Source of the DNA: Tribonema minus
Lineage: Eukaryota; Sar; Xanthophyceae; Tribonematales; Tribonemataceae
Direction: 5' to 3'
Length of the DNA stretch: 64,000 nt
Assembly: GCA_017506865.1 (NCBI GenBank)
Contig: JAFCMP010000002.1
Span: 1,116,001-1,180,000 of the forward strand
In this document: positions 1-64,000 of the stretch, piece after piece
How the letters are laid out: every line of letters starts with the position of its first letter
How positions within the stretch are numbered: position 1 is the first letter of the stretch
Notes under the pieces: generated by a model
What the model was told of the DNA's origin: nothing
Seen by the model: only the letters and a program-made list of their open reading frames with translations
Databases searched by the model: none
Program-made: the position numbers and the translations under genes

Positions 1-368
1 AAGAACGCCGCAGAGCCACAGTCAGAAGCAGCAGTCACCCATGGAGGAGGGCTCATCAACACGCCATGAACGACAGGCAGACATCAAGCCAAGAGGGACA
101 CGCCACGTGACGTGCAGTATGATGCGATTGACTGGGACGCTAGCACACGTAGATGTGAACAATGAAACAAAGAGCACCGACGTGCGTGTGTGGGTGGGTG
201 GGCGCTATACACAGTGGCGGTACGCGGCACCGGTCTGCATGTGCAGCTACTACGTCGCCCCCAGCATGTGCCTGTCTACAGTATATATACATATGTGTTG
301 CTGCGCATGTGCGCACGCATCAGGCAACAGCTGACCGCACAGAAGGGCGCACACGTCGTGGGATGAAG

Positions 369-2069
369 CTACAAGGCCCGTTTCGGGGCTGAGGCTGGCA
401 TTGGGTCCAATATAAACCCGCTACCACTGGGGCGCACAAATCGAAACAGCTGCCGCTTCAGGTCTGCTCGCTTCTTGTTCTCGTCGTCGAGGTGCTTTGC
501 TGCCAACACCATGGAAATCTTGTTCTGCCCAAATGTACTTATCGGGCCCTTAGAGTCCCTGATGGCATTGGCGGTGAGCCATAACTGCACATCAGCGCAA
601 TGCGCAGGCTTCGCCCGTTTTGCAGGGGACAGCGCTCTCAGCTCCGCGTCAGTGTGCTGCGGCAGCAGGGCAAACACAGTCAGGGCTTACGCCAATCATG
701 CCCAGATGACTCATACACGGCGATAACACAACAGTAGGTGCTTGCTGGGTCACATGATGATGTGGTATTTTGCTATCACAAGCAGGTGAAAGAGCAGCAA
801 GAACATTGCCAATGACGCACCATAGCATGTCGGCCGTGCAGAATCTGATGCTGTATTGCATGTCGTTGAGGAGCTTGCACTGCAAGGCAGAGTACAGCAG
901 ATGTAAGCAACACTTACATAATCAGAGAGCTGCATGGCACCGTTCTTAGATTCTTGGACGACCAACTCCCGCGCCATGGGATGGTAGAGCAAGCCGTCGA
1001 TTTGCCGGTTCAGTGGCCGTTGAGTATCCTTGAACTGCTGCTGGATCAGCACCAAGCCCTCCTGGGCAAAAAGGGCAGGAAGTCCGAGATTCACCTGTGA
1101 AAAGTGCCCGGACAGCACAAGCAGTTGCGGTTCAAGTGAGCACCGTTGCGCTAGCCTTTCTGAGCCCGCATAGGGTGCAAGCTTTTAGATATGGCCATGC
1201 TTCATGATGCCACAAAGACTAAAGGATACGCACTCCATCCTCCTGGCCCCCTACTGCACACCCACACGCAGACTCCAGTCGCACTCATTGACAAGCTCTC
1301 AAATTCACGCAACTTGCTGTCATGTCATTAAACTTGAATATAGCATGTGCCAAGACAACGTCATGAGCAGGTAGGAAAACGACGCATATGAAGGCGAACT
1401 GATAAGATGCCCAGAAGATGGAAAATGACATGCTGATGCTGTTCCTGTAAATGACACAGCACAAGGGTGTGTGCATGTGCACCAACTGTGCAGTTTTTTT
1501 GTTTTTTCTTTGCATCCATATGTACAACTGCGAGCCGACGAAAGTATCTGTGCATGCCAGGTCACTGCTGAAATGAGAAACATAGGGCAATGGCACAACT
1601 GCGGAGAGGACAAAAAGCAGTCCATGCACCCGAGCAGATACCAGGTGCGCGGCGACGACTCACACAGACCAGCAATTTCCGGCACTACTGGTGTGTGTAC
1701 ATTCTGCACATATTACATCATTTGAACGGCAAGAATCACTGGCAACAAAGCTGTTGAAGCATCTTACCTCTTCTTCAAAAATTAATGCTTTGCCCAGGTT
1801 GGTGATATGGCCCTCCAAGGCTTCGGCCTGATCCTTCCGTTTCTGGAGCGAACTGCCCTCCGCAAACACCAGGGCGTACTTGGCGCCGTCTTGAAGGTCA
1901 GCAAGCCGCGTGCACACCTTGGTTGTTGAGTCAGCCGGGACAAGGCCCCCGGCGCCGAGTCTCAATAGAAAGCTGTCCAGGTCCGCCTGGCTGACCAGGG
2001 GCACCTCCTTCAAGTTGCTGACCTTGTCACCAAAATCGATGAACACAGTCTTGACAACGGGCTCGGAGT
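369..2069 (-). CDS. C-terminal three exons of an unidentified protein with a D...ExK nuclease-like motif
   Basis: Three minus-strand segments join without breaking frame: exon 1768-2069 (acceptor after TATGCAG, donor GAG/GTAAGA), exon 918-1094 (acceptor TTCACAG, donor TAT/GTAAGT, 59 codons) and terminal exon 369-656 (acceptor GCCGCAG, 96 codons including TAG). The first encodes an acidic, Leu-rich segment (TVFIDFGDKVSNLKE). The second contains QIDGLLYHPMARELVVQESK, an Asp followed about 15 residues later by ExK, the spacing expected of a PD-(D/E)XK nuclease core. The third is basic and ends SAPKRAL. I do not recognise the family. A Crinkler-type effector architecture (NTPase plus nuclease-like tail) is one possibility, but no Walker A motif is visible. 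The start lies further right and was not found. Confidence 0.55.
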
Positions 2070-3369
2070 CTGCATAGGCACAAGACAAGTGGGTGTGGGG
2101 GAGACAGGGTCTGCGCCAATGTGTAACGAAAACAACTCCTGTCTGTTGCGTTACTCCAGTGAACCAAGTGTAAGTGGAAGACACCAAAGGTGGCGTAGAA
2201 ACATCAGGCAGCATCGGTGACATGCTGCTGGACATACACGGTGCTTCGTTTGATGTGCTTGCCCACGCCGGGTAACACCAACATCAGGAGCGACGTTGCG
2301 GAAGGTCCAAAGCCGGCCATGATGCCTGTGACGCTCTGTCAATGACCAATGGATGTGAGAGCAGGCATTGTGGTACATGTCAACTGCTGGACGGGTCACA
2401 AACGATCCAGCCTGACTGTTGGGCATCTAGCAGTGCATCTGCAGCGATTGCCACTCACGAGAAACCCAGACAATGTGACCTGTAACGCAATCTATGAACT
2501 TCCGGCTCAATTTACTGGGGACCAAACTCTTTAAACAAGTTTTTTTTTGTTTTTGCCATCAGAATGCGCTCAAACACACTAGCATCATGACGCAAGATGA
2601 TAAATCAGCTTTTGAATGATCTAGTACCTACAATAGGCCAGACTTGTACACTTTCAACCAATTCAATCTGAGATTTGCTAAGTTGAAGCACTCTGTGGCC
2701 TGTTTTTTGGTTTTCCCTGTGATTGAGCTACAAAAAGCAGCATAACCAGCCGTGCTGTGTGTTAGCTGTTGCTGGACGGCAAAGCAACCCACAGCGGGCA
2801 TCACAGGCTTTGCGCCACTACCCAACTTGAACAACCTGTTTCATCATGCCAGCAAAGCACCTGCAAAGCTTGCGAAGTTTGTGCTCCCATTCATCGAAAC
2901 AGAGGGTGCACCCGCTGATGCCAGGCGGCCTGCAGGCGCCGCGATTGCATGTAAAATCTACATTCTGTTTCTGTCCGCACCAATCACGATGCCAAGTGTG
3001 TCCCTAGCATTGCTGCGGGTGCGGCTTGATGCCGCAGCATCTCCTGAGCACCGTGACGGCTGACTCAGAGCAGCGGCTGCTCTGAGGAGCCCCTGTGGCA
3101 GCATACGAGGTGCGGGCCATTGCCAGCTGTAAATATGACGGCCACCGCACCTTCTTGATGGGAGCAGCATGGTCTTCGATGCTCCCATGCAGCTACACGC
3201 CTCATTGCTGCTTTTGAAACAGTAACTGTTGTTGCAGATTTCCACAAACGTCGGTTTTAAAGGTTTTTGAAAGTCGGCCATTTCTGGTTGAGTTTCTGGG
3301 AGCAGTCAACTTCAACTAGTGATATATCTCGTGAGATCATGCCCAATCGTAAAATGATATCATAATTTA

Positions 3370-3742
3370 GCCTGCACTCTTCTCTTGCATCCTGATGAAC
3401 AGAGAATACGCCACCGACAGGTTCCCGATGCCTACAATCGGCTTCTCCGAAGCGGAGCCGGAAAGGTATGCCTGTGGGCATGCATGCATCATGCGCGCAA
3501 TCGTTGACCGCGACGGTGTCATAGCATGCCGCGGATGAAGTAAAAGATGCACGCACCTGGAGCAAGATTCAGCTGCTCTTCTGTACGGACCAGCGACAGG
3601 TAAGCTCCGATTCTCTTGTTGTCCAATCTGAACAAGCGAGTCTGATCGTGCGCCAACAGATTTAGGATGACATCTTTGTCCTCCCAGCCCTCGAAAACAT
3701 CCCTAAGCCGTGCAAATGGCTCCTGCTTCAGCAGATCAAACA
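3370..3742 (-). CDS. Probable upstream exons of the same unidentified gene
   Basis: Segment 3557-3742 (minus) has an acceptor after TTGCACAG and a donor CCAG/GTGCGT. It encodes a hydrophilic stretch including FDLLKQEPFARLRDVFEGWE and ending LNLAPG. A second candidate, about 3370-3471, starts after CCCACAG and encodes EKPIVGIGNLSVAYSLFIRM in one frame; that frame does not join cleanly in phase to the exon before it, so its use is uncertain. Distance and strand suggest these belong to the gene ending at 369, with exons between 2.1 and 3.4 kb not resolved. Nothing shows the function. Confidence 0.35.
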
Positions 3743-4764
3743 CTGTGCAACAGGCGCGCGTGAAATGCACAACAAGGTAAGAGATCACACACCAGACTCT
3801 GCCATGGGTCACGCGGGTCAACTAGGGGTTGCAAAATTATGTATACATACTGTATATTTGAACATAATAGGCTGGCAAATGGAGCAAAATTATAAATCAT
3901 GTTTTTTTGGCTGCATCTCCTCCGAATCAAGATCAGCATCATTTCAGTCAAACAAGTGATCACCAGACTGCCTGCATCGAAAGCTGTCGTTTGCACATAC
4001 TTTTGTGAAGCAGGGGGGTCGGTGGTGGGACTGGAAACCTCACCAAACATCGCAGGGTCACACTCCAAACCTGCTGCTTTTGCCGTACTTGTCACTTTAT
4101 AAAACCTACTAGTACAGCTGGCAACTTGACAATGCATTTGGAGATCATGGTGGCATGTGTCTTACATGTAGCTACCAAAAGCGCACCTCATGCATGTTGA
4201 GGTACAGTAAACACATCCATACAACAATATGAGGCCATAGGCGCAGACAGCGCCACATGCGTGACCGATATGCGCGCACATCAAGAGCTTGTTAAAGTGT
4301 TTGCCATCTTCACGAAACAGATGCTCGTATGAAGTTGTCGCCATGCAAACCAGTGACGTGCTGTTTTACTGCTCCGTGGTAATCCTGCCTGCTGTTCAAT
4401 TGAGACTTAAGTTTTTTTTTAGTGGCTATTGAATTGGTGCTGCAGCTGCTGATTGTAACAGTTATCATGGCACAAAGCCATGTTGAGCCGAGTGCAATTG
4501 AGGTATGAGGCAATGCAACGAAGTAGCTGTCCCAGCTGCTCAGGGTTGTGGTATTTTGATACGCAAAATATGCTCTTGGCCTGCCTGCTGCCACGGATGC
4601 ACGTGGGAGCCAAACCATTTATGAATCACATAGAAGGTAGAACCTTTCGAAAGGCGCATTTGCCATTCATGTTGAAACCCATAATAGGTGACTGAAAAAT
4701 ACATCACGTTGCAACCCTACGTCAACGTATCGCAGAAAAAACGCAACAGCACAACGCTCTTGAA

Positions 4765-6708
4765 ATGGTTCACAAGTCCATCATGCATGTGATGCACCAT
4801 CAAGGCATGAAGCTCACCACTTCGCGCCTGCGAGGGGCCTGCTCCAGCCACCATGCGGATTGTAGTCGCGCCATTGAGGAACTCACAAACCGGCAGAACG
4901 CCGAAAGCCGCGGTGCAGATGACACAACTGGCAAAGCCCATGCTCATTGGCTTCACACCTCTCTCGCGATCTGTCGACAACACTTGAAGTTCTCATCAAC
5001 TTTATTCTCCCTCAACCTCGCGCTCGTTGACGCGGCGCTCGGAACGGTCGGCGACTCCGCTGACTTCAGCTTCAGCGGCTTCCGCCTGCGCATCACCCGC
5101 GCTGGTGACATGAGCGCCCCGGTCACGGTCACCGTGCGCGGCGCGCCGGCGGCGTGGTCTGCAGCGCAGCTTGCAATGCTGCTTGCGCCCGCACTCGCAG
5201 CTCCTGGCATGCCCATCGCGCCGGTGCGCTTGCGGGCGGGCGGCGGCGGCACTTCCGCCGCCTTTCTGCTGCTGGCCAGCGCTCTGAAGACCTGCGGCGT
5301 AGGCATTAACGGTGCGGCCTCATCCGCGGCGCCGGCGTCGGCGGCATCGCCAGGCGCCGCGGGTGTTTGGGAGCTAACAGTGGTCCGCGGCGTTGCGCGG
5401 CGACTCGCGCACTCGGTCCTATGCGCGGTGGACGGCACGGAAGTAGCGCTGCGGCTGCTGGGCCCTGACAATCTGACAGCGTGCCCGTCCTGCTTGCGAC
5501 GGCACTTCACGCGCCCGGGTCAGCAGTGCCGGGCAACGCGCTGCGCGCACACCACGCTCCCCGCGGCCTGCACCACGCCAGCCGCCGCCACTGGCACAGC
5601 CGCCGGTGCCCCTGCGGTAGCCACGGCTGCAGCCGCCGCGGCGGCAGCCGCCGCGACGCAGCGTGCGCCCACCGGCGCCGCCGCCTCGCACCCCCCAGCG
5701 CCGGCGGCGACCGGCGCCGCCGCGACGGACGCTGCCGCCGCCTCGACGCCCGCGCTGGCGAGCGCGTCGCCGGGCGCCTCGCCGCCGCCGCCGGCGGCCG
5801 ACGCGGACCCTGCGCAGCTGGGCCAGGAGCAGCGCATTCAGCAGCTGCAGGGGGGCATCCTGGAGGGGAGGACCGCGCGGAAGGGGCTGCAGCAGCAGGT
5901 CAAGGCACTGACAAAGCTGCTGGCAGCCTCCGAGGCGGGAAAGCGGGCTGCTGAGGCCGATCGCGACCGGTCTCTGGCAGAGCAAGTTCGTGCGGAGCGG
6001 CTGGCGGCGCAGCAACGGAGCCTGCGCGAAGGAGAGCAGGTGCGCAACGCTGCGGCGACCGCTCGACTCGAGGCGCAGCTGACAGCGGAAGCGGCGCGCG
6101 CTGCGAGCGTGGCGGTGCCGGCGGCGGACGCCGCCGGCGCGGTGGCCACCACGCCCGTGGCGGGAGACCTTGAGGCTAGCTCTGCAGCGGCTGGCGCTGC
6201 GGCGGCGGTGGCGGCGGACGGGGCAACGGCGGCGGGCGCGGCGGCGGCAGGCGCGGCGGCGGCGGGCGCGCCGCCGCCTGCTGTAGGCGCTGCCAGCGCG
6301 GCAGCGGCAGCGGCCGCAAGCGCGGCAGCGGACCCCGCGGTGGCACTGGAGGCAGCGGCGGCGCCGCGGCAGCCGCCGCGCTCTTGCTCACGCGGGCGCT
6401 CGCGGTGTCGGCGCGCATCGTCGCCAGCGGCTCGGCACGGCAGCGACTGCAGCGCCTCCCCCTCGCGCAGTAGGCAGCCCCCCATGCCTGCCAGTGACAG
6501 CAGCGCGCTTATGTCCGACAGTGGCACACCCCGCGCCAGCCGCAAGCGCACGGCTGCTGAGCGCACGCCGGGCTCGGCGGCGGAACCCCCCGCTGCACGC
6601 CCCGCGCGCGGGCTGCCCCAAGGTCAGTCCGCCGCCGACCGCTTCCTCTCCACCTCGACGGCCCAGCCGCCGGCATCGGAGGGAGGCGGCGGCGCCTCGG
6701 GCCTGTAA
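4765..6708 (+). CDS. LINE ORF1: Gag-like nucleic-acid-binding protein
   Basis: The reading frame gives up to 647 residues from the first ATG; the true start may be a later Met, since the first 60 residues look less coding-like. About residues 70-235 are a globular region. A Cys/His cluster near residue 237 (ACPSCLRRHF...QQC...C) resembles the knuckles of LINE ORF1 proteins. A long Ala/Pro-rich linker follows, then a charged Gln/Arg/Glu-rich stretch around residues 350-440 that looks like a coiled coil, then Ala-rich and Ser/Arg-rich tails. The presumed role is RNA binding and particle assembly for the ORF2 enzyme, by analogy with other LINEs. It ends TAA, 33 nt before the ORF2 start. Confidence 0.65.
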   Translation: MVHKSIMHVMHHQGMKLTTSRLRGACSSHHADCSRAIEELTNRQNAESRGADDTTGKAHAHWLHTSLAICRQHLKFSSTLFSLNLALVDAALGTVGDSADFSFSGFRLRITRAGDMSAPVTVTVRGAPAAWSAAQLAMLLAPALAAPGMPIAPVRLRAGGGGTSAAFLLLASALKTCGVGINGAASSAAPASAASPGAAGVWELTVVRGVARRLAHSVLCAVDGTEVALRLLGPDNLTACPSCLRRHFTRPGQQCRATRCAHTTLPAACTTPAAATGTAAGAPAVATAAAAAAAAAATQRAPTGAAASHPPAPAATGAAATDAAAASTPALASASPGASPPPPAADADPAQLGQEQRIQQLQGGILEGRTARKGLQQQVKALTKLLAASEAGKRAAEADRDRSLAEQVRAERLAAQQRSLREGEQVRNAAATARLEAQLTAEAARAASVAVPAADAAGAVATTPVAGDLEASSAAAGAAAAVAADGATAAGAAAAGAAAAGAPPPAVGAASAAAAAAASAAADPAVALEAAAAPRQPPRSCSRGRSRCRRASSPAARHGSDCSASPSRSRQPPMPASDSSALMSDSGTPRASRKRTAAERTPGSAAEPPAARPARGLPQGQSAADRFLSTSTAQPPASEGGGGASGL

Positions 6709-6741
6709 GCCGCCGGTGCGGCGCTCCCCTCATCCACCGTA

Positions 6742-9700
6742 ATGATGTCTGACTCTACTTCAGGGGGAGCCGCACCGGCGGCCATTGCGGCAGCTGCTGC
6801 TGCAGCAGCGGCTGCCGCGGCGGGCATAGACCCTGCGCAGCCTGAGGCAGTGCAGGCGCCCGCTCAGCCTGCAACAGCTGCCATCTATCCGCGCTGCCCT
6901 TTATATGACACTGGCTGCCTCTTTCGGGTGCCAGTGCCCAAACCGCGCCTCCGCCGGAACGGGGAGGCGAACACGCTCACGGCGCAGACGTCGGCGTCGC
7001 TGGCGCTGGCGCGCCGCATCGCCACGACGCTGGCGGATCACCAGCGCCGCGAGCATCCGAATGTGCCTGCCGACTTTCTCGCGCGTATGCAGGCGGTCGA
7101 CGATGAGTGTTTGACTCTCCACCGAGCCGGCGCGGGCACCTACTACGCCGTGGAACCCGAGCTGCTACTCTGCGCATGCGCCTCGTGCGGCGAGCCAGGG
7201 TGCGTGCGCACGAAATTGCACCAGCGCGACCACCTGTACAAGTCCCGGGGGGCGGCCGCAACGCAGCGGCCACACGGGCCCCGCGTCGCGCCTCTGCCCC
7301 CCATCCTCCCCCTCTCTACAGCCAGCGGCGGCGCGCGCGGCCCCGGCGCCCGCGCAGCTGCCGCTGTGGCTGCGGCAGGGCCAACATGGCGCAGCGCGCT
7401 TCCGCTCTGGACGCTGGCGCCGCTCTCGCCCGCGCGCGCAGCGCTTGACGACCTCTCCTTTGACTATGTTCTGCAGCAGCAACTGGTGGTCGGCCGCCGC
7501 ATTCGCCTGGAGCACCGCTCGGACTTCACAGCCGCCTTGACGGCCACGCTGGCGGGCCTCCGGGAAGCGCAGACGGCGGTAGCGCAGGCACACGGGGTTG
7601 AGGCAGCGGCACAGGCGTCCGCCACAGCCGGTGCATGGTGCAAGCTGCTGCATCTGCTGCCGTGCCTGCTGCTTGTACCCGACGGCTCCCTGCCGCGGGC
7701 GCACCGTTTTGCGGCCTTCGTGGCAGGCGACCTGGACCTGCTCACGCGCACAGCGCTGGCCTTCTGCCGCCGCGGCGCCGCCCGTGCGTGCACGCGCCGC
7801 GCTAGGTCTATGACGGAGGCGGCGGCGGCAGTGCGGGAACGCGCGGCGGCGACGGCGCGGCAGCCGGGCGGCGTCGGGCGCGCCGCGCGGCTGCTGGCGG
7901 AGGGTGCTGACACATCTGCCCCCCGCGACTCTGCTACCTTGCATAAACTGCAGGCTAAACACCCAGCTGGCGATGCGTCTGCGAAGCTGGATGCCGCGGC
8001 ATCGCGGGCGCGCAGCTTGGTGGCGGCGGCGGCGCTGGCGGCGCCGGCACCACTCAACTGCGCTTCATTCACGGCGGACGGGCTACGCGAGGCCATCCTC
8101 GCCGCCAACCCTGGCTCGGCCGCCGGTCCCTCTGGGCTGCGCAACTCCCACCTCCAGCAGTGCGTCCGGCACACGGCGCACACGTCGGGGCGCACGGTTG
8201 ACTGGCTCCTTGAGCTGCTGGCGTGGCTGGGTACCGCGGTGTACTCCACCCCCGCCGCGCTGCCCGCCCCCTTTTGGCGCCTTCACGCGGCCGCGCGCCT
8301 CAGCGCTGTGGGCGAGAAGGCGCGCCCCATCGCGTGCGGCGACACCATCCGCCGCCTGTTCGCCCGCACCTTCTGCACGGACACCCGGGACCGCGTCTCC
8401 GCGCTGCTGGAACCAATTGGCCAGTTTGGGGTCGGCGCGCGGGGGGGCGCAGAGAGAGTGGCGCTCATGGCGCAGCTCACGCATGAGTGCGGCGGCGTGC
8501 TCCTTGCCATTGACGGCAGTAATGCCTTCAACGCGCTGTCGCGCTCGGCAGTCCTCACCGCGGTGGCCGAGCATCTGCCTGGCCTGTACGGCTACGTCGA
8601 GCACATCTACGGCCCCGGCCGGGCCCCTTGGCTACAATTTGGCCTAGATGGGCACGCCGACGCCGCCATCATCCTCTCCCAACAGGGCGTGCAGCAGGGC
8701 GACCCATTGGGGCCGCTGCTGTTCGCGCTGGCACTGCGCGGCACCATGGTGGCTGCCCGCGCCAAGTTCCCGCAACTGGCGCTTCCGGGCTACCTCGATG
8801 ACCTCACCATCATGACGCCCAGCTGTGACGCGCCGGTGCTCGACCACGTTGGCCGCGCGTTCTGCTTCATACAACAGGCGCTGAGCGAGCTCAACATTCA
8901 GGTCAACGTCACGAAATGCGCGGCGGTGGTGCCGGCCTCAGGCGGCGCCCGCGAGCGCGCCGCCGCCGTCTTTGCCGCCGCCAATGTCCCCGTACCAGTA
9001 TGTGACGACGGCATCACGCTGATGGGGGTGCCGGTCGGCACCGAGGGCTTCGTGCGCGCGCAAGTGGCGGCGACCCTTCGTGCCCCCGGCACCGACCGCC
9101 TGGTTGCGGAGCTTGTGCAGATGGAGGATGTGCAGGCTGCCTTCTCCATTCTGCGTCTTGCCGTCCCCGCCCGCGCAGGGCATGTCTCGCGCAATACAGC
9201 GCCATCCCTCACGCACGAGGAGCTACGGCGCTTCGACGCCATCACGCTAGCGGCCGTGGCCGCGCTGGCGCAGGAGCCATCGGCGGGTCTTACGCCGCCG
9301 GCCCACCAGCGCGCGCCGGCGGCGGGTGACGATTGCCGCGGCCCGCCGGCGGTTTCGGCGGCGGCGGCGCCGCCCTCTCTGTGGGCGGCGGCAGTGGCAT
9401 GGGTACGCGGCGCCGACTGGGGTGGCGAGGCCCCAGTGACGCTACCAGCACATCAGCAGGTACGCGTGCATCTGCGGCTGGGGAGTGGTGGCTTTGGCGT
9501 GCTGGGCGCGGCGCCCCGTGCATGTGCCGCATTTGCTGCACGTTCCCTCGAGTGCATGGGGCCGGCACTGGCGGCATTTCCAGTCGCGGCACGCAGCCGC
9601 GTCCTAGAGCATGCCCGCTATGGCTTCACCTTCACCCAGATAGCTACCTGCCTGCAGCAGCTGCGCAGCGGCAGCGATGAGGCTGCAGCGGCCCTCGCAC

Positions 9701-10908
9701 TGCTCCTGCCCACGGTCTGGTACCAGGACTGGCGCCAGGACGACGGCGCATGGCGGGCGCTGCGCGATCTGCTGCAACGGGCAGGCGGAGCTGCGGGGCC
9801 GGGCATGCGGACTCGCGCCGGCGCGCGCCGCGCTGCTGCGCCAGCGGTGGCGCGCGAGCCAGGCTCTGCCCAGGCCCCGCCGGCCGCCGTGCTGCCGCGG
9901 CGTCAAGCGGCGCTATCACGGGTGCTAGACGCAGCGCTCGCCGCCACGCAGCTGCGTCGGCTTGAAGCAGCAAATGCGTTGGAAGCAGTCGCGGCGTGGC
10001 GCAGCGGCGCCTCTAAGGGGGCCATGGGTTTCTTGGCGCAATTGCCGAGCACTGACCCAGCGGAGACCATGTCCCCGCCGGAATTCCGCGAGACGCTGCG
10101 GCGCCACCTGGGCGTGGAGCGCCCCGCCCCCGCTGCGGCGCGGTGCCCCAAGTGCCATAGACCAGTGGACTCGGGTGCCCACCTGCGCCGCTGCACACAA
10201 GGGCTTAACGTCACGCGACACAACTTGCTCGCAGACGCGCTCTTTCAGCTGCTCAAGCAGGTGGCCCACCTCCGCGGTCTCGACCGGGACACCCTTGCCC
10301 CCTTCCGCCGCTACGCGGCGCGCCACGGGTTCAACAAGTTCATGGACATCGTCTTTGGCAGCAACCAGGTCTGCCTTCCAGTCCCTAAAGTGCAGCCGAG
10401 CGCCGACGCGGTAGCAGCAGGCCGGTGCACTAAACTGCGCGGCGGCTTTGAAGTAGCTTGTTGCATAGACGTCACCATACGTGACAGCTCATGCCCCTCC
10501 CGCCTCCGTCAGGCTCAGGGGGGCGCGCGCGATGTGCAGCGCGTGCTTGAATCGGCTTCGCAGGAAAAGATAGACACATACGTAGTCTCAGGGGCCCTGG
10601 ACCCCACTACACACACCCTATTTTCCGCAGCCTTTGACCACTTCGGCGCTATGTCACGCGACACCCAAGCGCTGCTACACGCACTCGCCGAGCAGAGCTC
10701 GCAGGGCAGCTACAATCTCGCGCAGCGCGTTGCCTTCTGGCGCCGCCGCACCTCCCTCGCGCTACAGCGCGCGCTCACACGTGTCGTGATCGACAACTGG
10801 AACGCAGTCATTGCCCCTGATGGCGACGTCAGCGCTTACCGCCGCATCGCACTGTTGCAAGTGCCGCGGCCCTCGCCGGCCAGCGCCGAACCGCCGGCTC
10901 CTCCGTAG
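6742..10908 (+). CDS. LINE ORF2: reverse transcriptase with zinc knuckle and RLE-like domain
   Basis: 1388 residues from ATGATGTCT. Near the N-terminus, a CPLYDTGC...HQRREH pattern looks like a C2H2 finger. The RT palm is clear: IDGSNAFN near residue 590 (motif A), QQGVQQGDPLGP near 648 (motif B) and YLDDLT near 683 (motif C catalytic Asp pair). CPKCHRPVDSGAHLRRC at about 1135-1151 is a CCHC knuckle of the kind preceding the restriction-like endonuclease of R2-type elements. KFMDIVF near 1198 and CCIDVTIRD near 1239 would supply the acidic residues of that nuclease. In R2-like elements the enzyme nicks target DNA and primes reverse transcription there. The frame is unbroken and ends TAG. The subfamily is not assigned. 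Confidence 0.9.
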   Translation: MMSDSTSGGAAPAAIAAAAAAAAAAAAGIDPAQPEAVQAPAQPATAAIYPRCPLYDTGCLFRVPVPKPRLRRNGEANTLTAQTSASLALARRIATTLADHQRREHPNVPADFLARMQAVDDECLTLHRAGAGTYYAVEPELLLCACASCGEPGCVRTKLHQRDHLYKSRGAAATQRPHGPRVAPLPPILPLSTASGGARGPGARAAAAVAAAGPTWRSALPLWTLAPLSPARAALDDLSFDYVLQQQLVVGRRIRLEHRSDFTAALTATLAGLREAQTAVAQAHGVEAAAQASATAGAWCKLLHLLPCLLLVPDGSLPRAHRFAAFVAGDLDLLTRTALAFCRRGAARACTRRARSMTEAAAAVRERAAATARQPGGVGRAARLLAEGADTSAPRDSATLHKLQAKHPAGDASAKLDAAASRARSLVAAAALAAPAPLNCASFTADGLREAILAANPGSAAGPSGLRNSHLQQCVRHTAHTSGRTVDWLLELLAWLGTAVYSTPAALPAPFWRLHAAARLSAVGEKARPIACGDTIRRLFARTFCTDTRDRVSALLEPIGQFGVGARGGAERVALMAQLTHECGGVLLAIDGSNAFNALSRSAVLTAVAEHLPGLYGYVEHIYGPGRAPWLQFGLDGHADAAIILSQQGVQQGDPLGPLLFALALRGTMVAARAKFPQLALPGYLDDLTIMTPSCDAPVLDHVGRAFCFIQQALSELNIQVNVTKCAAVVPASGGARERAAAVFAAANVPVPVCDDGITLMGVPVGTEGFVRAQVAATLRAPGTDRLVAELVQMEDVQAAFSILRLAVPARAGHVSRNTAPSLTHEELRRFDAITLAAVAALAQEPSAGLTPPAHQRAPAAGDDCRGPPAVSAAAAPPSLWAAAVAWVRGADWGGEAPVTLPAHQQVRVHLRLGSGGFGVLGAAPRACAAFAARSLECMGPALAAFPVAARSRVLEHARYGFTFTQIATCLQQLRSGSDEAAAALALLLPTVWYQDWRQDDGAWRALRDLLQRAGGAAGPGMRTRAGARRAAAPAVAREPGSAQAPPAAVLPRRQAALSRVLDAALAATQLRRLEAANALEAVAAWRSGASKGAMGFLAQLPSTDPAETMSPPEFRETLRRHLGVERPAPAAARCPKCHRPVDSGAHLRRCTQGLNVTRHNLLADALFQLLKQVAHLRGLDRDTLAPFRRYAARHGFNKFMDIVFGSNQVCLPVPKVQPSADAVAAGRCTKLRGGFEVACCIDVTIRDSSCPSRLRQAQGGARDVQRVLESASQEKIDTYVVSGALDPTTHTLFSAAFDHFGAMSRDTQALLHALAEQSSQGSYNLAQRVAFWRRRTSLALQRALTRVVIDNWNAVIAPDGDVSAYRRIALLQVPRPSPASAEPPAPP

Positions 10909-13450
10909 ATTTAGGTATTGCAAGCCCGATTTATCGTGCGCGCAGCCCATGCGGTCCAGGACATAATATACAACCTCAAGTGGCGAGTGAAGGTGGCGAT
11001 CAATGGCTCGGCACGATCGGGAGGTGCCTGTTCCGCTTTCTAGAGGGAGATCCCGACGTAAGTGAGTGCACATAATCACCTGCAGATATCGCATCTGATA
11101 TGATCTAGCCCATGTCGCTGTCGCGACCACTACAGTCGGAGTAGCTCATGCAGCTCGCCAATCTGGGCTCTGCTGTTGCCTGGTGCGAAGCGCGGACGCT
11201 TTGTGTGTGACGTATGTCCTGTCTCCTTCAGCAAAAACACACTGCGCAAGCAGCGCGCCTGCTTGGCCACGAGCGTGCATGCGTTTCGCTTACCATAACC
11301 GCATGGAGTGGAGTATGCAGCCATTGATTGCGCGTGGTATGAAAGCCTCATCAACACCATCAACAGCTCATGGAGTGGAGTTTGCAGCCATATATTGAAT
11401 GTAACGAAAGCCTCAAAATCACCTTGAACAGCTGCTGCAGGAAGTGGTCCAATACTATTGGGTCGCGTTTTCCGATCAGAAGGTGCATGGCTCATGATCG
11501 AGGTTGACCTGCTGTTTCTTCAGCACTTTGAATGGCTTGAGAGAGCACTGTGCCTGAAGTCGTACACAACAATCCTGCTGGCAAGCAGAGCCCGCCAATG
11601 CCCAATAAATCGTCGGTATTTTCCATCGAGCCAAATGTGGAACGTCGTCTCTCGTTCCTGTTTCGCTCAAGTGTCTGATGCTGACGATACGTACTCGGCA
11701 AACGTGTCGGTCGCACCCGCAGTTGCACTGCGGGTGCTTCTTGCAGAACCAGACAGCGTATTTTACGCTAAACTGCTGGCTGGTACCTGCCCTATCACGT
11801 CGAGGCAGCGCATCACATCCTCAGAGCTGCGCAGACACATAGACGCGAAATACAAGTCTTGAATGAAAGCATCGCTGCTTGCTGTTCAACGCCTCCTGCC
11901 TCACTCGTCACTGGCTGTCCGCAGTCTCAGCGTCTGCATGTCTGCCACAGGTCACAGTACCCGGACACGAAAGTGGCACATGCCCCTCAACAACTACATA
12001 TTGGCTGTTGTCTTTCTGCGTGACACCCGCCAGCATCACAGCCCCCTGCCACTGGCAGTGTGCCCACTGCTTAAAAGCACAATTGTGATGTGCTGCAGCT
12101 GGACATGTTCGCTAGACAACTTGGCCGGGCGGCGGCATGGCCGGCTCTCACCTGAGCGCTGACATGCGCCGTGCAGCCAGCTGACCCGTGGTGTTTCATG
12201 TCTGGCCCTCAGACGCGGGTACAAGTGCCACTGAGTGTGCGGTACAGGAAGGCTGAGAATGAGACATCTGCCTGTGTTCCGATCGCGAGGCCGAGCCGCT
12301 CGTGTTATGCAAGGCCCCTGTAGATTTACAGCCTAGTACTTCGAGGTAGGCTGTTCATCTTGCAGTGCGACAGGAATGGACGACAGTGTGTCCTGCTCTG
12401 CAGGCACTCCTAGGTTGCGACGAGCGGCTGCCGTGACTGCGAGTCACATGGCTCACATCGTCAGACACGCCTGCATGCTGACCCCGCATATTTCATCTTA
12501 GTATGCATCGCCACTGTAGATGACGCGCTGGCAGCTACCGTCATCTGCTCAATCAGGAACACAGCCAGGTTTGTAGCTGCTAGGGCCCGGGGCAGGAGCC
12601 ACCCAGCCTGCGCTTCTCAAAGAGGCAGCTGATGGCAGCCTGAGCACGCCTAGCATACATTACCCCACGCCGCGCAGCATATTTCCCTCCCAGAGGCTCT
12701 CTGCACCTGCTTATGTGATCATGGACCCCTGAGCATCATGATACTCAGTACTGTAGGCTACTATGATAGTGATGACTCTGAGCGCCATGCAGTGCATAAC
12801 CCGCTCTCAGACTGCTGTAAGCTCCTACACATGCATCTCATACTTCTGAAGTATACATAAATGTGTATAGAATTGTACTGCTATACTTGAAGTGCATGTT
12901 TATATGTGCATGGTATGCCTCGCCTGCTACTGCAGCCGCTCATGCAAGGCAAGGGCTTCAGTCAATTAATTGCCAGTGTGGCAAAGCTTCTGAATCATGA
13001 TCTGCAGACTCAGTCTATGATGGCATTTGCATATATATGCCTGACGTCAAAGCCCTGAGTCACTGTCATGACATGTGCACAGTCTGTGCAGTCACGGTGC
13101 CTAGGCTGGCATAATGCATTCAGCGCTTGCAAGGCCATGGCATTTGCATTGATGCACTGCATCGGCATATTCATAAACGTCCGTATTGAAAGCACTGATG
13201 TTGTGTGCCATACATATATGGCAGGCATGAGCTTACAAGCAACGGCTGCCAGTGTACACTTGACAATGTGCGCAACGCTGCAACACTGCTCTGATACAAC
13301 ACATGGTCGCGCTGCCACCAATAGCTACTTGCAATGGAATTATGATGCGACGCCATGTGGAAATGGCCATTAACATCATTGATAATTTTGGCATATGGGG
13401 CCGCTTTTAAAATATATTTAGCATCATGAATGTTTGCTATCAGACTTCAG
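10909..13450. other. Intergenic region without a convincing gene
   Basis: Composition drops sharply from the GC-rich LINE. The only notable frame is a 134-codon plus-strand ORF at 11458-11862, whose second half reads protein-like (ending RRHIDAKYKS) but has no recognised motif; it may be a lone 3' exon or chance. The LINE 3' tail presumably lies in the first few hundred bases. Short A/T-rich stretches with TATA-like words occur around 12840-12910 and 13030. I see no RNA gene. Confidence 0.4.
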
Positions 13451-13460
13451 TCTCTGACAC

Positions 13461-14061
13461 GTACTTTTATTATATTCCACTTGTGGCTGTGGAAATGCCA
13501 TGTTGTAGGTGTGTCGCCTTGTTCTCACTCTCTGACACGTACCTCCCACGCTGAAGGGACATCCACAAAAAGAAGGTGCACCGGTGCATGTGAATAGTGC
13601 ACACATGCAGCCAGCCTGAGGGTCATGACCAGCAGAATTAACATCGACCATGTACATACTTCACTGGTAGATGCGAGGGGCAAAACCCTGCATATGATGT
13701 TAAAAAAAGATTTAGATCGTGTACATACACCACCTGCAACTAGCCAGTGTACCCGGGGTACGCCTTTTAGCAAGTGCATCCTGATCGCACTAAATGCAGC
13801 TACCACTACTGCCACTACTATCACTAATCTGTGTCCCAACGACCCCCAACAGCTTTGATACTATTGCTACATAGTATTCTTCAAGAAACACCTGCAGGTG
13901 CATTCATCTCCTTGAAGTCTCTGTTGGTGTACATGGGGATAAGTTAAGGTGTCAATGCAGTGCTGTCACAGTACGGTCATGTGTGACAGTGTACTTTTAT
14001 TATATTCCACTTGTGGCTGTGGAAATGCCATGTTGTAGGTGTGTCGCCTTGTTCTCACTCT
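13461..14061. repeat. 71-bp direct repeat (two copies)
   Basis: 13461-13531 and 13991-14061 read identically, from GTACTTTTATTATATTCCAC to GCCTTGTTCTCACTCT, 530 bp apart. The first copy is itself bracketed by the 13-mer CTCTGACACGTAC (13452-13464 and 13532-13544). Not coding; possibly a small mobile or slipped segment. Confidence 0.8.
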
Positions 14062-14094
14062 TGGATGTAGCATGCAAAGCTTGCACGCCACACC

Positions 14095-14735
14095 CCGCCC
14101 CCCACATCACCCCCAACAAAGCACCCGCAAGCGACTGTCCCCCACATACTAGCAGGGATACCAAACAAAGCTACAAGACTCTCCCCCCACAGACAGACCC
14201 GTCTTAGGGCCACCCAGCTCCACGCAGACTCCATCTCAAAGTTTTCATGCAGGCCAAGGTCACCATAACCCTGAACTGGAGATTGTGGCTATCTACGTGA
14301 ACCCCGATATCATAAAGATAAGCAGAGGGAGTCACTGGGCGCCAGGCGCTGACGCTTGAAAGAAAGGCTATATAACTAAGCAAAGCATCGCCTCCTTGAT
14401 GAGCGGGACGGTGGTTCACCGGGCCTCCCATATCACCCCCAACAAAGCATCCGCAAGCGACTGTCCCCCACACACTAGCAGGGATACCAAACAAAGCTGC
14501 AAGACTCTCCCCCCACAGACAGACCCTTCTAAGGGCCACCCAGCTCCACGCAGACTCCATCTCAAAGTTTTCATGGAGGCCAAGGTCACCATGATGGGCC
14601 CTGAACTGGAGATTGTGGCTATCTACGTGAACCCCGATATCATAGAGATAAGCAGAGGGAGTCACTGGGCGCCAGGCGCTGACGCTAGAGAGAAAGGCTA
14701 TATAACTAAGTAAAGCATCGCCTCCTTGATGAACG
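14095..14735. repeat. Tandem duplication, about 326-bp unit, two copies
   Basis: The stretch starting ATCACCCCCAACAAAGCA near 14104 recurs near 14430. The two units stay aligned at a 326-bp offset through to GGCTATATAACTAAG (near 14366 and 14697) with scattered substitutions. The copies keep a long minus-strand frame open, which is a by-product of the duplication and not evidence of a protein. It lies about 400 bp upstream of the first secreted-family gene. Confidence 0.85.
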
Positions 14736-15134
14736 AGGTCACGGCTCACCGCAGGCTGCAAGCCTGACAAGATGTTGCCATTTACCGCTGCGAGTAACTT
14801 GTGGTTGGTGCCGTGGCGTGCAGCCGACTCCGCTTGCTCTCCAAGCACGCCAAGCCGCTGCCTGTCCCTCCTCCGCACGCCAGCCAGGGCTTCCGAGACA
14901 CCACCACACGTTTGAAGTTCTCTCGAAGGGGCTACGCACGCTGGCATCACCTGAGGGCCGCTGGTGCTAGCTCCTGCAAGCCCTGCAGCCCAGCCCACCC
15001 ACCAGGACCCTCGTGCTTCAGCCGTTGTGCTGGTATTTCCGTTGGGCGGAATACACTTTTTGCCGTGATCCGCATCCGGCGCGCGAGAGCATACCAACAC
15101 AGTGACGACCCCGGTTTGAGAGAACAATTCATCA

Positions 15135-16811
15135 ATGATTCCGCACTGTCTGCGGACCCTCATGGTAGTCCTGCTCGTCCTGGGGCTGGCGAACGGCGAT
15201 GCCAACGAGCCCACAGATCCACCAACGACTGCCCCAGAGGCCAGCTGGACGATGACTTCGACATCTTCGTCGTATGAGCCTGTAGGAACCAAGTGAGTGC
15301 ATTGCAGTCGCTTTGCATACCTGGCACTGCCTTACCTTGCACTTCGCTGGTGCCGTGGTTCAAGTTGCGCACGCTGTCGCGGCGCGCTCTTGCTTCGAGC
15401 AGGAACTTCGCGCGCAGCTGCGCAGCTGCGACGACAGATGAAGCCAAATTGAATCCTGCCCATCGGTCATCACAGCTGCACAACGTGTCGATTTACGTTT
15501 ACAATGCCCACTTTCCGACTCGACACCCTCAACTACGCGGAGTACCTGCAAATGTACATGAGCGGGGTGTACTCACTCGCTTTTATGTCTGAGGTCCATG
15601 GATGAGTACAACTTTTTCCAGATCTGAGATAGTACCGCGCTGTAACGACAAACTTCACCGTGATGTCATTCAGCGAAGTCCGCCGATTCTTGCATACATG
15701 ACACACCGCCTGCACCCCACCCCAGTTCTGCTCCTCCCCCCCTCAGGGTCACCAGCAGGATGCAATTCATAAGGCTCGAGCTCTACCAGGACGACCACAA
15801 CTACACAGCCTGCAACGGCACCAGCATAGACCTCAGCGTGTATGCCGACATTTCCTCTGTCACTACCGAGGGCGAGAAGTCTCTGTGGTTTGCCGAACCT
15901 CAGCCTGAGGCCGTCTCCGCATACCTGTCGTACTATTCAAAGGCGCTGCGCGCGTGCGTCGCCGGCGAGACCGCACCCGACTGTTGCTTCGACGTGCGGC
16001 ATCTGTCGGGGTGGTGCGAGGTCTACACGGAGCCGACCAGCACCAGTACGAGCCAGGACAGCCCGATGCCAGAGCGTGACTTTGTGGAGTTAAAGTTTGA
16101 CGATGAGCTGGGGGCGACGGTCCACGCCGCTCTTGTGGACACGGGCAGCACCAGTTCGTTCTCGACGTCGACCTCGAGCTCGACAACGGACACAACGGAC
16201 ACGGCGTCCAAGTCGGCGAGCGCTGCAAGGGGCATCGTCAATGTCGTGGCAGCGTGCAGCAGCCAGAGCGCCACCGTCGAGACCAGCAAGACCAGCGAGT
16301 GAGTGCGCCGGAGTCATTTGTTGACGTGAAGGCCTGTGACGCATGCATGCCGGCTGCACAAATGCAAATCGTGCTATCATGTCACATGATGATGCAGCTG
16401 GACTGCACTTGTATTCGCAGCAGTCTGTGTGAAACATTTGTTGACGTGCAGGCCTGTGGTGCATGCATGAGCCAGCTGCACAAATGAAAGTGCGCTCTCA
16501 TGTCACACGGTGATACAGTTGGACTGCACTTGCATTTGCAGCTTCCTAATGAGTGCAACTGCGTTTGTTTCTTCTGACTGCCGTAACTGTCGCCCAGGCG
16601 ATGCTGGGATGGTATGTGCGCGGAGACAACCATCACGAAGCACAGAGAGTTATGTGTGGCGCGCGTTGGGTTCGGCAACGCCACCGCCACCGGCATCATA
16701 CGCATACCAGACTTCAACGTCAAGGTCAACCTCACCGCACTCCCGGAGCAAATGACGATGCACGTCAGGACGGAGAAAAACACCGTCACGCATCACACCG
16801 TCGCCGTCTAG
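15135..16811 (+). CDS. Secreted Cys-containing protein, ATATG-motif family gene 1 (three exons)
   Basis: Exons 15135-15292, 15747-16298 and 16598-16811 join in frame to 307 residues; both introns are phase 2 (donors AA/GTGAGT and GA/GTGAGT; acceptors CCTCAG and GCCCAG). The start MIPHCLRTLMVVLLVLGLA is a clear signal peptide, followed by a short Thr/Ser/Pro stretch ending EPVGTK. Exon 2 encodes a body with TAC, LRAC, DCC, GWC and AAC cysteines plus a Ser/Thr-rich linker. Exon 3 has RC, MC and LC cysteines, then NATATGIIRIPDFNVKVNL, LPE and a C-terminal VAV. Exon 3 is 214 nt, as in genes 2 and 4. This is the most diverged of the four paralogs. The function is unknown; an extracellular or wall role is inference from the signal peptide only. 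Confidence 0.85.
16312..16550 (+). repeat. Tandem repeat within intron 2 of family gene 1
   Basis: Two adjacent copies of about 120 bp, each starting near CATTTGTTGACGTG (16314 and 16435), carrying a GGCCTGTG.TGCATG motif and ending near TGGACTGCACTTG. They fill most of the 299-nt intron and leave the splice sites intact. Confidence 0.75.
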
Positions 16812-18895
16812 GCGCCACAGTATAGCCGACTGCTGTCGCATGTTGAAGTAGTTGAGCACTGCCTCCTGCACGCAACGCGCATGGGGGAAGGCTGCGCATA
16901 TTCCGCGTATCTTTGAGCCCCCGAAGCGTACTCAAAGCTACTAGTACCTGTGTAGTTGCTGGACATGCGATGACTGTTGAGCGCTGTTTCTACATGCCCC
17001 TTCCTTTTGTACACCTTCAGCGTACGACCCCTCGATTGCCGTCTACTGTGGGGCAGGTGCGGAGCCACCAATTCGGACGTTGAGCGATGCACATCGTGCA
17101 CGCCTGCGGCTCACGCAGTGCTCCCCCCCCACAACTGCCATTAGTGCACGAGGGGACATGAGAGATGCTGGCGAGTGTGCAAACCGTTGCACACGCGCCT
17201 GCATTTCGCCGCTGCACCTGTTGTTTGTTTGCTACTCATGCGCATGTGTGGCCCTTTGGCACACAAACGCTGAGCACTGCTGTACAAGTCGTGGTACGCA
17301 TGTGCAGGTTCCCCATACTGCCCACCGTCAGTAGCCCTGAACTGCTGCCGCTGGCCGCATGCCCACAGTTGTTTGTGGGCACTAGACAAAGCCTCACTTC
17401 AAATTGCTGGGACTGCACACGCGGTCCATGAGCCCCCGAGGCCCTTCCCCCCCCCCCCCCCCCCCCCCGCCTTGCGTTGTGCAGCACGTCGCAGACGGGG
17501 TCATTTGCCATGTAGCTGCCATTCGGTACCATGAGTTGCTGTAACCTGTTATTTGGGGGAGCATGGTGAGTATTCACGACTGTGACCACCTACCCCTGCT
17601 GCGCGCAATGCGGGCCAGTCTTTTTGTCTTCTTGTAACTGTAGCAACACCCGTGAACACTCAGCTACAATCACATGCACGTTGCAGGCGTATGAAGCTTC
17701 ACCGAGCTTCCCGCTTGGCATACTACTTCCAAAGTTTAGAGCTGTGACGTGCCACGACCATTGATGCACAGACGTTTCTGGCCCCTGGCGCGCCCTATCC
17801 TGTACCTGCCTTGTAGCACTCTATCTGAAGTTGCAAGAGCGGCCACCATTCAGAATGCAGAAAAGCTGACCTGTCTGTCCTGGGTCCGACAGAGTGTCCA
17901 ATGTGCTCTCCTTCCTCACTTGCTGTGCGCTGTGAAGGTGTTTGCCACTCTGTTGGCTCTGCTGGTATGGGTTATGCACTGCAGAGGATTGCATCAGATG
18001 GGCGCTGCAACATGTGCCGCTCACTTGGCAAAATGTGTTGGTGTCAGTGTAAACAGGCAGCTGCATGCGCATTCAATTTGGTATCTCAGCTGCCATACCA
18101 GCAGAAATGGTGTGTTGTGCATGTACGTTTGTCTATAGATCTATATGCATGCATATGGCTGCACTTATTACATGCCAAATGTCGGCCTCTCTTTCAGGGC
18201 CTTTGCAAGTGCTTGAATCACACCATATCTTTCAAAGTGCCCCTTTCTAGGGCCATTTTGCGCCTCAGTGAGAATCAATACAAAAGTACAATTCATTCTT
18301 TTGCTTTAGCAATCGCATAATTTTGCCACATTGGGGCACAGCGGCAGTTTCTTGTGAAGCTGCTGAAAGCCGTCACTAAGCAAAATGCGAGCAGGGTGTC
18401 TATTTTCGGAGCAACCTCTAGCTTCGAAAGGCCGGGCATAGGACGTATACGCTCAGCTCTCTCCAAATCAGCAGCGCTCTATGGTGCATGGCGTTCTCTT
18501 TGCACGTGAGAGCACTCTGGCACACATGGCAGAGTCTCACGGGGGCGGACAAACGGACAAGGATGTAGCTGCCAATGTAGTGGGGGGGAGGATTATCGCC
18601 ATTCGGCATGCCTGTTGTCTGACTTTGATTGTCAATGTGCATTGACAATGCGCGTTGACACACTTTGTCACAAGGTACATGTGGACTCCGGCAGCAAGCT
18701 CGACAACCATCCAATAGTAGTTCCTATAGAGTAATACCATATGCCTTTTACACCAAACCAATATTTGACAAAGTTCAACTTATTAACCTCTTGGACCCAG
18801 TGATCTGATTCACACATCCACAACTGCAGCAAGCTCGTGTACTACTCTGGAAAGTGTTACTGTGCCAAATGCAGGCCACTCAGTCTATTGGTATT
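16812..18895. other. Intergenic region, no gene seen; contains a 22-nt poly-C run
   Basis: No frame here shows domain motifs or a chain of joinable exons. A homopolymer of 22 C occupies 17447-17468. Minor CA/GT-rich words occur around 17200-17330. Confidence 0.5.
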
Positions 18896-19149
18896 CAAAT
18901 TGATAGAGTTCCGAGTCAATCGTCCAAACCGACTAAATTGCAGTCGGAACAGCCCCGTGATCGACTAAGACCGACTAGTTGGTTTTTTGGCCACCGTACC
19001 GACTTTGACCGACTTTGACCGACTTCAACCGACTTTTGCTCAGCATTGGCCCAACAGCAGTGCACTAACGCCATCTGCTGGTCTGTATAGAGTGCTGAGC
19101 ACATCATATACACACATGCATTGCAATGACATGCACATGGTCAATGACT

Positions 19150-19822
19150 CAGCGCACACAAGCTGAGCCTTCTGGCTGCCAGCAGCAATAACCACCTCGG
19201 CTAGCACTGGTGCTGCGGCAGTGTCTGCCTCGTCTGTGTCAGGGTCCAGCACCTCAATACCGTAGATCACGGAGTATAAACCCCCCCCGTTTTAGCACGC
19301 TGCGAGGCCCGTGTTAGTAAGACGGGGGGTCTTATACGGGGTGGAGGTCTTATACAACGCACCCCCCGTCTTGCAGGCGCGTGGCTGCGATGGCATGGGA
19401 TCGCATGATATATACTGCCGCACACAGCTACTGCAAGCAGCAGGCCTAAATGAATGTTCTGCAGCTCCTATTCTAGCACGCCTGGTTCAAACACGCCATT
19501 AACACTACAAACTCACGGCTGCAGAGGCATTGCGCAGCAACGCAGTTCGCACCACCTGCTTTGGCGCTGCACTGAATTATGCCAAAACGAAGTTTGCGTA
19601 ACTGCCATGTTCCTTTGTCCACAACCCCGGTCTGATACAACACGTGCTTACCCCTCTTATACGTACCCGCGGTCTTGCGCGCACACACACGTGCACACAC
19701 CTCCCTAGGGAAACGGGGGGTCTATACTACAGTATACGATGGGGGGGTCTTATACAAGAGTATACTCCGTGATCTACGGTAGTCTCCCCATCGCCATTAC
19801 TGCCCTCTACGGTATCCGCCAT
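19150..19822 (-). pseudogene. Interrupted N-terminal ORF of the 8-bp-TSD transposon
   Basis: A minus-strand frame starts with ATG at 19822 (MADTVEGSNGDGET), stops being readable at the insertion at 19779-19260, and resumes in the same frame at 19257 with IEVLDPDTDEADTAAAP. Removing the insertion and one TA copy restores continuity. The residual protein is acidic and Ala-rich, as N-terminal tails of transposases can be; no BED finger or catalytic core is present, so the element is a deletion derivative. No assignable function remains. Confidence 0.55.
19260..19779. mobile_element. Nested TA-flanked miniature element (Tc1/mariner-like MITE)
   Basis: Inverted ends CCGTAGATCACGGAGTATA (left, 19260) and TATACTCCGTGATCTACGG (right, ending 19779) are each flanked by TA (19258-19259 and 19780-19781), the duplication typical of Tc1/mariner elements. 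Inside are G-rich/C-rich runs with repeated GGGGGGTCTTATAC words near both ends and no transposase ORF. It sits inside the ORF of the surrounding transposon, so it inserted later. Confidence 0.85.
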
Positions 19823-20662
19823 AGCACTACACTCGTCTGAACACCACCACAGCCCGTTCAAACAGCGTTTTTATGAGGAAGTCGGAAAAGTCGGTCATCT
19901 GAAATCCCGACTTTTCGACTGCTCCGACTAGTCGGAGTCGGTTCTTCAAAGTCGGAACCGACTCGGAACTCTACAAATTGAGGCATGCTGAGCTGGCGGC
20001 CAGGACTTGATGACCGTCATGGTGCCTTTGGTGCCATACAATCATGATGCCCATCATGGGCATCTGGCTACAGTAACCCCAGGCCATTGTTATGCTTAGC
20101 AATTGCTTTAAAGCTATAGCGAGTTGAAGTGCGCTCACTTTGAAGCAACCAAAAATGTAAAGTTAGGTGTGTGCGAATGCATTTGCTGGACTCTCAAGCT
20201 GGATCCACACGAGTTTAGGCTGCAGAACATGTAGTGGTGGTTGCCGCAATTGCCATACCACCGGGCAAGATGTGAGTCGCGGAGACCTAATGAGAAATAT
20301 GAAGTATGATCTAACGAGCCGCTACATAGGTGTACACACGAGGGATGAACCTCATCGGACCATTTGTCTAAGTGAGGCAGGACATCAGCTGCCAGTTTTA
20401 TATAGTTCAGTCCAAACTTCATTTAGTGCTTGGCTCATGAAGTCCCACATGATGACTGCAGATGTGTCTCGTGGCAATCAATAAATCTGTTGCAGCCTGA
20501 GCTGAGCCCAAGGTTTCACGCAGAATGATGTGTCGACACGATCGTTATGGAATGTGTGAAGTTTATAAGGTTGGAGGATGCAGTGGACACTGGTGTGCAT
20601 ACATGCACATGAGCATCGTTTGCAAGTGGAGGCACATGCAACCTGATATTGAAGTAGGCAAC

Positions 20663-20737
20663 TGTGCGCCCAGGTGGTCAATGCAACGCGATTGTCGTAC
20701 AGGTCGAAATGCGTTGCATTGACCACCTGGGCGCACA
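20663..20737. repeat. 75-bp hairpin element with 27-bp perfect arms
   Basis: Arms 20663-20689 (TGTGCGCCCAGGTGGTCAAT...) and 20711-20737 are exact reverse complements, with a 21-bp spacer containing GTCGTACAGG. The 4-mer CAAC flanks both ends (20659-20662 and 20738-20741), suggesting a mobile fold-back element with a short target duplication. It shares arm start and loop word with the structure at 25720-25823. Confidence 0.75.
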
Positions 20738-21376
20738 CAACTTAAGTGTATGCCAGGAGCTCCGGAGGCAGCGGCCTCGTACGACATTTTTAAGGCACTC
20801 CTCACCTGTATGCCCACCTTTTAAAGGAAGGCGACGAGGGCAACCACAGCTGAGTTAGCGGCTGGTATGGTGGACACACCATGGACGCCGCATGCGCGCA
20901 TCGGGCCGGGCGCTGGATGGGCCATGGCGCGCCCGCTGACCGCGAAGCTGCGTCAAATATTCGTCGGCTCGTTGGCGGAGGCAGGTGTTGCCGTCCAGTC
21001 AATCCTCAGTGACGTCGAAGGAGGGCCTGTAGTCCGCGCGTGACGTGGCCCCGCCGCCCCCGCCGGGCCGGCCAGCGCGCGTGCTTGGGTAAAACGAGTT
21101 GAAGTTGCAGCGTTTTCTCATGCGACGGATGGATGGATCGACCAAAGCGCGCAAGCGTCTACATTTGGGCATCTGAGTAGTGGATTCCCTTCGTAACGTG
21201 ATACGTAATGTTCCGGCCCCCGGTGTCGCTCATCGCTTTTACAAAACGACTGCGGAGTTGCAGACACGCCAGCCCGCACTCAGTTGCGCCGGCCAGTCCC
21301 ACTTTTTCTGCAGTGTTTCCGCGTTTTGCGGCACGAGTCGAGTGCAATCGCATCACAACGGAAACTCGGCACCGCT

Positions 21377-23771
21377 ATGGTCGCATTTTCAACGATCGCA
21401 CTGCTGTGGGTGCTCTCTGCCGGCCTGCTGACCGCGACAGATGCAGCCTCTGCAGACAACACGACTCTGGCACCTACAGCGGCGCCGCCAAGCTACTATT
21501 CATCGTCGTCGTCATACTCAGTGGTGGACCCCGTTGGAACAAAGTAAGCTCCGTTCCGCACGCAAACGGCGTCTCTGCTTTGCCGCTGCCGTTGCGCAAC
21601 CGCATCTTTGCGATGGATGCGGCTATTCGATTTTGGCTTTGACACAGTCGAGAAGCGTGCGTCCATGCGTGACAAGCATCATAGAGTGGTGCTTAAAAAG
21701 GCAGCTTACCTGAAACGTAATGGCAGCAAGCATCAAGTAAAGATCCGACAAGTGATGATCAAATCCCTGAAACCATTTGCCACCTCGACTCGGACAATGT
21801 CTCTTCGCGCTATACTGCTGCCGAACAACAATGCAGAGTTCCGCTATGCTGCTATCTGTTTCAATTAAGCTCAAAACCAGCATTCGAGAAGGGGTGTATG
21901 TGGGCTGCGAACCAGTCAGAAAGGAAGGTCAACATACCTTTTGGTACGGTTGCAAGTGCTCATAGCAGTAGCAGCCATGTGCCCATGGGGAGGCACCAGC
22001 TTGTCAGTGAGGGTACAGTTCTGCAGGTGCAACTTCAACTCACAGGAATGGCAAGAGGAGTCTTGAGGATGACATAACGCTCACATTGTAAGGTGTGCAT
22101 GGCACTGATGTTGAAATCAACGTGGTGCACCGTTACCGTCATGTTTGAGCATGATATTTGTTGTGGTGCACCGGCATCACTGTCATGATTGAGCACGATA
22201 TTTGTCAATGGCAGGTACACGACCAAGAAGAGCAGCGCGAGCATCATCATCTCCCAGAACGACCAGGACAAGGAGAACTGCTTAGGCACGGCCATGAGCT
22301 TCAGTGTGACGGCACAGGCGCTGACCACGCTCTTTGAAGGCGACACCAACGTAATGCCCTCAGTCAGCGCCTACGTGTCCTACGACTCGACCACACTGCG
22401 CCAATGCGCCGATGGCGAGGCCGGCTCGTCCACCATGGTGTTCAACTCCACCTCCTCGGGCTACGACAACGTGCCGACTGGCTGCTGCTCGGACCACGTC
22501 GGGCTTTGGGGGGATGCCGGCACGTACTACCCCACCATTTCATCCGGCTCCGCCGCTGCGGGATCCGGCGGCACCTCCCCCACTGATTCCTCGTTTCATC
22601 AGGGGAGCGGCGCACCTGGCCCCGCGCAGTCACCGCCGGACCTGCAGGTCACCGGCAGCGGCGCAACGTTTTCAGCAACGCTCAGCAGCACGATCCTTCT
22701 GTACGACGAGATGCTGGCGATGTCCTCGGGGTCCACGTCGGCAGGGGGGGGTGGGGCGGCGGGCATGACAAAGGACGGCAAGTGCGTGATCGACATCGTC
22801 ACGGCGTGCGCCGGCACTGTCATCGTCGACGGCGGCCAGCACAGCAAGTAAGATTTCGTCGAAGTTACTGACTGCAATGCCATCAGAATTGTGAGTGCAC
22901 TCACGACAGCGGCGCCGCGTGATGCAGCCTCGTCGTGTATGCATGTATAGCGCACACCTCTTGCTGCCAGTCTTGTTTGGTTCTGGTGCGTAATCACAGC
23001 TGCAGTGGATGACATGAGGCAGAATGTGCATCCGGGCGCGCTCGCAGACCAACAGTGCTCAGCAGTGACATCGGCAGCCATAATGATCCTTGTTGTTTGA
23101 GCGATGACTGGTCCCTCACCGCGGTGTTGAAAGTACAGTATTGTTGATACATAGCTGTACACAATAAACTCTGAGCAAGTCATGGTAATGCCTTGTTGCT
23201 TATGCGCATTTCAGGCCTGTACTTTTATGTTGTACAAAGTTTAACTTTGAAGTACCTATGTTGTGCGCAAGTTTGGTGCTGGCAGCAGAATGCACACTGG
23301 AAACGCCTACATTGAAGCTTCTACTCTTCAGGCTTGATGTGATTTCACAGTTGCCACGAGGTGCCTCTAATTGCAATGACACAAGCATTGTCATCACATG
23401 ATACTTCAAACTTTGAGTCTGCAAGCAGTTACGATCATACTGCGCAACTTGGCGGCTATGCGATGCATGCAAGCGTTCCGACGTCCGCCGTGCGTCACCG
23501 CCGCGACGCTGACCGCCTCCACATCTTCCGCCCCGCGCCATGCACTGTGTGCCACAGGCGCTGCACGGCCAAGGGCTGTACCAAGTCGACCGTCGACGAT
23601 GAGAAGGAGTTCTGCGCAACGGCGGAGGACCTCGGCGGCGCCACCGCGACTGGCACCATCAAGATCCCCAAACTCAACGTCAAGTTCGATCTCGCCAACC
23701 TGCCCGAGGGTGCGAAGCTCCGCGTGCGCGCCGGCAAGTCCAAGAGCGACCACGAAACCGTGGTCGTTTGA
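21377..23771 (+). CDS. Secreted Cys-containing protein, ATATG-motif family gene 2 (three exons)
   Basis: Exons 21377-21543, 22215-22847 and 23558-23771 give 337 residues; both introns are phase 2 (donors AA/GTAAGC and AA/GTAAGA). The frame is open upstream, but ATG at 21377 is chosen because it places a signal peptide (MVAFSTIALLWVLSAGLLTA) at the N-terminus, as in the paralogs. After a Ser/Tyr stretch ending DPVGTK, exon 2 reads YTTKKSSASIIISQNDQDKE-NC, then SYDSTTLRQCADGE, VPTGCCSD, a Gly/Ser/Pro linker, and KCVIDIVTAC. Exon 3 carries RRC...GC...FC, ATATGTIKIPKLNVKFDL and LPEG and ends VVV. There are nine cysteines in the mature part. I do not recognise the family. The first bases after the stop resemble those after gene 4. 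Confidence 0.9.
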
Positions 23772-25259
23772 GCGCTGCCGCAACGGCGATGCCAGCGACG
23801 CCTCAGCGCCCAACACGTGCTGTGTCGCCGCTTCAAGCGTAGATCCCTACATTTCTATCCTCGCTGTAGCTGGCACTGCCTGTGTTACTGCTGCCAAGCG
23901 CTGACAACAGCGCGCTCTTGGTCACCACGGCAGAACTGTTTTTTGATTCGTGGACGTTTTGGAGGGGAGGGGATGCGATGCGGTTTGCATCGTCTTCTGA
24001 GGGCTGTCATGAGGCCGTGGCGAGGTCATGGCCCCGCTGAGTGCTGCTTCCTTTCAGGCACATGCTCTCTCCCTTTCACAGCGGTGTGGGTTGGACATGT
24101 TGATGTTCTATCAGTAAAGTACTTGAGCGCTGCGCTGCGATGGCATGCTTGGACGTGCCGTTGGTGTGCGCAGCAGCAGCCAAGGCTGGGCCTCAGCGTG
24201 TGCGCGCCTGCATGCTATGATGCTTTCTAGATTTGATGGCTATCATAATGATGCCTCCTTACAGTAGCTTCGAGGCTTCGTTTGAAGGCGGCCCGGGCTC
24301 ATCTTCTAGCCGCGAACTTCAAGGCGTGCTCGCGGCACATACGGCGAGGCAGGCGCGTGTCCCCTACATGTTTGATGGAGAAGCATTTGTATGCATGTGA
24401 CTGTGCGCGCAGTGCATTCTTTCGACTGTGTGCATTCTTTTGTAACTGCCCCTCATGTGCCGCAGTGCATCACCACTGTGTAACATTGTGCCGATGCTGG
24501 TGATGTACCAGACAGTCTTGATGCACGGTCTGGGCAAAGTGTGGTATTGCTCACCGGTGCGTGTTGCAGCCGTCTGCTAAGGCAGTCGCATTCAGTATTT
24601 AGATCGACTTGTGTTTCAGGGGTGGCCTCCCAATCATGACCCTGATGTAATGGTGCCCTTCTGCGTACATCGTATGCAGTGCACATGTCAGTCGTTATGG
24701 GTACTGGCTGATGATGATCTCTGAACGCTACTGCATGCAAGTGCGTGTGATGGCACAATGTGTCTGCAGCAGCAATTTCAGATCTGACCCTTCAAGTTCG
24801 GCCTAAATTGATAATTAAATCCTTGCTGATCAGTCGAAGTTTTGTGCTTGCACACCTCTGGAGATGGCCATGGTGGCTTGCCTCTTGCAATATCTATGCT
24901 CAAGTTTCAGTGAAGTATAGTATGGCTGCATGAAACGCCTGATGCATGCAGGATAAGCCTTCGGTCTGGCACTGCGGCACTTGTGAAGATGTGTGTAGAT
25001 TCTGAAGTGTGTGTATAAGCTCTTGATAGTCAAAACGACCATAAGTTCCTGTGCGTGTCGCTGGCAGAAAAGGACAGAGTGTGCGCGTCAACGGTTCCAT
25101 GAAAGAAATCATTGCATGATGAGATCAAAATGCGCAGGCGCAACTTGAAGCAAGCTACCCTATTGTGTATTAGTCTTCAAGGCCAGCTCTCAAGGGGCCT
25201 AGATCGCCACATACATCAGCTCAAATGTTGTCGTACTATATGCTATAGCGCGAGTAGAG
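23772..25259. other. Intergenic region downstream of family gene 2
   Basis: No joinable exons or RNA genes were recognised. The first 50 bp after the stop (GCGCTGCCGC...GACGCCTCAGCGC) resemble the corresponding 3' flank of gene 4, so the 3' UTR is partly shared among paralogs. The rest is unremarkable. Confidence 0.4.
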
Positions 25260-26945
25260 CGCTTGTTTTTTTTAGCCCATGGCCCGTCGCGCTGCAAATC
25301 GTAGATGAATTAAGCACTGCAGATTACGCAATTGATTTCACATGCCGTAGCACCATGAAGATCAATTAGGTAGGTTTTACAGTATTGGGGCAATATCACT
25401 GGCAATAGCAGCATGACTGCATGAGGTATGCAGTGCGCCTGATGCAGCGACCTACCGCAGCTACTTGAAAGGTACACAATGGCTTGCTGCCTTTCAAGAT
25501 TACTAAACATATGTTGTGGATGTTCAAACCTCACATGGGGAGGGTTGAAACCAGGCTGAGACAAGTGCATCAAATTCATAGTACTAGTAGTCAAATGCTC
25601 TACCAGCTATCATGCAACAGCAGCTGGGCGCACCACACCATCGTGTTATGATACAGCACTGCATGATGATCTCAGGCCCCTGCGCAAACACAACAGCACG
25701 TGCAGCCGCATGCAGTACTTGTGCGTCCAGGCGTTGTCGACACAATGTCATGTGCTATGCACGTATCTCGGTAGTACCTGTACGACATGATGTCGTACAG
25801 GCGCCAATACGCCTGGACGCACACACTGTAGAAGTAGTAAAATCGTACTTGCCAATGGGTCGTGTATTTACAAGCCAGTAGCTACTGACAAACACATACG
25901 TAGTACCAGCAATCTGGCGTCATGATGCCAGCCTGATATCATATGGCTGGTAAGGTTAGGAAGACTCCGCAAGTCATGCCTACTGCACCACAGATGCGCT
26001 CACACTCAGCAGGCTAGTGTTGAGCACTGGCACAACATTGTTGAACTAATAGTTACAACTGGTAGTACTAGTGCCCACTCTGGGAACATAATGCAGGAAG
26101 GCTGTACTTTGAAGTATGACAAATTGTGGCGTCAGCGCAAAGTGTTCAATAAGTTGATGCAGCAGACAACGAGGGCAATTGGCAACACCGTGTGCCAATA
26201 CAACACTGTGGCGTGGACAAATGCGATTTATGTGTTTCTATCATTACAGTGTAGAGGACACGCGCTCAGCGCGGCGCAGCCCGCCTGCGCCGTCTCTACT
26301 AGTCGGACTTGAGATCTCTGAGGAGCCAACACAATGCGCCTGCCAGTCACCGTGACTGTGAGCACTAGCAGGCCCGGCGCCCGTTAAAACTTTGAGCATT
26401 ACAGCATGGCAGTTGCGCGCTTGCCAAAAGACTGAGTGCACAGCGCTCAACTACATGCTGCCAACTTGAAGTACTGCTGCTACATTAGGTTGTGGCACAG
26501 CCATTAATGGTGACTCATCGGATGATAGTCTCCGCCGCTGCCAGCAGTGTGAAAGGGAGGCGCAAGTGTCTCATATTGCATTTGTGCAAACCAACTTAAA
26601 AAAAAGGCTCAGGGGATACTGCGAACCTTGCCACAGGTTCCTGAATAGCACCCCAAAATAACAAACATGCACTGCGCCGCATTCTCTAGCCTTGCATGCG
26701 CAAACCACAAGTCCAGCTCTAGCAAGCATCAACTTTAAAGGCAGCTGCAAGTTTCTTCATCTGATGGCATGCTCAGGCTGGTGTGTTCAAAGTTATCGTT
26801 CAATTGTGCACATGCACGCCGCATGGCAGCCGCTCAAACAGCATCTACTAGTAGCTGCGGCAGCGCCGGTAAACAACGTAGGCATAATCACCAGAACTTC
26901 TGGGAAGCGACGGTGCCGCGCTGAGGTGTCATGACGCGGCAGCGC
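25260..26945 (-). repeat. Duplicated downstream flank, copy A (3' of family gene 3)
   Basis: Extended similarity to 37810-39062 in the same orientation. Shared landmarks include CCCATGGCCCGTCGC, TATTGGGGCAAT/TACTGGGGCAAT, ACAGCACGTGCAGCCGC, CAGCTCTAGCAAGCATCAAC and the GCGACGG.GCCGCGCTGAGG.GTCATGACGC block just after the stop codon. The copies differ by indels, including the hairpin at 25720-25823, which only this copy carries. The duplication that made genes 3 and 4 therefore took at least 1.2 kb of flank with it. No gene is evident inside. Confidence 0.75.
25720..25823. repeat. Fold-back element inserted in duplicated flank
   Basis: Arms 25720-25734 (TGTGCGTCCAGGCGT) and 25809-25823 are reverse complements. 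Between them lies a second near-palindrome, CCTGTACGACAT/ATGTCGTACAGG (25778-25802). The paralogous site near 38180-38200 lacks the whole segment, reading directly from TGCAGTA to AAGTAGTAGAATTGTACTTG. Arm start and GTCGTACAGG core match the 20663 hairpin, so both appear to be one small family. Confidence 0.75.
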
Positions 26946-28270
26946 TCAAATGGCCACAGCCTGAGGGTTGTGTTCGCTCTTGACCTTAGCCGCGCGCAGG
27001 CGGAGCGTCACACCCTCGGGCAAGTCGGCCAGGTCGAAGTTGATGTTGAGGCTGGGGATTTTGATGGTGCCAGTCGCGGTGGCGCTGCCGAGGTCCTCCG
27101 GCGTTGCGCAGTACTCCTTCTCCTCGGTGACGGTCGACTCGGTGCAGCTGCTCAGCGTGCAGCGCCTGTTGTGTGGGCGGTCCACAGCAACGCACAGTGT
27201 GGCAAGGTGCCATTATGATAGTGACAGCGTGGTCCTACAAGGCAGCATGATAACATTTGAATGGCATCATGCAATGTTATTAAGAGCTGCTGCTTGATGT
27301 GTGTGCGGGTGCAGCATTCAATTTGCTGCACTGTGGTCAGCGAGTTGACTTCAGGCTGCAGCATGAGCCCGATAAATAAATAATCATTCAGATTGCATCA
27401 CTGTTCGGGACAATCATTGATGATGATCATCACTGCTTGCGTGATATTGACAAAAGGCACATATGCACATCATGCCATCAGTGATGTGCCAGGCGGCCGC
27501 CTGCTGCACTGCAGTGCGCAAGCGGTCTGCAACCGACAGCAAAACACTCAGTCTGCACATGTGAGGTTTATTTTCCTCAATGTCTTAGTAAACTTTAAGA
27601 CTTACACTTGAGGTGCGGCATAGCTCATAGTGTGCGCACACTGCCAGTTAGGCTTGTTGCAATCTTTTTAAACATCATACACTTGAAAACATTGCTAACA
27701 TTTTTACGCCGTAAACTAAGCCGTAATTTTTGAAATCAGAACGCACACCGTAACACCATAACTTATGCCATAGTACTGTGCTGTAAATCACCGCAAAAGT
27801 TGTAAACCAGCACACAGCAGGGCTACGGCGAGTGCTCAGGCTGCGCTATCATGCATAGCCCGCATAATTCATTTCAGTTCAACAAGTTGAAGTGAATTGA
27901 GGCTGTCGCGTGATGCAGTGAAGGTCACGGTGTTCATCGCTCCTGAGCAGCTCAAAAGCTGTCAAGCGAGGCAAAGCAAGTGACTGCCGAGCAAAGCGCA
28001 CGAACTTGGTGCCACAAAAGCTACGTGTGGCCATGGGCCAAGCAGAGCACTACTAGTACTAATACAGTAGTAGTAGACTAGGAGCACTTCTATAAGTCGT
28101 CCTTCTCAGTGCACGTGGCGGGCGAGCTTGCGAAAGGGAACGCTCATATTGCCAAGTGAACGCAACAACTGCGGCACGCGCTTGTTATGCCTACCCCTGC
28201 CAGTGGGCCACTGGGCCAGCAGGAATCATGGACAGTCAACCGCAGCAACTGCAGGCCCTCAGCCTCAGGA

Positions 28271-28700
28271 GGATCCGCTCCGCTCATCCGCGACCCTGAA
28301 ACTCAAAAAGCAACCGAGCACTTATGCTATAGTGAAGTCTCCAGGGCAGAACAGGTGTTGAAGTTGGGTAATGGCATGCTGTAGCCCTATGTCAGGGGCA
28401 TCTGCTGACTACTCACTTGTTGAAGTTGATGTTGTTTCTGATGTGATATTGTACTTCAACGGTGATATTCATACTTCAACTTCATGCCAACTTCAACTGT
28501 CATATCACTGCTCAGCGTGCAATAGCACGGCTCCACCCGTCTCAACTTCAACAACCAACAGCTCTTCTGGTGCGTCTAAGTGAGGCCAAGAATCTACCAT
28601 TGTCAAACTTCAACAGTTTAGTGTCTTGACTGACTTCACTATAGCATAAGTGCTCGGTTGCTTTTTGGGTTTCAGGGTCGCGGATGAGCGGAGCGGATCC
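28271..28700. mobile_element. Miniature inverted-repeat element with about 70-bp arms
   Basis: The left arm starts GGATCCGCTCCGCTCATCCG and runs to GCTATAGTGAAGTC (near 28340); the right arm (about 28631-28700) is its reverse complement, nearly perfect. The interior is rich in TTGAAGT/ACTTCAAC words and has no ORF of note. It lies in intron 2 of family gene 3. Ends may include one more base (AGGATCC). I found no target-site duplication, so the superfamily is open. Confidence 0.8.
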
Positions 28701-30017
28701 TGGGGCCGGGCTACGAGGCTCGAGGCCGGATCTCATCTGCACATGCCTCAAGCTTAGTAAGCTCGGAGTCTACTGTGCTGGTCTGGACCAGCAGGCACCA
28801 TGACGTCATTGACGAGGTCCAAGTTGCAGACTGAGTGATGTACAACTTGAAGGCATGACTGGGATTTATACAAGATGGGAAAAGTCATGGGAATACCTAT
28901 TAGTAATTTATGATGTTTTCCGGCATTTTCGATTGAATGTCACATTACGGTGAACTGAAAAGTTTAACACAAGCTGTTTACAATTGACAGCAATAATTAT
29001 TTACGGCCTACAATTACAGTGTGTTTCGTTACAATTACAATTTACAGCAACATTAGTGATTCCTGCAAATTTACGACTGCAACAATGGCTACCCTACTGC
29101 CAGTGCAACTTTGTTGGATAGCTGACTCTGAGAGCTGCGGCCACGCACCGCCGCTCCGGGCGTGCACGCATTGAACGACCACTGCCGCTGGCACACTCAC
29201 TTGCTGTTTTCACCGTTCTCAACGGCGGCGGTGTCGCTGCACGCCATGGCGACTTGAATGGTGCATTTGACGCCTCCGTCTGTCAGCGACGACGTGGACA
29301 ACGCATTGCCCCAGGGGTCCACTGGCAGCAGATACGTGCCGCTGACCGTTGCTGCAAATTTCGCGCCGCTGCCGGTGATCTGCACAACGTCGTGCAGCAA
29401 GGCCTGGTCGGCGCCAGATCCGGCCCCCTGCTGATTCATTGAGAATTGTCGTGCCGGTGGAGGTTCCGGTAGTGCTGTCGGACGACAGGCTCAGGCTGGA
29501 GAAATCGCCGATAGACGCCATCACGCTGATGTCGTCCGAGCAGCAGCCTGCTGGCACACTCTCTGCGCCCGAGGAGGTGGATTTGACTGGGGGCGCCGTC
29601 ACGGTGATCTCTTCGCCGTTCGCGCACTGGCGCAGCGTGCTCGAGTCAAAGGATATGCCGAAGCTGATGGATGGCGTAGCATTGCCGCTTTTGCCGTCAG
29701 TTTTGGTTCTGGCCGCCAAATCGAAGGCCATCCATGTGCCTGTGCAGTTCTCAATGTCCTGGTCATTTTGGTAGAGGTCGATGTATATATCGTCCTTCCT
29801 GGTCGTGTATCTGCAGCAATTAATTTAGCAGCAGGCACTTTGAAAGTGGGCGCCAACTTGGTTTGAAACCGGGTGTACAAAATGACACGAACTCCGATGA
29901 ATATAGTCATCAAATTGATCAAATTGACATCAAAACATTCGAAAACGAACTTCGAAAACGAAACTAACGAAACGAATCGGACTTGCGTAAACTAACTTAA
30001 AGCAAGCACGTGAAATA

Positions 30018-30208
30018 ACTTTTTTTCAATTCTCGCTCTGGTCGCAAAAAAGCCCAGATGAATGGTATCTACGCTTGCAGTGCTGTACAGAATCTACATG
30101 ACATGTCGTGTGACAGTCTGGAAGTCACCCTGTGTCTCAATGACATCCACTCAAACGACGCCGCCGCCAAATGGCATCTCGAGATCCCCCCCTACGTCCT
30201 CGTGAAGG
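30018..30208 (-). mobile_element. LINE family A, 3' end only
   Basis: Matches the 3' ends of the larger copies at 41186 and 42836. Shared blocks are TTCTCGCTC..GG.CGCAAAAAAGCCCAGATGA, the AATCTACATG...GTGTGACAGTCTG.AAGT stretch, and the last coding bases (GCCGCCGCCAAATGGCATCTCG). It is strongly 5'-truncated, as expected from incomplete target-primed reverse transcription. It sits within intron 1 of family gene 3, antisense to the plus strand. Confidence 0.75.
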
Positions 30209-30770
30209 TACTAGCCTGAGCCTCGAGGTTGCAAGATCCTGACAGGTGACATTTGACGCTGTGTGTTGCATCTCGTGACCGAACGCCATGGGCGAGACTT
30301 GATCACGAGCTGGCAGTGCGCACCCACGAGCACGAGCGCGTATCGGTTACCGTAACGGTTGCACTCAGTCTGCAGGCTGCGTGTGTCGGGCAGCGGCGGT
30401 AGCACGGATCTGCGTATACGCGACAGACAGGGTAACACTTACTTTGTTCCAACAGGCTCCAGACTGTGAGACCAAGTTGACGACGACGACGACGGCGTCC
30501 AAATGCTTGACGCCGCCGCTGTAGGCGCCAGAGTTGCACTTGTCGCGGTCCGGCCGGCGACCAGCACCAACAGTGCAGTCATCGGAATTGGAATCATTGC
30601 ACTCGGATGAATGACGACGGACAACAGGAGTAGCACCGTTCCGCGACCTTGCGCTGACCTTGCGGGAACCAGCGCTGAGCTCAGGAGAGGAAACAGAAAA
30701 AAAGAAGGTTCAACTTTTGTGCGTGGGCAGGGAGAATTTCGCGGGCAGGAAGGGAGTTCAGATGCCACGT

Positions 30771-31006
30771 TTATCCTTCAAGCAACTTCATGCTAACTTC
30801 AACTGTCATATCACTGCTCAACGTGCAATAGCATGGCTCCACCAATCTCAACTTCAACAACCAGAGCTCTTCTGGTGCGTCTGAGTGAGGCCAACAACCT
30901 TCTATTATCTCACTTCAACAGTTTGAAGGTCTTGACTGACCTCACTATAGCATAAGTGCTCGGTTGCTTTTTGGGTTTCAGGGTCGCGGATGGGCGGAGC
31001 GGATCC
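30771..31006. mobile_element. Truncated copy of the 28271-28700 MITE
   Basis: Similarity begins around CTTCAA.CAACTTCATGC and runs through ATCACTGCTCAACGTGCAAT, the CTTCTGGTGCGTCT block and the full right arm ending GGCGGAGCGGATCCT. The left half is missing. It lies about 180-400 bp upstream of the start codon of family gene 3, so it could affect that promoter. Confidence 0.8.
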
Positions 31007-31186
31007 TCAAGTTGCAAAGGTGATTGTGTGCGTCAGCGGTTACGAATGAAGCTGCGGGGTCGCTTGCTTGCCAAGTTTTGTCTCGAATCTTGTGCATATT
31101 GAATTTCCTGCGGTGTGTGCTTCGGAATGGCGGACGGCGGACGGCGGCCGGCGGCCGGCGGCCGGCGGCGCGGCCGGCCGGCCGGC

Positions 31187-31232
31187 TGTACCATGAAATC
31201 AGATGTACCATGAAATCAGATTTCATGGTACA
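31187..31232. repeat. Duplicated 17-mer and 29-bp palindrome in a GC-rich block
   Basis: TGTACCATGAAATCAGA occurs twice in a row (31187-31203 and 31204-31220). The second copy forms a 14-bp-arm palindrome with GATTTCATGGTACA (31219-31232, one-base centre). Both sides are CCGGCGG-rich tracts (about 31130-31186 and 31233-31255), so the whole could fold into a larger stem. Confidence 0.75.
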
Positions 31233-31960
31233 CCGGCGGCCGGCGGCGCGGCGCGCAGCGGCTGCAATTTGCAGGCTGATAGTGTGCAGCCATCGCGTGC
31301 AGCCATAGCAGCCATCGCGGCCCTGCGGCCGCTCACCGTGAGACTGCGGGTAAAAACTTGGTGGGCGGTTCATTGACAAGTTGAAGTTGTATATTATGTC
31401 CGTTGAAGTTGGCTCGTTTGGTTGACACACTGGCCCGCATCCGGTGCGCAGTGCCCCAGCGCTCTGCTTCGGGTGTTGCAGACGCGCTGGAGCGAACTGT
31501 GCGCCCAATACAGCGCGAGCAGCTGCATTTGAGCTGCATTTGAGCAGCTGCATTTGCGCACCCTCTTCACAGTGAACCCGTCGCGAGAGTGCGCGCTGAG
31601 ATGCATCAGCTAATGCCCCGCAGTGGCAGTGTGAACCATCAGGCGGATGTGGATGCATTGGATTGAATCCTCATTGATAGGCCCCTGCGCTGCGGCAGCG
31701 GCTCTCGATCCCTGTGCCCGCAGCGATAGGCGTCCCTGACTCGCAATTCAGCCCACATGGACCTGCATTCAAATGATTGATCGGCAAATTAATGCAAGCA
31801 GCAGCAAGGCGCTAACTTAAAGGCTTATAGGCTAAGCAAGGAAGTTACTGTAGTACCTGCAGGTGCCTGCCAGTGATTCAATTCAGACGGTCACATTTGA
31901 ATGCGCTCACTGATGGCATGAGCACTGCCATCGTGATATTCCTGACCGTCTCGGAGGTGA

Positions 31961-32060
31961 CTTGTACGTATGGACTTGTATTTATAAAGGCCCAAGGGAG
32001 GCCGGGTTGCCTATGCAATCGAAAAGCTTGCGTCAACGCAGCAGCCTAGTCTGCGCTGTG
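31961..32060 (-). mobile_element. LINE family B, 3' tail fragment
   Basis: About 95 bp (TACGTATGGACTTGTATTTA ... AACGCAGCAGCCTAGTCTGC) is nearly identical to 44888-44985, where it directly follows a LINE C-terminal coding region on the minus strand. The match ends at GCTGTG, consistent with severe 5' truncation. Confidence 0.75.
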
Positions 32061-35000
32061 ACTTGTACTACCATGGTGCAAGATACGGGCTCAACTCTCC
32101 AATTGAACCCTGCCCACAGACGGCGTGCTACCGCTGAGACTGTCACATGCATGATGCAGCTACTTCGAAGTATCATCCTATTGCACGCTCAGCTGAGATC
32201 ATCATCATGCATGATCATGTAGCTTCACAACATGCGCCCCGTGCATGACGCCAACGCACATCTGGATCAACTTGCCAATCTTTGAATATTAGTGAAGCGC
32301 GCATACTATCAGTAGTGACCTACTGCAATCCCGGCCTACATGATGTACTACTGCAGCTAGTAGCTGTTCAAGGTGATGCATTCCTCCATCATGACTTTGG
32401 AACCACACGCTGTCAGCGGCCCAGGGGCCCATGCAGCACAGCACACTGGCACGGTGACCACGTTGCTGCACGACCACTCAGTCTGGCGCCGGCGGGTGTA
32501 ACACAGTTGTCAAGGCGATTGCAACACCTGATCGCACATTCGATGAGTCACCAGCAGGAAGGGCGGCGGCAGCGGCCAGCATGGTGGCGGCGGCACCAGC
32601 GGCGGTGGCGGCACTGGTAGCACCACAATGTCCTGTTGCCATCGTTGACTTAGTGGTGCTGAGATAATCCTGCTTCAAGTTGTGTGTGGCTACACAATGC
32701 CTCAAAATGTAATCATGATGCTGTCACACGGTATACCTCATCATGATCATGATGAAGGTCTCAACAGGGCTCAATGACATCCCCAGCCCCGGTACCTGCC
32801 TACTAGTAGTACGTACTAGTACTACAGCTTGAAGCAACCCACACTTAGACTGTCTACAGTAACTGTAACAGTGCATCCGCCTCATGCGTGCACTGTCACG
32901 GTGGCACGCTCGCCCTCACTGAGTGCCAGTGGCACTCAGCTGGGCTATAATACTTTTGCATCCGCCTAATGCGTGCACGCACTGCACCCCGGGGCCCCCA
33001 CCACTACAACTCAGCAGTTGAACTTGAACCTCGTCACCACATGTTGCAACCTTCGTCACGGTGTGTAGGACCTTCATGCGTGGGTGATGGCCTCAGGCTG
33101 AAGCGCACATTCAGCTGGTGGGCATTTGCACCTGTCAGTGACTGTGTCTGGAGAAACTTTGAAATAATTGTACACCTGGCGCCTTAATTCCGGAGTGCCC
33201 CGCATGCAAAGTTCCCTTCACAGGAGCTTCGAACTTTGAAGGAGTCTTCAAGCTGGAATTTCGGCTGCGGTACGTCTCGCAGCAAGACCGCCTGAACTCC
33301 CGCGCCACCAACCAGCCTCAGGCTGAGGCTGACGAATTATAAGGAGCGGCTCCTCCTGCTGCTCCAAGTCGAGCCCTGAGCAGGGCTCTCGCCGACGGCT
33401 GTGTCCCGCGTCGACGCCCACGCACTGCTTGGCAACTCACAATGGCAGACTCCGTGCCACGTGGCATCGTGGTCACACATGCCAGGGCCTCTTGAGGTTG
33501 CAGTTGAAGTGTCCTCCACGGCTCTGGAGTCCACAAAGTTGTTGATGAAGTTGCTCAGCAGTGCAGCGGCGGGCGAAGGAGAACGTCGAAGATTGCTGCA
33601 CGCCGCCAGCTGAGCATGCCGGTGCGGTTGTTGACGACTCTGAGGTCCGTGCGGCGGCAGTGTTACATATTGGTGATGGATCCGCAGTATCCACCGCCAG
33701 CACATGGTGTAATTGCTAAGGAGAGCGGCAGCGCAAAAGCATTCGGCATGATTGTGCAAACAATCACCAACAGGCGGTCCTGGATGCGTTGGAGTTAAAT
33801 TACTAAATTGAATATTTTAAGTTTTCTTGAAGTAACACCGACAGGCTTTGTGCGCTGCGGCAGCGGCTCTTGAACCTGTGCCACCACTGAGCCTGAGCGG
33901 CACTGGCAGGCGCGGGAGCTCGCCTGGTTTTCTTCGCAACGGAGCGAGCGCTGAGCCTCCAGAACCGTTGGCCTCAGGCTGCCGGTGGCGTTGAGATTGG
34001 ATTCCTGAAGCTCTAAGACCAAGTCAGACTCTCAGAAGGCTTCTGGATCGTGGGGCCCCCGGGTGCTCAGGCTGGCTGGGGCTTAGATGGCACTTCAGCT
34101 GGGCCAGGCCCTTGGGCTGGCAGTGCATCAGGCGCTGCCAGTGGACCACTGGTAGGTTGCACATTCAATTTGGAGATGTCACAAGCACGCTGCCACGCAG
34201 GAGCAGAGCAGCAGTAGGTATCACGTACTACCCGGTACCAGGTGCAGCGGCGGAGGCACTATTGGGTGACAATCCAGCAACTGGCGATGCCATGCTGGGC
34301 GAAAGTGCATCAGCTGCCGCAGTTGAAGTACATGCGGCCCTGAGGTGCCGCGGCTGTGTGAAACTTCAAGTTCAAGCTGTCATTGTGTATGCCGTTTGTT
34401 GCCGTTGTGCAACAGTGAATGCTGCGATGCCGTCGCTAGCAGGACCATCAGTGACGGTTGTTGGGCGACGGCTTGCCTACTAGTACGGCACCGGTGCCGC
34501 CACCGCCGCCAGACGCCCCGGGCCGCGGCGGCCGGTTCAACCAAGTTGTGTATGCCACAAGGTCTGTAGGAAAGAGCGGGTACCCGTGATCACCTGCTAG
34601 TAGCTGCGAGCCTCAGTGTGCAGTGCGCCGCCAGCACAGCCTCCTTTAACTTGTAGGCTAGGCCTTGAAGTTGTCGAGAATGGCCAGCAACTCGCTTTGC
34701 TGATGAGGCTGAAGACTGCTGTCCAGGCTTTGCTGATGAGGCTGAAGACTGCTGTCCAGCGAGGGCCCGAGAGAGGTTGCCATGGTCTGAGCGTTCACAA
34801 ACTCCGAGTCAATGATGAAGTTATTATGCATATCGATATGGAAGAGGAGGCGGCCGCACAGTGACTGATCGGATCAGCTCCGAGCCATGAGGCTACCAGC
34901 TGTAACGGTCATCGTGATGGGGTTCTCAATCTCAAGGAAGGTGACTCACAATCCGGTGAAAAAGCTTTTCAAGCAGTGGGCCGTCGCGCTTTGCGGGCGT

Positions 35001-37809
35001 GAGCGTGCTGCCTTGCAAGGCGTTGCTCAACCTAGGCCTTGAAGCGCTTGCCTGCCACGGTCACCGTGACACTGTGATGGTGTGACAGTGATTGCAGCTA
35101 TACCAAGCAAATTGAACGATGGTTGCAGATGCTGTACACAGCCCGCTCAAAACAGTCGCAACCAAAGTCGGCTGCGTTTTGCAGGTGCGGCCAAAGCTGC
35201 TTCTGGCGGAGGACGGTGGCCGCCGCACTGGCAGCCTTGAACTTCACTTGCCAATGGCTGAAAGCTGTATCTCAAGGAAGGCATTACGTGAAGTGTTGTG
35301 ACGCTGTCCGTGTCAACGTTAGTCTTCACGTACTCAGTCTGCTTCTCATCGAGCATGACGAAGAAGCGCATGATCAGGGTGGTACCACTGGCACAAGTGT
35401 CGTATGGAGTGACAGTGACGCCCTGCCCCAGACGACAGTCAGCACGCACGGCGCGCCCATGGTTGCATCGGTAACCGTTGCTCCAACTCCACATCAGCAG
35501 CCGCAGCTGCCAGTGGTTCAAGATGCACTGCAGCAGCTTCACAACGACTGCAGCAACCGCATGACATCGTTCAGCCTCGGCAGCATTAACATCAGCAGTC
35601 AGGTATGGCAGCAGCATCATCCCAGCAGCTGCAGCTGCCGTTGTTTCTGCACGCGAGTAGCACTACCATACACCCGTGGGGCCCGCGCATCCGTGCCGGC
35701 CGGGGGCGCGGCATTGGGCATGGCTTCCACATTGCAGGTCACTGCACCTTCCTTTACACCTGCATCGCCACCGCCGTCGCAGCAACACGTGCTGTCACGG
35801 CGCCGCCACAGCCTGCAGCAGCGCTTGTTGGACTTTCAAACAGCACGATTTGCGATTTCATACGTTGCAGCTGACAGTGCTGCAGTGCATCGACCGTGTC
35901 TTGGCCGGGGCAACGAGCGCCGCGCCGGTGCGGCGCATGGCAGCGAGCAGCATGGGCATCGGGGAATCGTGCGGTCAAGGGGGGGTGGGGGCTGCCCCAG
36001 GGCCTGGGCCAGCTACTGCGGCAGCGACACCATTAACTGCCCTAGCTACTGCGATGCCATCAGCTGCCACAGCTACTGTTGCAAGATCAACAGCAGCGCT
36101 CATGGCCTACTAGTAGTACGGGATGATGCCGTCATCTGCTGACTGATCCTACACGCAGCGCGCGCAATGTGGCCCATGCCGTGGCTGCACCTGCATTAAA
36201 AACTTCCTCTGCGCGCAGCGCGCGTGCCGCGGCCCAATCCGCGGAGCGACTTCTTCTGCATGCAGCATGCGCGCTGCAGCCCACGCCGCAGCAACGCGTG
36301 CGCTGGCATCCTTTGCGTGCAACATGAGAGCCTGGCGTGCGACACCAGCCTGCTTGCACATGCAATCATCTGCACGGGCATCCCAGCGACGCCCTCTCCA
36401 CCAGTGCCAGCTCCCTCAGCGGTTCGTAATGTCCATGTGATATGCATTACGAAGGAGAAGGACATCTCTCCTCAGACTGGAAGCCGCAAACGTCAGCTGC
36501 GTAAAGTCAACACAGGCAAGGCCCCCGTTGCCCTGGTAAGGACCGCGCAGCGATCATCGTACAAGTCAAAGCATTACTAGAAGCCACATCAATTGACACG
36601 CTGCCCAACCGTGATGTCTTGCCGTGACAGGAGGCCCCGACTACTCCAACTTCTGGGTAGGAATTCGTGAACCCGCGTGGGAGCACCAGCGTACGCATGA
36701 CATCCGCGGGTGGCGGCCGATGCGCAGCTCGGAACTTTAAAATTAACACCAACAGCACCACAATAGAAGACACACCTCAAACAAGGGCCGGCGCGCAACA
36801 GTCGTCTGCAACGTTGGCGCTGAAGTGTACCAGAAGTCATGGCGCCGCGCAGGCGGGCAAGGAGTACCGCAACTTGAATGCGGTCCACATCATGGTGCCG
36901 CTGCCCTCGCGGAACGTGACGGAGGGCGAGGTGGCAACTTGAATGCTGAGCGCTGCTGCGTGTGCCGCGTGTTACGACGTGCTTGCGCGGGTGCGGCTGC
37001 ACACCAAGGCGGGCGGCGGCGGAGGTGAAGCGCTGCGGCGCGGCGACGCTGCAGGACCTGGCAGTGCTATGCTTGCTGGAGTGCTAAATCGTGTTGAAGC
37101 CGCTGCGTTCTTTGATATCCGCTGGCATGGGGAGTGCGAGTGGACCGGCAGTGGACGGTTGGCACCAATGCTGAAATTGCATATATGCGGAGTCGCGTCT
37201 TGCAACCGCATGGTGATGAATGCAGTCACAGTCGAAAAAGAAGTTGCGCTGCAAGGGTGTGAAGGACGCACGCGGGTGATGTCTCCAGCCCCTGGCTGGA
37301 TGAACCCTGTCGCTGCATGCCACAATCGCCGATGCTGCAGCCATAGCTTTTCACATAGGCTGACAGGGCCTTGCAAGCTATATCAAGCATGGCACTGTTA
37401 GTGTCGCAGCTCCTTGATATTTTGGTGCAGCACACAACAAACTCACCACAACTTGAAGTCCTGACGCTTGCATTACTGTTTTGACATGCAGCCTGTAAAT
37501 GCTCGGTGATGGCCACAGGCAATGTCCTTGAATGACTTTCGTTTGAGGGGCGCAAACTTAATGAAAAATGCAAGATATGCAACGCTATGTTTATGTCAGG
37601 CGCGTGCTCACACAAGTACATGCATGCAGCTGAAAGTAAGTGGTATTAACGCGCACTGACCGCCAGGCCGACAACCACAGGGTGTCCAAGACGTACTGCA
37701 AGAGGGCATTTTTTCTTTGCACGAAAGCCCTGCAACCTCTGTGTCAAATCACTTTGAGGTACTTGAATACATATATGAGACTTCGTCGAAAGCTTGGCTT
37801 GATCATGAT
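32061..37809. other. Gene-poor region, only weak exon candidates
   Basis: I could not assemble a gene here. A plus-strand frame at about 35340-35600 (Thr/Gln/Pro-rich, before a GT) and one at 36430-36577 ending RSSYKSKHY look mildly coding-like, but lack motifs and joinable partners. A plus-strand stretch near 36860-36940 (EYRNLNAVHIMVPLPSRNV) is also protein-like. A 33-bp exact-type tandem repeat (unit GCTTTGCTGATGAGGCTGAA...) lies at 34694-34759. Confidence 0.3.
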
Positions 37810-39062
37810 GGCACCCATGGCCCGTCGCAGCACAATTTCAGTTCAATTGTGCAGGTGTGGCTTATGCAATCGCTTTGCAAACGTACCGTACCAATGGGAT
37901 ACGGCTCACGCAGACGACCTTGAAGTATGGAATACTGGGGCAATGCCAGCATGACGGCATGTGGTATGTACCTGATGCAGCCTGCCTGAGGCCACTTGAC
38001 ATGTGCATTAATGGCTTTCAGACACATTGTGGACGCTCAAACCTCACACAGGAAGGATTGAGGCAGACAAGTCACTGCATATGCATCTTTTTTTTTGTTG
38101 TCGAGCACGCAATTGCGCTGTTAGATAGCACGATGATCTCTGGTCCCTGCACAGACGCAACAGCACGTGCAGCCGCGTGCAGTAGTAAGTAGTAGAATTG
38201 TACTTGAAATTTACTCAGTCATAAACCAGCAGCTACTGACCAACACATGCATATGCTATCTAGCATCACGATGCAAGCTTGACGCCACACAACGCTTAAA
38301 AGTCCCGCAAGCTTGTGCCTACCGGACCGCAGATGCACCCACACTAGTGTTGAGCACTGTCACAATATTATTGATTACCTACGCGGCGCATGATGCAGGA
38401 AGATTGTCTGTAGCACTGCCATCAGCACATTGTGGCGCAACAGACAGTGAGGGCACCGGCAACACAATGCACACTGTGGCACGGACACGTGTGTTTGATG
38501 TCTTGCTATTGAACATTACAGTGTAGGGGGCACGCGCTCTCAGCGCGGCACAGCCCGCCTACGCCTCTAGCAGGCCAGCACACTGCGCCTCAGGCCGTAA
38601 AACTTTGCAGACCTTATAGCATGGCAGTTGCACGCTTGCCGAAAGAGCACAACGCTCCGCTAGCCATTTACTGCTAATTTACTTGCGGTACAGCCATAGT
38701 CTACGCTGCTGTGAAAGGGAGGCGGCAAGTGCCTCACACCACAGCAGCGCAAAACAACTCGAATGAAGATTCTGGGGGTAACAACCTCATTGCAGGTTCG
38801 TAAACAGCACCCCAAAACGACAACACATGCACCGCATCCTTCAACATGCGCAGATCAAAGTGCAGCTCTAGCAAGCATCAACGTCAAAAGCGGCGTTCTT
38901 CAACTGACGGCATGCCGGTATGTGTTGCCGCTCAACCGTGCCCACGCACGCTGCAGGACGACGGGCCTCAAACAGGGTCTAGCCGCAGCAGCGCCGATGG
39001 AAATGTAGGCCTCATCACCGGAAGCGACGGCGCCGCGCTGAGGCGTCATGACGCAGCAGCGC
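37810..39062 (-). repeat. Duplicated downstream flank, copy B (3' of family gene 4)
   Basis: Counterpart of 25260-26945. It preserves the uninterrupted site for the hairpin found in copy A (TGCAGTAGTAAGTAGTAG near 38180). It is shorter than copy A because of several deletions or of insertions in A. No gene recognised. Confidence 0.75.
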
Positions 39063-40887
39063 TCAAACAGCCACAGTATCGTGTTCGCTCTTGTACTTGG
39101 CCGCGCGCACGCGGAGCGTCACGCCCTCAGGCAGGTCGGCGAGGTCGAAGTTAATGTTGAGGCTGGGGATCTTGACGGTGCCAGTCGCGGTGGCGCTGCC
39201 GAGGTCCTCCGGCGTTGCGCAGAACTCTTTCTCCTCGGTTACGGTCGACTTGGTGCAGCCGCTGAGCGTGCAGCGCCTGTTGCACAAGGGGCGGCGGGGG
39301 GGAGGAGGGTCAGTAAGGCATGACGTGGCGGGGTGTTGTAATGATACTGTAGTGTGGTATAAGTCGGCATAATGGCATTTCAAAGGTGACATCATGCCCC
39401 AGTATCAAAAGTTGTTCAAAGTATGTGCGCTCGTAGTCAGCGAGCTCGACCTGCCGTGTGCAATTGCATCACTGCTCGGGACAGTGACTTGCGCGAGATT
39501 GAGAAGATGGCACATGCGCCGTATCGCGCACCTTGTGCAGTGTGCGAGCAGTTTGTCTGCAATTAACAGCGACACACTGTGAAGAACTACTCTGGTAGTT
39601 CAAATGCGGCATCACGCACAGCATCTATACATCTTTAGAGCATACGCTCAGACTGGTAGTTCAAAATGCGGCATCACGCACAGTGTGCGCCCACAACTGC
39701 GGCAGTGCATGCACTGAATCGCCGCTGCCACCAACTTGAAGACACTCACTCGCTGGTCTCCCCGCTCTCAAGGGTGGCGGTGCCGCCGCACGCCATGGCG
39801 ACTTCAACGGTGCAGTTGACGTCCTCCGCCTTGCCCGTGTTTGCGCCGCTGCCCCCTGAAGACGAGGACCACGAGCTGGTGTCGGACAGCACGAACGTAC
39901 CGCTGAGCGCTGCTGCAAATTTCGCGCCGGTGCCGGTGACCTCCACGTTGGGCTGCGCAGAGTCGGCGCCAGACGCCTCGCCCCCCTGCTGAGTCGCCGT
40001 GTCAGCGGAGCTGCCAGTGCCCGCGGCGCCGTCGGACGTCGACGGCCCGGAAAACGCGCCGGCGCTGCCCCACAGGCTGACGCGGTCCGAGCAGCAGCCC
40101 GTCGGCACGCTCTCTATGTAGCCCGATGACGTGGAGTTGAAGACGTAGGTGGACGAGCTGGCCTCGCCGTCCGCGCACTGACGCAGCGTGGTCAGGTCGT
40201 ACGAGATGTAGGAGGTGGTCGACGCTGCGGCGGTTTCGCCGTCGGGGATATAGGTGTCGTTCTCGGCCGTCACGCTGAAGCTCATGGACGTGCCGGAGCA
40301 GTTCTCCTTGTCCTGGTCGTCTTGGTAGAGGTTGATGTTGGCGCTGTCCTTCTTGGTCTTGTATCTGCAGCGGTAACGCACAAGTGCATTGGTTGGGCAC
40401 CGGTGTGAGGATCAACTCTTACAAGCATTGTTGTTCAGATTGCAGGAATCGGATGACTTGCGTATCAAGCCCACAAGTGTACCAAGTGAAGGTATTAGGC
40501 TTGAAATTACGAGACTGACAGGTGAAAACTGACTCTTGTATCGCATTCTTGGACCCAAAAGCCGTGTCCAGTGTACGACACCTGATCACGTACAGCGCAT
40601 CTAGCATGCAGCACGAGCGTGCGGCACCTCGCGCAATGCGCGGTAAATACAGTTGCGAGGATTGCTAGTTCGGGCAGCGGCGGTAGCATGGAGCTCGACA
40701 CGCGACAACAAACAAGTGCGGGACGGTGTGCTTACTTTGTTCCAGCGGGTTCCAATGACCAAGATGAAGTCGACGACGTGAAGTAGCTAGCCGAATCGGA
40801 TGTAGTTGCGTTGGCTTCAGCTGCACTTGTCGTGGTCAGCTGGCCGGCGACCAGCACCAGCAACGCGGTCATGGAAGGTACGATCAT
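39063..40887 (-). CDS. Secreted Cys-containing protein, ATATG-motif family gene 4 (three exons)
   Basis: Minus-strand exons 40736-40887, 39750-40364 and 39063-39276 give 326 residues; introns are phase 2 (donors AA/GTAAGC and GA/GTGAGT; acceptors GCTGCAG and CAACAG). The N-terminus MIVPSMTALLVLVAGQLTTT is a signal peptide. Exon 2 holds YKTKKDSANINLYQDDQDKE-NC, SYDLTTLRQCADGE, VPTGCCSD, a Gly/Ser/Thr linker, and NCTVEVAMAC. Exon 3 has RRCTLSGC, KEFC, SATATGTVKIPSLNINFDL, ADLPEG and ends VAV. This is the intact sister of broken gene 3, with which it shares the downstream flank. Several N-x-S/T sites suggest glycosylation. No known family or active site was recognised; structural, adhesive or mating-related extracellular roles are all open. 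Confidence 0.9.
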
Positions 40888-40895
40888 TGCGCTAA

Positions 40896-40933
40896 GGATG
40901 GATGATCTGTGTAAGGATGGATGATCTGTGTCG
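40896..40933. repeat. 19-bp tandem duplication just upstream of family gene 4
   Basis: AAGGATGGATGATCTGTGT occurs twice in succession, starting 9 bp upstream of the start codon of gene 4, so it is probably in the 5' UTR or core promoter. Confidence 0.7.
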
Positions 40934-41185
40934 AGTGATTGCGGCTTGCACGGCGAGGGCTGGACCCTGGGGATATTCGCTGACCGTTCCGCGACTGCGA
41001 GGGGAAACTAAGAAAATTCTGCAGAATAATCCAGCTCTTAGGGGGTTGGATAAATGCTCTCGCATTCGCTTGAGGGGGCGGACATCTGTTGAAAGAAGCA
41101 AGAACGTGACAGCTGTGTCATGTTTGCGTGCCATGTCTTGCAGGACAAAGACAAATGTTCACAAAGGTTTTCAAAAAATACCCAT

Positions 41186-42747
41186 GTACTTTTTATTAAT
41201 TCTCGCTCAGGGCGCGAAAAAGCCCAGATGATTGGCATCTAGCTGTAAGGAATCTACATGTTGTATGACAGTCTGAAAGTGTCGCAACGACAACCACTCA
41301 AACGCCGCCGCCGCCAAATGGCATCTCGGGGTCCTCCCCTACGTCCTCCTCCATGTGCCCCCCCCCCCTGGATTCTGCCATGTGTGTCATGACACGGCCA
41401 GAGTACGCCATGTGGAGCGCTGCCGACAGTGCCGAGCGTAAGCGCGCCAGGGCGATGCCCTTGAGAGCTTTAGTGCGCGCTCCTCCGGGCACTGACATCC
41501 TGCTGGCATACTCCGTCGCCACAGCCTCCAGCAGCTTCCGCCCCTGCTCCCCGATGTTGCCAAATGACCCTATTGCCAAAGTGGCAAGTTTGTAGCAATT
41601 CTGATCATAATGACCAGAATAGTGGGTAGTCTTGGCGGCCTCTTGGTCGCGGCAGCATCGCTCGGGGTCTGCTGCAGTCTTTGCCGCCCGCGACGCCACC
41701 TGTGCCTCGAAGCAGGTAACGTCCACCATGAGCGGTAGGTGGCGTGTCGGGTCGTCGTAGCCGGTCACCGGGAAGGCGTCGGCAGGCAGCACGATGTCCA
41801 TCCTGCGACTCCCCGGCGGCCCGGCGGACCCCAGAGACGGCGTGTAGTCCTCGTCCACCAGTCCCGTTTTGAGGTATTGCCGCAGGATGCGCTGCGTGGC
41901 CCTCTTGACGCTATTGTGGACGATGGTGTCGTGCGCCTTGACGCGTGGCGCTTGACACAGCCGTGCATGCAGGGTGCCGCCCGGCGACTTCCCGCACAGC
42001 TTGCAGCCTGCCGTCTGCTCCTCTACTCCGATGGCGCGTTTGACGGCCAGCTGCCAGGATAGGCCATCGAACGAAGCCGTTGTGGAGTACATGGGCTCGT
42101 TGAGGAATGCCATGCCGATCGAGTGCATGTGGCGCTGCGACCGGAATCGAGCAAGTGCTTGCGTGCGTTGCGTGCCCTGCGGCAGCTGTTGCAGGTCCGC
42201 CTCCACCTTATCTGCAAGCTCGGCAGCGACGGCATCTGCAAGCGCACTCTGATTGAGCGCCTCAGGCTACACTGCAACTGCAGAGCACTGGCGTCAAGTA
42301 CGCAAGCAGCATCCGCACCAGTGCCACCACCTGCTCTCGGCCGCAGCGGCGGCTGCTGCGTAGGTGGTTGCTGCTGCAGTGGCGTTAGCGCTGGTGGCAG
42401 CATATGTTCCAGCTTGTCACCTGTTGCTGCACGTAGAGATGTGGCAGCTGTGGCGATCGTCCGCATGAGGGGCAGGCGCGCCACCTCTGCTGCTGCTGCG
42501 CCTTGTAGCATTGCTGGTGTGGAGCGCGCAGCGCCTGCATTGACGGCTGCCGCTGCTGCGTGCGCTGGTGCTGCAGCTGCGCCGCCTGCCGTTCCTGCTG
42601 CTGCCAGTGGTGTTGCTGCTGCCGCAGGTGTTGGTGCAGCACCTGCCGCATTGGCCGCTGCCACCGCCATTGCCGCTGTCGCAGCCGGCACGGTTGCGGC
42701 GCCGCCTGCCGACGCTGCTCCTGTTGCAGGTGCTGCAGCAGCCCATG
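41186..42747 (-). pseudogene. LINE family A, 5'-truncated copy 1 (RLE domain)
   Basis: The minus-strand frame 42206-41298 encodes an RLE-LINE C-terminus: the knuckle CKLCGKSPGGTLHARLC, then RRMDIVLPADAF and PLMVDVTC, which fit the acidic core of a restriction-like endonuclease. Upstream, an Ala-rich stretch in another frame runs to about 42740, so a frame change lies near 42270, where the C-terminal frame meets a TAG. The 3' UTR continues to about 41186. All RT motifs are missing. It differs from the intact LINE at 4.8-10.9 kb and defines a second family. It ends 300 bp upstream of family gene 4. Confidence 0.8.
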
Positions 42748-42832
42748 TACGTATGGAGTTGTATTTATAAAGGCCCAAGGGAGGCCGGGTTGCCTATGCA
42801 ATCGAAAAGCTTGTGTCAACGCAGCAGCCCAT
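42748..42832 (-). mobile_element. LINE family B, 3' tail between the two family A copies
   Basis: TACGTATGGAGTTGTATTTA through GTCAACGCAGCAGCC matches the tails at 31961 and 44888 with a few substitutions. It is wedged exactly between copy 1 and copy 2 of family A. Confidence 0.75.
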
Positions 42833-42835
42833 GTA

Positions 42836-44333
42836 CTACTTTTTATAAATCTCGCTCAGGGCGGAAAAAAGCCCAGATGATGGTCCAACTTGATGCTGCT
42901 GTACGGGACCTGCATGTCGTGTGACTTCTGAAAGTGTCTCAACGACAACCACTCAAACGCCGCCGCCGCCAAATGGCATCTCGGGATCCTCCCCTACGTC
43001 CTCCTCCATGTGCCCCCCTGGATTCTGCCATGTGTGTCATGACACGGCCAGAGTACGCCATGTGGAGCGCTGCCGACAGTGCCGAGCGTAACCGCGCCAG
43101 GGCGATGCCCTTAAGAGCTTCAGGGCGCGCCCCTCCGGGCACTGACATCCTGCTGGCATACTCCGTCGCCACAGCCTCCAGCAGCTTCCGCCCCTGCTCC
43201 CCGATGCTGCCAAAAGACCCGATTGCCAAAGTGGCAAGTTTGTAGCAATTCTGGTCATAATGACCAGAGTAGTGGGATGTTTTGGCGGCCTCTTGGTCGC
43301 GGCACCAGCGCTCGGGGTCTGCTGCAGTCTTCGCCGCCCGCGACGCCACCTGTGCCTCGAAGCAGGTGACGTCCACCATGAGCGGTACTAGTAGGTGACG
43401 TGTCGGGTCGTCGTAGCCGGTCACCGGGAAGGCGTCGGCAGGCAGCACGATGTCCATCTTGCGACTCCCCGGCGGCCCGGCGGATCCCAGAGACGGCGTG
43501 TAGTCCTCGTCCACCAGTCGCGTTTTGAGGTATTGCCGCAGGATGCGCTGCGTGGCCCTCTTGACGCTATTGTGGACGATGGTGTCGTGCGCCTTGACGC
43601 GTGGCGCTTGACACAGCCATGCATGCAGGGTGCCGCCCGGCGACTTCCCGCACAGCTTGCAGCCTGCCGTCTGCTTCTCTACTCCGATGGTGCGTTTGAC
43701 GGCCAGCTGCCAGGATAGGCCATCGAACGAAGCCGTTGTGGAGTACATGGGCTCGTTGAGGAATGCCATGCCGATCGAGTGCATGTGGCGCTGCGACCGG
43801 AATCGAGCAAGTGCTTGCGTGCGTTGCGTGCCCTGCGGCAGCTGTTGCAGGTCCGCCTCCACTTTATCTGCAATCTCGGTAGCGACGGCATCTGCAAGCG
43901 CACTCTGATTGAGCGCCTCAGGCTACACTGCAACTGCAGAGCACTGACGTCAAGTACACCGTGAGCAGCGTCCGCACCGGTGCCACCATCTGCTGGTGGC
44001 CGCGGCGGCGGCTGCTGCATATGTGGCTGCTGCTGCTGCTGCATGAGCGCTGGTGGCAGCATATGTTCCAGCTTGTCGCCTGTTGCTGCACGCAGGGATA
44101 CGGCAGCTGTGGCGATCGTCCGCATGAGGGGCAGGCGCGCCACCTCTGCTGCTGCTGCGCCTTGTAGCATTGCTGGTGTGGAGCGCGCAGCGCCTGCATT
44201 GATGGCTGCCGCTGCTGCGCGCGCTGGAGCAGCTGCGGCGCCTGCCGTTGCTGCTGCTGGTGTCACTGCTGCCGCAGGTGCTGGTGCAGCGCCTGCCGCA
44301 TTGGCCGCTGCCACTGCCGTCGCCGTTATGTAC
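42836..44333 (-). pseudogene. LINE family A, 5'-truncated copy 2 (RLE domain)
   Basis: Same content as copy 1 at a constant offset of about 1,656 bp: frame 43862-42939 with CKLCGKSPGGTLHAWLC, RKMDIVLPADAF and PLMVDVTC. It has a 6-bp insertion (ACTAGT region near 43386) and scattered substitutions. The same frame change before the C-terminal frame is present, so the defect or recoding site predates separation of the copies. The 5' truncation point differs from copy 1. Confidence 0.8.
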
Positions 44334-44887
44334 AATTAAGGTGAACAACATTTAATATGTTGATTGCTGCATTGTTGATCACATAGGCTCATTAGCACTC
44401 AAGACGTGCTGCAAATCCATTGCACTGCAAGCTGATGAGCTGCGTCTGCATTTTTGGAGACTCTGGCGGCTGCCTGGAGCAAACATGTTATATTCGTGAG
44501 GTTCACAAGTCATGATGTGCCCCCAATAGTAAGGAATTGTGCGTACAGTGCGCAGCACAGACCTGCAGGTGCGCGGATAATAATTGGTCCAACCACTACT
44601 CCGTCGCCATCTACAAGAATCCCTGCAACTATCCGCCCAAAATTGCCCGGTTTGCCGATGATCATGAATCCTGCGGATGCGTGCATGTACGCTTTCTGCA
44701 TTGGTGGTTTGCCCCCCCTCCCCCATGAAGTTCAAGCAGCGGTACGTATGGACAAGCAGCGGTACTGTGCCACCATACACTGTTATTTGCAGTATTACAT
44801 GCAAGTCCGACGGCACTTGCAAGATGGTAGGTCACATCCTGCATGCAGCGTAACTACATATATGTGCACCGCAACAGTGAGACTTCT

Positions 44888-45290
44888 GTACGTATGGACT
44901 TGTATTTATAAAGGCCCAAGGGAGGCCGGGTTGCCTATGCAATCGAAAAGCTTGCGTCAACGCAGCAGCCTAGTCTGCGCTGTGTCCTAGGAGCTTGGAT
45001 ACCGGCGCTGCAACACAGCGCAGCATTCGCGCTCCGCGTGTGTACGCCATGACGCGCTCCGCCAACTCCCGCTCCAGCGACGTGCTCAGCTCAATGAGGA
45101 TCTGACGCTTAGCTAACCCGGCCTTGCGTAACACATCTGCTTTCCCCCCCCCTGAGCACAGTGCTGAATGCATTGCCAACTCCTTGACAAAAAGTCTTGT
45201 CTGCTTGCCCAGCCGTCCGTACGACTCCTGCACGAATGGCACAAAAGCCCAAGATGACGTCAAGGTGCCGGTGTGGTGCTTGAGACTTCT
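44888..45290 (-). pseudogene. LINE family B, C-terminal coding fragment and 3' tail
   Basis: The minus-strand frame 45263-44970 encodes FVPFVQESYGRLGKQTRLFV followed by a basic, Leu-rich tail ending VSKLLGHSAD. The PF..ESYGRLG signature is common at the C-terminal end of algal and plant RLE-type LINE proteins. The stop falls in the tail sequence shared with 31961 and 42748. The rest of the element is absent. It is a third LINE family, distinct from the intact one and from family A. Confidence 0.65.
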
Positions 45291-45299
45291 GTACCAAAC

Positions 45300-46367
45300 A
45301 ACACTCTATAGGCCAACGTCACAAATGGTTGCTGCAGGTGCGCGTCACACAGCCAGCCTCACGCCATAAGTTACAGGACGATGATGTGCCTTCAACTCAC
45401 TATTGCGCACAAGTCGCCCGCGTGCATTCTCAGTTAATCAGCAGATGGTCGTTTAGTATGCCAAAAACAAATTTGAACCAGCGCTTCCTACAAGTCACAT
45501 GCGTCTTGTCGCCAAGCGAGGCGAAGATCAAGCGCGCTTGATGACTTCACCATTTACAGCAGCACTTGCGAACACAGTGTACCATGTTCTATTGGCTGCA
45601 TCAAACGCAAAAATCCCGCCGCAATTGCGTTTATGAGCACTCAGTGATGCTGCAAGCCCCGCACGCAGCACGCACACTGAACAGCGATATTGTAGAGCCA
45701 ATAGGCTCCACGCATGCAGCAGTGCATATGCGCGACCACCGCAAAAGATTTTCCTCTTATGTTAACTAGTTGGACGGCATTGAAGCAGACGGCATTGAAG
45801 TGGTAAAAAAGCGTTTTAACATGGAATGGCATTTGGGGTCATGGCGCCGCTTGCCTGCACGCATGCGCAAAGTTGCCACTGCTGTAATGGGCAGCCGCAC
45901 CGCGTAGCGTACTGCAGACTGAACTGAGCACTGGTGCTGCTGCGGCGGCGGCAGTGGCAGCCAGGCGACCTGCGCAGCTCGACTGCTGCCGCTGAGAAAG
46001 CTGAGCGCTGCTGCTGCATACGCACCAGCCTTGCCGGCGTACTTGTACCAGCCGTGCTGGCACCGGCACGGCTCGCCAATGCTTCTGACAGGAGACGTCA
46101 ACCCCCTGAGGTACACGTTGCCACGCCCACACCGGCGTCCCCCCGAAGCACTGCTCATCGAGGAACGTCACCATGAAGAGCGCTCCCTACTTCAAGTTCA
46201 AGCCCCCCACCCCCCGCCCCCTCTAAGCGCGGCAGAAAAGCTGCGCGCCCCGGGACCGCCTCCTCACGTGCCTATATACCAATGAGGGGCGCAGCCGCGG
46301 CAACGGCAACGGCAACGGCAACGACAACAGCAACGACGACATGCAGCAGCGGTCGTCCCACGGGGGG
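45300..46367. other. Spacer between LINE debris and the RGS-like gene
   Basis: No gene recognised. A GC-rich patch at about 45840-46290 keeps frames open on both strands (Ala- and Pro-rich), without motifs; a further degraded retroelement piece is possible. Just before the RGS-like gene stop, GGCAACGGCAACGGCAACGG near 46300 is a short (GGCAAC)n run. Confidence 0.35.
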
Positions 46368-46496
46368 CTACATGATGATCTCAATGTCCTGGCCCGTGGG
46401 CGACTTAACCCAGATGCGCTCGCGCCCCGCCGAGTAGTCCTTCTTGCCCGACATGAGCGTGTCGTGGAGGCGGCTCTTCTCGCGCTCCACGAGGCC
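46368..46496 (-). CDS. Terminal exon of the RGS-like gene
   Basis: 42 codons plus TAG, starting after CGTTGCAG with GLVEREKSRLHDTLMSGKKD and ending PTGQDIEIIM. The polypyrimidine-poor acceptor is supported by frame and by the copies of the same edge in the preceding intron (around 46610-46670 and 46735-46770). Confidence 0.65.
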   Translation of the reverse strand, partial: GLVEREKSRLHDTLMSGKKDYSAGRERIWVKSPTGQDIEIIM

Positions 46497-49400
46497 CTGC
46501 AACGGCGTGCAAGCAGCAGGCGCGCGCGCGTGGTTTGAGCGCTGACTTCAGGGCGATGGGCAGCGTAGTGATGACGAGGGTATTTTTGGCTCTGTTTTTG
46601 GGTTGTCCTTCTTGCCAGACACGAGCGTGTTGTGGAGGCGGCTCTTGTCGCGCTCCACGAGGCCCTGTGGAGGCAGACGCGCGTGCGTAGACTTGCAAGT
46701 TCAACTTGAGAATTTTGTGTACGTATGCAAGGCTCTGCTCGCGCTCCGCGAGGCCCTGCGGCGGCAGGCACGTGAGCGGAGGGCGCGGTTGAGCACTGAC
46801 TTCAGGGCGACGGGCAGAGTAGTCACGGTGAGGGTCTTCTTGCTCGCAGACTGTTCTGGTTTCACTGAGGTACAACTGGAGGGGCCCGCGTGCAAGCAGC
46901 AGGCGCGCGCTTCGGTTGCGAGTGGCGCGCGCGTGTACTTGGGTTGAGCGCTGACTTCAGGGCGACGCGCAAAGCACCTAGTCACAGCGAGCTTATTTAG
47001 GCTCTGCGGCCCTGCGGCGACAGGCACGCGAGCGGCGTGCGCGTGCGCGCGGTTTGAGCGCTGATTTCAAGGCGACGGGTAGCGTAGTCACGGCGAGGGT
47101 CTTCTTGCTCTGTTGTTGGTTTCACTGTGAAAGTAGGTTGAACACAAGGGGCTCTGAATGCATTATCTGCTGCAGTGCGGCAACGTTGCGGTGCAGATGC
47201 ATGAATTTCTTTTCGTTCGGCGGTGGCCCGTCACAATGCTGACTTCAAGTGGGTACTTCACTTCTGACCCATGCCAACAATCTTTCACCAGTCGCTGGGC
47301 ATGAGGATGTGTGCATTAAGTCAACGACTGCACAATGTGCCGCCCAATCTGCGGCTAGCGCACGCCATGGGTATCCACAAGCAGTGCACAACACTTTGCT
47401 GGCCAAGCACTTGTTGCACAGACCGCAAAGATGTGATCAGTAAATACCACCACCATCACCTCTGAGTTGCCATGGGCTAGGGTTGAGCTTACGTCTATTG
47501 CTGCCGCCCCTTCTGCCCACCCATTCTGACGGTGCAAACAAAGTACTTAGTGTTAGGGTTACGTTCAGGTCAGCTACTGCCCTCGACAGCGGTTCAGCGC
47601 AATGCGGCCTGCCATGCCACTGCCATCACAGGCCACACGGTAAGCCCTGGAATAACTTCAACATTGCACCAACCTCAACAATGTGTGCCGCCTCCTGCGA
47701 GTCCTGCGTCGTCTTGCCGCCGAGAAACATCTGTAACCGCCGCTCGTGGAGGGCAACGTAGCGCGGGTAGGCATCTCGTTGGATGAGCTGCGACGCACAA
47801 GCAGCAAGTCCAAGTCTGGGTCAGGGTTTGAGAGCTGCTGGAGTCTGACGTGGAGTCTGAGAGGTGCTTCATCGTTCAGGTAGGACTGGGTCAAAATTAG
47901 ACATCTTCATTGGGCGACTGTGGAGCATCATGGTGGACGGCAACTCTTGTCTGATGAGGCACGCAGCGCCGTTGGCGTCCGAGTCAGAGTCAGAGTCAAC
48001 GGGACATGCACCACCACGTTCAAAGCGCCTCATCCTGTTGCCAGCCATGCTGGTGATTGGACGCGTGAAGGGATTTAGCGGCAGGCCGCTGCTATTTAAA
48101 GCCTGATTTGAGCCGTGCAGCTGCTCATCGGTAGCAATTGTGGCTACCAGTGTGACGCCAACCCTAACCCTAACCCTAACCCTAACCTTAACGCAGGTGC
48201 GCGCTACATCAAGACATGGAGTGCTTGAAGGTTCTTCGTTCTTCCATCATGCTCGCCCGCAACAATGCAGATGCTGTGGAGGCGGTCATAAATGAGGTCA
48301 TAAATGAGGACGACTGCTTGAAATAGGGGCAGGTGCGTCCCCCCGTTGAAGTCGAAAGTGTGTAACAGGGTACTCTCCATTGCCTCAAGGCGGATTACAT
48401 GGCAACAATTGCGATTTCAATGCAAGCCCTGCTGCAACGCGCACCGCACCTGAAAGACGGACGCCTGAGCCAGCTCAAACAGGGTCCGGTCGAAAGGATC
48501 GGGCTGCGGCGGCGGCGGTGGCGGCAGCGCAGTCGCTGCGGGGCTACCCGGCGGGCTCCCTGCATGAGGCGTGCCTATTTGCGGGGAGCTGGGGGGATGT
48601 ACCCCTGTGCCCGCAGCAAGACATGGCCCTCGCTGTTGACAAGCTGATGTTGAAGTACTTGTTGAAGTAGGAGCGTCCACGGCCTCCACGGCGTCCAGGT
48701 CCGTCTCGGCAACGCCGATGATGCCTGCATCGGTGTCAGTGCGGTATAGCAGCGGTGCGCTTGTTCAGGGAATGGTCACGGTGTTAAACTTTGAAGCAGG
48801 GGCTTGGCATGGAACGCTGACTCCACGCTTGCGCGCGTCTCGTGCTTAGGGTTAGGGTTAGGCCTACTTATCTGCTGCGGTGCCGCCATACTCAGCGAGC
48901 TGTCAGTGTGAGCGGTGTTCAAGTGGAGCATCGAGCACTCGCATCGAAAGTGCGAAACTGAGACATTGTCGCAAGGCACATTAGAAGGAGCCTGAGTTTG
49001 CCATATCATCTGGAAGACCTTCAAGAGGCGCCATCGCCCACTTCAACGTTCATACCTTAAGCACTGTGCACTTCTTAACGATCGCTCCAACAGGCTTTCA
49101 ACTGCTTCCAGTGCACAACCCTCAGAGGCACGGGCAACTCACATGCGCTGGCGCCCCCCTCCCCCTCCTCCTCCACCTCCCTCTCCCCCTCCCCCTCATC
49201 GCACAGCGCGTCCTCCGCGACCGTTTCTAGCGCGCCGCTGCCCGCGCGAACGCCAGTCTCCCTCTCCGCCCCTCGCGACACCAATGCGCCGCCGGCGTGC
49301 GGCAGCGCTATTTCGAGCGCGCCCGCGCCTCGGCCGGCCGCATGTGCGGATGCGGAAGATGCCGCAGGGTGGTGCACCAGGGCCGCGGGGGTGGCAGCGG

Positions 49401-52119
49401 CAGCGCAGTGCGCAGCGGCGGCGGCGCTGCTGCTGCTGCAGCAGTGCGCAGCGTCACCGCTGCTGCAGTGCTCAGCGGTACTGCTGCTGCAGCGCTCAGC
49501 ATCAGCGTTGCTGCCGCAGTGCTCAGCAGTAGTGCTGTTGCAGCGCTCAGTGTCACTGCTGCCACAGTGCTCAGCAGCAGTGCTGCTGCAGCGCTCCACG
49601 TCAGCATTGCAGCGCTCAGGCTCATCGCCGCAGTGCTCAGCGGTACTGCTGCTGCAGCGCTCCGCATCACGCGTGTCGGAGCGATGTTGCTCTTCTGTTT
49701 TTTGTTCACATTCGGGTACGGTAGCGGCTGCTGACGGTGCGTCCGCGCGCGCGTCAGACGGTTCCGGAGACCGTTCTGCGCTGGAAACGGAATTTGCCGC
49801 AGAGGGTTCCAGGGTCCGTTCTTCCTCGTCGTCGTCACAGCTGTCGCGGCGGTCGTTTTCGTCGTCTTGCTCGTCAACTGTCGCCATTTCCGTATTGTGG
49901 ATCCTCTGCGCGTGCCGTGGAGGGGGGGGGGGGGATGCGTTTGTTGGGGTTAAGCACTGTTGCATGGCAGCTGTCAACAGGTGTACGCAGCTTCAGGGTC
50001 GACGCGTCAACATCAACATATGAGCTGAGAGGATGACTTCATGTGTGTGCCACAGCATGCAAAAACCTGACGCTGCTTCCCTGATGCCGAGGCACTTGCA
50101 GCCCTGACCCTAACCCTACATTGGAGACAGCACGGTCCCCCTGTGCATTTGACAACTGGCCATGGGCTCAGAACGCACCAGCGATGATGTGCCTAAAGCA
50201 GTGGCATGCAGCTCTCACCCTATCCCTACATCCGACTCTACCCCCCACCCCCAACCACAAGCCACTTTCCTAGTGCCGCTGCAAGTGTGCCATGGCTACG
50301 GCGCGTTTCATGGTCTGCCTTGCTTTTACAGCGCCGCTTCGCGCATCGCCGTGCACGGCGCACCGCCGCGCGCATGTGCTGTTGCTTAGAGTTTGCCTAA
50401 CCCTAACCCTAACCCTAACCCTAACCCTAAGTTTTGCGCATGACACGCTGCCGCACTCTGGCAACTATTGCGCAACCAGATGTGTGGCGCATGGGGCTGG
50501 ACGCACGTGCACCAGCAGCAGCAGCAGCACTCAGAACAGCATCAGCGCTCAGGGCAGGACGCGAGGAGCATCAGTGCCCAGCAAAGCCTCAGCAATCAGC
50601 GCGCACGCTGACCCTGGACCGTGCGGACGATGCACTTGTCGCTGAATAGAAAACGCAACATTGATTGATGTTGGACCACGCTTATTGGGCAGCTCCTGGC
50701 ATCACAATACACATCATTAAATCATGGTAGAGTACAGGAGCAGACTCAAAACCATCCGTACAATTGCTTATAAAGTGAATTGAATGCTCCAATTCTTCAA
50801 GAAAATATGAGAAGCTATATACTCGCCCTGCGGCTTCAAGCGCCGCATCAGACCAATCAAGTTCAGACCACTCAGGTTCAGCTAAACTATCGACATAATC
50901 ATTCATCCCTAATGTCACGGCACTTGCCTCAGGGCTACCAAACCTCTCTGTGACGGCGTGACTGCTGCTGCTGCTGCCGCCGCCGCCGCTGCTTGTGGGC
51001 GACTTATTGGCCAAACGCCGCGCTTCCGCGTCCGCTGCCTGCGCCACCTGCACATGCGGCAGCACACGGGTGTCAGAAGACCGTGTCAGTGCTCATATTC
51101 AGAGAAAGTGTGTCCACCTGGACAAGTCAGCGCTCAGGTTTCAGGAGACTGTGTCAGCAGTGCTCAAAGATGTCCGCCTGCACACGTCAACGCTCAGGGT
51201 TTCAGGAGACTGCGTCAGTGCTCAGTGCGTAATGTCCACACCGTGCTTGGCGGGCCTGGCGCCATTTCCGCATGTACTGCCTGCGCCTCTTATGAACAGA
51301 GACGAATCCTGCTGAAGCAGGCCATGGCTGCTTCTGCTTGCGTATGGCGCTTGCGCATACAGACAAGCCTCCCGAATGCAAACTAGCAATACTGGGCTCA
51401 TGAAGTGAGGTTTGATTCAGCAGCGCTCAGAAGTAGCCCACAGCCTCTTGACAAATGCCATCGTACGCGCCGTGCTCCCGAGGCTGATCCTGCATGAGTG
51501 GTCCATCACACGAGCTTCAAGAAAACCTAATGCATGACAAGAGATCATCGCTGCTTGCAGCAACTGAGTTGACAGGGTGACAAGGACCTCGACGCTGCTG
51601 ATGACGACCATGTGCAAGCCTGCATTCAGGGTTCGAGCCGGCATTAGGAATGGGACTAGACCTCTACATTGCGTGACCGCACCTCGCTTTGCGTCAGATC
51701 TGTTTGCACTCTTGAACACTTTTTATACTTCTAAATTATAAAGATATACTTCGCAGTACTTGAAGTACTTGCGAGTATACAATTGTGCCGCGGACATCGC
51801 TCCAAGACCGGCCGCGCGCACAGCGCTGCTGACATTGATGCGTGCTGCCAAGCCACGGGAAGTCTGCCAAAAAATTCTGAAGTTCCTGATGTGCTCATCC
51901 CCTTTCTCATCTCGTGTAGCTCAAATAAATTGTGTGTAAACATGACCATCAGATTGAAGTATGCATTTGTACCGCGGACATGGCATCCAGCATTGCACCG
52001 CGCACGGCGCTGCTGACATTGACCTCGCGCGCGCTGCCGAGCCACAGCAAGTCGGCAAGAATGTGTTTTCTTAATTCTCAAACACCTCAATTATCGCTTA
52101 CATTTCAAACGAAGTGTGT

Positions 52120-52185
<66 letters not shown>

Positions 52186-55100
52186 ATGCGTACGTATGGC
52201 TCTTGGTCAGGTATATATTCATACCGCGGATATGGTCTCCAGCGTTACCGCGCGCACGGCGCTGCTGACGTGAACCTCGCGTGCGCTGCCGGGCCGCAGC
52301 AAGTCTGCAATGCGCTCTCTTCCCTTCCAAACGACTTGGATGTCGCTTACACTTCACGTATGGGGCATGTGTGTGCACATGTGTGGGTGTAGGTATGTAC
52401 GGTTCTTTCTAAAGCCATTTGATATACGTACCGCAGACATGGCCTCCAGCGTTGCCGCGCGCACGGCGCTGCTGACGTTGACCTCGCGCGCGCTGCCAGG
52501 CCGCAGGAATTCGGCGTAGATGCGCGCAGCATCGTTCAGGTACGCGCTGCAGCTGGCGAATGGCCGTGTCTTGAAGCGCTCCACCTCCAACCAGAACTCG
52601 ACGCCCTCGTCCAAGAACTGGCGGTTACAGACAGTTACGGGCAGTTACAAATAGCATGGTGAGAGGCGCCGGCAGTGCAATGGAGGAGGTCCCCATTCAG
52701 GCATTGGCAGTTGCGGCAGTTGTGGGCAGTTGAGGTTCGCGCTGCACCTGGCGAATGACCGCATCTTGAAGCGCTCCACCTCCAGCCAGAACTCCACGCC
52801 CTCGTCCAAGAACTGGCGGTTACGGACAGTTACGGGCAGTAGCAAACAGCATGCTGAGTGCGCGCCGACAATGCAGCAGGTTCTCATCACCAAACTGAAA
52901 GTTACAGACCAGTCGTGGGCAGTTACGAGCGGTGTCGGATGGTGAGCGGCGTTGATTGTGCAACAGGGAAACCCAAACACGGGCAGCTGCAGCTGTTGTG
53001 AGCAGTTCGGGCAGATTTGATTAAAGAGGAAGTCTTCATTCAAGCATCGGCAGTTGCGGCAGTTGTAGGCAGTTGCAAGCGGCAGGGTGCAGGTCAGATG
53101 GTGTGGCACCGGCGGTGAGACAGAGGAGGATGGCACGTGTTTGTCTACTGTTCGCCTGTGCACGTACCAAAGTAAGTATGGTCACGGAGCGGTGTATGTA
53201 TGTACGTGTGCGCTTGCTTGTTGGCAGTGGTGCTTGGCTTTGGCTTTGTAGCTTAGGCCTCACTTCAGATGGCTGTGCGCAAAGGCTGGCAATACTCAAC
53301 TTCAATGTTGAAACTGCTCCACAATCCAGCTTGAACTCAACGCCCATGTTTAAGAGCTGATGAGCACTGCAGCTAAAACTTCGACTGTTTGCAGCCGCTC
53401 AACATGAGCGCTTTGTCGCATTCTTTTGCGGGGCTGCATGAAGTACACAGAGTCTGCTGAGCACTGGTCCGCACGTGCTTGACCGTAACCTCCATTACTT
53501 GTTATATTTTCACATTAAATTACAAGAGTCGGCATGTTATCCGCCACCTGCTGTCTCCCTAACCCCAATTCTCAGTACTTGCGAGATTGCATGCGGCACA
53601 AGATTCTGAGCACTGGCCCCACCTTACCCCGGCTCTAAACCCTACCTTCAACCCAGATTACAAGCAATGAGCACTGTCAGCCCCACCTGCTCCTTGGTGA
53701 AGTGCGTGAATGACAGGAGAGTGAAAGAAGGTAAATAACTTGTAAGATTGCACACTGAGATAGAAGTCTGAGCACTGTCCCCACCTGCTCCTTGGCAAAG
53801 TGCATGAAGGACGCGAGGGTGAATGAGAGTGAATAACTTGTAAGATTACATACTGAACGATATGAGAGCCTGAGCACTGTGACCCCCACCTGCTCCTTGG
53901 CGAAGTGCATGAAGGACGCCAGGGTGAAGGGCTCCCCAGCCTTATTGCACAGGATCCTCTCCAGCGGTGGAACGATGCCCTGCACAGGCAGACACGGGTG
54001 CATGACATTTGTGACTTAGACCCAGACTCAGAGGTTTGCTCTGCACCGTATGCCGGTGAAGTGCCTTCGGGCAGAGTTGAAGTGCCACAGAGTGCTGCTG
54101 CGCGTTCTAGTGCTTGATGCATTCATCAGTTGTAAGGCTTGATACATTTATCAGCGAAGTCCACCGGCCATGATGCCCTACCACACAGCAGCAGTGCAGC
54201 AGCATCAAGTGCAAGCTCCGTAGGGTTAGGTGAGGGTTGCAAGCAGGGCAAGGGGCAGGACACACCGTCGCAGCAAGCTTGTGCAGCATCACACACACTG
54301 CGACACAGTGTCACACTCGTATCCGGAGCCACATTGCAGGCGCATCTCCCCGCCATTGCCCCTGAGCACTGCTGCCTTGCGGTCAGCAACTGCCCATGCG
54401 TCAACACTGTCTCTGCTGCATGCCTGCCTTCCCACCAGAGACCCTGACCCTAACCCTAGCCCCTCTGGCTTGAAGGACGCTGACTCACCTGCACCAACCC
54501 ATTGAGTCATTGTGCTCCGAGTCGGCAAGCTTCCGCGCTTTCTCATTCCGCTCCTCAACGAAGCTACTTACCAAGCACTACCTTCACACACCAAAGACTC
54601 TGACTTCTGACTCACCAGCACTGACAAGGCGAGTTTTCGCGCTTTCTCGTCCTTTTCCTCGTCGGAGCCAACTTCACATACCGACGACCAGCTTCCACGC
54701 CTGCTCTTTGCGCGCTTTGTCGGAGCCACCACGCACCCAACTTTACACACCAGAGACTCTGACTCACTGACTCACCAGCACCGACTCGGCGAGTTTCCGC
54801 GCTTTCTCGTCCTGCTCCTCGTCGGAGCCGCCATGCACCACCTTCACACACCAGAGACTCTGACTCACTGACTCACCAGCACCGACTCAGCGAGTTTCCG
54901 CGCTTTCTCGTCCTGCTCCTCGTCGGAGTCACTCTGCAGGCCCAGCTCGCCTCTGCTGGCCGTCGTCTTTGCGCGCTGCCGCGCTGCCGTCGGTGACCCC
55001 AGCCCCGATAACATGTCCGAAACGGGCGATAGGACCTGGTGCACAAAGACAGCACATGAAGGTTCAGCTAGAATCAGGGCAAGGTTTGAAAATCAGGTCT

Positions 55101-58046
55101 GGTTTGAGCGCTGACGCGCCGCCGTTGGCGACCCCAGTCCCGACAGCATGTCTGAAACGAGCGGCAGCACCTGCCGCAGAAAAGGTGGCATGTTCAAGGG
55201 GTTTGGGTGTATGCTGGGCCTTCAGGCTAGGGTCAGGGGATGTTGCTGAGCGCTGCCATCAGTGACACCAGCTCCCGACAGCATGTCCGAAACGGGCGAC
55301 AGGACCTGACGAACATAAGCAGCGCATTATAATCTGAACAGGGTTGGTTAGGGTTAGACGTTTAGGATCAGGTCTGGGTTTGAGCGCTGACGCACTGCCT
55401 CAGCCCCAAGAGCAGGTGTCTGACACGAGCAACAGCATCTGGTGCACAGTCTTGTGGCGCTTGCACACAGAGTTATAGGTTTCAGCATACATACACTCAT
55501 CAAGTCTGTGGATGAAACACACGCCATCTCGTGCAGCAAAGCGCAGCATCCACAAATTGTAGGAAGTGCTTTGCACGTTCACGCTGTCGTAAGCAGAGCT
55601 GTGCTTAGGAGCTGAAGCAGCACACGATGCACCAGAAGCCGTGCAAAGAACATTGAGAGGGAGAACATGTCAGCACAGCTCATTTTCGACATTTGCTGTC
55701 CTGCGGCAAGTATCCAATCACTTCATCAAGTCATATTGCCAGGGAGAATATTAAGGTCACAGCATCTATGAGTCACTATCACATAAGTGTAACATCGACA
55801 GGATCATGGGGTTGTGGGTTGCGCAGTCAGCGCTTGCCACGGACATTGCCGGGCGTTTACACAAGTGAGCCTGATGTCGCTGTGCACGTGCCAGGCGGTG
55901 CACCTACGCGGTGCGTTATTTCACCTGCCCTAGAGCTCACTACTGCTAGCAGCGGCTCGTATCTCTGCCTGTTTTCAGGTGTCAGAACGCGGCATGGCCA
56001 CTGCAGATCGGCGTCCGTCCGTGTTGTAGACAATCGCATGCCGCCTTGCCTTGCGTTACTTGTGCTCACAGCTTGCACTGTGCATTTGAAACAGTGAGAC
56101 GAAGTAGTGTGCTGATCATGCCGAGCCTGAAAGTGTTTCCAGAGTATCGAATAAATAACGAATGTGCCTTGACGAATGTGCCTTGCTCCTCACACCTCGA
56201 CCGCTGCTTGCAGGTGCCTATTTACCACATGGCAGGAGGACCAAGAGGAAGAGCAGCAGCGGCAAGGTGGACATCCCCGCTATCGAGGCACGCCTCACGG
56301 AGCTGCTTGATGATGGGCCATTGCCTAAAATCGTGGTCTTCGACATAGACTATACCTTGTGGCCGCTTTGGATAGGTACGCTCTTGGAAAGAGGACGCAT
56401 TCCTGCGGTCAAAGATGACCGGATGTGGCAGGATGTCAGATGTTGGCCTTCAGGCTAGGGTTAGGGGATATATTGCTGAGCACTGCTGTCAGCGGCCCCG
56501 GCCCCGAAGGCATCTCTGCCACCGGCCATGGCACCTGGCGCATGAAGATAACGTATGTTACTGATTGGGGTCGGGGTTCGGCCTTCAGGCCAGGGTGATG
56601 GGATATACTGCTGAGCGCTGAGCATAACAATACGCGTTGCGGCAGCGCACCTCGCGCGGCGACCGCTGCTGCCGCGCCTGCGCGACGCCTGCATTCAACG
56701 CCTCCCTGGCACCACTGCGATATCAGCATGTATTAGTACTGAAAACAGCTTGAAATGAGCACACATGCACACGGCAGCACGTGCCGCCGCCGTCACCGCC
56801 GGCGCCGCTGCGCACCTCGCGCAGCGACCGCCGCTGCCGCGCCTGAGAAGTTACATACCATCATGGTGAAAACCTGTTGTAAATGAGCAATGCAGACACA
56901 TTTGTAAATCTACATGCACATATCCGCACGCGCCGTCGCAGCGCACCTTGCACAGCGATAGACGCTGCCGCGCCTGCGTGACGCTCGCGTTGAGCGCCTC
57001 TCTCGCTGGGGTATTAGTACAAGTAGTACTACATACAGCTGTAAAGTAAGCGCGGCAGCATGTGCCGCCGCCGCAGCCTTAGGGTTAGGGAGCCGCTGCG
57101 CACCTCGCGCAGCGACCGCCGCTGCCGCGCCTGAGCATCAGGTGACATACCATCAGGATGATAACTTCTTGTAACTGACCAGTACATCCATACACATACA
57201 CATATCCGTACTACCTGCATCGTCAATCCACTGTCCTCTTCTGGGTCCGTGAATACCCACGGCCTGCAGACTGTCTTTGGCGGGCAGCTCACAATCAAGG
57301 CGAGGGTGACACGCCAAGCAGGGTAATTGTCATCATACTTCACGAGGTGCAGCAGCAGCTGTACCGCATATTTGTACACATATCTGCACGTGTTGCCGCA
57401 GCGCACCTCGCGCAGCGACCGCCGCTGCCGCGCTTGCACGACGGTCGCGCTCAGTGCCTCTTTGGCGCTGCCGAGACACCGTATTAGTATTCAGAACATC
57501 TGAGCAGTAGGCACACATGCACACCGCCGCTGCCACGCCTGCGCGACGCTCGCGCTCAGCGCCTTTCTGGTACCACTGCGATATCAGTATGTATTGGTAC
57601 TACTACCACCAATAGCGCCTCTCTGGCACCACTGCGACATCGGTATGTATCAGTGCAAAAAGCAGCTTCAAACAAGCACACATGCACGCGTCAGCACAAG
57701 GCGCCACCGCCGCCGCAGCGCACCTCACGCAGCGACCGCCGCTGCCGCGCCTGCGCGACGCTGGCGTTGAGCGCCTCCGGCTCCATCGAGAAGCGCCGCA
57801 GCCGCCCGGGGCTCTCGCTCTGCGCGCGCAGCACCTGCGCGTCGCTGCGCCGCCGCGGCCGTGCCGCCACCGCCGCTGCCGCCGCTGCCACCGCCGCCAC
57901 CGCGCCGCCGCCGCCGCCGCCGCCGTGCCGCGAACTGCCGCCGTGTCGAGAGCTGCCCGGGGAGGCGGGCCGCGATGCGCTGCCTTCGGAGCGTGGGCTG
58001 CCGCCGCATGCGGCTGCTGCCTCGAGGGCGTCGTGGCCGGCGTGCC
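46368..58046 (-). CDS. RGS-domain-like protein, minus-strand gene with at least eight exons
   Basis: Exons in transcript order: 58046-57724, 55035-54877, 53979-53890, 52617-52432, 51047-50823, 49905-about 49120, 47787-47674, 46496-46368. Six of the eight (all but the first and the 49.1-49.9 kb exon) are exact multiples of three with phase-0 ends. Joined, they read like an RGS box: ERILCNKAGEPFTLASFMHF, FLDEGVEFWLEVERFK, AARIYAEFLRPGSAREVN and, after a long Ser/Cys-rich insertion, LIQRDAYPRYVALHERRLQ. RGS proteins speed GTP hydrolysis by G-alpha subunits. The N-terminal exon is Gly/Ala/Arg-rich; the C-terminus is EIIM. Missing exons between 55 and 57.7 kb and the true start are unresolved. The introns are full of exon-edge copies. 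Confidence 0.7.
46540..47120 (-). repeat. Echo copies of the terminal exon edge and intron segment
   Basis: Four units begin TTGAGC(G/A)CTGA(C/T)TTCA.GGCGA (near 46538, 46789, 46945 and 47056). Several are followed or preceded by degraded copies of GGCCTCGTGGAGCGCGA..AG, the first bases of the terminal exon. They lie in the intron upstream of that exon. Confidence 0.7.
47674..47787 (-). CDS. RGS-like exon, C-terminal helices
   Basis: 38 codons, in frame at both ends: LIQRDAYPRYVALHERRLQM then FLGGKTTQDSQEAAHIVE. The DAYPRY segment corresponds to the D-S/F-Y/P-R-F signature at the end of RGS boxes. The donor GAG/GTTGGT is weak; a nearby alternative is possible. Confidence 0.6.
48159..48192 (+). 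repeat. Interstitial telomere-like tract (CCCTAA)
   Basis: Four perfect CCCTAA units plus a variant CCTTAA. An opposite-orientation short tract (GGGTTAGGGTTAGG) lies at about 48847-48860. Both fall in an intron of the RGS-like gene. Confidence 0.9.
49120..49905 (-). CDS. Large exon of the RGS-like gene with Cys/His/Ser repeat
   Basis: Starts after a perfect polypyrimidine run and GCGCAG with RIHNTEMATVDEQDDENDRR. An acidic and Ser-rich section is followed by about six imperfect repeats of ERCSSSTAEHCG (49440-49680), then an Ala/His-rich stretch, an acidic run and LRVVHWKQL-like residues near the end. The 3' boundary is uncertain: GTGAGT at 49142 is the stronger donor, while GTTGTG after 49120 keeps phase 0. 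Regularly spaced Cys and His could bind metal or be disordered. This exon falls inside the RGS box as an insertion. Confidence 0.55.
50396..50430 (+). repeat. Interstitial telomere-like tract (CCCTAA), longest in window
   Basis: Five perfect CCCTAA units plus a partial one, within the intron between the 50.8-51.0 kb and 49.1-49.9 kb exons. Confidence 0.95.
50823..51047 (-). CDS. Ser-rich exon of the RGS-like gene
   Basis: 75 codons with phase-0 ends (acceptor ATGTGCAG, donor CGA/GTATAT). It encodes VAQAADAEARRLANKSPTSS, a Gly/Ser run, then YVDSLAEPEWSELDWSDAAL-EAAGR. A degraded copy of its first bases (GGCGCAGGCAGTACATGCGG on minus) lies upstream near 51260. Confidence 0.6.
51060..51235. repeat. 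Short intronic tandem units with GTGTCAG.GCTCA and TTTCAGGAGACTG
   Basis: Three units of about 60 bp carry GTCAGTGCTCA or GTCAACGCTCAGG, then TTTCAGGAGACTG.GTCAG and GTCC.CCTG. They resemble the branch-site-like words found beside other echo copies of this gene. Confidence 0.6.
51785..52310 (-). repeat. Echo copies of the 3' edge of the RGS core exon
   Basis: Three copies (about 51785-51870, 51972-52060, 52222-52310) of the last ~75 bp of exon 52432-52617 plus its donor: plus-strand ACCGC.GACATGG.....GC followed by CGCGCACGGCGCTGCTGAC. They carry substitutions that break some frames. All lie downstream of the exon, in its own intron. Confidence 0.85.
52114..52184. repeat. (TG)n microsatellite
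   Basis: About 70 bp of TG dinucleotides with two TA interruptions, lying between two echo copies in the RGS-like gene intron. Confidence 0.95.
52432..52617 (-). CDS. RGS core exon
   Basis: 62 codons, phase 0 at both ends (acceptor CGCCAG, donor GCG/GTACGT). FLDEGVEFWLEVERFK matches the conserved E-N-x-x-FW-x-x-x-E-x-(F/Y)-(K/R) segment of RGS boxes. AARIYAEFLRPGSAREVNVS matches the A-x-x-I-(Y/F)-x-x-(F/Y)-(L/I)...-V-N segment. The conserved Asn of many RGS boxes is replaced by Val in GVEFW. Confidence 0.7.
52640..53350 (-). repeat. Echo copies of the 5' edge of the RGS core exon
   Basis: 52735-52812 repeats the acceptor and first ~75 bp of the core exon (CTCGTCCAAGAACTGGCGGT on plus), with FLDEGVEFWLEVERFK conserved. 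A more decayed copy is at about 53265-53350. Repeated GGCAGTT(G/A)CGG(C/G)CAGTT words fill the spacers. Confidence 0.8.
53685..53822 (-). repeat. Echo copies of the 3' edge of exon 53890-53979
   Basis: Two copies (about 53685-53725 and 53782-53822) of the exon end plus donor: CCCCACCTGCTCCTTGG.(A/G)AAGTGC.TGAA.GAC on plus. The minus-strand residues TLASFMHFAKEQ are preserved in one of them. Confidence 0.85.
53890..53979 (-). CDS. RGS N-terminal helix exon
   Basis: 30 codons, phase 0 (acceptor TGTGCAG, donor CAG/GTGGGG). GIVPPLERILCNKAGEPFTL then ASFMHFAKEQ matches the L..LL.D..G...F..FL..E start of RGS boxes and joins directly to FLDEGVEFW in the next exon. Confidence 0.65.
54510..54840 (-). 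repeat. Echo copies of the 3' edge of exon 54877-55035
   Basis: Three copies (about 54515-54560, 54617-54670, 54777-54835) of the exon end plus donor: plus-strand CAGCAC.GAC..GGCGAGTTT then CGCGCTTTCTCGTCC, each followed by ACACACCAGAGACTCTGACT-like intron sequence. A decayed fourth lies near 54690-54740. Confidence 0.85.
54877..55035 (-). CDS. Charged linker exon of the RGS-like gene
   Basis: 53 codons, phase 0 (acceptor CACCAG, donor CTG/GTGAGT): VLSPVSDMLSGLGSPTAARQ followed by a basic stretch and the acidic DSDEEQDEKARKLAESVL. Probably helical. Both edges are copied repeatedly in the flanking introns. Confidence 0.65.
55100..55445 (-). repeat. Echo copies of the 5' edge of exon 54877-55035
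   Basis: Three copies (about 55125-55175, 55255-55310, 55395-55442) containing the acceptor and CTG.CGCC.GTTTC.GACATG (minus). Each is preceded on the plus strand by GGTTTGAGCGCTGACGC or GCTGAGCGCTGCC and by GGTTAGGGTT/GGCTAGGGTCAGG telomere-like words. Another decayed copy is at 56488-56540. Confidence 0.85.
56215..56376 (+). CDS. Exon of a magnesium-dependent phosphatase 1-like (MDP1, HAD) protein
   Basis: A plus-strand segment after GCTTGCAG encodes AYLPHGRRTKRKSSSGKVDI, then LTELLDDGPLPKIVVFDIDY and TLWPLWI, followed by GTACGC. The P-K-(L/I)-V-V-F-D-(L/I)-D-Y-T-L-W-P-(F/L)-W block is the N-terminal catalytic motif of MDP1, HAD-family phosphatases whose first Asp forms the phosphoaspartate. 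I found no downstream exons with the rest of the fold, so this is a gene fragment or a gene with distant exons. It lies antisense inside an intron of the RGS-like gene, directly followed by echo sequence at 56448. Confidence 0.7.
56460..57570 (-). repeat. Echo array of the 3' edge of the N-terminal exon
   Basis: At least six copies (about 56638-56705, 56808-56850, 56938-57000, 57098-57135, 57400-57470, 57515-57570) of plus-strand GCGCACCTCGCGCAGCGACC and GCCGCTGCCGCGCCTG, encoding on minus QARQRRSLRE plus the donor. Spacers share words such as CACTGCGATATCAGTATGTA and GTATTAGTACT. All are downstream of exon 57724-58046. A possible short true exon (PWVFTDPEEDSGLTMQ, about 57222-57270) lies within. 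Confidence 0.85.
57724..58046 (-). CDS. N-terminal low-complexity exon of the RGS-like gene
   Basis: 323 nt with acceptor GCCACCAG and donor GAG/GTGCGC. It encodes an Ala/Gly/Ser/Arg-rich stretch, then RRRSDAQVLRAQSESPGRLR and RFSMEPEALNASVAQARQRR-SLRE. The frame is chosen by homology with the echo copies and by its donor phase 0. Upstream exons were not identified. Confidence 0.5.
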
Positions 58047-58139
58047 CTGGTGGCAGCGCTCAGCGTTCAGGGGTAGGTAGGTAGGGTTAGGACTGGAGAC
58101 ACAGTTCACTCGTGGTATCGAGTCGCATTTACTACTGGT

Positions 58140-58495
58140 GCTGCCGCCGCATGCGGCTGCTGCCTCAAGGGCGTCGTGGCCGGCATGCCCTGGGGGCAGC
58201 ACTCAGTGTTCAGGGATAGGTAGGTAGGTTTAGGACCCCAGGGCAGCGCTCAGCATTCAAATTAGGTAGGTAATCCTTAAGACAGGCAATGCAGATTATT
58301 AGTGGTAGGCTGCCGCCGCATGTGACTGCCTTGAGGGCGCGTGGCCGGAACGCTGAGCGTCAAGGGAAGGTAAGTAGACACCGAGTGAGAGTTAGAGGTT
58401 GAAGATTTGGGGCGCTAGTAAATTACTGCTTCGTGGAAGGATCAGGCTGCAGGCGCACGCGGCCGCCTCCATGGCGTCATGACGGCGTGCCCTGT
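58140..58495 (-). repeat. Echo copies of the 5' edge of the N-terminal exon
   Basis: Copies near 58140-58200, 58310-58350 and 58440-58495 of GCCGCATGCGGCTGCTGCCT...GGGCGTCGTGGCCGGC (plus), each followed by GCAGC.CTCAG.GTTCAGGG-like sequence, the same string that precedes the true acceptor at 58046. GGTAGGTAGG runs separate them. Confidence 0.85.
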
Positions 58496-58499
58496 GTGA

Positions 58500-61225
58500 G
58501 CACGCTTAGCGTTCAGCACCGGTAGGCGGTGAATTACTTAGAGCTAGGATTTGAGGAAGCAGCTCAGGCGTGGTGCTGCGCGGCTCTTGGCGGCAGGGGG
58601 GGGGAGAGCGCCTGCGACGCTGTGGTGTGTAGGTATAGTGATTCATTCCACATTGTGCGTCATCAGTGCCTTCATGGCCGATGAGGTTTTGCATAGGCGG
58701 CACCCTTTTGGTTCTCTCGCTGTGAGGTCGTGGCCGCCACGAGCGTGCGGCGGGTGCCACATGGGGTGACCAGGAAGGGAGGACAGAGTTCAGTCTGACT
58801 CTGAGTCTGACATACCTGTGTCACACCTGACGCTCATCTGCCTCATGGGGCGCTGCCATGCGCGGCTGTTGAAAGGAACCCTGGCTGAGCACTGCTATAT
58901 CTGTCACGCGCGGCTGCAAGTTGTGGATTCCAACCACAACTACCATCAACCTGCCTGCTGCACAAGCGCCTCTGCATGGCATCGCATGGTGAATCGAGGC
59001 AACCCCACTGTGGGTGAACAAAAACCGACAACTGTGCTGAGGCGCAATTGTACGCTACATTGCAAGCATCATAGTGCCGTTGCCGTTTCCGGCCTGGTAT
59101 GACGGCATGACTGCTATGGCACCGGGTCCGTGCTATGCGCTATCTTGCGAATGAACATGTGATTTATGGTTCATGAGAGATGTGCTCGCAGCATTCATGC
59201 ATGCAGGGGATGTCATCGCCAGTGGGGTTGTGCTGAGGGCTATACCTGACTCAACTTCAGGCAAACCGCAACTGACGCATTGCCTGAGCGCCGTCTCTCT
59301 GACCACTTCTGTGAAGCTAAGTCTACAGCTGTGCTGCAGTCGCAGGCCTCATCACAATTTATTCTAGGCATGAACCAGGGGTGGCAACTGATACTAGCTG
59401 ACTACGTGGTCATGAAGCTTGTGTCTAGCAGCAGTGTGTCACCTTTCAAGAAAATGAATGTCTATATGGGTCGATGATCCAGACAGAACATCAGCCGATT
59501 GGCCTGGCGGTGCATTAGGTTGACTGACAGGGACAACGCACCCTAAGTGCTTTCTGTCAGCAGCAAGTGCCTGCGAAATGAAGTCTCTTCGGTATGCTGA
59601 ACGTAGCAGGTCATCGGCGCAAGGTCTCGTTCTCTAGCATACGCCCTCGGGCGTGCATGGACAGACTCCCAACAGAGTGAGGCCACAACGACGCCAACAA
59701 CGCTGAAACGAGCAGTGCTGCTCCACAACCTGGCCATGACTAAGGTGGGGCCCTATCAGGCATGTCGGCACGCAGCCACGTGCGGTATTCTAAGTGCTCA
59801 CCTGGCGACAGGGACAGCGACCTTATGATTCCTCGCACTCCCGTCATGCCTCTCTCGCCAGGTCCACGGCTTCCAGGTACGTGTAGATGTCAATGTTCCT
59901 AGTAACACAAGCCTGCGTCCGAGGCTATCCAGACACGCTCGCCCCCCAGCACCTCCATCCAATGTTACACTCAGCAGCCTAGCTCAACCTTGGTTGAGTG
60001 AAAGTGGCGGTTACAGGATGATGAAATTCAAGAATGAGAATTAGCCATGGTCATTCAAGATCAGCCAGGGCAGTCGACAACAAGCAATCACTTGAGTCCA
60101 GGGTGCGTTCCGCGCTTGCCATCTCGTCAAGCACCTGGAAGCATGGCTGTATACGTCATTGATGGTGCCTTGGACGGCAGTTTCACTGTGGCACACCGCT
60201 TGAGGGAGAGAAACCTACAGGATAGAAGAATATGTACTGTAAGAGTATGTGCAGTACAGACATGATACCGTTAGCAACTGGCTCCCAGGGCACACAGTGT
60301 GTGCGCATAAGTGCATCATATCCGATCCAACGGCAGCTACCACTATTGCTACTCCTATCACTTCCCACCACTACAGCACAACTGCCCTCCCCCAGCCGTG
60401 CGGAACTCAGCAGCCGGACTGCTACCAGTTACATGCCAGTGGCATGTGTGCAGACTGCTGAACGCTTCTGCCGTTGAAGTGAAGCTGCTGCCGGATTCTT
60501 TATGCTGCTGCATCATTTGCTCTAGAGGTGGCGAGGTCCGACAGAGTCACTGATGGCATCAACCCATGATTGATCTGCAGTGCCCTTGAAATGCGCGCTT
60601 GTATTGGTGGCCTAGCCATTGTCGACTCAACTATCCAGTAGCACAAATATATGAATGCAAATGATTGGATCTGCAGTGGAAACCAGCCTTGAGACCACTG
60701 TAGTTATATTGACGGTTGCAAAAGGCCCTGGTGATCAAGGAAGTTTGCCAAACTTTCAAAATGTTCAAAAGGTTGTAAACGTCTTGACGTCAATGAAACA
60801 TATGCTCAAATCCGCTGAATGACATCACCATTTGGGTTTTCTCCTCCAGCTACACGTGGAAGTGTTGACAATCAATTGGCTCGAAGTGCAGCGGTGCACC
60901 GGCACTGCATTGCACAAGGCAACAGCTGCCAGTGCAGCACATGTGCTGCAGGTCTGGCGCTAGCAGGTAGCGCCTTCTTATGATGCGTGCCCTGCTTAGC
61001 ATTTGACTCAATCTGCGTCAGTGGCTTGGGAGTCCCCTGAGGCCTATTTTCCACAAGACACACCTAGCAGCAACATATCATGCTTTGGAGCTTGGTATTT
61101 GGTAACATCCGTTGTGGAATGCGAACTTCGTTGAACCAACTGGACGATGATCTTGACAATGTGTGTGGCGACCCGACTCGGACACAGAGCCTCTAGACAC
61201 AATAAGTTAGGCTCATACCTTTTTG
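58500..61225. other. Region without a recognisable gene
   Basis: No chain of exons or domain motif was found. A plus-strand frame at about 59170-59470 (including GMNQGWQLILADYVVMKLVS) is mildly protein-like and could be an exon. The interval may hold the promoter and first exon of the RGS-like gene. Confidence 0.3.
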
Positions 61226-61229
61226 ACCT

Positions 61230-61490
61230 CAGTTTTTGGCACCAGGCAGGTGCCAACAAGGCATCAGCGGCCAGTCTGAGATGATTGTGGACTTTTGTGG
61301 ATGTGACAATTTAAACTTCTCATCCAATGCCTGTACAAGCACTGGCAACATGTCATGCAGTCGCCGGCGGCTCCACAGCCTCAGGCTGTTGGCTCGCCTG
61401 TACATTGTGCTGATGATCAACATTGAAATTCGGATGACCTCACTACTAGAGGCGCAGAAGGGAGGACGGTTGGTGGCGCAGACAACTTGA
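61230..61490 (-). CDS. Possible exon, minus strand, unidentified
   Basis: An open minus-strand frame with protein-like composition: SEVIRISMLIISTMYRRANS then LRLWSRRRLHDMLPVLVQAL. It stops shortly after GAKN. No domain recognised and splice sites not fixed; it may belong to the same transcript as 62862-63185. Confidence 0.25.
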
Positions 61491-61604
61491 AGGAGCCCCC
61501 GGGGCCCCGCGTGGCAGCTAACAGTGTGTGCTATGCGCCTCCGAGTCTGCGCATACTCTAAGTGCTCCTTGCTAGTACTACTAGTAGCGGCGTCCGAGGC
61601 GGGC

Positions 61605-63300
61605 GGCACGACATCCCTGTGCACTTTCAAAGTGCCGCCCTCTGGGAGATGTGTAATGCAGTGTTTCCTCTGGCTGCAGCGGATTGTGGAAGCCGATCCA
61701 GAACAAGGAATGGATTTTGGGCTCTGATGCGGGGGCGGAGGGGGGGGCGGGGGGGAGGGGGAGGGGCGTGTGCGCTTTTACAAAGTAGCGAGCCACTGCA
61801 TACAGTCTGCAGTCATGCATGCACGCATGACGGTGTACTGCGAATTGAAGTTGAATTGCAGCGCACGACACGGTATACGTTGAAGTACGTACTTTATGGA
61901 TGTTGACATTCTCTTTGTCACACACGGTGCGTAATGTGTATTGTGCACTCCTGCTGCACATTGTGCCTGCCCACTGCAATACAGCCTTGCAAAGCCGTGA
62001 TTGCAGGTAGCCTTGCCATCTGAGCTTCAGCTTGCCCAGATTTTAACCCTCTGTGATAAGACCTGAAGTAACGGTCAACAACACGCCACTTCACCAGAGA
62101 CATCTACGCAGTTGACAATAACAACAACGCACCTTCAGAGTTGGACACCGCAATTTGGGTCTGTTCGAGTCGCGTGAGATTGGGAACAGCATCCCAGCTG
62201 CCCTGTTCAAGCGTGCATAAGACCTGTTGAGGGGTCACCTGCGCCCCCCAAGCCGAGCACAGCATGCCAGTATTGAAGTTAGTCAGCAGCGTGCTGCATA
62301 CAATGATGTCCTGTATATGATGATGTCAAGGCCATGTAATAGTTTGGGTACTTGCAAGCACGACGCTTCGCATGAACAGCACTTAGATACGTGGCCGTAT
62401 GCCATTGTTGTATGCCATGTTAGCAGGACCGCCACAGCGTAGAGTACTACAAAACATGTGGGCTCAAACATACAAACGTAAATACCAGTTTTGCATGTCA
62501 TTGAGACGTCGAAGTGCAAATGACGTCATTAGGCTCCAGGAAAACGAAGCACACTGAATACTGTAACCAGGTATTTAGAAAGCTCTGCACGAGCTTGGCA
62601 GGGCATGGCCTGCTTGTTCTGCCTCAAAGAATGAACATTGCACGAGGCTTGAAGCTTTCATAAAAGTATTCCGTGAGGTGCCGTCATGAGGCTGCGCATC
62701 GGCGCAAACCAATGCAACTGCCTCAAATCATCAGCAAGGCATGTCAGTGAGTCTATAAATATGCAGTCGCTGCCTCGAGCTAAATAACATCATATGTAGA
62801 AGTGGTCAAGTTTGCTTCTGCTGCTGTGTGGTGCTTTGTGTGCCGTTTCAGCTCACAAACTCTACCACACACTCCAGGTCCTCCCGCTTCACCCCGCCCT
62901 CGCCTGGTCCCACTGGCAGGTCAACAAAACGGCTGGACCGCTGCAGCACGTCGCGGCACGCGGCGTGCGCAGCGCTCAGCATTGCCAGCTCATTGTCGGT
63001 CACGTTAAGCGGCGGCAGCGGCAGCGCGATAAAGGAGTCCTCACGCGCGTTCAATTGACTCAAGTTCTTGATGAGGGCCCTTGTCTTGAACTCCATGCCG
63101 GCGTCATTGCAGGCGATGATCATTGCGCTTTGGTCGGTGGAGTCGGCCGCCACTGCCTGTGTCTCCTCAGGCTGATGACTTTGCACACCACCCTGCGGAG
63201 TGAGTGCACGTTGCTTCGCCGGCAACAAGTTGTGGAAGCCAGTCCAAAAGCAGGGGGGTTCTGTTGGGGCGGCGGGCGGCGGGGGGGGGGGGGGGAAGGG
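61605..63300. repeat. Dispersed G-tract repeat, two copies
   Basis: Around 61625-61775 and 63180-63300 a similar series occurs: a short segment, TTGTGGAAGCC.(A/G)TCCA.AA, GGTTCTG or GGGCTCTG, then a long G-rich tract (GGGGCGGAGGGGGGGGCGGG; a run of 14 G near 63281). The minus-strand frame reads F(W)xGFHN-like in both. Confidence 0.55.
62862..63185 (-). CDS. Probable exon of an unidentified minus-strand gene
   Basis: The frame encodes AVAADSTDQSAMIIACNDAG, MEFKTRALIKNLSQLNARED, SFIALPLPPLNVTDNELAML and SAAHAACRDVLQRSSRFVDL, then VKREDLECVVEF. It either ends at TGA two codons later or splices at GAGTTT/GTGAGC. Codon composition is coding-like (GC-rich relative to its flanks) and the stretch is free of low-complexity sequence. 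Family not recognised. Confidence 0.45.
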
Positions 63301-63399
63301 GGACCGGCAAGGAATTGGTGGCGGCACTTGGAGACTTAAGGCAGCACGACACAACATCTCAAAGCTCAGAAAGCGTAGCACAAAACTATGTGGCACAGT

Positions 63400-64000
63400 G
63401 TTTGACCCTTATTCGACATGGTGATCAGCTGGGCTTACTTCAAGAGTTATTTGCGCCTCAGCGAACAGCAGTTGAACGAGCGCAGTTACAACCTGACAGC
63501 CTGAAGTAATGTGCTGGCCGTACTACGTCAGTTCACACATTGGCATTATGGCATTCATGCTGTGAACAACAAAGAAAAGTCGCTACATTATGCAGTTGTG
63601 CATGCACGCACGACTGTCAAAGTGCACTGCAGCAATCTTTTTGATAAACTTGGCAACTGATCATTTGCTGTTGCATGCATGATGCGCTACGTGCAGAGTG
63701 CCTCTTGCAGCTACAGCACACCAAGCTGATGCCTTCCCCAACTCATTTAACCCCTGTCACCTCAGGCTGGGCTCAAGCTGGTCAAGACCTGTGCAAGGAA
63801 GTAGTGCTCCCTGACCGTTGCAATGGATTTCACCTCTGGGATGCCTCCGACTCAGCGCACACTACTGTAAAGCAGCTACTCCTGAACTTACCAGAGGGCT
63901 CTGTGCGGCAAACGATGTACATACCTGGCCATCCCTGTTTGTGCACCATCTGCTTTGTCTGATTGAGTTGCGTGAGCCCTGGGGAGTCATCCCAGCTGTC
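63400..64000. other. Window end, nothing recognised
   Basis: A plus-strand frame at 63675-63962 is open to the end (including GSVRQTMYIPGHPCLCTICF) but has no motif or splice support. Confidence 0.3.

Follow-up and report, generated by a model that had tools for sequence, protein, structure and literature searches.

The window, a stretch of 64 kb from Tribonema minus (G000:C2:1116001-1180000; the assembly has 158 Mb in 554 contigs), carries a gene on its minus strand, from about 58.5 to 46.4 kb, with exons that were modelled from translation and splice sites. The joined exon model matches the RGS domain of Pfam (PF00615) with 60.2 bits (E 3.3e-16). As the curated cut-off of 23.9 is exceeded by this model, the predicted gene product is an RGS domain protein. 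A search for homologues of this protein gave no hit at E <= 0.001 among 3388 candidates. The first exon, E1 (57724..58046), is based on an open frame and splice sites; its 3' edge with the donor is at 57724, and its 5' border, at about 58046, is uncertain. Next are E2 (54877..55035), E3 (53890..53979), in which the RGS domain starts, and E4 (52432..52617), which codes for the core of the domain; for E3 and E4, the Pfam match adds to translation and splice sites. The lengths of E2, E3 and E4 are divisible by three, and each exon has AG before and GT after it. E5 and E6 are partial models only. E7 (47674..47787) and the last exon, E8 (46368..46496), are again based on translation and splice sites.

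A first-pass annotation had claimed that at least five exons of this gene have degenerate copies of their edges (termed echoes here), those of the 5' edge being restricted to the upstream intron and those of the 3' edge to the downstream intron. Each exon was searched against the whole window, which bore out both parts of the claim: copies, all on the minus strand, are associated with E1, E2, E3, E4 and E8, and 5'-edge copies are confined to the upstream intron, 3'-edge copies to the downstream side. The intron downstream of E1 contains six copies of its 3' end (56636..57570), in line with the six or more claimed for the 57724 edge; five of them include this edge and one (57564-57523) stops 11 nt short of it. 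On the upstream side, the 5' region of this exon is copied as well (58140..58574); E1 is a GC-rich low-complexity exon, for which this search is noisy. The three copies attributed to each edge of E2 were recovered. Its 5' edge recurs upstream at 55170-55103 (81%) and 55305-55250 (88%), and more distantly at 56534-56480 (69%, E 0.001), its 3' edge downstream at 54837-54776, 54716-54616 and 54568-54514 (92, 74 and 76%), with a period of about 101 (TRF). E3 has two 3'-edge copies downstream (53687..53823; 95 and 82%; period about 98 by TRF). For E4, one 5'-edge copy lies upstream (52812-52729; 90%), and the three copies reported for the 52432 edge were found downstream (52308-52225, 52056-51973 and 51867-51789; 87, 87 and 73%). 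E8 has two 5'-edge copies upstream (46664-46602 and 46755-46731; 92% each). The same search gave zero matches for E7 and nothing beyond low-complexity matches for E5 and E6. E2 and E4 have one weak far match each near 7 kb (E 0.009 and 0.004).

Some further features were recorded. On the plus strand, positions 4696-10905 of the window contain an open frame of 670 aa and, adjoining it, a second one of 1399 aa in which Pfam detects a reverse-transcriptase domain; this is probably a retroelement. When 88 of the 153 open frames outside 46-58 kb (at least 100 aa) were searched, there was no Pfam match at E <= 0.001, and Rfam gave no match at gathering score in the 64-kb window. The window is enriched in the motif GAGCGCTG/GAGCACTG and its complement; of the four forms, two clearly occur more often in introns than in upstream flanks. 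A 24-nt tandem repeat with this motif (49433-49670) lies inside a 305-codon open frame, perhaps an exon of the RGS gene. On another contig (L054; G000:C334 near 714136-714324), there is a nuclear Rubisco large subunit-like fragment with an in-frame stop, probably transferred plastid DNA. The fragment looks red-type, which would point to an alga whose plastid is of the red lineage.

The tests covered two gene families, the RGS gene and the kinesins. A Pfam kinesin search of the genome gave 132 exon-level matches, from which 20 stretches with several motor exons were taken, the selection being by exon number and not by echoes. For each motor-exon core, a local copy was defined as direct, within 2 kb and with E <= 1e-4. 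At least one direct local copy is present at 32 of the 76 cores; 5'-edge copies lie upstream of 20 cores and 3'-edge copies downstream of 15. The layout, which had been proposed for inspection at other loci, is found here as well: 38 copies of 5' edges are upstream and none downstream, 31 copies of 3' edges are downstream and none upstream, so that the one-sided rule holds for all 69 edge copies. The remaining matches are four inner copies, one whole copy, four inverted matches over the exon itself, eight far matches and four in other exons. No edge copies were found at one of the kinesin loci (L038). Among 19 further kinesin cores (14 places outside the 20 stretches), copies are present at only two, with four of four copies obeying the rule. 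Edge copies thus occur in many genes of the Tribonema minus genome, but unevenly.

The structure of the duplicated units was analyzed in 34 introns, five from the RGS gene and 29 from kinesins, the latter with borders set by a simple splice-site score that is low for a few. Where kinesin copies are present, they extend to the exon edge; the one exception begins 18 nt inside the exon, and we think that the modelled exon border is wrong in this case. In the kinesin and RGS introns, 54 of 57 edge alignments include 13-104 exonic nt and extend beyond the exon edge into intron sequence, and 53 span the splice junction. The copies are local, head-to-tail and not inverted (intron-only alignments: 90 direct, 1 inverted). 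Some units abut exactly, in keeping with tandem duplication (at the locus L034, -85..+34 and +36..+162), others are separated by a gap of tens of nt. An ungapped scan detected 126 offset-matched segments in introns and none in shuffled introns. Their spacing is commonest at 100-130 nt (per 10-nt bin), with a tail to several hundred, and 13 of the 126 are below 80 nt. A hard lower limit of unit size near 85 nt was considered and rejected as an artefact, as self-BLAST is insensitive to short periods (it found 0 of 15 periods of 40-80 nt at each size and identity tried in a power check, and 15 of 15 at 120). Both the RGS introns and the kinesin genes thus support repeated local tandem duplication across splice junctions, as originally proposed. 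The statement that this is not ordinary exon duplication is also upheld. A single one of the 74 nearby direct kinesin copies spans the whole core, and it lies 1.4 kb away. Whole-exon copies account for 1 of 70, whereas they are expected to make up about 9% of exon-touching events at these unit and exon sizes (p 0.008 when counted by copy and 0.13 by exon); the deficit fits removal by selection, the evidence being weak when taken by exon. Nine of the 32 duplication families do not involve any junction.

A few copies are 97-100% identical, as might be seen if they resulted from misassembly or collapsed alleles. However, the median identity is 87.5% (5th percentile 74%), a single edge can have up to five copies, and an identical rule is seen across many contigs. 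Because most copies are some 7-26% diverged, we regard assembly error as extremely unlikely. The first-pass annotation had named such an artefact, and copies lying away from their parent edges, as observations that would speak against it; as far as tested, the copies are near their parent edges and neither objection applies.

If the introns derived from introners or another kind of dispersed mobile element that carries internal repeats, sequences should recur between genes. In favour of this, introners are described as more frequent among aquatic organisms than among terrestrial ones (PMC9860276). Yet between-gene comparisons of the 34 introns gave three matches at E <= 1e-5, restricted to one intron pair and a telomere-like repeat. 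There is no sequence family common to many of these introns, and each unit matches its own exon. The introner origin is unsupported and very improbable.

The exon part of the copies is 84.7% identical to the parent (2408/2843), and the intron part 72.3% (4086/5654). Judged from these alignments, the divergence (15% vs 28%) appears close to that of one drifting partner vs two. The copies had been suggested to supply decoy or alternative splice sites. As a selected device, echo donors and acceptors would tune splicing, in line with the many exons that bear echoes. Of 53 echoes, 45 have kept the splice dinucleotide, which could also point to such a role but barely exceeds the roughly 38 estimated from 15% decay; the alignments favour retention and, because the copies are non-independent, the small surplus is not interpretable. 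The unit lengths modulo 3 (19/19/15) show no frame preference, 38 of 53 extensions to the echo site meet stops in every frame, decay is near the neutral rate, and some duplications contain no exon edge at all. This part of the earlier proposal is thus not supported. We consider a splicing device improbable; the echoes look like neutrally decaying debris, with a splicing function unsupported by their sequences.

It is likely, in our view, that the introns have accumulated many small tandem duplications of repair-based origin, and that those crossing a junction leave the inner exon-edge copy as intron. Such duplications, mostly spaced about 100-130 nt with a tail to several hundred, would build up in introns. 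Crossing of one junction would double either the exon edge with the intron head or the intron tail with the exon edge. When the donor is crossed, the second edge copy would come to lie downstream; when the acceptor is crossed, the first copy would lie upstream. This layout is what is observed, and the reading frame suggests that splicing retains the outer site. With the outer splice site staying in use, the inner exon-edge copy would become intron. The one-sided rule would then be a matter of geometry, because the copied unit crosses the junction and is tandem, and special or directed copying of edges is not needed for it. Where a unit lies entirely within an exon or covers it, the protein would be altered, and selection presumably removes the duplication. 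The echoes would drift about neutrally and sometimes re-duplicate into arrays (divergence and arrays are both seen), so that introns would lengthen; the gene models suggest longer introns and not additional ones. The likely source would be staggered breaks or nicks that are repaired by fill-in and end-joining. It may be more active in transcribed introns than in the flanking DNA, given that the excess in introns is observed.

A preference of the process for exon-intron borders, caused by splicing-coupled breaks or a DNA feature, is a variant in which introns grow from their ends. In simulations with units drawn from BLAST-derived spacings of 91-251 nt, uniform placement on average linked a fraction of 0.33-0.47 of the families to a junction and produced 10-13 echo sides, compared with the observed 0.72 (23/32) and 25 of 68 sides. 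The observed values exceed all 16 uniform replicates, and a mix with 40% junction-anchored events fits. The echo counts of other uniform runs were likewise below the observed one, with coverage not matched exactly. Junction anchoring would also help to account for the few duplications in the flanks. However, the RGS gene had been chosen for its echoes; without it, the kinesin values are less extreme (15/24 families, 18/58 sides) and within the range of a uniform model with rate variation. In addition, duplication coverage in introns does not change with distance from the junction, the share of intron-only alignments that touch a junction (0.244) matches the uniform runs, and there is no clear age gradient away from the exon (rho -0.09, p 0.44; the farther copy is less similar in 40 of 67 pairs). 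A junction preference of up to twofold is possible; junction-anchored duplication as the underlying process is rather doubtful.

Duplication covers 34% of the intron bases (12633/36954 in the 34 introns; 31% in kinesin introns alone), compared with 3.2% in size-matched control chunks from window positions 1-45 kb. The ungapped scan agrees, with 34.1 vs 3.5 per 10 kb in introns and control. In the kinesin loci, coverage is 5.3% upstream of the first motor exon, where unrecognised exons and introns may be included, 30% in the motor region and 17% in the downstream part. It is higher between motor exons than in the upstream flank in 18 of 20 loci (one tie, one reverse; Wilcoxon p=1e-4). Within the window, duplications cluster in the RGS gene. 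Outside it, islands lie around 5-6, 13-16 and 41-44 kb, and positions 61 and 63 kb have traces; the window scan found none at 48-51 kb, inside the gene. A direct repeat of 1.5 kb (41181-44325; 92.5% identity, spacing about 1.65 kb) contains two open frames, neither with a Pfam match. The intron excess may come from transcription-linked breaks; alternatively, intergenic DNA may be replaced faster and may be younger.

Short telomere-like repeats (TTAGGG, 8-mers) are likewise dense in introns. There are 54 segments in 37 kb of intron, distributed over 22 of the 34 introns, and 13 in 31.6 kb of upstream flanks; the window has 12 sites at 47552-58091 and none at 1-46 kb or 58.7-64 kb. That these repeats serve as filler at duplication borders was rejected (2.4% vs a null of 2.4%). 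In the 34 introns, G-strand repeats are nearer the intron 5' end than C-strand repeats (mean position 0.33 vs 0.57). The p value of this difference is 0.005 with segments as units, 0.058 with introns, 0.011 by label swap and 0.10 over all core gaps; a flip test, by design blind to strand asymmetry, gave p 0.88. This weak asymmetry could hint at a role of the repeats in RNA. It is tempting to extend the duplication process to a view of introns as hotspots of transcription- or splicing-coupled break repair, in which junction-biased tandem duplications and telomere-repeat insertions would accumulate, and hardly so in the flanks, with growth outward from the splice sites. We put this forward tentatively and would not bet on it.

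Parts of the process are known from other systems. In a potato gene, a tandem duplication across an intron-exon boundary created a new intron (PMC4974935), and a figure legend of that study mentions an intronic tandem duplication of 83 bp. There, too, the duplication crosses the boundary and the copy carries acceptor and exon edge; however, a single gene acquired a new intron, whereas in Tribonema minus many duplications apparently lengthen many introns and are spliced out. In the AGGT exon-duplication model of intron birth (Rogers 1989 and Hellsten 2011, as cited in PMC4974935), splice sites are likewise supplied by tandem duplication, but an exon segment is doubled and a new intron is born, while in Tribonema minus the border is doubled and becomes intron. 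Fill-in by CST-Pol alpha-primase at breaks makes small tandem duplications (PMC8355091), and these are similarly direct, local and tandem with short units; they were obtained in human and mouse cells as short (<100 bp) insertions at Cas9-induced breaks. Introners have also changed intron content genome-wide in protists (PMC9860276), but they have a sequence common to introns, which the 34 Tribonema minus introns lack. Searches of the open full-text literature, judged by titles and abstract openings, brought up no account of exon-edge copies across a genome or of introns enriched in telomere repeats. As far as these sources reach, the scale and the intron concentration of the edge copies are new, and the nearest junction-crossing precedent found is the one potato gene.

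Intron lengthening is an old question and is frequently attributed to transposons. Here, many duplications can be dated, and the conserved exon to which each is anchored displays the original letters; the rate at which introns grow, along with the size, position and decay of the units, is therefore measurable. The concentration in introns, together with the telomere-like repeats, would enable a test of transcription-linked break repair. For genome annotation, partial exons with intact splice sites may mislead gene predictors. In the genes examined, the edge copies are a readable record of intron growth.
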